Assembly (NCBI GenBank): GCA_001803045.1
Contig: MHAR01000024.1
Location: 1 to 39,877 of the forward strand
Length of the DNA: 39,877 nucleotides
From: Ignavibacteria bacterium RIFOXYB12_FULL_35_14
GTDB taxonomy: Bacteria > Bacteroidota > Ignavibacteria > Ignavibacteriales > Ignavibacteriaceae
Direction: 5' to 3'
This document shows, piece after piece, positions 1-39,877 of the stretch. Every line of letters starts with the position of its first letter. The stretch's first letter is position 1. The position numbers and the translations under genes are program-made. The notes beneath the pieces are model-generated. The model did no database searches and was not told the origin of the DNA. It worked only from the letters and a program-made list of their open reading frames with translations.

Positions 1-64
1 CGGCAAACTCAACTTATTTTCACACTATTAACGGTAGAACCATAAATATTAAAGGGATATTATT

Positions 65-1960
65 ATGAAAACATTATTAAAAAACTTGTTTTTCCTTTTG
101 TTTATATCGCAAATATGTTTTGCGCAAGGTTCTTGGACTAAAATCGGTGATATGCCTGAAATCAGATATGCACATACAGTCGATGAGCTAAATGGTAAAA
201 TATATATAGTCGGTGGAATAAATACTGAAACAAGCACTTATCCAACAACAGCCTTGGTTTTTGACAGATCATCAGGAGTATGGTCCCAAATTCCACTATT
301 GAACAATAAAACTAGGGCAATGCACAGCAGTTGTATTGTTGGAAATAAATTGTACGTTGTTGGAGGATCTACGTCTAGTGATACAAAGTCATTGGATATG
401 TTTGATCCCAATACAGGTCAGTGGATATCTAAAAATCCTATGCCAACTGAGAGAGGACTTGCAGCCTGTGCTGCAATTGATGGTAAAATATATGTAATAG
501 GTGGAATTCAAAATTATCAGTATGACGGCTTAAAAACAGTTGAAGTATATGATACAAATACTGGAAACTGGACTCAATTAACTGATATGCCCACTAAAAG
601 ATGGGGTTGTTCGGCTGTTGTCTATAATGGTAAAATATATGTTTTTGGTGGTGTTACGTTTTTTCCAACTACTGTTTATAGTTCAATAGAAGTATATGAT
701 CCCCAGGCGAATACTTGGAATACAACGGCTACATTAACCCCGATGCCAACTGCCAGATATTGCTTAACTACCTGTTTATTGGATAGCAATATTTATGCAA
801 TTGGAGGCTGGTATCATAGTAGCAATGGTCCAATATATGATAAAGTTGAGGTATATAATCCAGAGAGCAATGAATGGTATAACGAAACCTCAATTCCAGT
901 TGCACTTTGTACTCCTAATATTGTACTCGATGGTAAGATATATATTTATGGAGGTACTTATACAACACATCCTAATATTGGTACTTCGGCAATTTATGAA
1001 CTCTCATATGATGATATATTTGCCCAACAACCATATGTTGATAAACCTTATGCCAGAAAAAATCTAGATTCTGTACTTTTCAGGACAAGGTTTTCAAATC
1101 TTTATAATCATCAGTTTGAACCTCATTTAATTTGTGCAAATTCAGACAGCACACAAATGGATTCATTAAGCCTCTTTGATGATGGCTTACATGGAGATTC
1201 TCTAATTAATGATGGGCTTTACGGTACATATATTCTACCAAGGCAGACAGAAGATTTCTTCACATTAAGTGTTAGCACAATTGATAATCAAACAAATAAA
1301 TATTATAACACACCAGGCCGATGCAAATTTACAACTGCGGGCCCAGTAATTCTTGACAGCATACCCTTTGGAGTGGTTCCTGGTTTCAAGTTTGGTTTTA
1401 AACCTTACCTGAAAAATATAGGCACAGTTAAAATAATAAATACTATAAAATTAAAACTAAGCAGCAATGATTCTTGGATTAATAATATCACTCCAGCAGA
1501 AAGAAATTACTCTAATATGCTGCCGGGACAAACTGTCGGAGGAACCCAAATTTTTACCGTGGCTTATGATACGGCAAATTTTCGCGGTCACTTCAATTTA
1601 AAGTTTGAAATTTCAAGTGATGATTTTATTTATTGGATAATTGATGCAACGATAATTGTTAATCCCACTGAGGTTGAACACGAATCGTTACCTCTATTAG
1701 TTTACAAGCTTGAGCAGAACTATCCTAATCCATTTAATCCAACAACGAAAATCAGTTGGCAGTTGCCAGTGAGCGGTTGGCAAACATTAAAAGTTTATGA
1801 TGTGCTTGGAAATGAAGTAGCTACACTCGTTAATGAATACCGACCAGCAGGAAGTTATGAGGTTGAATTTGATGCAAGTAATCTTTCGAGCGGAGTTTAT
1901 TTCTATCAATTGAAAGCAGGTTCGTTCATTGAGGCAAAGAAGATGATTTTACTTCGTTAG
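65..1960 (+). CDS. Secreted kelch-repeat protein with T9SS sorting domain
   Basis: Predicted secreted beta-propeller protein of 631 aa. Residues 1-20 form a Sec signal peptide (basic start, hydrophobic core, cleavage near CFAQ). Six kelch repeats follow at about 20-325, each with the pattern MPxxRxxxxxxxxxGKIYVxGG and a trailing YDPxTxxW. Residues about 330-545 form a beta-rich region I cannot assign; it includes a 'DSLSLFDDGLHGD' stretch like those in extracellular proteins of this group. Residues 547-631 are a complete type A T9SS C-terminal domain (YPNPFNP, KVYDVLGNEVATLV, SSGVYFYQL, KKMILLR), so export by T9SS to the cell surface or medium is expected. The gene is preceded by AAAGGG eight bases before ATG. 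It shares architecture with the gene at 2771 and may be co-transcribed with 2027. The ligand is unknown; a catalytic role such as galactose-oxidase-like activity is not supported. Confidence 0.9.
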   Translation: MKTLLKNLFFLLFISQICFAQGSWTKIGDMPEIRYAHTVDELNGKIYIVGGINTETSTYPTTALVFDRSSGVWSQIPLLNNKTRAMHSSCIVGNKLYVVGGSTSSDTKSLDMFDPNTGQWISKNPMPTERGLAACAAIDGKIYVIGGIQNYQYDGLKTVEVYDTNTGNWTQLTDMPTKRWGCSAVVYNGKIYVFGGVTFFPTTVYSSIEVYDPQANTWNTTATLTPMPTARYCLTTCLLDSNIYAIGGWYHSSNGPIYDKVEVYNPESNEWYNETSIPVALCTPNIVLDGKIYIYGGTYTTHPNIGTSAIYELSYDDIFAQQPYVDKPYARKNLDSVLFRTRFSNLYNHQFEPHLICANSDSTQMDSLSLFDDGLHGDSLINDGLYGTYILPRQTEDFFTLSVSTIDNQTNKYYNTPGRCKFTTAGPVILDSIPFGVVPGFKFGFKPYLKNIGTVKIINTIKLKLSSNDSWINNITPAERNYSNMLPGQTVGGTQIFTVAYDTANFRGHFNLKFEISSDDFIYWIIDATIIVNPTEVEHESLPLLVYKLEQNYPNPFNPTTKISWQLPVSGWQTLKVYDVLGNEVATLVNEYRPAGSYEVEFDASNLSSGVYFYQLKAGSFIEAKKMILLR

Positions 1961-2026
1961 TAATTGGCAAAGACTGATGTCTAACGAATAAAGAATAATT
2001 AATAGTCATTAACAAAGGAGGTTTAT

Positions 2027-2677
2027 ATGAAAGCGCTGAAATGTGTTCTCGTGCTCTTTTCTTTTATGGGGTTAATGCTGGTTGGATGCTCTGACCAATC
2101 GCAGTCGCCGGTTTCTCCTTCAGATCAAGTATCCCTGGAGAAAAAAACAATCCATTATTTCACAATCAAAGATTTCCCTGTACCACCTCCCTATCCTTAT
2201 GCTATTGACCCTGGGATTAAGAAATATCTACCTAACGGAGATATTCATTATAAGAAGGTGGGAGTTTGGGAGTATACTGAAGCTAGGGATTTGAACGGTA
2301 ATATTGATCCACTTATCACTGGTCTAATGGAGAATTACCTCAGTACAATGATAGATGGAGAAACAGGCGATGGACCTGCTAATGGCAAAACGGTATCGGC
2401 CAATGTTCCAGGACAGGAAGTGGAAGGCTTTTGGGAAACTAACTGGGAAGGATACCGCTCCTATATAGGAACGTCCGAATTTGATCTCCCAATTGGAAAG
2501 AAAGTATATCACTATTGGACACTGCCAGTAAAGTTGGTAGGCCATGGAAAGGGTGGAGTAATTGATAAAATGCAAATGTTTATTGAGACCACTCTGACAA
2601 TCTTTAGTGATGATGACCATTTTCCTGAACCAATTTTCTGGGTCGGGAATGGCTCCGGATTCTACAAAGAGCACTGA
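2027..2677 (+). CDS. Small predicted lipoprotein of unknown function
   Basis: A 216-aa protein with a lipoprotein signal: basic N-terminus, hydrophobic stretch and the lipobox LVGC with Cys21, followed by a Ser/Pro/Gln-rich linker. I do not recognise the mature domain. It is rich in aromatic residues and proline (PVPPPYPY near residue 50) and has no Cys pairs or membrane segment after the signal. It has a very strong ribosome-binding site (AAAGGAGG, six bases before ATG). It lies between two kelch/T9SS genes and is followed by a 10-bp hairpin, so it may be a surface partner of those proteins, but this is inferred only from position. Confidence 0.8.
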   Translation: MKALKCVLVLFSFMGLMLVGCSDQSQSPVSPSDQVSLEKKTIHYFTIKDFPVPPPYPYAIDPGIKKYLPNGDIHYKKVGVWEYTEARDLNGNIDPLITGLMENYLSTMIDGETGDGPANGKTVSANVPGQEVEGFWETNWEGYRSYIGTSEFDLPIGKKVYHYWTLPVKLVGHGKGGVIDKMQMFIETTLTIFSDDDHFPEPIFWVGNGSGFYKEH

Positions 2678-2691
2678 GCCCAATTTTAGAA

Positions 2692-2725
2692 TGGCAGTCA
2701 TTCTTTTAGAGCGGGATGACTGCCA
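2692..2725 (+). terminator. Hairpin after the lipoprotein gene
   Basis: A perfect 10-bp stem (TGGCAGTCAT at 2692-2701 pairing with ATGACTGCCA at 2716-2725) with a 14-base loop begins 15 bases after the stop codon of the 2027 gene. No T-run follows, only an A-rich stretch. It could be a Rho-independent-like pause, an mRNA-stabilising 3' structure or a degenerate repeat. Confidence 0.45.
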
Positions 2726-2770
2726 ACCAAAAAGAATTTACTAAACCTTATTTAACAATTAGGAGGTCTT

Positions 2771-4309
2771 ATGTCACTTAGAACAACATCTCGTCATTCA
2801 GGGGAAAAGTTCTACTTAAGGAAATTCTGGCTAACCATTATTTCCTTGGTTTTGGTTTCCATTCATATCCATGCACAAAATGGATGTACAATGAAATCAC
2901 AAATACCTACTCAAAGAGCCGGTGCTTGTGCATGTGTTGTTGATAATAAAATTTATGTTATTGGAGGTATAACTGGATCACCTGGCTATTCAGACTTGGC
3001 AGTCAATGAAATGTATGATCCTTTAACTGATACATGGACAACAAAAAGTCCTTTGCCGCAGGCTAGAGGATATCTATCATGCGCAGTAGTTAATGATACA
3101 ATTTATGTCATAGGTGGAGGTTGGGCAACCGCAACAAAAAGAGTAGATGTTTATGATCCTGTAACCGATACGTGGACACAAAAAGCAGATATGCTTAGTG
3201 TGCGGAGGAGTGCACAAGCTTGCGTTGTAGATGGAATAATCTATAACATAGGAGGCAATAAAGGGATTAGTCAGGCCTCGACTGATTGCGAAGCTTATAA
3301 TCCCGCTACAGATACATGGACAGCAAAAACGAATATGCCAGCAGGAGGAGGAAACTTAGCTGCAACAGTCTACAATGGCTTAATTTGTACATTCGGTGGA
3401 TCAAACTATACGACTTGGACAGGCTTTTCATATGTATATGCATATAATCCACTAACAAATTCATGGGCTCAAAAACAAAATATGCCAACGGCAAGATTTG
3501 GATTGCAAGCATGTGTGTATAGTAATAAAATTTACGTCATTGGCGGTAGCCAATCACAAAGTACGGCTTTAGGGACTGTTGAAGTATACGATCCGGTTAA
3601 CGATACGTGGGAACAGGGAGATAATATGCCAATTATTAGTGCATTTTTAACTGGTGCCGTTGTAAATGATAAAATTTATGTTATAGGTGGGACGCCTGAT
3701 TGGTCGACTGGTTTAGCAAATGTATGGGAATATGATCCGGAATACGTTGTCCCAGTTGAACTTACATCTTTCACAGCTACAGCAAACGGAAAAGAAGTTG
3801 CACTTAACTGGTCAACTGCAACAGAGCTAAATAATCAAGGATTTGAAGTACAGAGAAAATTTGGCAGTAATGATTTTGCTACAATCGGCTCAGTCAAAGG
3901 AAATGGAACAACTACTTCTCCAAACCAATATACTTATGTTGATAGACTGATTGACCCGGGAAAATACTTTTATCGGCTGAAACAAATAGATTTCGATGGA
4001 AAGTTTGAATACTCACAAACAGTCGAAATAAATTGGAGTCCGTTTATCACTTACAAGCTTGAACAGAACTATCCGAATCCATTTAATCCAAGCACTAAAA
4101 TCAGTTGGCAGTTTCCAGTAAGCAGTTGGCAAACGCTGAAAGTGTACGATGTGATTGGAAACGATGTAGCAACATTGGTTGATGAATTTAGACCAGCAGG
4201 CAACTATGAAGTTGAGTTCACCGCATCGAACTTGGCTAGCGGAATTTATTTTTATCAGCTAAAAACGGGAAGCCTTATTGAAACAAAGAAGATGATACTG
4301 CTTCGTTAG
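2771..4309 (+). CDS. Secreted kelch-repeat protein with T9SS sorting domain
   Basis: A 512-aa protein with the same plan as the gene at 65. An unusually long basic N-terminal region precedes a hydrophobic signal segment (about residues 18-35, ending HIHAQ). Six kelch repeats fill about 38-325 (NKIYVIGG-type blades with YDPxTDTW). Residues about 330-425 form a fibronectin-III-like domain (VELTSFTA ... LNWSTATELNNQGFEVQR) of the kind that often precedes T9SS tails. The type A sorting domain is at 428-512. That tail matches the tail of the 65 gene at about 71 of 85 residues. An AGGAGG site precedes ATG. Function is unknown; surface or extracellular binding is inferred. Confidence 0.9.
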   Translation: MSLRTTSRHSGEKFYLRKFWLTIISLVLVSIHIHAQNGCTMKSQIPTQRAGACACVVDNKIYVIGGITGSPGYSDLAVNEMYDPLTDTWTTKSPLPQARGYLSCAVVNDTIYVIGGGWATATKRVDVYDPVTDTWTQKADMLSVRRSAQACVVDGIIYNIGGNKGISQASTDCEAYNPATDTWTAKTNMPAGGGNLAATVYNGLICTFGGSNYTTWTGFSYVYAYNPLTNSWAQKQNMPTARFGLQACVYSNKIYVIGGSQSQSTALGTVEVYDPVNDTWEQGDNMPIISAFLTGAVVNDKIYVIGGTPDWSTGLANVWEYDPEYVVPVELTSFTATANGKEVALNWSTATELNNQGFEVQRKFGSNDFATIGSVKGNGTTTSPNQYTYVDRLIDPGKYFYRLKQIDFDGKFEYSQTVEINWSPFITYKLEQNYPNPFNPSTKISWQFPVSSWQTLKVYDVIGNDVATLVDEFRPAGNYEVEFTASNLASGIYFYQLKTGSLIETKKMILLR

Positions 4310-4327
4310 AGTGTTATCTGTTCATTT

Positions 4328-4378
4328 AAGTGAGACTCACTAAGCACCGCTTTAGCATTGTTAAAGTGAGTCTCACTT
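4328..4378. repeat. Paired self-palindromes after the kelch gene
   Basis: Two 13-base near-identical palindromes, AGTGAGACTCACT at 4329-4341 and AGTGAGTCTCACT at 4365-4377, differ only at the central base. Each is self-complementary, and together they form a perfect 14-bp inverted repeat (4328-4341 with 4365-4378) around a 23-base loop. They lie just after the stop codon of the 2771 gene. Transcription termination, mRNA 3' protection or a mobile repeat are all possible; there is no T-tract. Confidence 0.6.
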
Positions 4379-4390
4379 GCCTTTAGGGTC

Positions 4391-4497
4391 TGTTGCGTAA
4401 CTCGAATTTGTCACCCCGAACTTGTTTCGGGGTCTTATTATAGTAAAAATTTAGATGCTGAAATTAATTCAGCATGACATTTAAAACTTATGCAACA
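4391..4497. repeat. MITE-like element with two internal hairpins
   Basis: This is a nested symmetric element. The outer ends are TGTTGCGTAA (4391-4400) and TTATGCAACA (4488-4497), inverted with one mismatch. Inside these, TGTCA (4409-4413) and TGACA (4475-4479) are inverted. Two hairpins lie within: ACCCCGAA/TTCGGGGT (4413-4420/4426-4433) and ATGCTGAA/TTCAGCAT (4455-4462/4468-4475). It has no coding capacity. This layout is typical of non-autonomous palindromic intergenic repeats in Bacteroidetes-group genomes; copy number cannot be judged here. Confidence 0.65.
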
Positions 4498-4503
4498 CTC
4501 TCT

Positions 4504-5649
4504 TTAGTTAATTGATTTTCTTTCCTTTATCAAACTCAAAAAGATTATCAGCATTATCATTCCTCCAGCTATAGTAAAAGCTACAGAAATTTCTCTAGAT
4601 GGCAGCTTTATCAAGCCCCAAATGTGGTGAAGATTTGCTATCCAGCATAAAACCAAAACCGCTATTAAGGTTGTGGTTTTTATTTTCAAAGTATCTTCTA
4701 ATTTTTGAAATAACACAGAAATGAATAAATAATATATTGGCGTGTATGCAAACATCAACCGCTCTTTATCCTCGCCAAAAAGTGAAGCAAACAGCACAAA
4801 TATTAAAAGTACAAACCAGTGAAGATTATTTTTATTGAAAGCGAAAAATTGTTTATAACTAAAAAGGGGAATCAAAAATAGTGGATTGAATGCGAAAAAA
4901 AATTGTTTGATAAGAGCTTCAGGAGTAAAAAGTTTTATCCAATTTTCTGCAAATGCTTGTGTTAGCGATATTCCTTGTTCAATCGGCAGTAAAAATCTCA
5001 TTGTAACAAATACAGCAATAAGAATCACTGAGGAGATTGCGAATTTCAGTAATTCTTTTTTTTGATCGTTTATAAGAATGAATACAAGTCCAACGGGGAC
5101 GATTGCTATTACATTTTCCTTTGTAAGGATACCAACAAAAGACAAAATAAGTACTAATAAGTATTTTCTTTTTACAATAAAAATTAAGGAAAGCAGCAGC
5201 ATTAAATTCGACAATACATCTGCAAATCTATAGGGTTCGTATGCAAAACCGGGAATGAAGTACCTGTTAAAAATAAATGCCGCAGTTACAAAGAATGCTA
5301 TTCGTTCACTCGTATTATTTTGTTTGAGAAAGTAGAATAATGTAATTATGAATAGAATAGAAAATAAAGCATTGAAGATTGAAAATCCCAAATCAATGTC
5401 ATTAAAAAGTAATCCAACCAGCCATGGAGACAGCAAACGGTGAGCAAATGGCTTCCCAACGGAATAGTCAATTGAAGGAAAAGCAATTGCCATTTTTCGG
5501 TAGGAAACTACATCATGATTGGGGTCGTAATTAGTTAAATCTGCCTGTCCGGCTAGAAAAATTTGGATAAGGCAGATAAAAATAAGCAGATAGATGTACT
5601 TATTTATTATAAAGTAATTGCTGGTCTTTCGCAAAATTTGGGGTATCAC
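4504..5649 (-). CDS. Polytopic membrane protein, possibly GT-C-like
   Basis: A 381-aa integral membrane protein with roughly ten hydrophobic helices and short charged loops. The first periplasmic loop (about residues 38-75) has DPNHDVVSYRKMA and FAHRLLSPWL, reminiscent of loop 1 in GT-C-type glycosyltransferases and EpsG/DUF2029-like proteins, but I cannot name a family. The start is GTG at 5647-5649, with a weak AGGTGA upstream. It lies 131 bases downstream of the phosphohexomutase gene on the same strand, which fits a role in polysaccharide or lipid-linked sugar metabolism, but only as a guess. Confidence 0.75.
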   Translation of the reverse strand: MIPQILRKTSNYFIINKYIYLLIFICLIQIFLAGQADLTNYDPNHDVVSYRKMAIAFPSIDYSVGKPFAHRLLSPWLVGLLFNDIDLGFSIFNALFSILFIITLFYFLKQNNTSERIAFFVTAAFIFNRYFIPGFAYEPYRFADVLSNLMLLLSLIFIVKRKYLLVLILSFVGILTKENVIAIVPVGLVFILINDQKKELLKFAISSVILIAVFVTMRFLLPIEQGISLTQAFAENWIKLFTPEALIKQFFFAFNPLFLIPLFSYKQFFAFNKNNLHWFVLLIFVLFASLFGEDKERLMFAYTPIYYLFISVLFQKLEDTLKIKTTTLIAVLVLCWIANLHHIWGLIKLPSREISVAFTIAGGMIMLIIFLSLIKERKSIN

Positions 5650-5780
5650 TTAAAGAATTTCACCTATTATTTTCTAATTTATTCGTAGAAGCTTTTATTT
5701 CTTTTCTTTTAACTTGATGAACTTAATAGTGACCAGACAGGAATACCTGCCCGTCCGTCAGGCGGTTCTGACCTACTATT

Positions 5781-7127
5781 TTAATTTCGGATTAAATTTA
5801 ATAGCTCTTTCGTTTTTTCTTCCATCAATTTAATGCTGCCTTTAGCTTCAACGTTCAATCGTATGATTGGTTCTGTGTTAGACATTCTAAGATTGAATCT
5901 CCAATTATCATATTCAACGCTAAGCCCATCAAGCTTATCAATTTTTCCATCTGAATATTTTTTCTCTATCTCTTTAATTTTACCAGCCGGATCGGAAATC
6001 TCAGAGTTTATTTCTCCTGAACATGGATAGGCGGCGATCATCTCTTCAACTAATTGTGAGAAAGGTTTATTCTCTTCTGACATGAGTTGTAATATTAAAA
6101 CAAAGGGAATCATTCCACTATCTGAGTAGGCATTATCTCTAAAATAGTGATGAGCAGACATTTCACCGCCGTAAACAGAATTCACTTTCCGCATTTTTTG
6201 TTTGATGAATGCATGCCCGCTTTTCGAAACGACTGCTTGTCCACCAAATTTATTTACAATTTCCAAAGTATTCCAGGTTAATCTTGGATCGTGCACAATT
6301 TTTCCGCCAGGATTTTTTTTAAGAATTGATTTTGCTAGCAATCCGACAATGTAATATCCTTCAATAAAATTTCCTTTTTCATCAAAGAAGAAACAGCGGT
6401 CATAATCTCCATCCCATGCCACTCCGAGATCAGCTTTACTTTTTAGTATTGCATCAATGGTTGGTTTTCTGTTCTCAATTAGTAAAGGATTAGGGACACC
6501 GTTTGGAAAGTCTGAGTCGGGTTCATTAAAAACTTTAATCATTTCAATAGGCAGATCTTTTTCTAAAGCATTTAATGCTAAACCTGCACAGCCATTTCCG
6601 GCATTAACAACAACTTTGTACTTCTTTATCTTTTTGGCATCATAAAATCTTTTTAGGTTGTTGATAAACTTGTACATGATATCCAGTTGCTTCATCGTAC
6701 CTTGTTTTGTCGATTTTGGTGCAAGTTCATCCCGAAGTATCATTTTTTCCATTTCCTTCAAACCGGAGTCATAACCAACCGGAACCGAACCTTTCTTTAC
6801 GAATTTCATCCCATTGTATTCAGGGGGATTGTGGCTTGCGGTAATCATGATTCCGCCGTCAGCTTCCAATGCCGGAGTTGCATAGTAAACCATTTCAGTT
6901 CCACATAGGCCTATATCAATCACATCAACACCGGATTCAGTTAAACCCGCTACCAATGCGGCAGAAATCTCTTCTGACGATTTCCTGATATCATGCCCAA
7001 TTACGATTTTTTGGGCGTTAACCAATACCGGATAAGTTCTTCCTATCTTATAGGCGAGATCTCCGTTTAACTCTGAGGGGACTTTTCCTCTTATATCATA
7101 TGCTTTAAAGGAGCTTAATCTTTCCAT
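5781..7127 (-). CDS. manB: Phosphomannomutase/phosphoglucomutase
   Basis: Alpha-D-phosphohexomutase family enzyme (448 aa), interconverting hexose 6- and 1-phosphates for sugar-nucleotide synthesis; cytoplasmic. The N-terminus has the family AYDIRG motif. The phosphoserine loop is TASHNP with Ser98. The metal-binding loop is DGDYDR at 239-244 (Asp239, 241, 243). The sugar-binding loop is GGEMSAHHYF at about 325, and the C-terminal phosphate-binding loop is SNTEPIIRLN. Length matches bacterial PMM/PGM enzymes of the AlgC/ManB type. GEMSAHH fits dual mannose/glucose specificity, which sequence alone cannot settle. An AAAGGAAATC ribosome site precedes ATG. The upstream spacer of 194 bases is shared with the divergent zinc-ribbon gene. 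Confidence 0.93.
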   Translation of the reverse strand: MERLSSFKAYDIRGKVPSELNGDLAYKIGRTYPVLVNAQKIVIGHDIRKSSEEISAALVAGLTESGVDVIDIGLCGTEMVYYATPALEADGGIMITASHNPPEYNGMKFVKKGSVPVGYDSGLKEMEKMILRDELAPKSTKQGTMKQLDIMYKFINNLKRFYDAKKIKKYKVVVNAGNGCAGLALNALEKDLPIEMIKVFNEPDSDFPNGVPNPLLIENRKPTIDAILKSKADLGVAWDGDYDRCFFFDEKGNFIEGYYIVGLLAKSILKKNPGGKIVHDPRLTWNTLEIVNKFGGQAVVSKSGHAFIKQKMRKVNSVYGGEMSAHHYFRDNAYSDSGMIPFVLILQLMSEENKPFSQLVEEMIAAYPCSGEINSEISDPAGKIKEIEKKYSDGKIDKLDGLSVEYDNWRFNLRMSNTEPIIRLNVEAKGSIKLMEEKTKELLNLIRN

Positions 7128-7321
7128 GATTTCCTTTCGGTTTAAATATTATTGCTTTGCTTTTAATGATTTTTTATTGAACCTTTGAAGTGAGAAAATT
7201 TTTAGTGTAATAATTTATTACTTACCATTGGTAAAAAAAATTGAAAGGCAAAATTTTTTCAATGGACTTTTTATATTCTACTAATTAAGTTAGCCATCAA
7301 AATTTATCCAGGGAGCAAAAT

Positions 7322-7630
7322 ATCGAAACGTCATCTACTACAAACTGGCACTTTGCAAAATGCAACAACTCAAGATGTAATGGTATCTTTCTAGTAAATC
7401 CCGAAGAGTCTCCCGGCGATTTAGGGTTTATTTGTCCCAGCTGCAGTGCAAAGACAATTACATCTCACATCGTACAGTGTTCAAGCTGTAAAACAATATT
7501 AAATTTTGTGAGAGCAACACCTAGCGAAGAAAAGGTGGTTTTCAATGTCCCCCAATGTTCGCATTGCATCGGAACAATTGAAGATGAGTGGGAAATAGAA
7601 CCTCTTTATCAGCCAGATTCTTATATCTGA
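7322..7630 (+). CDS. Small zinc-ribbon protein with apparent ATC start
   Basis: An open frame of 102 codons between an in-frame TAA just upstream and TGA at 7628-7630, with no ATG, GTG or TTG near its 5' end. Its product has four cysteine pairs: CNNSRC, CPSC, CSSC and CSHC, spaced as two zinc ribbons, with WHFAKC at the beginning and a conserved-looking acidic C-terminus. AGGGAG at 7310-7315 lies six bases before ATC at 7322, the best start position. Either ATC is used as a rare start codon or a base has mutated and the gene is impaired. Protein-like composition and regular Cys pairs argue for a real gene. Function is unknown; nucleic-acid or protein binding would be typical for such ribbons. 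Confidence 0.65.
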   Translation: METSSTTNWHFAKCNNSRCNGIFLVNPEESPGDLGFICPSCSAKTITSHIVQCSSCKTILNFVRATPSEEKVVFNVPQCSHCIGTIEDEWEIEPLYQPDSYI

Positions 7631-8240
7631 TAACGTTTTTAAGGTTCCGTTCCAAATTTCTTCTAATGCCAAGAAAGAGATCATAAACTAAAGCTGGTTC
7701 TAAACTACAGCATATTTTCCCTTCTGCATTCTTATTCTAAAGATCAATTTTTTTCATACCTGTCCAAAATAAATGTCAGGTTATTATTTTAAAGTCGTAT
7801 CACACTCTGCATACAAAAGTAATAAGCTGATAAGGTTTTATTTCATTAGGTTATTAGTTTTACTAAGGTTTAAGACAAATATTTCTCCAACTGCTGATTA
7901 GATTCTAAAAATTTTAACCTTAGTAACATAATAAGATAAGTTCCTTCAACCTTATCACCTATTTTCGTAAATAAAGAATGAATTTGTTATTGAATAATCT
8001 TTTCAAACACCAAGAAGATTTTTCTTTTGTTCGGAAGAGAGAAGAATTAAATAAGAGAGGGATTGAATTCGGAACTAATTAGAATCCTTCCAATCCAGAT
8101 AATTGGAAAAGCCATTTCCCTGTTTCATAATCATTTTGGACAGCTGTGAATTTTTTATAATAATATCTTTTTCTCATCTTTCATTAAAGTTACGATAGTC
8201 TTAGTTTTACAAATCTTTTTATAAAAATTTCAGGTTATTA
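7631..8240. other. 610-base gap holding nested inverted repeats
   Basis: No credible coding frame, tRNA or insertion sequence was found here. The only structure seen is the nested inverted repeat at 7828-7957. The last 60 bases presumably contain the promoter of the S46 peptidase gene, but I could not pick a convincing -10/-35 pair. Confidence 0.6.
7828..7957. repeat. Nested inverted repeat, possible structured RNA
   Basis: The outer arms TGATAAGGTT (7828-7837) and AACCTTATCA (7948-7957) pair perfectly. The inner arms TTACTAAGGTT (7860-7870) and AACCTTAGTAA (7916-7926) also pair perfectly. The spacers between outer and inner stems are 22 and 21 bases, so the whole folds symmetrically around a 45-base loop. 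The TAAGGTT heptamer is therefore also directly repeated on each side. It may be an RNA structure, a repeat element or a tandem operator. Confidence 0.45.
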
Positions 8241-10451
8241 ATGAAAAACAACTTCAATTCTTTCAAGCTAACCATAGCATTTTTGATGATGTTTGCAATT
8301 GCAGGATGTTCCTCCACTTCTGATATTCAGAAATATTCATCATCAAATCAAACCGGTTATTCATGGTTAAATTTAGATACGGTTAAAGCAGGTAAATTTG
8401 ATACCGGAACTATGTGGACTTTTGATTTTCCACCGAAAGATCATTTTTCACAAACATATGATTTTACTCCAGATGATGAATGGTTCAATCATGTAAGACT
8501 CGCTGCTCTTAAATTCGCCACATATTGTTCAGCATCTTTTGTATCAGGCGATGGTTTAGTTATGACAAATAATCATTGTTCGCGTGAGAATATTCTTAAA
8601 GTTACTAGAGAAGGGGAAGATCTGAACGAAACCGGATTTTGGGCTGAAACTCTTGAAGATGAAAGAAAAGTTCCAAGTTTATTTGTTGACCAGCTTGTAC
8701 TTATTAAAGATGTTACGGACGAAGTTCAAAACGCCATTGACAAGGGCTTAACTGAAGAAGAAAAAGTTGCAAATGAAGATAACATAATCGCTGAAATTCA
8801 AGAAAGAGAAGCAGATTCAACAGGATTAAAAGTTAAAGTAACACGGCTATTTCATGGTGGAAAATATTCGCTTTATGGTTATAAAACTTATAAAGATGTT
8901 AGATTAGTTTTTACGCCCGAACATCAGCTTGGATATTTTGGCGGCGATCCCGATAACTTTACATATCCCCGTTATAATCTTGATTGCACTTTTTACCGTG
9001 TTTATGATGATGAAGGTAAACCTTTGAAGACGGATCATTTTTTCAAATGGAGTTCTAAAGGTGCAATGCTTGGTGAACCGGTTTTTGTCGTTGGAAATCC
9101 AGGTACAACAAATCGTCTTCTCACAGTCTCTCAATTAGAATTTCTCAGAGACATCCAATACCCGAGAACAGTTGATATATTAAAAAATCTTGAAAGAAGT
9201 TATTATGAAATGGTGGACAAATATCCTGAGAAAAAAAATAAATTTATGAATCGTGCTTTGGGGTTTTCGAATAGTCGGAAAGCAATCGGTGGGATGCTCG
9301 ATGGTTTAAAAAATCCGGTCTTGCTGCAAAGGAAAAGAGATTTTGAGAAAAAGTTTAAAAGATCAGTTCGGGGAAATCCGAACCTTAGTGCTAAGTATGG
9401 GAATTTGTGGGACAAGATCTCCAAAGTAAATAATGAATCCAGGCTTATTACTAATGAGCTATTTGCTCTATCGCTTAATTCTTTAAGAACTTCCGAATAT
9501 TTTTTTATTGCACAAGATCTCGTTAACCTCGCACAACAAATGCAGCTTCCAACTGATCAAAGAAAAAGCGAATATCAAGCTGAAGAATTAGATAGTATGA
9601 TCGCTTCAATTTTCCCGGAGGATTTGAATGTTGATATGAGCAGGGAATTATTGCTTATTCAAATAAACATGTCTTATAATTATTTGGGAAAGGATTATCC
9701 TTTGCTAAAGAAAATTACAAACGGTAAACAAGGACTCGATGCCGTTAATTATATGTTAGGCAGCTCTTCAGTTACAAGTGCAGAAAAAGTTAAAGCGCTA
9801 ACGAATAAAGGTGCAGATGCTATTTTAAGCTCAGATGACCCTTTCATTTATTTCATAGTTAACTCCAAAACAAGAAGAGATGAGCTATCACAAAAAATGG
9901 CACTGCTTAATGAGCAAGAAGAAGCTTATAACCAGGATTTAGGACGAGCATTGTTCGAAGTTTACGGAACATCCATTCCTCCGGATGCAACTTTTACTCT
10001 TAGAATTTCCGATGGCGTTGTTAAAGGATATGATTATAATGCAACTACTGCTCCGGTATTCACAACTTTTTATGGAATGTATGATCGCTACTACTCATTT
10101 GACAAGAAATTTCCATGGAGCTTACCTGAACGCTGGCAAAATCCTCCTGCTGATTTCGATTTAGAAACACCATTTAACTTCATTACAACAAATGACATAA
10201 TCGGCGGTAATTCCGGCAGCCCAATTATTAATAGAAATGCGGAGATAGTCGGATTAGCATTTGACGGTAATATTGAAAGTCTTCCCGGCAACTTTATTTT
10301 TACTGATGAAAAAAATCGTTGCGTTGGAGTTCATTCGGTTGGAATGATTGAAGCGATAAGAGATATGTACAAAGCGAAAAGATTGAGTGATGAATTGCTC
10401 GGTGGCAAAATGATTTTAACAAAAGAACAGTTAGATGGGGTTGCGCATTAA
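8241..10451 (+). CDS. S46 family dipeptidyl peptidase (DPP7-like), lipoprotein
   Basis: Serine dipeptidyl-peptidase of family S46 (736 aa), releasing dipeptides from peptide N-termini in the periplasm or at the cell surface. The signal has a lipobox, IAGC with Cys23, so membrane anchoring is likely. The trypsin-like fold is split by a long helical insertion, as in the family. The catalytic His is His112 in MTNNHC, and the nucleophile is Ser658 in GGNSGSP. The specificity position 18 residues after the nucleophile is Gly676 in FDGN; DPP11 enzymes carry Arg there, so preference for hydrophobic or aliphatic P1 residues (DPP7/DAP BII type) is expected rather than Asp/Glu. Length is normal. It is a single-gene unit with its own terminator. 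Such enzymes support peptide utilisation in Bacteroidetes-group bacteria. Confidence 0.93.
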   Translation: MKNNFNSFKLTIAFLMMFAIAGCSSTSDIQKYSSSNQTGYSWLNLDTVKAGKFDTGTMWTFDFPPKDHFSQTYDFTPDDEWFNHVRLAALKFATYCSASFVSGDGLVMTNNHCSRENILKVTREGEDLNETGFWAETLEDERKVPSLFVDQLVLIKDVTDEVQNAIDKGLTEEEKVANEDNIIAEIQEREADSTGLKVKVTRLFHGGKYSLYGYKTYKDVRLVFTPEHQLGYFGGDPDNFTYPRYNLDCTFYRVYDDEGKPLKTDHFFKWSSKGAMLGEPVFVVGNPGTTNRLLTVSQLEFLRDIQYPRTVDILKNLERSYYEMVDKYPEKKNKFMNRALGFSNSRKAIGGMLDGLKNPVLLQRKRDFEKKFKRSVRGNPNLSAKYGNLWDKISKVNNESRLITNELFALSLNSLRTSEYFFIAQDLVNLAQQMQLPTDQRKSEYQAEELDSMIASIFPEDLNVDMSRELLLIQINMSYNYLGKDYPLLKKITNGKQGLDAVNYMLGSSSVTSAEKVKALTNKGADAILSSDDPFIYFIVNSKTRRDELSQKMALLNEQEEAYNQDLGRALFEVYGTSIPPDATFTLRISDGVVKGYDYNATTAPVFTTFYGMYDRYYSFDKKFPWSLPERWQNPPADFDLETPFNFITTNDIIGGNSGSPIINRNAEIVGLAFDGNIESLPGNFIFTDEKNRCVGVHSVGMIEAIRDMYKAKRLSDELLGGKMILTKEQLDGVAH

Positions 10452-10470
10452 GAAATGGTTTTTCGTTTGA

Positions 10471-10496
10471 AAGCCGTTCGCAAGACGGCTTTTTTA
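10471..10496 (+). terminator. Rho-independent terminator of the S46 peptidase gene
   Basis: A 7-bp stem (AAGCCGT at 10471-10477, ACGGCTT at 10485-10491) with a seven-base loop is followed directly by a run of T. It starts 19 bases after the stop codon. It is the clearest intrinsic terminator in the window. Confidence 0.85.
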
Positions 10497-10613
10497 TTGG
10501 TTTAACATTCAATTACTAATATTAATTTTTTTACCTTACTAGAAATAACTCAATAGATGAGTTTGCTGAGCAGTATTTGGATGTTGAGTAAAAAGGCTAG
10601 GTGAATTTCATGT

Positions 10614-10892
10614 TTATATTTTACCTCCGTACAGATCTTCTAAAGGAAAAATTAAGTCATAATCATTCCAATTTAGATTACCATCAATTATCTTGAATTG
10701 CCGAAATTTTTTTTCATCTAAGTATTTACGGATTGAAGGATGAAGTGAATTTTCGAGAAACGGCTTGAAATCTACTAATTTTTGCTTGCCGTCACTGAAA
10801 AATATTCTGATTGCACAGTCTCCAATGTAATAGGCAGATTTAATTTCAATCTGTGTGATCATGGAATTATTATAATCTTTTATAATTTTCAT
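10614..10892 (-). CDS. DUF2442-like protein
   Basis: A 92-aa cytoplasmic protein with the shape of DUF2442 proteins: an N-terminal beta-strand region, a central 'FSDGKQKLVDFKPFL' segment where a short sequence element is described as rules for a ligand or partner, then 'FKIIDGNLNWNDYDLIFPLEDLYGG' near the end. Its ATG overlaps the TGA of the upstream DUF4160 gene by four bases, so the two are translationally coupled. DUF4160-DUF2442 pairs recur in accessory regions and are often suggested to be toxin-antitoxin-like; activity is unproven. It sits beside another toxin-antitoxin locus (HicBA). Confidence 0.8.
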   Translation of the reverse strand: MKIIKDYNNSMITQIEIKSAYYIGDCAIRIFFSDGKQKLVDFKPFLENSLHPSIRKYLDEKKFRQFKIIDGNLNWNDYDLIFPLEDLYGGKI

Positions 10893-11194
10893 TTTATACG
10901 CTTATTAATTTTTTCAAATTTAACTTCTTTATGATAGACAAAGTAATCAATCCATTTAACAACAATTTTGTCCGAATACTTTTTTAGAAAATCTTTAAAA
11001 TCTTTTAGTTTATTTCCAATTAAAGGTTTTTTTCCCTTAACCTGCTTAATTCTTATCTCGACTATCTTGCCATTAACCAAGTAGAACTCAGCTTTACTCT
11101 CAAATTCATCGTATTTGGCATGGACATGAATGGGATCATGTTCATTTGAATAGAAAAAAATTAAAATTCCTAGATATTCAAAAACTTTGGGCAT
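10889..11194 (-). CDS. DUF4160-like protein
   Basis: A 101-aa protein with the DUF4160 signature: MPKVFEYLGILIFFYSNEHDPIHVHAKY-type N-terminus with HDPIHVH, then an 'AEFYLVNGKIVEIRI' strand pair, then a lysine-rich helix and 'KWIDYF'. It is first in a two-gene unit with the DUF2442-like gene, overlapping it by four bases. It is probably one half of a toxin-antitoxin-like pair, though biochemical function is not established for the family. The C-terminal 15 residues are strongly basic, as in nucleic-acid binding proteins. Confidence 0.8.
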   Translation of the reverse strand: MPKVFEYLGILIFFYSNEHDPIHVHAKYDEFESKAEFYLVNGKIVEIRIKQVKGKKPLIGNKLKDFKDFLKKYSDKIVVKWIDYFVYHKEVKFEKINKRIK

Positions 11195-11301
11195 TTCTTC
11201 TTCCTAAACAAAATTATCAAAACTATGTTTAGAAATCAATTCACTTACAGTTTAAGTTGAGGATCAAAATTAAACTTCGAGAAGAAAGTGATGCTTCACT
11301 T

Positions 11302-11533
11302 GAAAATAAAATACTGTGCCTGAAGGTGCAGCGAGAAATAAGAAACTAGTGTAACGAAAAAATCAGTCTATATTCTGTTCCTAAGCTTATTTTAAATCCT
11401 TTCTCATCAATGTCTCTCAAATTAAATCCAGCAGCGAGAGAAAAGTTAGCACCGTAATCCCATTCATCAGTATTGCTTAGCGTTCTATCGTTCAGAGCAA
11501 TTATTCCTAATCCTTCCTCAATGAAAAAAATTG
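11302..11533 (-). pseudogene. Truncated, frameshifted copy of the 12142 outer-membrane protein gene
   Basis: This stretch closely matches 12145-12377, the 3' part of the intact outer-membrane protein gene on the same strand, with many shared runs (for example CCTAAGCTTATTTTAAATCC and ATCGTTCAGAGC). The copy lacks one base near 11355-11370 relative to the parent, which breaks the reading frame. It has no 5' half and no start, so it encodes only about 75 codons' worth of the C-terminal barrel strands. The copy and parent flank the HicBA pair in direct orientation, which suggests that a local duplication or an insertion shaped this locus. Confidence 0.8.
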
Positions 11534-11593
11534 GAAATTGGTGCGAGTGATGTCTGAATTTTGGGAGGAAAAAAACTATTGTTGAAACTATTT

Positions 11594-11830
11594 TTACTTG
11601 ATTATTATAATGCTTTTAAAAATCATCTGGTTCAATTTTACCTTGGCGAAGAATCCCTCTTGAGTTCCAATCTTTAATTCTTTATGTAATGGGACAGTAC
11701 ATCCACCCGCGCCTTGCATAGTATCTTTTCTTAGAACAATGTGACTTCCTCGTTGTCTAACTTGTCGGAAGCCAAGTCGTTCGAGCGCTTTGATAGTTTC
11801 GATTCCTGATAGTGTACGTAGATTAGGCAC
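11594..11830 (-). pseudogene. hicA: HicA-family mRNA interferase toxin, frameshifted C-terminus
   Basis: HicA toxins are small double-stranded-RNA-binding-fold mRNA interferases. The first 59 residues fit the family: MPNLRTLSGIETIKALERLGF, then RQRGSH with the catalytic His30, then TVPLHKELKIGT. After GTQEG the frame reads FFAKVKLNQM..., unlike HicA. Adding one base near 11652-11655 restores ILRQGKIEPDDF and a stop at 11616-11618, a normal HicA end and a 71-aa length. A one-base deletion has thus replaced the last 12 residues with a 19-residue unrelated tail. The HicA core and active site survive, so partial function is possible. It overlaps hicB by eight bases. Confidence 0.8.
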
Positions 11831-12035
11831 TTATTGAAGCTTCAAAAGTTGTCCTCAGTATTTTATCAATTTTAGGCATTGGAAATTCTTCAAGATAGAG
11901 TTCGGTGGCTTCTTTTAGATTAGCCAAAGTTTCTTCTAATGAATAACCCTGGCTGACAGTACCCACTTCAGGACACTCTGCCACATACATATCATCTTCC
12001 TTATGCAAAACTGCTGTGAGAGTTTTTGTAGTCAT
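11823..12035 (-). CDS. hicB: HicB-family antitoxin
   Basis: A 70-aa HicB/UPF0150 protein, the partner that binds and neutralises HicA. Features are the N-terminal strand TLTAVLHKEDDMYVAECPEV, the GTVSQGYSLEETLANLKEATELYLEE helix signature, and a short C-terminus without an added DNA-binding domain. The antitoxin gene comes first and its end overlaps the toxin gene by eight bases, as in many hicBA loci with a short HicB. Since its toxin gene appears frameshifted, it may be a relic antitoxin. Confidence 0.85.
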   Translation of the reverse strand: MTTKTLTAVLHKEDDMYVAECPEVGTVSQGYSLEETLANLKEATELYLEEFPMPKIDKILRTTFEASISA

Positions 12036-12141
12036 TAACCAACCTTTTTGTTTTAATTCTAAGAAGCATTTACTATTGATTAGTTACGTATGCGAGTTTA
12101 AAGGAAATTTTAAATATTAACGAGTCATTCAGGTTGATAGC

Positions 12142-12690
12142 TCAGAAAATAAAATACTGTGCCTGAATGTGCAGCGAGAAATAAGAAGCGAGTGTATTAA
12201 AAAAAGTCAAACCGTATTCCGTTCCTAAGCTTATTTTAAATCCTTTCTTATCAAAGTCTCTCAAATCAAATCCGGCAGCGAGAGAAAAGTTAACACCGTA
12301 ATCCCATTCATTTGTTCCGCTGATCGTTCTATCGTTCAGAGCGATCAAACCCAATCCTTCCTCAATGAAAAAGTTTGGGTCGATACTTTGCGAGGTAATT
12401 CCTTTCAGCCCAAATCCTTTTATGAAAGGATAATATCTTTTTGTAGTGTTTGGTAGTATGGAATTAAAATCTGTGTGGTAGAGAAAGTTTACACGAAACG
12501 ATAAGTCTTGATAAAATCCCGGATCGACTTCAAGAAAGAAGGATGAAGAAAAGCTGCCTTTGTTGGTTGTATTTCCGCTGATTACTCCGCCGCCTAAATA
12601 TCCACCAATGCTTATACTTTCTTGGGGCAGCAGTTCTTTCGGTAAAAGCAGCAACGCAAATAGAACGATAATTGATTTAAGGTTTTTCAT
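12142..12690 (-). CDS. Outer-membrane beta-barrel protein
   Basis: A 182-aa protein with a Sec signal peptide (about 1-22, LLLLPKELLPQ) and then alternating amphipathic strands (ISIGGYLGGGVISG, SSSFFLEVDPGF, LSFRVNFLYHTDF, FSLAAGFDLRDF, FKISLGTEYGLTFF, FSLHIQAQYFIF). It ends in Phe, the usual terminal residue for BAM-inserted barrels. An eight-stranded OmpA/OmpW-size barrel is plausible. I see no peptidoglycan-binding domain. Role unknown. A broken partial copy of its 3' half lies 600 bases downstream. Confidence 0.8.
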   Translation of the reverse strand: MKNLKSIIVLFALLLLPKELLPQESISIGGYLGGGVISGNTTNKGSFSSSFFLEVDPGFYQDLSFRVNFLYHTDFNSILPNTTKRYYPFIKGFGLKGITSQSIDPNFFIEEGLGLIALNDRTISGTNEWDYGVNFSLAAGFDLRDFDKKGFKISLGTEYGLTFFNTLASYFSLHIQAQYFIF

Positions 12691-12772
12691 GCAAATTATT
12701 TTTAATTCTTATTGTTCAAGATAAGTTCATAAAAGTACAAATGAAATAAAGAAAAACATTTCCTGTAACATC

Positions 12773-12800
12773 GTAGGGACACGATGCATCGTGTCCTTAC
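12773..12800. repeat. 28-base near-perfect palindrome upstream of gldC
   Basis: GTAGGGACACGATG (12773-12786) is followed directly by its reverse complement (12787-12800) with a single mismatch. The core is similar to the palindrome at 13257-13280, on the other side of gldC. It belongs to the short interspersed 'GGGACAC...GTGTCC' palindromes and has no coding capacity. Confidence 0.7.
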
Positions 12801-12849
12801 AATCTCAGTTCAATTTCTTAGATTTGCATAAACAAATTTTGGAGTTCAC

Positions 12850-13185
12850 ATGCTTTCTAAAAACGAAATTCATCTTACTATAGATTTAGACGACAACAAA
12901 GTCCCAACACGCATTCAATGGGAAGCTCCCGATTCCGGCAAAACTGGAAAGAAAGACTGTTCTTCTCTCATGCTGTCAATTTGGGATAATAAAGAAAAGG
13001 TAACCTTGGGAATTGATCTGTGGACAAAAGATATGATGGTTGAAGATATGAACGTCCATGTTCATCAAACACTATTAAAAATGGCTGATACATATTTACG
13101 CGCAACTAAAAATTCCGATGCTACAAAGTTGATTGAAGATTTCAGCGCCGAGTTTGCAAACAAGGTCGGGATTATAAAAAAGTAG
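12850..13185 (+). CDS. gldC: Gliding motility-associated protein GldC
   Basis: A 111-aa cytoplasmic protein with the GldC signature: an N-terminal LTIDLDDNKVPTRIQWEAPDSG segment, LMLSIWDNKEKVTLGIDLWTKDM, then a helix MNVHVHQTLLKMADTYLRAT. GldC accompanies the T9SS/gliding genes in Bacteroidota but is an accessory factor of unclear mechanism. It is not itself a channel or motor component. Here it stands alone, without gldB next to it, between two palindromic repeats. It agrees with the presence of T9SS-sorted proteins in this window. A GGAG site lies six to seven bases before ATG. Confidence 0.88.
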   Translation: MLSKNEIHLTIDLDDNKVPTRIQWEAPDSGKTGKKDCSSLMLSIWDNKEKVTLGIDLWTKDMMVEDMNVHVHQTLLKMADTYLRATKNSDATKLIEDFSAEFANKVGIIKK

Positions 13186-13192
13186 CATTTTA

Positions 13193-13239
13193 AACCTTTG
13201 AGGTTACACCGATTGGGAGTGGCGCAAACCTTGAAGGTT
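13193..13239. repeat. Two small AACCTT-AAGGTT palindromes
   Basis: AACCTTTGAGGTT (13193-13205) and AACCTTGAAGGTT (13227-13239) are short self-complementary units 34 bases apart just after gldC. The same core recurs as an inverted pair at 13618-13664. They look like a small interspersed intergenic repeat family. Confidence 0.5.
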
Positions 13240-13256
13240 ACGCAAATCGAGTTATT

Positions 13257-13280
13257 AGGGACACAGCACGCTGTGTCCCT
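13257..13280. repeat. Palindrome between gldC and the pspC-like gene
   Basis: AGGGACACAGC and GCTGTGTCCCT form an 11-bp stem with a two-base loop. It lies between convergent genes and could act as a bidirectional transcription terminator for gldC and the PspC gene. It is related in sequence to the palindrome at 12773-12800. Confidence 0.6.
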
Positions 13281-13287
13281 ACTTTAA

Positions 13288-13485
13288 TTAAACCATAGAG
13301 TTATTCGAATCCGGTGGCATTATTATCCAGAGAATAATGTAAATCAAAATTCCTGGGAATGCAGCGCTGAGAATTGAGACTATAACATATCCAACCCGAA
13401 CTAATGTAACATCCCAGTTTAGCCATTCAGCAATTCCCGCGCAAACTCCGGCAATCATAGAATTTTTAGATCTTTTTAAAGGCAT
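13288..13485 (-). CDS. PspC-domain membrane protein
   Basis: A 65-aa PspC-domain protein. The N-terminal half has the family signature KRSKNSMIAGVCAGIAEWLNWDVTLVRVGYVI, and one or two helices (about 34-58, FPGILIYIILWIIMPP) place it in the inner membrane. PspC proteins sense or respond to envelope stress; short stand-alone forms are common in Bacteroidetes-group genomes and their role is not known. I chose ATG at 13483-13485 because AAGGTGAG lies about seven bases upstream of it; an in-frame TTG two codons earlier is too close to that site. Confidence 0.85.
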   Translation of the reverse strand: MPLKRSKNSMIAGVCAGIAEWLNWDVTLVRVGYVIVSILSAAFPGILIYIILWIIMPPDSNNSMV

Positions 13486-13549
13486 AATCAACTCACCTTA
13501 ATTTTTATTTTCAGAAGCTTTCGATGGTTCATGGCAATTGTGTAATTAA

Positions 13550-13597
13550 ATATGCCAGATTTTGAAACGGGAGTTGCTTTGCAGAAATCTGGCATAT
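13550..13597. repeat. 13-bp inverted repeat
   Basis: ATATGCCAGATTT (13550-13562) and AAATCTGGCATAT (13585-13597) are perfect inverted copies around a 22-base loop. It lies in the gap between the NagZ-like gene and the PspC gene. No T-run follows. It is a palindromic intergenic repeat or a hairpin terminator for the NagZ operon. Confidence 0.55.
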
Positions 13598-13617
13598 CTG
13601 CAATTCCAGCATTTAGC

Positions 13618-13664
13618 AACCTTCGAGCTTGCTTGGTGGAATCACTGCCCTAACCTCGAAGGTT
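13618..13664. repeat. Inverted pair overlapping the end of the NagZ-like gene
   Basis: AACCTTCGAG (13618-13627) and CTCGAAGGTT (13655-13664) form a perfect 10-bp inverted repeat. The right arm lies inside the last codons of the NagZ-like gene (stop at 13650-13652), so the repeat may have replaced the original end of that gene. Confidence 0.5.
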
Positions 13665-15326
13665 TCTTCTTCTCAGAATAGAAATCGGAAGCTTGCCTCG
13701 AATCTCAATCTCTCCCGTCAAAGCTTTCAACATTGCTTTCTGAGTTACTTTCGTATCGCCAAATCCGCATAAGTAAGTATTTACTTTCGGAAACAAAGAT
13801 AATAAATAAGGATTACCAAAACTTATTAGTACAGTCGGAATTTTCATGCTAAGTAATTTTTGAATGAATGTTTCATGCTTCTTTGATAAGCTGACAGTTC
13901 CTTGATATGCTTTCACTTTTATAAAAGAGGAAAGTACGAGTAAATCAGCCTCTTTAGCGGCTTCCAAAACTTTATCGTAATAATCATCATTTGTTTGTTC
14001 GTGAACTAATGCTCGCATTGAACGCGGAAATTTTGCTTGAAATAGTGATTGGAAAAATTCGTCATATTCATTTCCTAATCCTTCTGTAATGGTTATGCAG
14101 AAAATTGTTTCATATTTTGATTTATCAATCGGAATTATTCGTTTATCATTCTTAACCAGAGTGATTGATTTTTCAGCAATTGTTTCTGCTAAAGCAAAAT
14201 GCTTTTTTGTGCTAACAGTCTTAGGTATATCATTTAAGTTTATGAAGCGGTTCTCATGTATCTTAAGCCATCGCTTGGCACCTAAAAGTTTTCTAAGGCT
14301 ATGATCAATTCTTACCTCACTAATTTCGCCATGTTTGGCTGCTGTGTGTAAAGCTTCAACTGCAATTTCTTCATCTGGAGGAAAGAGAATGAGATCATTC
14401 CCTGCATTGAAAGCCGTTACCACTGCCTCTGCAGCAGAAAAGTTTTTACAAACAGAATCCATATTCATCGCATCTGTAACAATTAAGCCATCAAATTTCA
14501 TTTTATTCTTAAGTATATCAGTTATTACCTTTTGTGAAAGAGTTGCAGTGAGCTTTGAATTCTTTTCTATTCCTGGAATTCCAAGATGTCCAACCATAAT
14601 TGAATGAACACCTGCTTTAATCGAAGCTGTAAAGGATACAAGTTCATTTTGAAGAAGTGATTTTATATTTCCTTTGATTGTTGGGATTTCTAAATGTGAA
14701 TCAATGTGAGTATTTCCATGTCCCGGAAAATGTTTTGCAGTAGTAAGGACTCTCGCTGAAGTTGTCCCTTTGATGAAAGCCGAACAAAAATCCGAAGCAA
14801 TTTTTTTATCCTCAGAAAAAGCACGAATGTTTATGATAGGATTTTCAGGATTATTGTTTATATCAGCGACCGGTGCATAATTTTGATGAACCCCAATTGC
14901 GCGTGCTTCTTCTGCTATTGCTTTGCCAAGCTTAAATGCCAGTGTTAAATTTCCTGTTGCGGCAAGCGCCATAGCATAAGGAAATTCTAATCCATCCTTT
15001 AATCGCATTCCAAGTCCGCGCTCAAAATCCGATGCAATGAGAAGGGGAAGATCAGCTAATGCTTGCATTTTATTTGTAAGCACAGCCTGATTCATAATAT
15101 CGCCGGAAAAGAAAATCAAACCGCCGACTTTCAAATCTTTTACCAATCTTTCAAGTCTTCTGTACTCTGCAGAATCTTCGCTCAGAAAATTTCCCAGAAC
15201 CCAGGGTATGACAAGCTGTGCACACTTCTCTCGGAGAGATAGGTTATCAATCGTATTCTCAATCCAATTTTTATCTTCTTGAGTTAGATCAAATATTGAA
15301 GGATAAGAAAAATTCTTTTTTATCAC
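13650..15326 (-). CDS. nagZ: Glycoside hydrolase family 3, NagZ-like beta-N-acetylhexosaminidase
   Basis: A GH3 enzyme (558 aa) expected to remove N-acetylglucosamine from anhydro-muropeptides. No signal peptide is seen, consistent with cytoplasmic action after AmpG uptake. The NagZ hallmark KHFPGHGNT starts at residue 198, followed by Asp209-Ser-His211, the acid/base dyad on the flexible loop. The nucleophile is Asp285 in VTDAMNM. Residues from about 390 form a second GH3 C-terminal domain, so the protein is longer than one-domain NagZ of enterobacteria and resembles two-domain NagZ enzymes of Gram-positives and Bacteroidetes. The start is GTG at 15324-15326, overlapping the upstream TGA by four bases (GTGA), so it is coupled to the serine hydrolase. 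An inverted repeat overlaps its 3' end. Confidence 0.88.
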   Translation of the reverse strand: MIKKNFSYPSIFDLTQEDKNWIENTIDNLSLREKCAQLVIPWVLGNFLSEDSAEYRRLERLVKDLKVGGLIFFSGDIMNQAVLTNKMQALADLPLLIASDFERGLGMRLKDGLEFPYAMALAATGNLTLAFKLGKAIAEEARAIGVHQNYAPVADINNNPENPIINIRAFSEDKKIASDFCSAFIKGTTSARVLTTAKHFPGHGNTHIDSHLEIPTIKGNIKSLLQNELVSFTASIKAGVHSIMVGHLGIPGIEKNSKLTATLSQKVITDILKNKMKFDGLIVTDAMNMDSVCKNFSAAEAVVTAFNAGNDLILFPPDEEIAVEALHTAAKHGEISEVRIDHSLRKLLGAKRWLKIHENRFINLNDIPKTVSTKKHFALAETIAEKSITLVKNDKRIIPIDKSKYETIFCITITEGLGNEYDEFFQSLFQAKFPRSMRALVHEQTNDDYYDKVLEAAKEADLLVLSSFIKVKAYQGTVSLSKKHETFIQKLLSMKIPTVLISFGNPYLLSLFPKVNTYLCGFGDTKVTQKAMLKALTGEIEIRGKLPISILRRRNLRG

Positions 15327-16492
15327 ATTTTAAAAGGATAATAATTTTTTATTACTGCTCTATAAATGGCATCATGAATTAACGGTCGAACTTGAGATAG
15401 CTTGTTATTATTCCTTGTAGGGTAAACTCTGTTAGTTAGAAGAATAACAAATGTCTTTAATTCCGGATCAGTCCAAACAGAAGTCCCTGTGTAACCCGTA
15501 TGTCCCCATGAAAGTAAGCTAAAATATTTTCCTGCTGACGAACCTTCAGGCGACTTTGTATCCCAGCCCAGACCTCTCGAGCTTTGATCCGATTGTTTCT
15601 TTGTAAATAGCTCAATTGTTTCCGGCTTTATGTATTGTCTCCCTTGATAATTTCCTTCTCGCAAAATCATTTGGAGAAATTTAGCTAAATCATTTGCAGT
15701 TGAAAAAAGTCCTGCATGACCGGCAACTCCATTTAACATGTATGCTCGTTCATCATGAACTTCGCCTTGCAATTGACGCATTCGCCAAAAATCATCAAGT
15801 TCAGTCGGCATGCAATTATCTTTTGATTCTGTCGGCGGATTGTACATTGTGGAAGTCATTCCTAAAGGGGCAAACAAATTTTCCTCCAAGAATTTATCTA
15901 AAGATTGCCCAGTGATTCTTTCGATAACTTTTTGAAGGGTAATCATTCCAAGATCACTGTAAACATATTTGCTTCCGGGTCCTTGTTCGGGAGTTAAATT
16001 CATTATGTCATTTATTACTTCTTTGGCAGTTGAGTATACATCATAATACTTTTTGAAAGCAGCAAGTCCCGAATTATGAAGAAGCAAATTTTTTATTGTG
16101 ATATTTTCTTTTCCGTTATTGTTAAACTCAGGTAAGTACTTAATCACTTTATCATCTAAATTTAATTCCTCTCTATCAATTAGAATCATCGCAGCTGTAG
16201 TTGTACCTACAACTTTAGATACAGAAGCTAAATCAAAAATTGTGCTGGTAGTAACTTTAGGTGAAGCGGGATCGTAGGTATAAGTACCGTAAGCTTTTTC
16301 GTGTACGATCCTCATGTCTCTGGAAACAAGAAGAACTGCCCCAGGGAATGCTGAATCACTTATTGCTTTTTCAATTATCGAATCTACTTCTAAAAAGGAT
16401 ATATGATCGGAATTAGTTGGTTTAAAGAATGAAGAACATGATGCTATTACAAATAAATTTAGTATAAGTAAAATTAGGTACGCTTTTTTCAT
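15323..16492 (-). CDS. Class C beta-lactamase-like serine hydrolase, lipoprotein
   Basis: Serine hydrolase of the beta-lactamase/penicillin-binding-protein fold (389 aa). The signal is lipoprotein-type (IASC, Cys19). The SxxK motif is SVSK with Ser90 and Lys93, the second motif is YSD at 178-180 in place of class C YxN, and the third is HTG within WGHTGYTG. It probably acts on peptidoglycan stems or D-amino acid esters/peptides (EstB/AmpH-like); beta-lactam hydrolysis cannot be inferred. I chose ATG at 16490-16492 because AGGAG lies seven bases upstream and the lipoprotein signal begins there; a start ten codons earlier would overlap the AmpG stop. It is in an operon with ampG (two-base gap) and nagZ (four-base overlap), which supports a role in muropeptide recycling. 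Confidence 0.88.
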   Translation of the reverse strand: MKKAYLILLILNLFVIASCSSFFKPTNSDHISFLEVDSIIEKAISDSAFPGAVLLVSRDMRIVHEKAYGTYTYDPASPKVTTSTIFDLASVSKVVGTTTAAMILIDREELNLDDKVIKYLPEFNNNGKENITIKNLLLHNSGLAAFKKYYDVYSTAKEVINDIMNLTPEQGPGSKYVYSDLGMITLQKVIERITGQSLDKFLEENLFAPLGMTSTMYNPPTESKDNCMPTELDDFWRMRQLQGEVHDERAYMLNGVAGHAGLFSTANDLAKFLQMILREGNYQGRQYIKPETIELFTKKQSDQSSRGLGWDTKSPEGSSAGKYFSLLSWGHTGYTGTSVWTDPELKTFVILLTNRVYPTRNNNKLSQVRPLIHDAIYRAVIKNYYPFKM

Positions 16493-16493
16493 G

Positions 16494-18296
16494 TTACTTC
16501 TCCTCAACTTTCTTTTTCCCAAATTCAGAATCTATTTTCAACATTTTTGTTATGAAGAATCCGGGAATCATTGTAAGAAGAATCCATACAAAGAAATTGG
16601 GGTAGCCCAAGGCTTCTTGAATCATGCCGGCAAAAATACCAGGTATCATCATGCTTAAAGCCATGAAACCTGTGCAGATTGCATAGTGAGAAGTTTTGAA
16701 TTCACCTGCGGAAACGTAAATCATGTATAGCATGTAAGCAGTAAATCCAAAACCATAACCAAATTGTTCACCAGCTACACATAAGTTTATAATAATAAAA
16801 TTATCCGGTTGAGTAAAAGCCAGGTAAATGTAAAGAATATGAGGAATATTTATTGCTGCAAACATCCACCAAATCCATTTTTTTAATCCATCTCTTGAGG
16901 CAAGAAAGCCGCCCGTCAATCCACCAACAGTTAGAGCGATTATTCCAACAGTACCATAAACAAAACCAACTTCTCCGGTTGTCAAACCTAACCCGCCAAC
17001 TTCGCGTGGATCAAGCAAGAAAGGTGATGCGAGCTTAACTAATTGAGCTTCACCAAATCTATAGATAAGTAGAAATGTTATAGTGATGAGGATTTCTTTC
17101 TTCTTAAAGAACAGAGAGAAGGTTCTGATGAATTCTTTTCCAACACTTATTGATGCATCTTTAACTGCAGGTCCATCTTTTAAGGGATAGGGAAGTATGA
17201 AATTGTGATAAAGGAAAAATACAATAAACAAACCGGTTAAAATTAAAAAAGTCATTGACCAAGCCCACGGAATATCTCCTGAAATCGCTTTGAAAGCAGC
17301 AGATGTTTCGGTTTTTAATTTTGGATCGAGCTGCAAAATCGCATATGCAGGTTTATTCCAATTGGTTTTGTTGAAAACAAATCTTGTCCCTTCCAAAATT
17401 GAAATGCTTTTATCACCGCCGTCACGATCAAAATTGACAATGTAATCCTTATCCTCTTTTGGTTCTGATGAAAGTGCAATTGCTATTACAGAAATATTTC
17501 CAACTGATTTTGTGTAATCTGATGAATTTAATTTCAGTTCTGGGATCTTAGGTTGTTCTCCTTTTGTATTGTAAAATCCATTTTTGATATTTTTTGCTTG
17601 TACGAGGTTCACCATGGAATCAACCTCAGCTTTAGTTCTTTTATTGGTACTAAGATTTAGTGAACTTGAATTAGTCACAACTTTTAATTGATCATCCGGC
17701 GAAGCACTTGGGATATTCTCCTGAAAAATAATTCGTTCAATTTTGAGATTCGAGCTTGTTGTGACTTCAATCGTTGCAGGCGGCAACCCACTGTGGGTTT
17801 CAAAATATCCTGCAAGAATAATTAATAATCCCTGTCCGGTTATCATCGAAAGTCTGTAAAAAGTACTTCTTATTCCAACGAAGAATGCTTGATCGTGTTC
17901 AGATAAACCAAGCATATAAAAACCATCTGCAGCTATATCATGTGTTGCTGAACTGAATGCTAGCAGAAGAAAAAAAGCCAATGTGTATTGAAGAAAGCTC
18001 GGCAGGGGAATCATGAATGCAACGCCTGCGAGTCCTAATCCAACTATTAATTGCATTACAACTATCCATAACCTTTTCGTTTTGAATATATCTACGAAAG
18101 GGGACCAAAGTGGTTTTATCGCCCAAGGCAGATACAACAAACTTGTATAGAATGCAATGTCTGCATTTGAAATTCCCATTCGCTTGTACATGATGACAGA
18201 AACGAGCATTACAACCACATAGGGAATTCCTTGAGCGTAATAAAGTGTTGGAACCCATGCCCAGGGATTTCGAAAGGAAGGTTTGTTACCGAACAT
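16494..18296 (-). CDS. ampG: AmpG-like muropeptide permease with extra periplasmic domain
   Basis: Major facilitator superfamily permease of the AmpG type (600 aa), importing GlcNAc-anhydroMurNAc peptides. AmpG features are the N-terminal YYAQGIPY, LLYLPWAIKPLWSPFVD after helix 2, and SATHDIAADGFYML after helix 4. I count 12 helices: five at about 14-166, then seven at about 345-592. Between helices 5 and 6 lies an inserted hydrophilic region of about 175 residues (168-342), which should face the periplasm if the N-terminus is cytoplasmic. The usual AmpG is about 430-490 aa, so this insert explains the extra length. It is first in the ampG-serine hydrolase-nagZ operon. Function of the insert is unknown; capture of muropeptides or coupling to the lipoprotein partner is a guess. 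Confidence 0.85.
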   Translation of the reverse strand: MFGNKPSFRNPWAWVPTLYYAQGIPYVVVMLVSVIMYKRMGISNADIAFYTSLLYLPWAIKPLWSPFVDIFKTKRLWIVVMQLIVGLGLAGVAFMIPLPSFLQYTLAFFLLLAFSSATHDIAADGFYMLGLSEHDQAFFVGIRSTFYRLSMITGQGLLIILAGYFETHSGLPPATIEVTTSSNLKIERIIFQENIPSASPDDQLKVVTNSSSLNLSTNKRTKAEVDSMVNLVQAKNIKNGFYNTKGEQPKIPELKLNSSDYTKSVGNISVIAIALSSEPKEDKDYIVNFDRDGGDKSISILEGTRFVFNKTNWNKPAYAILQLDPKLKTETSAAFKAISGDIPWAWSMTFLILTGLFIVFFLYHNFILPYPLKDGPAVKDASISVGKEFIRTFSLFFKKKEILITITFLLIYRFGEAQLVKLASPFLLDPREVGGLGLTTGEVGFVYGTVGIIALTVGGLTGGFLASRDGLKKWIWWMFAAINIPHILYIYLAFTQPDNFIIINLCVAGEQFGYGFGFTAYMLYMIYVSAGEFKTSHYAICTGFMALSMMIPGIFAGMIQEALGYPNFFVWILLTMIPGFFITKMLKIDSEFGKKKVEEK

Positions 18297-18377
18297 ATTT
18301 ATCTCCGTGATACTACAGCAATTAATTAAACTGAATTAAGAATTAACTATTGAGATAAAAAACTATCGTCGCTATTT

Positions 18378-18489
18378 AATATGGCTAAAGCCAATTATCA
18401 GGTTGTCTCTTGGTCTGTTCACTGAAGTGAACGGGAATTCTGTTAGTTTGCCGAATAAGATTAAAAAATTATTTGGTTTTAGCCGCATT
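18378..18489. repeat. MITE-like palindromic element
   Basis: The ends AATATGGCTAAAGCC (18378-18392) and GGTTTTAGCCGCATT (18475-18489) are inverted copies matching at 12 of 15 positions. Inside is the hairpin GTTCACT-GA-AGTGAAC (18417-18432). There is no coding capacity. The 'GGCTAAAGCC ... TTCACTGAAGTGAA' combination is a layout I recall from intergenic repeats in this phylum group. It separates the kinase gene from the ampG operon. Confidence 0.6.
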
Positions 18490-18529
18490 TAGAATCAAAG
18501 ATCACCTATTCAAAATAATAGTTAAAAGA

Positions 18530-19453
18530 TCATACTTTAAGAATTTGCTTTGCCATCAATACAGCGCCCATTGCGGGAGAGTTTTCTACCTCTTTAACTA
18601 TAACATTGGGCAGATTCTCACTTACTTTTTTTTGTAAAGTGTTTGAATAGATATTTTTGTTCGTGATAATTCCGCCAATGAAAGCAATGTATAAAATTTT
18701 TTCCCTTAGCTTTGAGTGCATTGTAGAAATATGCAGAAGTAATTCATCCGTTTCATCTTCAATTATCTTTTTAGCTGTCTCATCCTTGTTTTCAGCTGCT
18801 TCAATAACCAGCGGTGCAACTGAGGCAATATCAAAATTGTTTTTATAAATTTCTGTAATTAAAATTTCCGATGAATCAATTTTATATTTTTCTTTTAATA
18901 AAATTGAAATAAAAGTTTTTTGCCCTCGTCCGTCAAACTCTTTTGAAACTGCTGCCAATCCTTTTTTTCCTAATGAATAACCGCTTCCCTCATCGCCCAA
19001 ATATCTGCCAAAACCACCAACACGATGAATGTTACCTTGTACATCTTTTCCAAACATGATTGATCCTGTTCCTGCAATTAAAATGCTTCCGGGTTTTCCT
19101 GAAAATGCTCCTTCTAAAGCGATACGGGCATCACTTTCGACTCTGAATAAATTCAACTTAGTTTTTTGTTTAGAAATATAGTTTGCAAATCCCTGTTCAA
19201 GTCTTTCGGCATCGGTTCTTCTGCCGGCTCCGGTTGTGCCAAGTAACACTATATCAATTTCCTCAATTGATATTTTTAACCTCTCTTCGCATGAGTTTAT
19301 AAGGTTGAAAAGAGTGGAAGAAACTGGTTCTAATCCCTGCACAAGAAAATTAGATGGTCCCCCGTAGCATTCATGTAAAATAGTGCCATGCAAATCTGTA
19401 AGTAAACAGTGGGTTTTTGTTCCTCCTCCATCAATGCCGATTATGTAGCTCAT
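18530..19453 (-). CDS. BadF/BadG-type ATPase, N-acetylhexosamine kinase-like
   Basis: ASKHA-fold sugar kinase of the BadF/BadG/BcrA/BcrD family (307 aa). The phosphate-1 loop is IGIDGGGTKTHCLLTD at the N-terminus, the second loop is SILIAGTGSIMFG at about 122-134, and the signature GRYLGDEGSGYSLGKKGL follows. These match N-acetylglucosamine kinases and MurK-type GlcNAc/MurNAc kinases of this family. Cytoplasmic. It lies 234 bases upstream of ampG on the same strand, so it could phosphorylate GlcNAc released by the NagZ-like enzyme. Activation of (R)-2-hydroxyglutaryl-CoA-type dehydratases is another activity of the superfamily, but the needed iron-sulfur cysteines are not evident. Confidence 0.85.
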   Translation of the reverse strand: MSYIIGIDGGGTKTHCLLTDLHGTILHECYGGPSNFLVQGLEPVSSTLFNLINSCEERLKISIEEIDIVLLGTTGAGRRTDAERLEQGFANYISKQKTKLNLFRVESDARIALEGAFSGKPGSILIAGTGSIMFGKDVQGNIHRVGGFGRYLGDEGSGYSLGKKGLAAVSKEFDGRGQKTFISILLKEKYKIDSSEILITEIYKNNFDIASVAPLVIEAAENKDETAKKIIEDETDELLLHISTMHSKLREKILYIAFIGGIITNKNIYSNTLQKKVSENLPNVIVKEVENSPAMGAVLMAKQILKV

Positions 19454-19602
19454 CCAGTAAGCAAATCTAATTTGTGGTGAATTAATAAGAAAAATAGAAA
19501 AAAAAGAACGAAGTTAAAAATATTTAATCATGTTTCCTGCATTTTTGAGTTCTCTTTTCAGGCAATTTTTTTTAATTTGACCGTCAATTATAAACAAACA
19601 AA

Positions 19603-21108
19603 ATGGATAAACTAGAAAAATATTTCGATCGGTATAGAAAAAATACGATTGGGTTTAATCAGACTTTTGTTTCACCGTATGGGGAGAAAAAAATAGTTTA
19701 TGCCGATTGGATTGCAAGCGGAAGATTGTATAAGCCAATCGAGAAAGCCATTAGCGAAGTATTTGGACCATTTGTTGGCAACACTCATTCTGAAGAAAGC
19801 ATCACCGGTACTTCGATGACTTTAGCATACCATCATTCACACGATATTATTAAGCAGCATGTTAATGCAAATAAAGATGATGTAATTGTTACTGCTGGAG
19901 CGGGAATGACGGGAATGGTGAATAAGTTTCAAAGAATTTTAGGTTTGAGAGTTGCCGAGCAGCTAAAGGATTTTTTAAAATTACCTGAAGAACTAAGGCC
20001 TGCCATTTTTATAACTCACATGGAACATCATTCAAATCAAACATCCTGGCTGGAAACAATTGCAGATGTAATTGTTATTAAACCAACTAACGAAGGTTTG
20101 GTTGATCTTAACGATTTAGAAAAACAATTAAAGAAGTACGCCAAGCGAAAGCTTAAAATTGGTTCTTTTACGGCATGTTCAAATGTAACCGGAATTAATA
20201 CCCCTTATCATGCAATGGCAAAGCTGATGCATGAGAATAATGGATTTTGTTTTGTCGATTTTGCTTGTTCGGCACCGTACGAAAAAATGGATATGCATCC
20301 GGCCGATTTACTTGAAAAGCTTGATGCAATATTTTTTTCTCCACATAAATTTCTTGGAGGTCCAGGGTCAGCCGGTGTATTGATCTTTGATTCTAAGTTG
20401 TACAAAAATCGTGTGCCCGATGATCCTGGTGGTGGAACTGTTGATTGGACAAATCCTTGGGGTCAGCATAAATTTGTCACTAATATTGAAGCACGAGAAG
20501 ACGGTGGAACTCCTGCTTTCCTTCAATCAATAAAAGCATCACTTAGCATTAAACTTAAAGAAGAAATGGGAGTTGAAAACATCCTGAAAAGAGAAAAACA
20601 TTTGGTGAAAATTGCATTCGAAGGATTGAGAAAAATACCCGGACTTCACATTCTTGCTGATAATGTTGAAGATAGACTTGGAGCAATTTCATTTTATGTT
20701 GATAAAATTCATTACAATCTATTGGTGAAAATATTGAATGATCGTTGCGGTATTCAAGTTCGAGGTGGCTGTTCCTGTGCCGGTACTTATGGTCATTATT
20801 TGTTGCACGTAACACCAAAAATGTCAAGACACATTACTGAAAAAATTAATCATGGTGATCTTTCAGAAAAACCGGGATGGGTTAGAATGTCGCTGCATCC
20901 AACCATGACTGATGATGAAGTTTATTTAATTGTTAATGCTGTGGCGGAAATAGTTAAAAATATTCAAAGCTGGAAAGCAGATTATGTTTATGATTTACAT
21001 AAGAATGAATACTATCATAAAAACGGTTATGAAAAGGAAAATATTTATAGGATGTTTGACCTTAATGGAGGTTTGAAATCTAAGAAGAAATATATCCAAA
21101 AAAATTAA
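19603..21108 (+). CDS. Class V aminotransferase, cysteine desulfurase-like
   Basis: PLP-dependent class V aminotransferase fold (501 aa). The PLP Schiff-base lysine is Lys249 in FFSPHKFLGGPGS, the cofactor-binding Asp is in CFVDFACSAP (Asp219), and TAGAGMTGMVNKF at about 97 is the phosphate-binding turn. A cysteine in RGGCSCAGTYGH (about 387-398) lies where desulfurases carry their catalytic loop Cys, so cysteine desulfurase or selenocysteine lyase chemistry is possible. It is about 100 residues longer than IscS/SufS and has no SufE/IscU neighbour. Substrate is unknown. It is divergent from the kinase gene and preceded by an A-rich leader with no Shine-Dalgarno sequence. Confidence 0.85.
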   Translation: MDKLEKYFDRYRKNTIGFNQTFVSPYGEKKIVYADWIASGRLYKPIEKAISEVFGPFVGNTHSEESITGTSMTLAYHHSHDIIKQHVNANKDDVIVTAGAGMTGMVNKFQRILGLRVAEQLKDFLKLPEELRPAIFITHMEHHSNQTSWLETIADVIVIKPTNEGLVDLNDLEKQLKKYAKRKLKIGSFTACSNVTGINTPYHAMAKLMHENNGFCFVDFACSAPYEKMDMHPADLLEKLDAIFFSPHKFLGGPGSAGVLIFDSKLYKNRVPDDPGGGTVDWTNPWGQHKFVTNIEAREDGGTPAFLQSIKASLSIKLKEEMGVENILKREKHLVKIAFEGLRKIPGLHILADNVEDRLGAISFYVDKIHYNLLVKILNDRCGIQVRGGCSCAGTYGHYLLHVTPKMSRHITEKINHGDLSEKPGWVRMSLHPTMTDDEVYLIVNAVAEIVKNIQSWKADYVYDLHKNEYYHKNGYEKENIYRMFDLNGGLKSKKKYIQKN

Positions 21109-21567
21109 TCTTAATATTTTCCGAATGGATGATTTAGAAATACAGAGAATGAAGTCCTGGTAATCTAAAATGCCGGATGAATCGCTTTGGTTTGTAAGAC
21201 TTCGGTAAAAAATAAATAAAAATAAAGCTTAATAATTGCTTCTCGGAAATGAAAATTATAGTTGCTTATATTCTAATATGTGAGAGTTTTGAGCAATAAT
21301 TTAGCTGGTTTATAAAGAAATCATATCGATTTTACGGCATATTCTTTGAAAATAAGTGTAAACTTAAATTGTTTTGTTGTGTGTTATCAAAAACATTAGA
21401 GCAAGAGATGAAAGATTTACTTATTTACTTTATTTTTATTTTTGCAATTGTCGCAATGTACGGTTTTATTTATTCCGTCGGTTGAAAAAATTAAATTTGG
21501 AAAAGAAAACCAAATAGGTGAAATTAATTAACCATTATCCTTTATCGTTCTATTCTTAAAGAAATTT
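21109..21567. other. 459-base spacer before the cytochrome cluster
   Basis: AT-rich spacer between the aminotransferase gene and the first multihaem gene. The only coding candidate is the 25-aa hydrophobic peptide at 21408-21485. It must hold the promoter of the cytochrome genes; I could not place a confident -10/-35, an FNR-type palindrome or a riboswitch. Confidence 0.5.
21408..21485 (+). CDS. Possible 25-aa single-helix membrane peptide
   Basis: ATG to TGA encodes 25 residues: MKDLL, then an uninterrupted hydrophobic helix rich in Ile and Phe, then a short end YSVG. A weak AAGAG precedes ATG with too little spacing to be a good ribosome site. Tiny single-helix subunits often accompany respiratory complexes, and it sits 83 bases before the cytochrome cluster on the same strand, but AT-rich DNA produces such frames by chance. 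Unverified. Confidence 0.3.
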   Translation: MKDLLIYFIFIFAIVAMYGFIYSVG

Positions 21568-23769
21568 ATGGTATTAATGAAAAATGTATTGTTCAATAAA
21601 AATAGGGGTGAATTAAAGGTTAGAAAAATTCACCTAGTTTATTTTTTAATTACAACGTTCTTACTTCTCTACTTTCCACCATCATTTCCACAATCAAATG
21701 AAGATTGCTTAACTTGTCATGAAGACAATACCCTAACAACTGAGAGAAAAGGAAAAGCAGTATCACTTTACGTGGATGTAAAGATACTTCAAAACTCTCC
21801 GCACAAAAAATTAACTTGCATATCATGCCATGTTGGTTTTGATGCTGAGGAAATTCCTCACAAAGAAAATATTCAAGCTATTAACTGTATGTCCTGCCAT
21901 AAGGATGCTCGGGTGAAGCACCAATTTCATCCGCAGATGAAGAATGCGAGCGGAGTAAATGGTCCGAAAGGAACATCATGTAGAACTTGTCATGGGACAC
22001 ATGATGTAATTCCACTCAAAGCTAAAAATTCAAAATGGTCTTCAGGTAATCTGGTCCAATCTTGCGGGCAATGCCATCAGGATGTGAAAGAAACATTTGT
22101 TACTTCAAAGCACTTTCAAGGATTATCTACAGGAGTTTTAGGTTCACCAAATTGTCTTTCGTGCCATCGGAACGCTTTAGTTACTCAAAAATCAGCGGTA
22201 GATTCTCTACAAAGAAAAATTGCACAAGAAAAATTATGTCTCTCATGCCATCTAGATAATGAAGAAATAATGTCTAAAACCGCACCGTCGGCTAAATTTA
22301 TTACCGCATATGAACTTAGTGTTCATGCGTCTGAAATTATGAATGGTAATCCTAAAGCTGCAACATGTATTGATTGCCATACCGCGCACGGAGTTGTTCC
22401 TGGCAATGAGCAAAATTCCACGGTAAATAAGTTTAATATTCCGAATACTTGTGCAAAATGTCATAATCAAATAGCTAAAGAGTATAAAGAAAGTGTTCAT
22501 GGGGTTTTTATTACTCGGGGAAATAAAGAAGCTCCTGTTTGTACCGATTGTCATGGGGAACATAATATTCTTCGTCACGATGATCCTAAAGCACCAGTGG
22601 CATTTAAAAACTTGTCTAGAGAGGTATGTTCTCCTTGTCATAGTTCAGTTAAGCTAGAAGCAAAATATGGTATAAATACCGATCGTTATAAAACTTTTTC
22701 GGATAGCTATCATGGTTTAGCAATTAAAGGCGGCTCATTAGAGGTTGCAAATTGTGCAAGTTGCCATGGTTCTCACAATATTAAGCCATCGAACGATCCA
22801 ACATCAATGGTAAATAAAGCGAATTTGGTTAAGACTTGCGGAACTTGTCATCCCGGTGCGAATATTAATTTCACAGTGGGAAAAATCCATGTTACTTTAG
22901 AAGAAAAAGACGAGCCGATTCTATATTGGATTGCCACAATGTACATTAGCTTAATCGTAGTTGTAATTGGCGGAATGTTTTTTCATAATGCAATAGACTT
23001 TGGTAAAAAAGCAAGAATAAAAAAGCTAAAACAAAAGGGGTATATCGAATCAGAAGAACATAGCCATTCACTTTATTTAAGAATGACTTTAAATGAAAGA
23101 ATTCAACATGCAACTTTAGCAGTTAGCTTTATATTGTTAGTTATAACCGGTTTTATGCTGCGATATCCTGATGCTTGGTGGGTAAGGCATATTCGGGATT
23201 TAAGCGAACATGCTTTTGATCTACGAAGCTTAATTCACAGAACTTCCGCAGTTGTTATGGTTATAGTTAGCTTATATCATATTTACTATGTCAGCTTCAC
23301 TTCAAGAGGAAGGGAGCTTATTAAAGATTTACTGCCAAGATATCAAGATATTCTGGATGCACTGGGCGTTGCTAAATTTAACCTCGGAATTTCAAAAGAA
23401 AAACCTATGCTTGATAGATTCAGCTATGTCGAAAAAGCCGAGTACTGGGCTTTAATCTGGGGCACTATTGTAATGACAGTTACAGGTTTTATTTTGTGGT
23501 TTGATAACACGTTCATTGGATTACTAACTAAGCTGGGATGGGATATAGCCAGAACCATTCATTACTATGAAGCATGGTTAGCATTCTTGTCGATTGTCGT
23601 TTGGCATTTCTATTTTATCATCTTTAATCCGGACGTTTACCCGATGAACACTGCATGGTTATCCGGAAAAATTTCTGAAGAAGAAATGATGCACGAACAT
23701 CCGAAGGAATTGGAAAGAATCAGAGCATCTATGGCGAAAAGCATCGATGAATCATCGAAGGAAAGCTAA
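21568..23769 (+). CDS. 13-haem cytochrome c fused to b-type cytochrome domain
   Basis: A 733-aa membrane protein. A signal helix (about 22-42) leads to a periplasmic region of about 45-445 with 13 CxxCH motifs (first CLTCH, last CGTCH), most in the alternating CxxCHG/T-H pattern of NrfA/Cyt c3-type multihaem chains. A membrane b-type cytochrome region follows (about 450-700), with one lead helix and then four helices carrying His pairs (IQHATLAVSF, LIHRTSAVVMVIVSLYHIYY, TIHYYEAWLAFLSIVVWHFYF). It probably oxidises or reduces menaquinone at the membrane and moves electrons along the haem chain. The plan resembles Geobacter CbcL (multihaem plus HydB-like cytochrome b), but that has fewer haems. 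It is followed directly by the 19-haem gene. ATG at 21577 is an alternative start. Confidence 0.85.
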   Translation: MVLMKNVLFNKNRGELKVRKIHLVYFLITTFLLLYFPPSFPQSNEDCLTCHEDNTLTTERKGKAVSLYVDVKILQNSPHKKLTCISCHVGFDAEEIPHKENIQAINCMSCHKDARVKHQFHPQMKNASGVNGPKGTSCRTCHGTHDVIPLKAKNSKWSSGNLVQSCGQCHQDVKETFVTSKHFQGLSTGVLGSPNCLSCHRNALVTQKSAVDSLQRKIAQEKLCLSCHLDNEEIMSKTAPSAKFITAYELSVHASEIMNGNPKAATCIDCHTAHGVVPGNEQNSTVNKFNIPNTCAKCHNQIAKEYKESVHGVFITRGNKEAPVCTDCHGEHNILRHDDPKAPVAFKNLSREVCSPCHSSVKLEAKYGINTDRYKTFSDSYHGLAIKGGSLEVANCASCHGSHNIKPSNDPTSMVNKANLVKTCGTCHPGANINFTVGKIHVTLEEKDEPILYWIATMYISLIVVVIGGMFFHNAIDFGKKARIKKLKQKGYIESEEHSHSLYLRMTLNERIQHATLAVSFILLVITGFMLRYPDAWWVRHIRDLSEHAFDLRSLIHRTSAVVMVIVSLYHIYYVSFTSRGRELIKDLLPRYQDILDALGVAKFNLGISKEKPMLDRFSYVEKAEYWALIWGTIVMTVTGFILWFDNTFIGLLTKLGWDIARTIHYYEAWLAFLSIVVWHFYFIIFNPDVYPMNTAWLSGKISEEEMMHEHPKELERIRASMAKSIDESSKES

Positions 23770-23770
23770 T

Positions 23771-25765
23771 TTGAAAATGATCAAGGCATTTGTTTTCCTT
23801 CTTACATTTGGAGTGCTTTTAGTCGGCAGAGCATTTCCCCAGGAAAATAGTGACTGTATGACGTGTCACGAAGATAAAACGTTAAAAGGCACTCGTGGTG
23901 GAAGAACAATCTCAGTTTTTATTAATGAAAAAATTGTTTCCTCTTCTGTTCATTCAGAAGTAAGCTGTATTCAATGCCATGTCGATTTGGAGGGTTCTGA
24001 CTTTCCTCATGCTGCGAGTGTTAAAAGAGCAGCATGCAATTCCTGTCACGAAGACATACAGAAATTATACGATGGTAGTTTACATTCAAGAGCATTCAAT
24101 CGTGGCGATAGACTTGCCCCGATTTGCCAGGATTGTCATGGTTCGCATGAAATTATCTCTGTAAAAAATATCAAATCGAAAGTCGCACCAATTAACGTTC
24201 CCTATCTATGCGGGCAATGTCATAAAGAAGGATCTCCTGTTCAGCTTCAAAGAAATATTTCTCAAACGCATATTCTCGAAAACTATTCTGAAAGTATTCA
24301 TGGCGAAGGTTTGATGAAGAAGGGGCTTATTGTTACAGCAACTTGTGCATCTTGTCATACCGCTCATGAAATTTTACCTCATACAGATTCTCGATCATCA
24401 ATCGCACGTAAAAACATTGCAGGTACTTGTGCTAAATGCCATGCTGAAATTGAACTAGTTCATAGAAAAGTTATTAAGGGTACTCTATGGGAAAAAGAAG
24501 CAGCCATATTGCCTGCGTGTGTCGATTGTCATCAACCGCATAAAGCAAGACGTGTTTTCTACGACCAGGGAATGGCCGATGCTGATTGTTTAACATGCCA
24601 CGAGAAGAAGGAACTAAAATCTTCGGAGGACGGGCGTTCTCTATTTGTAAATTATTCTGAAATAAAAAATTCGAAGCATACTAATATTACTTGCAGCCAA
24701 TGCCACTCAGGGGTTAAACCCTCTCATACTAGACCCTGTGATGAACTTACAACTTTAGTTGACTGCTCTTCCTGTCATACAGCTGTTCAAGAAGATTATC
24801 AAATAAGTGTACATGGGATTCTTGCATCTAAAAATGATCCCAATGCTCCAACTTGCAAGGAATGTCATTCAAATCATAATATTCTCGGTAAGTTGAATCC
24901 TAAGTCTCCGATATTTCCTATTAACATTCCAAATCTTTGCGGTAATTGTCATAAAGAAGGCAAAAAAGCAGCTGTTCGTTACACTGGAACTGAGAAGGAA
25001 ATTATCCAAAATTATACTGAGAGTATTCACGGTAAAGGATTATTAAAAAGCGGTTTGACGGTTACTGCGACTTGTACAGATTGTCATACTGCGCATAGAG
25101 AACTCCCACATATTGATCCATCGTCAAGTATAAATCCTACTAACATTCCAGCTACTTGTGGTAATTGCCATCATGGGATTCAAGAACAATTTGAGAAAAG
25201 CATTCATTCAACATTAGTTTCTAAATCGGGTAAAAAACTTCCAACTTGCGAAAACTGTCATAGTGCTCACCAAATTATTAGAGCGGATTCGGAAGGATTT
25301 AAACAAACAATTATGATTCAATGCGGCAATTGTCATGAAGAGATTGCTAAAACTTATTTTGAAACTTACCATGGAAAAGTATCGCAATTAGGTTATACGA
25401 AAACAGCTAAATGTTATGATTGCCACGGTGCGCATGATATTCTTCCCATCGAAAATCCGATTTCTCATCTGCACAGAAAAAATGTAGTTGTAACATGCCA
25501 GAAATGTCATCCTAGTGCAAATAGACAATTTGCCGGTTATTTCACTCATGCAACTCATCATGATCCCCATAAATATCCTTGGTTATTCTGGACTTTCTGG
25601 GGAATGACCGGATTGCTTGTAGGAACCTTTGTTATTGCGGGTTTACATACTTTGTTATGGCTGCCGCGTTCACTTCAATGGCGAAGAGAGCTTAAACGAA
25701 GACAACTGGAAAAAAATATCAACAATCTTGAGTCGACGAAAGATGGAAATAACACAAACGGCTAA
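23771..25765 (+). CDS. 19-haem c-type cytochrome with C-terminal membrane anchor
   Basis: A 664-aa multihaem cytochrome with a signal peptide (MIKAFVFLLTFGVLLVGRAFPQ) and 19 CxxCH motifs between CMTCH and CQKCH. One transmembrane helix (about residues 602-627, WTFWGMTGLLVGTFVIAGLHTLL) is followed by a basic tail, so the haem domain lies in the periplasm. The haem region is a tandem duplication: the segment from CMTCH through CVDCH and the segment from CLTCH onward share order and wording, for example NYSESIHGEG... and NYTESIHGKG... each followed by VTATC-x-x-CHTAH. I chose TTG at 23771-23773 with AAGGAAA six bases upstream; ATG at 23777 and an overlapping ATG at 23747 are alternatives. The next gene, a b-type cytochrome, overlaps it by 23 bases and is the likely membrane partner. 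Confidence 0.87.
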   Translation: MKMIKAFVFLLTFGVLLVGRAFPQENSDCMTCHEDKTLKGTRGGRTISVFINEKIVSSSVHSEVSCIQCHVDLEGSDFPHAASVKRAACNSCHEDIQKLYDGSLHSRAFNRGDRLAPICQDCHGSHEIISVKNIKSKVAPINVPYLCGQCHKEGSPVQLQRNISQTHILENYSESIHGEGLMKKGLIVTATCASCHTAHEILPHTDSRSSIARKNIAGTCAKCHAEIELVHRKVIKGTLWEKEAAILPACVDCHQPHKARRVFYDQGMADADCLTCHEKKELKSSEDGRSLFVNYSEIKNSKHTNITCSQCHSGVKPSHTRPCDELTTLVDCSSCHTAVQEDYQISVHGILASKNDPNAPTCKECHSNHNILGKLNPKSPIFPINIPNLCGNCHKEGKKAAVRYTGTEKEIIQNYTESIHGKGLLKSGLTVTATCTDCHTAHRELPHIDPSSSINPTNIPATCGNCHHGIQEQFEKSIHSTLVSKSGKKLPTCENCHSAHQIIRADSEGFKQTIMIQCGNCHEEIAKTYFETYHGKVSQLGYTKTAKCYDCHGAHDILPIENPISHLHRKNVVVTCQKCHPSANRQFAGYFTHATHHDPHKYPWLFWTFWGMTGLLVGTFVIAGLHTLLWLPRSLQWRRELKRRQLEKNINNLESTKDGNNTNG

Positions 25766-26612
25766 AACAGATGATATTGCTAAAAGAGAATTGCAAGTCG
25801 TCAGATTCACACGATTGAATCGTACTTTACACGTGTTCATGATTGTCAGTTTCATCAGTCTTGCTCTCACTGGAATGTCATTGAAGTTTTCATATACCGG
25901 ATGGGCAGTGTTTTTATCGCGTCTTTTCGGCGGATTTGAATCGGCAGGTTACATTCACAGGTTCGCTGCTGTTGTGATGGTGTCTGTTTTTATTATCCAT
26001 CTTGTTGATTTGATAAGAATGCGGAAGAAAGAAGCATTGACCTGGAAAGAATTGATCCTCGGTGAGAATTCGCTTCTGTTCAATAAGAAAGATTTAAGAG
26101 ATTTTATTGCTTCAATTAAATGGTTTATCGGAAAAGGTGAGAGACCGGAATATGGAAGATGGACTTACTGGGAAAAATTCGACTACATCGCAGTGTTCTG
26201 GGGAATTTTTATAATTGGTTTCACTGGTCTTACGCTTTGGTTTCCCGAGTTCTTCACTCAGTTCATGCCAGGTTCGGTATTAAACGTTACAACCATCATT
26301 CATAGTGATGAAGCACTTTTAGCAACAGGTTTTATTTTTACAATTCATTTCTTTAATACACACTTACGACCTGAAAAATTTCCAATGGATATTGTAATCT
26401 TTACCGGTCGAATTCCGCTTGAAGAATTTAAATTAGATAGACCAAAGGAATACAAAGAATTGGTCGAAAAGGGTGAGCTTGAAAAATATTTAGCTGAACC
26501 TTATCCTGAGATTGTTATTAAAACTATCCGTATTTTTGGCTGGACTGCACTCTCAATCGGATTTAGCATTATCCTCTGGATAATTTACGCTATGCTATTT
26601 GCATATCGTTAA
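25743..26612 (+). CDS. b-type cytochrome subunit, partner of the 19-haem protein
   Basis: A 289-aa membrane protein with five predicted helices: ~28-46, ~66-89, ~148-167, ~184-207 and ~264-287. Histidines suited to b-haem ligation lie in LNRTLHVFMIVSF, YIHRFAAVVMVSVFIIHLVDL and IIHSDEALLATGFIFTIHFFNTH. It is like the FdnI/CbcL-type gamma subunits. It is clearly paralogous to the C-terminal part of the 21568 protein, including the tail motif PEKFPMDIVIFTGRIPLEEF versus PDVYPMNTAWLSGKISEEEM. I chose ATG at 25743 because sequence upstream in this frame overlaps the end of the 19-haem gene and is not protein-like. Overlap with the preceding gene suggests translational coupling. Confidence 0.85.
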   Translation: MEITQTAKTDDIAKRELQVVRFTRLNRTLHVFMIVSFISLALTGMSLKFSYTGWAVFLSRLFGGFESAGYIHRFAAVVMVSVFIIHLVDLIRMRKKEALTWKELILGENSLLFNKKDLRDFIASIKWFIGKGERPEYGRWTYWEKFDYIAVFWGIFIIGFTGLTLWFPEFFTQFMPGSVLNVTTIIHSDEALLATGFIFTIHFFNTHLRPEKFPMDIVIFTGRIPLEEFKLDRPKEYKELVEKGELEKYLAEPYPEIVIKTIRIFGWTALSIGFSIILWIIYAMLFAYR

Positions 26613-26657
26613 TAGTTTACGTTTATTAATTGAATTATTTTTCCTAACTTCTAGTCG

Positions 26658-28151
26658 ATGAAAAACAAATTACCATCATCTTTTTACAATCCTACATCTT
26701 TAGCTGGTGCTGCAATCGCAGCAATTAGCTTTGGTCTGATTGTTTTTCTCTTTTTACTTGAACTTCTTGGAACAAAGCAAAAACCATATATGGGTATTAT
26801 TGCTTTTGTAATCCTGCCATCAATTTTAATTGGCGGGGTGTTTTTGGTAATTTTTGGCATATATCGAGAGCACAAAAGGGAAAAGCATGGTAAGCAAAGA
26901 GAAAAAAAATTTCCAACAATTGATCTCAATAATCCTAAACATAGAGCTGCATTTACATTTTTTTCGATCGGCACAATTCTTCTTCTCCTCTTTAGTGCTT
27001 TTGGTAGTTATCAGGCATATGAGTTTACGGATTCAGATGAATTTTGTGGAGAAATTTGTCATGAAGTGATGGAACCGGAATATACGGCCTATCAGTTCTC
27101 ACCACATGCAAAAGTTGGATGCGTTCAATGTCATATAGGATCGGGAGCAGAATGGTATGTGCGTTCAAAGTTTTCCGGTGCTTATCAAGTTTATTCTGTA
27201 CTTTTCAATAAATACTCAAAACCAATACCTACTCCTATCGAAAATTTGAGACCGGCTCAGGAAACATGTGAACAATGTCATTGGCCAAAGCATTTCTTTA
27301 ATGAAAAGCAATTAGTAAATACATATTACCTCTCCGATGAGAATAATACGGAATGGACTATTGATCTATTAATAAAAATTGGCGGTGGAAATGTTGAAGC
27401 TGGTCCTACCTCAGGAATTCATTGGCATATGAATATAGCTCACGAGGTGAACTATGTTACCTTAGATTCACTTCGAATGATTATACCGTGGGTTCAATCA
27501 AAAAGTGCTGATGGAAAAGTAACAATCTATAGAAACACTGAACTAAATATTTCAGATTCACAAGTAGAAAAACTTGAGAAGAGAAGAATGGATTGCATTG
27601 ATTGCCACAATCGTCCTTCTCACATCTATCACCCTCCAGCCAGATCGGTTAATCACCTAATTAAGCTGGGATGGATTGATAAAAGGTTACCGTACATAAA
27701 AAGTCTTTCTGTTCATGCATTAGAAAATGAGTACACAAGTAAACAAGTTGCTTTAGATAGCATAAAATCAACAATCTTAGATTTCTACAGTGCGAATTAT
27801 CCTCAGGTATTTATTGAAAAAAAAACGAGCATAAATAAAGCTGTGGAGGAAGTTCAAAAGATTTATTCAAGAAATTATTTTCCTTCGATGGGGGTTAGTT
27901 GGCGAAAGTTTCCGGAACATATTGGTCACTTGTATGCACCGGGATGTTTCAGGTGTCATGATGGTAAACACGTGAACGAGGAGGGCAAAGTTCTTTCAAG
28001 GGATTGCAATGTTTGTCATACGATTCTTGCACAAAAATTTGAAAAAGATGAATTACGATTATCACTTGGCGGTATTGATTACCAGCATCCGGTTGATGTC
28101 GGTAACGCTTGGAAGGAAATAAATTGCAGCGAGTGTCACGAAAAAAAATAA
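26658..28151 (+). CDS. Seven-haem NapC/NirT-type inner-membrane cytochrome (ImcH-like)
   Basis: A 497-aa protein with three N-terminal transmembrane helices (~15-37, ~45-68, ~97-118) followed by a NapC/NirT-like periplasmic haem domain. The first haem site is CX3CH (Cys130, Cys134, His135) with Met138 as candidate axial ligand. Six CxxCH motifs follow: CVQCH, CEQCH, CIDCH, CFRCH, CNVCH and CSECH, the last at the extreme C-terminus. NapC/NirT proteins oxidise menaquinol and pass electrons to periplasmic carriers. Seven haems and about 55 kDa match Geobacter sulfurreducens ImcH, which feeds high-potential extracellular electron transfer. This homology rests on remembered architecture, not on an alignment. 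It is immediately followed by the Rieske/cytochrome b pair (14-base gap). Confidence 0.85.
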   Translation: MKNKLPSSFYNPTSLAGAAIAAISFGLIVFLFLLELLGTKQKPYMGIIAFVILPSILIGGVFLVIFGIYREHKREKHGKQREKKFPTIDLNNPKHRAAFTFFSIGTILLLLFSAFGSYQAYEFTDSDEFCGEICHEVMEPEYTAYQFSPHAKVGCVQCHIGSGAEWYVRSKFSGAYQVYSVLFNKYSKPIPTPIENLRPAQETCEQCHWPKHFFNEKQLVNTYYLSDENNTEWTIDLLIKIGGGNVEAGPTSGIHWHMNIAHEVNYVTLDSLRMIIPWVQSKSADGKVTIYRNTELNISDSQVEKLEKRRMDCIDCHNRPSHIYHPPARSVNHLIKLGWIDKRLPYIKSLSVHALENEYTSKQVALDSIKSTILDFYSANYPQVFIEKKTSINKAVEEVQKIYSRNYFPSMGVSWRKFPEHIGHLYAPGCFRCHDGKHVNEEGKVLSRDCNVCHTILAQKFEKDELRLSLGGIDYQHPVDVGNAWKEINCSECHEKK

Positions 28152-28165
28152 ATTTATAAATCAAT

Positions 28166-28621
28166 ATGAATAATTCATCTTCATCACAGAAACAAAACAA
28201 TAGACGGGATTTCCTAAAGTATCTCTTAACAGGCGGATTACTCGGTTTTGCGTCCGCTGTGATTTATCCTCTCATTGCGTATTTAAAACCTCCTAAACAA
28301 AGGGAAGTCGAAGTATCCAGTGTTAAGGTTGGAAAACTAAGTGAAATTGAAAAGAATTCCGGAAGAATAATTAGGTTTGGGAATAAACCGGTGATACTAG
28401 TGAGAACCGCCGCTGGTGATCTTCGTGCTTTCTCGGCAACTTGTACGCATTTGGATTGTACAGTTCAATTTAAAAGTGATCAGAGTATTCTGTGGTGTGC
28501 ATGCCATAATGGTAAATACGATCTTAATGGAAGAAATATTTCTGGACCGCCACCAAGACCTTTAGATTCATTTCGAGTGGTTATTCAGGGTGAAGAAGTT
28601 CTAATTTCAAAAAATGTATAA
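28166..28621 (+). CDS. Rieske [2Fe-2S] protein of a bc-type complex
   Basis: A 151-aa Rieske subunit with a Tat-type N-terminus ([14 protein letters not shown]) and one membrane helix (~18-40). Box 1 is CTHLDC (Cys93, His95, Cys98) and box 2 is CACHNG (Cys111, Cys113, His114). Cluster ligands are Cys93, His95, Cys111 and His114, and Cys98-Cys113 form the usual disulfide. The residue two after the last His, normally Ser in high-potential Rieske proteins (CHGS), is Gly116 here, while the nearby Tyr (Tyr118) is retained. Loss of that Ser hydrogen bond is known to lower the potential, which suits menaquinol. It transfers electrons from quinol to the c-type partner, here probably the 11-haem protein. 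The cytochrome b gene follows eight bases later. Confidence 0.92.
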
Positions 28622-28629
28622 ATATTATT

Positions 28630-29706
28630 ATGAATATTATTAAAAATCTTTATAATTGGATTGATGAAAGAGTTAAGCTCGAAGATCTTGTGAATTTTCT
28701 TGGTAAGAAATATGTACCCGTGCATCGTAATTCTGTGTGGTATTACTTTGGGGGAGTAAGCTTATTCTTTTTTATCATCCAGGTTGTTACTGGTATACTC
28801 TTGCTGTTTTATTATAAAGGTAGTGCTGATTTGGCTTTTGAGAGCATTCAGTTCATTATGTCCAAAGTTCAATTTGGGTGGTTGATTCGTTCTATTCATT
28901 CTTGGGCAGCCAATCTTTTTATCCTAGCTGCATTTATTCACATGTTTAGCGTTTACTTTGAAAAATCGTATCGCAAACCTCGAGAGATAACATGGGTGAC
29001 AGGGATGCTGATGTTTTTTCTTGCTTTAGGGTTTGGTTTCAGTGGTTATTTGCTTCCGTGGAATGAACTAGCTTTTTTCGCTACAAAAGTTGGAACTGAT
29101 ATTGCCGGTGCTGTTCCATTAATTGGTGAAACTCTCAAAATTTTTCTAAGAGGCGGAGAAGAAGTTACGGGTGCAACTCTATCAAGACTATTTGGTTTCC
29201 ATGTAGCTTTGCTGCCAGGAATTTTCACTGCTCTGCTTACTATACATCTCTTATTGGTTCAGCGACAAGGAATGAGCGAACCATTAAGAGTAGAAGCACT
29301 TAAGCAATCAGAAAAAAAGACAATGCCTTTCTTTCCAAATTTCCTCTTGCGCGACTTACTTCTTTGGTTATTAATCCTAAATGTGTTGGCAATTCTTGCC
29401 GTTTTTTTCCCTTCCGAATTAGGTCGGAAAGCTGATCTCTTTGCATCTGCACCAGCTGGTATCAAACCGGAGTGGTACTTTCTGTTTATGTTTCAAACTC
29501 TAAAATATATCCCAGCACATCTATTAATTTTTGAAGGAGAAGTTGTTGGGATTCTGCTTTTTATGGTTGCAGGTGTACTTTGGTTGTTAGTTCCTTTTTG
29601 GGATACTAAAAGCTCCAAAGGCCAGCAAAACCGATTGATTAATTATCTCGGTTTATTTGCTGTCATCTTTATTATAGTTCTCACGATTCTTGGATGGATT
29701 GCATGA
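28630..29706 (+). CDS. Cytochrome b of a Rieske/b complex (b6-type ligand spacing, fused subunit IV)
   Basis: A 358-aa cytochrome b subunit. Four N-terminal helices carry the four haem b ligands: His90 and His104 (13 residues between) and His191 and His206 (14 residues between). The 14-residue spacing in the fourth helix is the cytochrome b6-type pattern. The Qo-site PEWY motif ([15 protein letters not shown] at about 285) and three more helices follow, equal to subunit IV fused to b6. It oxidises menaquinol, with the Rieske protein and an adjacent cytochrome as acceptors. Its TGA overlaps the ATG of the 11-haem gene (ATGA), so the three genes are translationally coupled. No cysteine for a covalent haem ci is evident near the N-terminus. 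Confidence 0.92.
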
Positions 29707-31157
29707 AATCATTTTTATCGTTTCTTCTACTAATCAGCTTCTTTGGGATTTATTCAAATGCGTCCGCAACTGAAGATCAATGTTTTGTTTGTCATGAATC
29801 TATTGGCGGTGCAGAAGTTGAACTCTATAAAAAAGATATTCATTTTAAAAAAGGAATATCTTGCAGCGGATGCCATGGCGGGGATAGTACTTCGGAAGAT
29901 ATGGAAACGGCAATGAGCAAAGCTGATGGATTTATTGGCGTACCAAAAGGTGCTAATGTTTCGAAAGTATGTACAAAATGTCACTCTAATGCACAGATTA
30001 TGATTAAACAATATAATTCAGCACTGCCTTGGAACCAAGAAGCTTTACTGGCTCAAAGCGTGCATGGTAACCTTTCAGTTTCTGGGAAAGAACAAATTGT
30101 TAGTTGTACAACTTGTCATAATACACATGGTATCGTCAATGTAAAAGATCCTTCATCACCAGTTTACCCTGTAAACCTTCCGAAAACCTGCGCCAAATGT
30201 CATTCTGATGCTAAATATATGCGCACATATAATCCTGCATTACCTGTTGATCAATTGGATAAATATCGTACGAGCAAACATGGCATCTTAAATGCAAAAG
30301 GTGATCCAAAAGTTGCTGAATGTACAAGTTGTCATGGAAGTCATGAAATTCGATCCTCAAAAGATGTCAAATCGAAAGTATATGCTATCAATCTTCCCAA
30401 AACATGTTCTACATGCCATTCGAATTCTAATTATATGCAGGGGTATAATATTCCTTCTGATCAATTTGATAAATATTCCGGCAGTGTACATGGTAAATTG
30501 CTTTTAGAGAAGAATGACTTTAATGCGCCAGCCTGCAATGATTGTCATGGAAATCATTCTGCAACTCCTCCAGGTATTGAATCTATTTCTAAGGTATGTG
30601 GTACTTGCCATGCATTAAATGCTGAATTATTTTCCTCAAGTCCGCACAAGAAGGCCTTTGATCAAAAGAGACTTCCAGAGTGTGAAACTTGTCATGGTGA
30701 CCATGCGATTATTACAGCTACTGATAAATTGTTAGGTGTTCAAAATGGTGCTGTGTGTAAATGGTGTCATGGGGATAAACCCGAATCGAAAGCATTTCAA
30801 ACTGCTAAATTTATGAGAGAGCTGAGAGATAGTCTTGTAAACGAAGAGGAAAACGCATTACTTCTAATCAATGATGCAGAACAAAAAGGTATAGAAATCT
30901 CAGATGTAAAATTCAAATTAAGAGATGCAAAACAAGCTTTGTTTGAATCTCGGACGATGGTCCATTCCTTTGATCAATCCAAATTTTCAGAGACTATCGA
31001 TAAGGGGTTGAATGTTACGACATCGGTAACACAAGATATGTCTAATGCAATCGATGATTATTATTTCAGACGTTGGGGATTAGGTGTTTCATCGCTTATT
31101 ATAACGATATTAGCAATGTCATTGTTTTTTTATATTAAAAGGATTGAAAAAAGCTAA
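29703..31157 (+). CDS. 11-haem c-type cytochrome of the Rieske/b complex
   Basis: A 484-aa protein with a signal peptide ([22 protein letters not shown]) and 11 CxxCH motifs (CFVCH, CSGCH, CTKCH, CTTCH, CAKCH, CTSCH, CSTCH, CNDCH, CGTCH, CETCH, CKWCH) between about residues 27 and 360. A helical, charged region (about 370-455) follows, and then one transmembrane helix (about 459-479) with basic tail, so it is anchored in the inner membrane with haems outside. Repeats such as [20 protein letters not shown] and [20 protein letters not shown] show internal duplication. It overlaps the cytochrome b gene by four bases and occupies the place of cytochrome c1/f, so it is the likely electron exit of this complex. 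ATG at 29694 is an alternative start but less natural. Confidence 0.87.
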
Positions 31158-31319
31158 ACATAAAAGCTTGAAATTCATTGAGATAATAATTAATTATTTG
31201 CAAAATATTTTTAATGCTTTTTAACAATTAAATTACTATACTTCTATTAATAGAAATTATAAACAATTTTGTGGTGATGTTCGAAAGATGAGAATATTTA
31301 ATAGATTGGTAACCAAAAG

Positions 31320-31568
31320 ATGAATTTTCAAAACCTCCATAAAGGTAATAAGACGATTTTCATCGCTCAAGTGATTAGTGTGTCACTTATCTGGGTTTTT
31401 GTTATCAGCATTTCTGTATGGATTCTTAATCTTATCTCGTTATCGCTTGAACTTGATGACGTTCCAGGTGCTTCGGTAGGCATCAGTATAGTTGCTATTC
31501 CTGTTTTTATCACTTTAGCGGGTGTATTGACATACGTGTTTATTGGGCTACAAAGAGTAAAAAAGTAA
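31320..31568 (+). CDS. Small two-helix membrane protein within the cytochrome cluster
   Basis: An 82-aa protein with two hydrophobic helices (about 15-40 and 53-76) joined by an acidic loop (LELDDVPGA), and a basic C-terminus. I do not recognise it. It starts a new close-spaced unit after a 162-base gap and lies 28 bases before the four-domain cytochrome gene. It may be a small subunit or assembly partner of the Qrc-like complex downstream; that is inferred from position only. Confidence 0.65.
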   Translation: MNFQNLHKGNKTIFIAQVISVSLIWVFVISISVWILNLISLSLELDDVPGASVGISIVAIPVFITLAGVLTYVFIGLQRVKK

Positions 31569-31596
31569 CATTAAATAATTAATAAGGAAAATTGTC

Positions 31597-32760
31597 ATGA
31601 GAATTACATTCCTTATTGTCGTTGTTCTAAGTGTGTTGTCTCCATCACTATTATCTCAGGAGATAATAATTCCCCAGAATCCGTTAAATGGACGTTTGGT
31701 ATTTGAGGAAAAAGGGTGTATTGAATGCCACAGCATTGGGGGTTTCGGAGGTACAACTGGTCCATCACTCACAAGAGATCTTTATTTTGGAAGTGTTTTA
31801 GAATTAGCAACAATTATCTGGAATCACACTCCCCAAATGAATAGAAAATTCCGTCAGATGACGATAAATCGACCTCAACTTACTGAAAATGAAATGCTGG
31901 ACTTATTTGGGTTTCTATATTATTTACGGTATTTGGGTGAGCCAGGCAGCGTAGCAAAAGGTAAAAAACTTTTAGAAATAAAAGGGTGCTCTGGTTGTCA
32001 TTCAATAGGAGCTAGTGGGGGATCGATAGGTCCATCATTCGAAAACATTCAACAATATGCTTCCCCATTATATATTGTACAGACGATGTGGAATCATGGT
32101 CCTGCTATGCAAGAGCAATTAAAGAAATCTGGAGTAAAATACCCAATACTTACTGGACAGGATATTGCGGATATCACAATGTATATCCGTCAAGCTACTA
32201 TGGGAAATGATGAAATACGGATGGCTCCGGGAAACCCAAATAAGGGTAAAGAAGTTTTTGATAATAAGGGTTGCGATAATTGTCATTTAACAGAAGGAAA
32301 AGCTAAGAGAATTCTTGCTCCGAATCTTAGAAAACTTGAATTGAAAAAAAGTGTTACTGAGACAGCGAGCTCTATGTGGAATCACGGACCCATGATGTTG
32401 AAGGAAATGAAAAAAGAATCCATAGATTGGCCTATATTCGTGAACAATGAAATGGCAGACCTAATCGCATATTTATATTTTCTTGGTTTTGAAGATAAAT
32501 CTGGAGATAAGAATAGAGGAGAAAGAACTTTCAAAGATAAAAGCTGTAATAGTTGCCATAAAACTGGGAGAGAAGGGAAGGGACCTGATTTAACAAAGAT
32601 TAAGAAATTCGACTCACCGATAAAAATGGTTCAGCTTATGTGGAATCATGCTTCAGAAATGGAGGATTTACTTATTTCACAAAATAAACCCTGGCCTACA
32701 TTGGATACCGGTGATATGTGTGATTTGTATGCATATCTAAAATACATAACTCAAAAATAA
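31597..32760 (+). CDS. Tetra-domain class I cytochrome c
   Basis: A 387-aa periplasmic protein with a signal peptide (about 1-20) and four tandem class I-like cytochrome c domains at about 26-115, 118-205, 210-298 and 303-387. Each has one CxxCH (CIECH, CSGCH, CDNCH, CNSCH) and a later WNHxxxM motif (WNHTPQM, WNHGPAM, WNHGPMM, WNHASEM), whose Met is a candidate sixth haem ligand. The domains are separated by linkers beginning NxGKxxF or similar and each ends with an AYLYFL-like helix. It is probably an electron shuttle or wire between membrane quinone complexes and terminal oxidases or reductases. Gaps to its neighbours are 28 and 49 bases, so it is likely co-transcribed with the Qrc-like genes. 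Confidence 0.86.
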   Translation: MRITFLIVVVLSVLSPSLLSQEIIIPQNPLNGRLVFEEKGCIECHSIGGFGGTTGPSLTRDLYFGSVLELATIIWNHTPQMNRKFRQMTINRPQLTENEMLDLFGFLYYLRYLGEPGSVAKGKKLLEIKGCSGCHSIGASGGSIGPSFENIQQYASPLYIVQTMWNHGPAMQEQLKKSGVKYPILTGQDIADITMYIRQATMGNDEIRMAPGNPNKGKEVFDNKGCDNCHLTEGKAKRILAPNLRKLELKKSVTETASSMWNHGPMMLKEMKKESIDWPIFVNNEMADLIAYLYFLGFEDKSGDKNRGERTFKDKSCNSCHKTGREGKGPDLTKIKKFDSPIKMVQLMWNHASEMEDLLISQNKPWPTLDTGDMCDLYAYLKYITQK

Positions 32761-32809
32761 CCATACCGAAAGTTGAGTTGGATCATAACATAAATGACTA
32801 ATCTTGTAA

Positions 32810-33358
32810 ATGCAGATAAACTTCTTAAAGATAAAACCTTTTAACATATTTATTATTGTATTAATCTTCTTTATTATTGCATTAATCTTCCTCTTAGTAT
32901 TTATAATACTATTCCAATTTTTACCCGTAAAAAATCAAAAACAACCAATTGCTTACAATCATAAAGTTCATATTGAAACTGCTGGATTGCAATGCATAGA
33001 TTGTCATGTCTCAGTAGAGCAAAGAGCTTTTGCTACACTTCCTTCAATTGAGATTTGTCAAAACTGTCATTCTAGTGATCCACTAACTGAGTCAGAGGAG
33101 GAGAAGAAACTTTTAACATATATTTCTGAAGGGAAGGAAATTCCTTGGATTAAAATTTATAATATTCCTGATCATGTTTATTTCTCTCATCGTCGACATG
33201 TTATTAGAGGAGAAATAAGTTGTTCAGAATGCCACGGTAATATTAACGAGATGACAAGTCCAGTTTCAGCTCAATTTAAGATGATGAGTATGAATAACTG
33301 CATGAAATGCCATAAGGAGCGAAAAGTTACAACCGATTGTTTAGCATGTCATCGATAA
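32810..33358 (+). CDS. Membrane-anchored pentahaem cytochrome c (QrcA/ActA-like)
   Basis: A 182-aa protein with one N-terminal transmembrane helix (~13-38, not cleaved in appearance) and a periplasmic domain with five CxxCH motifs: CIDCH, CQNCH, CSECH, CMKCH and CLACH, the last followed by a single Arg before the stop. Haem motifs and spaced His residues (YNHKVHIETAGLQC, YFSHRRHVIRGEISC) are like cytochrome c7/c3-type modules. The same position in Qrc (QrcA) and alternative complex III (ActA) is held by membrane-anchored multihaem proteins. It is 17 bases before the molybdopterin-like gene. No good Shine-Dalgarno was seen. Confidence 0.85.
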   Translation: MQINFLKIKPFNIFIIVLIFFIIALIFLLVFIILFQFLPVKNQKQPIAYNHKVHIETAGLQCIDCHVSVEQRAFATLPSIEICQNCHSSDPLTESEEEKKLLTYISEGKEIPWIKIYNIPDHVYFSHRRHVIRGEISCSECHGNINEMTSPVSAQFKMMSMNNCMKCHKERKVTTDCLACHR

Positions 33359-33375
33359 GAATTGGAGAATAATTA

Positions 33376-35832
33376 ATGGAAATTAAACGTCGAGATTTTT
33401 TAAAACTTTTTGGTGGATTCTCAGGGGCACTACTTCTCGGTGGCTGTGGGCTCGATGAAGTATTGGAAGTTCCAGCTTCCTGGGTTAACAAAGTTAAAAA
33501 TGGGCCTAAAATCGAAACATGGAAAAACACTATATGTGGTCTTTGTTCAGGAGGATGTGGAATTCAAGTTCGATTGATTGACGGTTTACCAGTGCATATT
33601 AAAGGAAATCCCAATTATCCAGTAAATCAAGGTGGGATGTGTCCACTTGGTATTAATGCGTTGCATCATCTTTACAACCCAGATAGAATTCAGATTCCAA
33701 TGAAGAGAGTTGGAAACCCTTTAACAGGAAAATGGGAACCAATCAGTTGGGAAGATGCTTTTAAAATTATCTCACAACGCTTAATCAAGCTTCGAAGACA
33801 AAATATAACTCATCAGCTTGTCATTCTTGGTTCGGGTGAGAGGGGAGTGATGAAGGAACTCATCTCTCGTTTTGCAAGTGCATATGGTTCACCTAACTAT
33901 TATCAATTTTCATCACTCCCAAATGATGTTGTACCTTATTTACTAGTACATGGTCAGTCACAAATTCCTTCGTACGATTTTCTTAATGCAAAGATCATTC
34001 TGAGTTTTGGATCAAATTTTTTAGAGGAAGGGTTTTCTCCAATTTATTATACAAAATTATATAGTCATCATAGGGAACAACAAACGCGCTACATACAGAT
34101 TGAACCAAGAATGAGTTTAACTGCGGCAAATGCAGATAGCTGGGTTCCAATACGTCCCGGTACATATGGTGCCTTAGCTTTAGGTTTAGCTTATGTGTTA
34201 ATCAGAGAAGAATTGTATAATGAAGATTTTGTAACTAAATACACCTTTGGATTTGAGGATTGGATCGATAAGGAGTCAAAAAAACATATTGGTTTTAGGA
34301 ATTATGTATTAGAAAACTATTATCCCGAAAAAGTATCTGAAATTACCGGTGTATCAAGTGAATTAATTCTTGAACTAGGAAGAGAATTAGGTAATACTCC
34401 GCGGGCTTTGGTTCTTGGAGGTGGGGGTGCGCTGGATAATACAAATGGAACATTTTCGATGATGGCAATTCAAAGTTTAAATGGGCTACTTGGAAATTAT
34501 GAACGTAAAGGAGGGATTTATTTTATTGACGAACCTCCGTACTCCAAGCTCCCTCCAGTCATTGAGGATTCCATCGCAAAAAATGGTAATAAAAAAGAAC
34601 CACACGCCAAACCACAAGATATATCATTTCCCTTGACTAATTTTTCAATTGAAAGTTTTACTAAAAATATACTTAGAGATAATCCTTATCCGATTGATAC
34701 ATTATTTTTATTTAGAGGTAATCCTCTGTTCCATAGCATAAATCATCATGAATTTGTAGATGCTCTTAAGAAGACACCTTTTATAGTTAGTTTCGATTCA
34801 TTTATCAATGAAACAAATGAATATGCTCATTTAATTTTACCGGTTAATACATTTTTGGAAGATTGGAATGAGAGTTCCAACATACCGTCAGTTGGTTTTA
34901 GTCATATTGGTATCCAACAGCCAGTGGTTGAACCTTTATTTAGTACTCGTAGTATGGGGGATATATTTATTGATTTGGCAAAACAGATTGGAGGAACTGT
35001 TTCCGACTCATTCCCATTTGAAAATTACAAACAAGTAATTGAGCACAAGTTACTAGGAGTTTATAATTCTGGTCGTGGAGCAATTGCTTCTAAGGGTGTT
35101 AAAAAAATGTGGTTAGAGTATCTGCAGCAAAGAGGTTGGCAAATAAGCAGATATTCTTCGTATGAGGAGTTTTGGGATCAACTCCTTAAGGATGGTGGAT
35201 GGTGGAACCCGATTCGAGAAGAAAAAAGATTAAATGAAATTTTTAAAACACCATCAGGGAAATTTGAATTTTATTCACAAAAATTAAAAAACTCCTTGGA
35301 TACTTTGTTAAAAAATCAAAAAGAAAATGATTCAACACATAATCTTGAGTCCATTCTTAGTCGTCTGAACATAACTGCACGTGGTGATGCTGTTTATCTT
35401 CCCCATCATGAAATAGTGCCTTACGAAGGAGAAAAGCCATTTTATTTTACTACTTTTCAAGTACTTCCAAATCGTGATGGGAAAGGTGCAAATCTACCGC
35501 TAATGCAGGAGATGTTTGGATACTCAGTCCGTTCTTATTGGCGTTCGTGGGTTGAGATAAATCCTATCAATGCAGAGGAATATGGTATAAAAGATGGTGA
35601 CTGGATTTGGATAGAATCTTCAATAAATCGGATAAAAGTTCAGGCAAAAGTTATTCCTGCCATAATGCCAAATGTGATTGCAATTCCGTTTGGTCTTGGG
35701 CATACATCATATGGACGTTATGCAAAAGGTTATGGCGTAAATCCTAATTCAATAATGCACAATCTTTATGATTATTTAAGTGGAAAACCAGCCCTTGATG
35801 GGACAAAAGTAAAAATATCTTTAGCAAGTTGA
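33376..35832 (+). CDS. Molybdopterin oxidoreductase-family subunit (QrcB/ActB-like)
   Basis: An 818-aa member of the complex iron-sulfur molybdoenzyme family. The N-terminus has a Tat motif RRDFLK and then a lipobox-like LGGC (Cys24), suggesting an exported, lipid-anchored protein. A [4Fe-4S] site is at Cys54, Cys57, Cys61 and Cys89 (CxxCx3Cx27C). Molybdopterin-binding domains follow to residue ~640, and a C-terminal dinucleotide-binding domain starts around 680. Where catalytic homologues have the Mo ligand Cys/SeCys (after YGSPN, 171-174) this protein reads YYQFSSLP, with no Cys; Ser179/Ser180 are the only candidates. This agrees with Qrc and ACIII, whose subunits lack a working Mo site. 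Neighbours are the pentahaem, FeS and NrfD genes in a row. Confidence 0.87.
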   Translation: MEIKRRDFLKLFGGFSGALLLGGCGLDEVLEVPASWVNKVKNGPKIETWKNTICGLCSGGCGIQVRLIDGLPVHIKGNPNYPVNQGGMCPLGINALHHLYNPDRIQIPMKRVGNPLTGKWEPISWEDAFKIISQRLIKLRRQNITHQLVILGSGERGVMKELISRFASAYGSPNYYQFSSLPNDVVPYLLVHGQSQIPSYDFLNAKIILSFGSNFLEEGFSPIYYTKLYSHHREQQTRYIQIEPRMSLTAANADSWVPIRPGTYGALALGLAYVLIREELYNEDFVTKYTFGFEDWIDKESKKHIGFRNYVLENYYPEKVSEITGVSSELILELGRELGNTPRALVLGGGGALDNTNGTFSMMAIQSLNGLLGNYERKGGIYFIDEPPYSKLPPVIEDSIAKNGNKKEPHAKPQDISFPLTNFSIESFTKNILRDNPYPIDTLFLFRGNPLFHSINHHEFVDALKKTPFIVSFDSFINETNEYAHLILPVNTFLEDWNESSNIPSVGFSHIGIQQPVVEPLFSTRSMGDIFIDLAKQIGGTVSDSFPFENYKQVIEHKLLGVYNSGRGAIASKGVKKMWLEYLQQRGWQISRYSSYEEFWDQLLKDGGWWNPIREEKRLNEIFKTPSGKFEFYSQKLKNSLDTLLKNQKENDSTHNLESILSRLNITARGDAVYLPHHEIVPYEGEKPFYFTTFQVLPNRDGKGANLPLMQEMFGYSVRSYWRSWVEINPINAEEYGIKDGDWIWIESSINRIKVQAKVIPAIMPNVIAIPFGLGHTSYGRYAKGYGVNPNSIMHNLYDYLSGKPALDGTKVKISLAS

Positions 35833-35847
35833 AATTGGAGATTCAAA

Positions 35848-36531
35848 ATGTCTAAATGGAGAATGGTAATTGATCTTGATAAATGTACAGGATGTGGTTC
35901 CTGTATGGCGGCTTGTAAGATGGAGAATAACATCCCAATTGTTGATTCTAAAGAAGCAAATGAAGGAGGTGTTCTCAATTGGATGGATGTGATTACTCAA
36001 TATCATGGTGATTATCCAAATATTGAAGTTGATCGTCTGCCTAAACCATGTTTTCAATGCGACCACCCTCCTTGTACAAAAGTCTGTCCAGTAAGAGCAA
36101 CTTATTTAAATCCTGACGGATTAGTGGCACAAATATATCACAGATGTATAGGATGTCGTTACTGTATGACAGCCTGTCCATATACCTCAAAAGTCTTTAA
36201 CTGGTATGAACCTAAATGGCTTGATGGACCATATAAGTGTTTTAATCCGGATGTTTCAATTAGGATGACTGGAGTTGTTGAGAAATGCTCGTTTTGCTCC
36301 CATCGTTTGATGAAGGTTAAAGAAGATGCGGCTCTTGAAGATCGGCCCATATTAGATGGTGAATATGAACCTGCTTGTGCCGAAATATGTCCAGCAGATG
36401 CCATTTACTTTGGAGATGCTGAGAATAAAAATAGTGAGGTCTATAAATTATCAAGAAGTTACCGTGCTTCACGTGTGATGGATGATTTGGGTCTCGAACC
36501 AAAAGTATATTATCTCTCAAAGAGGTCTTAA
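35848..36531 (+). CDS. Four-cluster ferredoxin-like subunit (QrcC/PsrB-like)
   Basis: A 227-aa iron-sulfur subunit with no signal peptide; it is presumably exported in complex with the Tat partner. Four [4Fe-4S] sites can be read: Cys13/16/19/23 (CTGCGSCMAAC), Cys68/71/76/80 (CFQCDHPPCTKVC), Cys100/103/106/110 (CIGCRYCMTAC) and Cys147/150 with Cys177/181 (CSFC ... CAEIC), paired as in DmsB/PsrB-type proteins. An extra Cys131 lies between. It wires the molybdopterin-like subunit to the NrfD-type membrane subunit. The stop and the next start overlap (TAATG). Confidence 0.92.
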   Translation: MSKWRMVIDLDKCTGCGSCMAACKMENNIPIVDSKEANEGGVLNWMDVITQYHGDYPNIEVDRLPKPCFQCDHPPCTKVCPVRATYLNPDGLVAQIYHRCIGCRYCMTACPYTSKVFNWYEPKWLDGPYKCFNPDVSIRMTGVVEKCSFCSHRLMKVKEDAALEDRPILDGEYEPACAEICPADAIYFGDAENKNSEVYKLSRSYRASRVMDDLGLEPKVYYLSKRS

Positions 36532-37865
36532 TGTCGAAGCAAAAAGTAAATTTAGAATCTGAACCTGAAGCAGCTCTTTTCCGCCCGATTTATGAAACAG
36601 GAAAAGGATATTACATTGTAATTGGTATTTTTATTGCGATTTTTCTTTGGGCTGCCTTTATGTATTTCAATCAGATTCGGTTTGGACTTGGTGTTACAGG
36701 AATGAATCAAACTATAACTTGGGGTTTTTATATTGTTAATTTTGTTTTTTTTATCGGCATAAGCCATGCTGGAACATTAATCTCAGCTATTCTTCGACTA
36801 TCGAAAGCGGAATGGCGGCGTCCTATAACAAGAATGGCAGAGGTAATCACTGCAATCGTTTTGGCCATTGGTGGTCTTCATCCGATACTTGATCTTGGTC
36901 GTCCTGACCGCATGTTATACTTGGTTGAAGCTGGACGCCTCCAGTCTCCTTTGTTATGGGATGTTACCAGTATTACTGCATATTTCACTGCTAGTACAGT
37001 CTATCTTTACGTACCGATGATCCCAGATATAGCACGACTACGCGATCAGGGTGGAAAATTGAAATGGTTATATTCATTCCTTTCCTGGGGATGGACAGGA
37101 ACCGAACATCAGAAAAAAGTACTTAACAAAGCAATCAATATTCTAATGGTTATGGTAATACCAATAGCTATCTCGGTACATACGGTAATTTCGTATATAT
37201 TTTCAATGACATTGCAACCGGGTTGGCATAGTACAATATTTGGTCCTTATTTTGTCGTCGGTGCAATATTTTCGGGAATTGCTGCATTATTAATTGTGAT
37301 GATTGCATTTCGCAAAGTATTTCACCTAGAAAATTATCTCAAAGAAATTCATTTTAAATATCTTGGAACTCTTCTTTTAATTATGTCCATTATATGGTTT
37401 TATTTTACATTCTCTGAATATCTAACAGGGATTTTTGCCGCTGAACCTCATGAAATGCATATCATTTTATATAAGTTCACGGGCCCTTTTGCAATTTTCT
37501 TCTGGGGAATGGTTTTATGTAATTTTATAATTCCAGTTATTATCTTAAGTTTCAATAAATTTAAGACAATAACAGGGGTGTTAATTTCATCTATTACGGT
37601 TGTCATTGGAATGTGGTTGGAACGTTTTATAATCGTTGTACCTTCATTGGCAAATCCAAGGATGGAACTCCCGATGGGAATCTATATTCCTACCATCACC
37701 GAGTGGGCACTTTTAGCGGGTGGTATATCTGTATTTATCCTTGGTTTCATGGTATTTGCAAAAATATTCCCTCTAATTTCTGTTTGGGAAATTGAGGAAG
37801 GACGAAAACAAGGTCTTAAAGAAGTTGAGGAGAGGATACATAGTTATCTACCGGGGACACCGTAA
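36531..37865 (+). CDS. NrfD/PsrC-family quinone-interacting membrane subunit (QrcD/ActC-like)
   Basis: A 444-aa polytopic protein of the NrfD/PsrC family with about ten helices. The segment GMNQTITWGFYIVNFVFFIGISHAGTLISAILRL (about 57-90) and the GGLHPILDLGRPDRMLYL loop are typical of the QrcD/ActC/HmeB branch. It binds menaquinone and takes electrons from, or gives them to, the FeS subunit. It starts within the stop codon of the FeS gene (1-base overlap), so coupling is tight. Only one NrfD subunit is present; full ACIII usually has two (ActC and ActF), so a Qrc-like complex is the better reading. Confidence 0.9.
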   Translation: MSKQKVNLESEPEAALFRPIYETGKGYYIVIGIFIAIFLWAAFMYFNQIRFGLGVTGMNQTITWGFYIVNFVFFIGISHAGTLISAILRLSKAEWRRPITRMAEVITAIVLAIGGLHPILDLGRPDRMLYLVEAGRLQSPLLWDVTSITAYFTASTVYLYVPMIPDIARLRDQGGKLKWLYSFLSWGWTGTEHQKKVLNKAINILMVMVIPIAISVHTVISYIFSMTLQPGWHSTIFGPYFVVGAIFSGIAALLIVMIAFRKVFHLENYLKEIHFKYLGTLLLIMSIIWFYFTFSEYLTGIFAAEPHEMHIILYKFTGPFAIFFWGMVLCNFIIPVIILSFNKFKTITGVLISSITVVIGMWLERFIIVVPSLANPRMELPMGIYIPTITEWALLAGGISVFILGFMVFAKIFPLISVWEIEEGRKQGLKEVEERIHSYLPGTP

Positions 37866-37933
37866 TGACGTACACGCTTTTAAATTCTATTTTTTAACAT
37901 TATAATACTTAGATTTATATAAGGAGATAAATA

Positions 37934-38482
37934 ATGTTATACCATCGTTTAGTACTTGGATTTTTTGGGATTGTGTTAATTTTTACAAATACCGTTAATG
38001 CACAGAATAAATATGTTGGTGTAAAAACTTGCTCAATGTGTCACAAATCTGAAAAGCAAGGGAAACAGTTTGATATCTGGAAAAATTCTGAACATTCAAA
38101 AGCCTTTCAGAGCTTAACTACACTGAAAGCTGATGAGATTGCTAAAGCCAAAGGTTTGAAGAAACCCGCTGCAGAATCTCCTGAATGTTTAGAATGTCAC
38201 GTTATCGGTTTTGGGGTTGATGAAAAATTATTGGATAAAAAGTTTAATTATAAAGATGGAGTTCAGTGTGAAACTTGTCATGGAGCAGGGTCCGAATACA
38301 AAATTATATCAATAATGAAAGATAAGAAAAAATCTGTTAGTGCAGGTTTGAGGGAATTTAAAGATACAGCAGCAATTGAGGAATTTTGTAAAACATGCCA
38401 TAATGAAAAAAGTCCCGTGTATAAAGAATTTAAATTCAAAGAAGGATGGGATAAAATAAAACACTCTGTTCCAAAGCCATAA
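37934..38482 (+). CDS. Tetrahaem cytochrome c554-like protein
   Basis: A 182-aa exported protein with a signal peptide (about 1-23, ending VNAQ) and four CxxCH motifs: CSMCH, CLECH, CETCH and CKTCH. The YVGVKTCSMCHKSEKQGKQFDIWKNSEHSKAF opening and the 'SPECLECHVIGFG ... GVQCETCHGAG' core are like the cytochrome c554/multihaem family seen in Bacteroidetes-group genomes. It has no membrane anchor after the signal, so it should be a soluble periplasmic carrier. Ribosome site AAGGAG lies nine bases upstream. It is the last gene of the cytochrome cluster, after a 68-base gap. Confidence 0.87.
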   Translation: MLYHRLVLGFFGIVLIFTNTVNAQNKYVGVKTCSMCHKSEKQGKQFDIWKNSEHSKAFQSLTTLKADEIAKAKGLKKPAAESPECLECHVIGFGVDEKLLDKKFNYKDGVQCETCHGAGSEYKIISIMKDKKKSVSAGLREFKDTAAIEEFCKTCHNEKSPVYKEFKFKEGWDKIKHSVPKP

Positions 38483-39070
38483 AGAGAATAGAAAATTGTG
38501 GTTACGTAAAAATGGGCCTAAAAGTTTTTTAGAACCTTAAATTTATTTTTAAATACAATCTCAATAAGTATTTTAAATATATTTTTTTCTGTTATAAAAT
38601 CTAAACTCAAGTTCTTTAAGATATAAAATAAAATTCGAGTTAGAGCTGCTTTAAAACATTTACCACTTGAAATCAATGATTTCTTTTTACTTGCCAATTA
38701 TTAATCTTTTCTCCTTGACAATAATAAAAATTAATTGCAATATAAGCCAAGTAAATTCTATCTACTCCGAGAGAGGCGGATTTAGAATTTTGCTATTAAA
38801 TCTTCCACGGCACAAATTGAATTCTCTCCCGAAGCAAAAATGTTTGATAATATTTTATAAAAAGTAATTACGGAGGATTGGAGAAAACATAATAATTAGC
38901 TAAGAACACACGGTTCACTTTGTTACAGACCTCCCGCACCGGAGGCAATGTTACCTATTCAAATTGCCAGTGTTTGTAGTGTAAAGACTAACTCATGCAT
39001 TGGTAGAACTTTTATAGGCAGATCATTAGCACCTAAATTATTTATAACATTAATTAATAGGAGATAGGTC
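38483..39070. other. 588-base gap with no convincing gene
   Basis: AT-rich spacer. A 66-codon open frame at 38667-38867 was not accepted as a gene. A TTGACA-like element near 38716 with AT-rich sequence about 18 bases later could be a promoter, but nothing obvious starts there. A short hairpin, CCTCC-CGCACC-GGAGG at 38930-38945, is the only other structure seen. Confidence 0.5.
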
Positions 39071-39487
39071 ATGAATAAAAAGAAAATTATTTTTGCAGTT
39101 TTTGCGGCCTTTGTTGTCATGTTTGTATTGTCAGGTTTATGGCACATGGTCATATTGGGTGATTTTTATACCTCAAATGATGTCGCATTAGCTCGTACCG
39201 AGGTGAATATGCTACCTGTTGTTCTAGGTGTATTCATTCTTACTTTTCTAATGGCGGTTATATATCCATCTGTTTACAAAGGTGGTTCACCATTAAAAGA
39301 AGGATTTAGGTTTGGTGCGGTGATAGGTATCATATGGGCATTACCTATGCAACTCGTATTCCACGGAATATGGAATTATCCTTTGTCTGGTGTATTAGTT
39401 GACTCAGCTTGGCATATTGTTGAACAGGGCTTGGGAGGTATTGTTATTGCGTATATATTTGGAACGGGTAAGCAAAACAAAAAATAA
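39071..39487 (+). CDS. Four-helix membrane protein of unknown function
   Basis: A 138-aa protein with four predicted helices (about 5-27, 47-66, 76-100 and 108-132). Conserved-looking residues within or near helices include SGLWHM near helix 1, FGAVIGIIWALPMQLVFHGIWNYP and WHIVEQGLGG. Such Trp/His-rich four-helix proteins (DUF1761-like) occur in many bacteria without known function; the family assignment is not certain. A GGAGA site lies seven to eight bases upstream of ATG. It is isolated by a 588-base gap from the cytochrome cluster. Confidence 0.75.
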   Translation: MNKKKIIFAVFAAFVVMFVLSGLWHMVILGDFYTSNDVALARTEVNMLPVVLGVFILTFLMAVIYPSVYKGGSPLKEGFRFGAVIGIIWALPMQLVFHGIWNYPLSGVLVDSAWHIVEQGLGGIVIAYIFGTGKQNKK

Positions 39488-39512
39488 ATAATAATAAGGA
39501 AATTATGAATTA

Positions 39513-39629
39513 GAGTTTTATGCTACAGAATTAACAAGTGGAATTTACTTTTTTAGAATACAAGTTTATCTCGCTAGAAGCGGGGCGGAAAATTTTATTG
39601 ATACGAAGAAGACGTTATTGTTGAGGTGA
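39513..39629 (+). pseudogene. Orphan 3' fragment of a T9SS-sorted gene
   Basis: In one frame, 38 codons read EFYATELTSGIYFFRIQ, then VYLARSGAENF, then IDTKKTLLLR and a TGA stop at 39627-39629. The first and last parts match the final strands of the type A T9SS domain seen at the ends of the two kelch genes (EFDASNLSSGVYFYQL ... KKMILLR). No start codon exists: the frame is open only back to the TAA at 39495. The inner residues between the two matches look like a small insertion. It is a gene remnant. Confidence 0.7.
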
Positions 39630-39877
39630 AAATTGAAGTTAAAAGCAATTACTACCCAGCCATTGCTTTAACGCAGTAACTATACTACATTATTTACTTT
39701 CTTTTAAAAAAGAGACTCTAATTAACCTCAATTTGCAGTGCTAAATTATTTTCCATTATTTCATAGCGCGGTAAACCGCAATGATTAGAGTATTCGATTA
39801 ATGTAAAGGTATTGATAGAAAGATAAATTCATATTAAGTTGGACAAAAAAAATATGGAAAATACATTCATAAAAAAG
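39630..39877. other. Window end, no gene seen
   Basis: AT-rich sequence to the end of the window. No coding frame, repeat or RNA gene could be supported. Confidence 0.5.

Follow-up and report, generated by a model that had tools for sequence, protein, structure and literature searches.

Fusion of a 13-haem cytochrome to a b-type cytochrome

The window, i.e., the whole analyzed stretch of 39,877 nucleotides from Ignavibacteria bacterium RIFOXYB12_FULL_35_14, contains an open reading frame that appears to combine a long chain of c-type haems with a membrane-bound b-type cytochrome. This raises the question of whether the fusion is a genuine protein, whether it exchanges electrons with quinone, and in which direction these would flow. 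The fusion protein (FUS) and its parts are as follows:

21568..23769, + strand: FUS, 13-haem c-type cytochrome and membrane b-type cytochrome in one polypeptide (ORF, motif count, Pfam, conservation)
21619..21690, + strand: N-terminal hydrophobic segment, residues ~18-41 (hydropathy scan; helix 13-35 in a poor full-length model)
21706..22851, + strand: c-type domain with 13 CxxCH, residues 47-428 (conserved non-motif His extend to residue 441)
22921..22992, + strand: TM0, linker or anchor helix, residues ~452-475, ending in the invariant H473 at 22984-22986 (resembles the tail helix of FdnH)
23080..23631, + strand: FdnI-like b domain, residues 505-688, with His 514, 557, 571, 665, and 680 (Pfam, profile, model)
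23425..23445, + strand: YxEKxxY, residues 620-626, at the start of TM III (aligns with FdnI residues ~111-117)

The ORF starts with ATG and is read without interruption for 733 aa. Its 13 CxxCH motifs begin at residues 47, 84, 107, 138, 166, 196, 224, 267, 295, 325, 354, 396, and 424, while 2000 shuffles of the same residues averaged 0.05 and never exceeded 2. The 13-motif fused type (FUS13) was compared in 33 distinct sequences, including that of the window and one cut by a contig end (L009). The His of each of the 13 motifs was invariant (33/33), and 13 further His of the c part were conserved as well: residues 79, 98, 145, 182, 253, 274, 311, 332, 382, 403, and 441 in 33/33 and residues 118 and 121 in 32/33. 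One conserved extra His per c haem would fit a set of distal ligands, compatible with all-bis-His ligation as in CbcL. The N-terminal hydrophobic segment is likely a Sec signal or an anchor, and the c-type domain would lie on the periplasmic side. Searches with NCBIfam returned matches below the cut-offs, including DmsE-type decahaem cytochromes and formate dehydrogenase gamma. The full-length AlphaFold2 model from seven sequences (pLDDT 43, pTM 0.29) was too poor for haem placement.

An assembly or gene-calling artefact joining two genes could be suspected, as the adjoining relative is encoded by two genes and genome G342 has a split pair of the FUS type. Such an artefact is virtually impossible and already refuted by the conservation of the ORF: the fusion is kept as one reading frame in all 33 distinct FUS13 sequences, and fused forms with 16, 17, or 18 motifs, together with a contig-cut form of 15, occur in several families. 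A single stop codon was present in three FUS13 matches (G011:C107, G017, and G071), the ORF of G017 as read being intact with 711 aa. The original prediction of 13 CxxCH sites followed by a membrane b-type cytochrome in one protein was thus borne out at 21568-23769 by the ORF, the motif count, the Pfam match, and the 33 FUS13 reading frames.

Relatives of FUS were found beyond this genome. A contig scan with short exact patterns yielded seven loci, five from Ignavibacteria or a subgroup, one from Bacteroidetes, and one uncultured. Some FUS match occurred at 0.001 in 36 out of 41 genomes (including that of the window), at 1e-60 in 67 out of 80 genomes of the window's family, and at 1e-50 in 44 out of 296 sampled genomes of the phylum, with all three counts taking in other haem-number types and fragments.

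The b domain and its histidine pairs

FUS residues 506-688 matched PF01292, the prokaryotic cytochrome b561 family, at 1.8e-15 with 57.6 bits (cut-off 30.1), and two b haems are expected in this domain. Simple hydropathy and the models predicted five helices for the membrane half in addition to the separate N-terminal segment. Among the membrane His of FUS13, residues 473, 514, 557, 571, and 665 were present in 33/33 sequences and residue 680 in 32/32. A profile built from 22 b parts of both fused and split proteins matched FdnI of E. coli formate dehydrogenase N (1kqf_C) at 3.4e-11, and in this alignment FdnI residues 18, 57, 155, and 169 fell on FUS H514, H557, H665, and H680, respectively. 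The corresponding H18, H57, H155, and H169 are what we take to be the haem ligands of FdnI. The H557/H665 pair would therefore lie on the periplasmic side and the H514/H680 pair on the cytoplasmic side, as far as the alignment indicates. Since the four ligand positions fall on conserved His, the b-type part does not lack the two facing His pairs that had been proposed for it, with the sides of the membrane assigned by inference. H571 follows H557 by 14 residues and has no His counterpart in FdnI; the spacing is as in cytochrome b6, the match to which was non-significant (E 0.056).

The AlphaFold2 model of the b part alone reached a pLDDT of 79. Its best PDB match was again 1kqf_C (E 1.6e-6, TM 0.80 to the target), with a Z of 15.8 and an rmsd of 3.1 over 209 residues, and the next family followed at a Z of 10.6. 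The FUS b part is a relative, not a member, of the FdnI and hydrogenase b subunits TIGR01583 and TIGR02125, with scores of 47.4 of 115.85 bits and 29.7 of 121.5 bits, respectively. The YxEKxxY segment was found in all 82 b parts, those of the 33 FUS13 sequences included, and it aligns with a stretch of FdnI that is presumably the region of part of its cytoplasmic-side quinone site (residues ~111-117). The segment is thus a candidate for the cytoplasmic-side quinone pocket of FUS.

The joining helix and the presence of a b partner

A His in the TM0 window was present in 53/53 fused FUS proteins, not counting L068 (the contig-cut FUS15) or the proteins of L015. It also occurred in 24/24 rows labelled MHC19 and in 4/4 fused MHC19 proteins; two of the 24 rows have 23 motifs and two others 18, the latter including the split FUS-type c half of G342. 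Among 13-haem proteins without a fused b domain (MHC13), the His was present in 2/2 with an adjacent separate short b561-like gene but in none of the 5 for which the available stretches show no such gene. These five b-less proteins belong to genera g3, g10, and g38 of a single family, so that the absence of the His may go back to one event, and some MHC13 rows are long branches, which bears on whether the b-less proteins lost a b domain. The TM0-type His was also missing from all three distinct MHC11 proteins, partners of the Rieske/cytochrome b set; the other rows among the MHC11 tails were different proteins (L015 and L056) or a repeat of L010 (L069).

In the PDB chain of FdnH, the C-terminal hydrophobic stretch ends with a His at a like place. 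Judged by sequence position, TM0 may therefore be the counterpart of the C-terminal anchor of FdnH, with a His that would serve the b module, and given this equivalence the multihaem domain would replace the iron-sulfur domain of FdnH. FUS shares with formate dehydrogenase N (FdnH and FdnI, 1kqf) the FdnI fold, the four haem-ligand positions, and the joining helix with its terminal His. In contrast to FdnH/FdnI, the carrier domain of FUS is a 13-haem cytochrome instead of an iron-sulfur protein and is covalently joined to the b part. No formate dehydrogenase was recognized in the FUS row.

Comparison with the CbcL family

The original prediction had named Geobacter CbcL as the nearest plan, and the comparison was supported by the same c-then-b layout and the FdnI-type b domain with His pairs. 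FUS resembles by description the CbcL/MtrH/MtoC proteins of Geobacter, Rhodoferax, and Fe(II) oxidizers, which combine an N-terminal multihaem c part with a C-terminal HydC/FdnI-like di-haem b part. According to main-text passages of PMC6295460, this family spans 3-23 CX2CH motifs and 15 phyla, with two homologues in Ignavibacteriae, and mostly has six TM helices in the C-terminal half (five in four homologues and four in one). CbcL itself, in passages of PMC9129911, carries a di-haem b domain and nine c haems with bis-His ligation, and the use of low-potential acceptors depends on it. FUS differs from CbcL by 13 c haems instead of nine, by five predicted helices in the membrane half instead of six, and by a gene that adjoins an ImcH-type gene in these bacteria. 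That the number of haems sets FUS apart was overstated and was rejected as a novelty, as 13 lies within the range of 3-23 given in PMC6295460. FUS is probably a new member of CbcL/MtrH/MtoC that works like CbcL, the latter being compared by description only.

The split relative of FUS

Directly downstream of FUS lies a distant paralogue in two pieces:

23747..25765, + strand: MHC19, 19 CxxCH and a His in the C-terminal TM, forming the c half of the split FUS relative (motif count, sequence comparison)
25743..26612, + strand: cytb561, FdnI-like b cytochrome encoded on its own, forming the b half of the split relative (start codon ATG at 25743; TTG at 25629 in the listed ORF)

In four relatives, the two pieces form a single ORF of 935-994 aa. 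A quick tree of b parts with long branches, in which these four fused proteins were not included, placed the FUS forms in one polypeptide (with 13, 16, or 18 motifs, plus the contig-cut 15) opposite 17 split b proteins across a branch with an SH-aLRT of 100. From this division it follows that the b module is kept while the length of the haem chain varies. A recent duplication and fusion of the adjoining split pair was considered as the origin of FUS and is not favoured, as the branch with an SH-aLRT of 100 parts the fused from the split proteins.

MHC19 and cytb561 resemble CbcBA and the split CbcL-like pairs described for Carboxydocella in passages of PMC6085454, which likewise consist of a one-TM multihaem protein and a separate di-haem b protein. 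In contrast to CbcBA, FUS is one polypeptide, and the split pair of the window has 19 haems and is fused in the four relatives. A further likeness is to Mco of ANME-2a/b archaea, in which a b cytochrome is paired with a cytochrome of 7-11 haems and which was proposed as a methanophenazine:cytochrome c oxidoreductase in main-text passages of PMC9012536. These passages also set Mco apart from FUS, as it is archaeal, encoded by separate genes, linked to methanophenazine, and equipped with a VhtC-type b subunit.

Other combinations were observed at more distant places. Locus L081 (genome G218, 2174-5233), outside the class, holds an ORF of 1019 aa with 17 CxxCH fused to a FUS-type b domain; it adjoins a split pair, the contig-cut c half of which shows 18 motifs. 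The distant locus L015 (6923-12117) holds a split 6-haem/b pair as well as a fused protein of 895 aa with 9 CxxCH, in which c haems flank the b domain on both sides.

Gene order of FUS and ImcH

Downstream of the split pair, the window encodes an ImcH-type protein:

26658..28151, + strand: ImcH-type quinol dehydrogenase, 497 aa, 3 TM, CX3CH and 6 CxxCH, NapC/NrfH-like (motifs, hydropathy, published definition)

For Geobacter and associated homologues, ImcH is defined in passages of PMC6295460 by 495-519 aa, three N-terminal TM segments, an adjoining atypical CX3CH, and six CX2CH. The protein of the window shows all of these with 497 aa, three hydrophobic segments, CGEICH, and six CxxCH. The combination of CX3CH and six CxxCH occurred in 38 of the 39 ImcH rows, the 39th being a different 17-haem protein.

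Gene order was compared in the window's family between 62 FUS13 and 5 MHC13 places and 66 ImcH places, with distances taken between match ends. In all 53 cases with both genes on one contig, ImcH lay downstream on the same strand, at a distance of -7 to 216 bases in 34 cases and of 2.9-3.2 kb in 19, the latter spacing matching the size of the MHC19/cytb561 cassette. Of the 14 cases without ImcH on the FUS13 or MHC13 contig, nine had it on another contig, and five genomes had none: FUS13 genomes G047, G048, G053, G083, and G090, in which no ImcH match was found at 1e-60. Conversely, ImcH occurred without a counted FUS13 or MHC13 in G043, G063, G089, and G093, with a FUS fragment in G063. The count leaves out the FUS18-type matches (G003, G010, G041, G092, and G094), both G095 matches, fragments in G059, G063, and G070, the second matches in G085 and G087 (MHC19 plus b), and one partial ImcH match (G003:C167), and the 62 FUS13 places include fragments in G059, G070, and two in G079.

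Outside the family, 14 full-length FUS13 cases were compared with ImcH: in 11 it followed FUS on the same strand at no more than 4.4 kb, in one at 7.1 kb, and in the remaining two it was on a different contig. The FUS13-ImcH order is thus common to several families of one class. For the 16- and 18-haem FUS, the haem number of which was judged from the match pattern where sequences were not fetched, 21 genomes outside the family also had ImcH: on different contigs in 15, within 7 kb on opposite strands in 5, and far apart in 1. Passages of PMC6295460 describe a frequent association of imcH with genes for c cytochromes and the presence of both CbcL and ImcH in most of the Geobacter species studied.

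This order could mean that the 13-haem part mainly serves ImcH in quinol oxidation on the periplasmic side, with the b domain as an accessory second entry or exit. The same-strand arrangement in 53/53 same-contig cases points this way, as do five of these genomes in which the 13-haem protein adjoining ImcH has no b domain. Such a division of roles is nevertheless unlikely: the b domain and its His are kept in the 33 FUS13 sequences and are therefore not dispensable in those lineages, and some genomes have one gene without the other.

The FUS row and its flanks

The genes that follow ImcH complete a row that extends from FUS to MHC11:

28166..28621, + strand: Rieske [2Fe-2S] protein (family match)
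28630..29706, + strand: cytochrome b, b6-type and subunit IV-like in one ORF (family match)
29694..31157, + strand: MHC11, 11 CxxCH and a C-terminal TM without His (motif count, hydropathy)

The row genes downstream of FUS share its strand, and some of their ends overlap. MHC11 is probably the partner of the Rieske/cytochrome b set. The row of FUS13, MHC19, cytb561, ImcH, Rieske, cytochrome b, and MHC11 was present in the window, L010, L024, L037, L077, L079, L080, and L082, in some with inserts and in some with the last gene cut by the contig end. The full row is not universal, as many other loci are cut off by the contig end or have no Rieske set. A published account of the row from FUS to MHC11 was not found in main-text passages of PMC6295460, PMC9012536, PMC5317091, PMC12307469, PMC7399161, PMC4245776, PMC9129911, PMC6085454, and PMC6896113.

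Past a gap of 439 bases, a second set of genes follows:

31597-32760, + strand: four class-I cytochrome c domains (past the 439-base gap)
32810-33358, + strand: QrcA-like 5-haem protein (120.4 of the QrcA cut-off of 180 bits)
33376-35832, + strand: molybdopterin protein (297.4 of the QrcB cut-off of 440 bits)
35848-36531, + strand: FeS protein (284.6 of the QrcC cut-off of 400 bits)
36531-37865, + strand: NrfD (40.1 of the QrcD cut-off of 570 bits)
37934-38482, + strand: MHC182, 4-haem cytochrome c554-type (motif count, family match)

It is doubtful that the set at 31597-38482 belongs to the FUS row. Only homologues of MHC182 recurred near FUS homologues, and no homologue of the molybdopterin protein lay beside any other FUS in the loci read. 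The Qrc-like set at 32810-37865 remained under all four curated Qrc cut-offs, and the molybdopterin protein scored 317 bits with ArrA, 311 with PhsA, and 297 with QrcB. The Qrc-like set is therefore not counted as a fifth module of the row, on account of the low Qrc scores, the higher ArrA and PhsA scores, the gap, and the missing recurrence beside FUS. Nor do these scores support the view that no reductase lies there, as the molybdopterin protein is equally near to arsenate and thiosulfate reductases.

Upstream of FUS (13650-21108), genes resembling those of cell-wall recycling were observed by eye, i.e., a glycosidase, a beta-lactamase-like protein, an AmpG-like transporter, and an N-acetylglucosamine kinase-like protein. 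The same stretch encodes a SufS-like aminotransferase, which recurs upstream of FUS or MHC13 in L009, L025, L034, and L064.

Further electron-transfer genes were seen by eye elsewhere in the genome. An alternative complex III-like set (5-haem, 1032-aa, and NrfD-like proteins) followed by cytochrome oxidase genes was located in L097 (C8:73000-92000, ORFs 8492-19000), which suggests a separate aerobic route for quinol in this organism. L098 (C15:10000-26000, 7430-10588) holds another Rieske/cytochrome b pair and, after it, an 8-haem protein of 537 aa, near molybdenum-cofactor-like genes. Multihaem proteins with 8, 7, and 9 CxxCH and 600, 584, and 808 aa, respectively, were found in L096 (C95:1-15000, 4952-8747) and L095 (9076-11502); their C-terminal tails look by eye like those of type IX secretion, so that they are possibly cell-surface cytochromes.

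Electron path and direction

FUS is probably a CbcL-type, quinone-linked inner-membrane oxidoreductase that connects menaquinone to a 13-haem periplasmic chain via two b haems. It is best read as a quinol:cytochrome c oxidoreductase working reversibly, and as one of the row's four quinone-linked modules. In the path that we infer, from the use of menaquinone and the membrane sides to the direction and the periplasmic acceptor, the b domain would exchange two electrons with menaquinone close to the H514/H680 haem on the cytoplasmic side. The electrons would cross the membrane to the periplasmic-side b haem (H557/H665), enter the C-terminal end of the 13-haem bis-His chain, and be handed to periplasmic carriers or adjoining multihaem proteins. 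Quinol oxidation with electrons moving outward is fairly, not strongly, favoured over the reverse. By the example of FdnI, outward quinol oxidation through FUS would cost membrane potential.

In the reverse direction, electrons from a periplasmic or extracellular donor would pass along the haem chain to quinone at the cytoplasmic side and build proton motive force as in FdnI. FdnI is a quinone reductase, and it is FdnI that the b part of FUS matches. The Qrc-like set downstream, itself below the cut-offs, would point against the outward direction if it is a menaquinone reductase. The published family also includes MtoC of Fe(II) oxidizers, and passages of PMC6295460 state that no feature was found that separates the electron directions. 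Against this stand the conserved ImcH-type neighbour, a type implicated so far only in quinol oxidation in the same passages, and the family searches, which recognized no donor oxidase in the row at 21568-31157. A FUS working in reverse is possible and rather unlikely.

As an exit across the outer membrane, a conduit of the MtrB/PioB type was rejected: PF11854 matched nothing in the genome, so that an outer-membrane route of this type is not established. OmbB-like porin-cytochrome clusters have been reported for Ignavibacteria in passages of PMC7399161. An NrfA-type reductase was rejected as well, as only two weak PF02335 matches occurred in the genome, in the 808-aa 9-haem protein and in MHC11.

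The less ordinary aspect of FUS is that its row holds other enzymes that apparently do the same job. In Geobacter, CbcL, CbcBA, and ImcH are quinol oxidases for different redox potentials according to passages of PMC12307469. In the window, a split pair resembling CbcBA lies alongside homologues of the CbcL and ImcH plans, and the FUS-ImcH genes are followed by a Rieske/cytochrome b set in eight loci. FUS and ImcH, with or without MHC19/cytb561, might form one quinol:cytochrome c complex, in which quinone sites on opposite sides of the membrane, the periplasmic one in ImcH and the cytoplasmic one in FUS, share the 13-haem chain. The cell would then shift between proton-neutral and potential-linked quinol oxidation with the redox potential, and the invariant His of TM0 would contribute to the quinone or haem site on the cytoplasmic side. 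This single complex is speculative and, on present evidence, improbable. Given the conserved FUS13-ImcH order and the adjoining quinone-linked sets, it is testable whether these are alternative routes or one machine. Occurring in fused, split, and b-less versions, the 13- and 19-haem proteins form a natural series that provides a ready dissection of how a haem chain plugs into a quinone-reactive membrane module.
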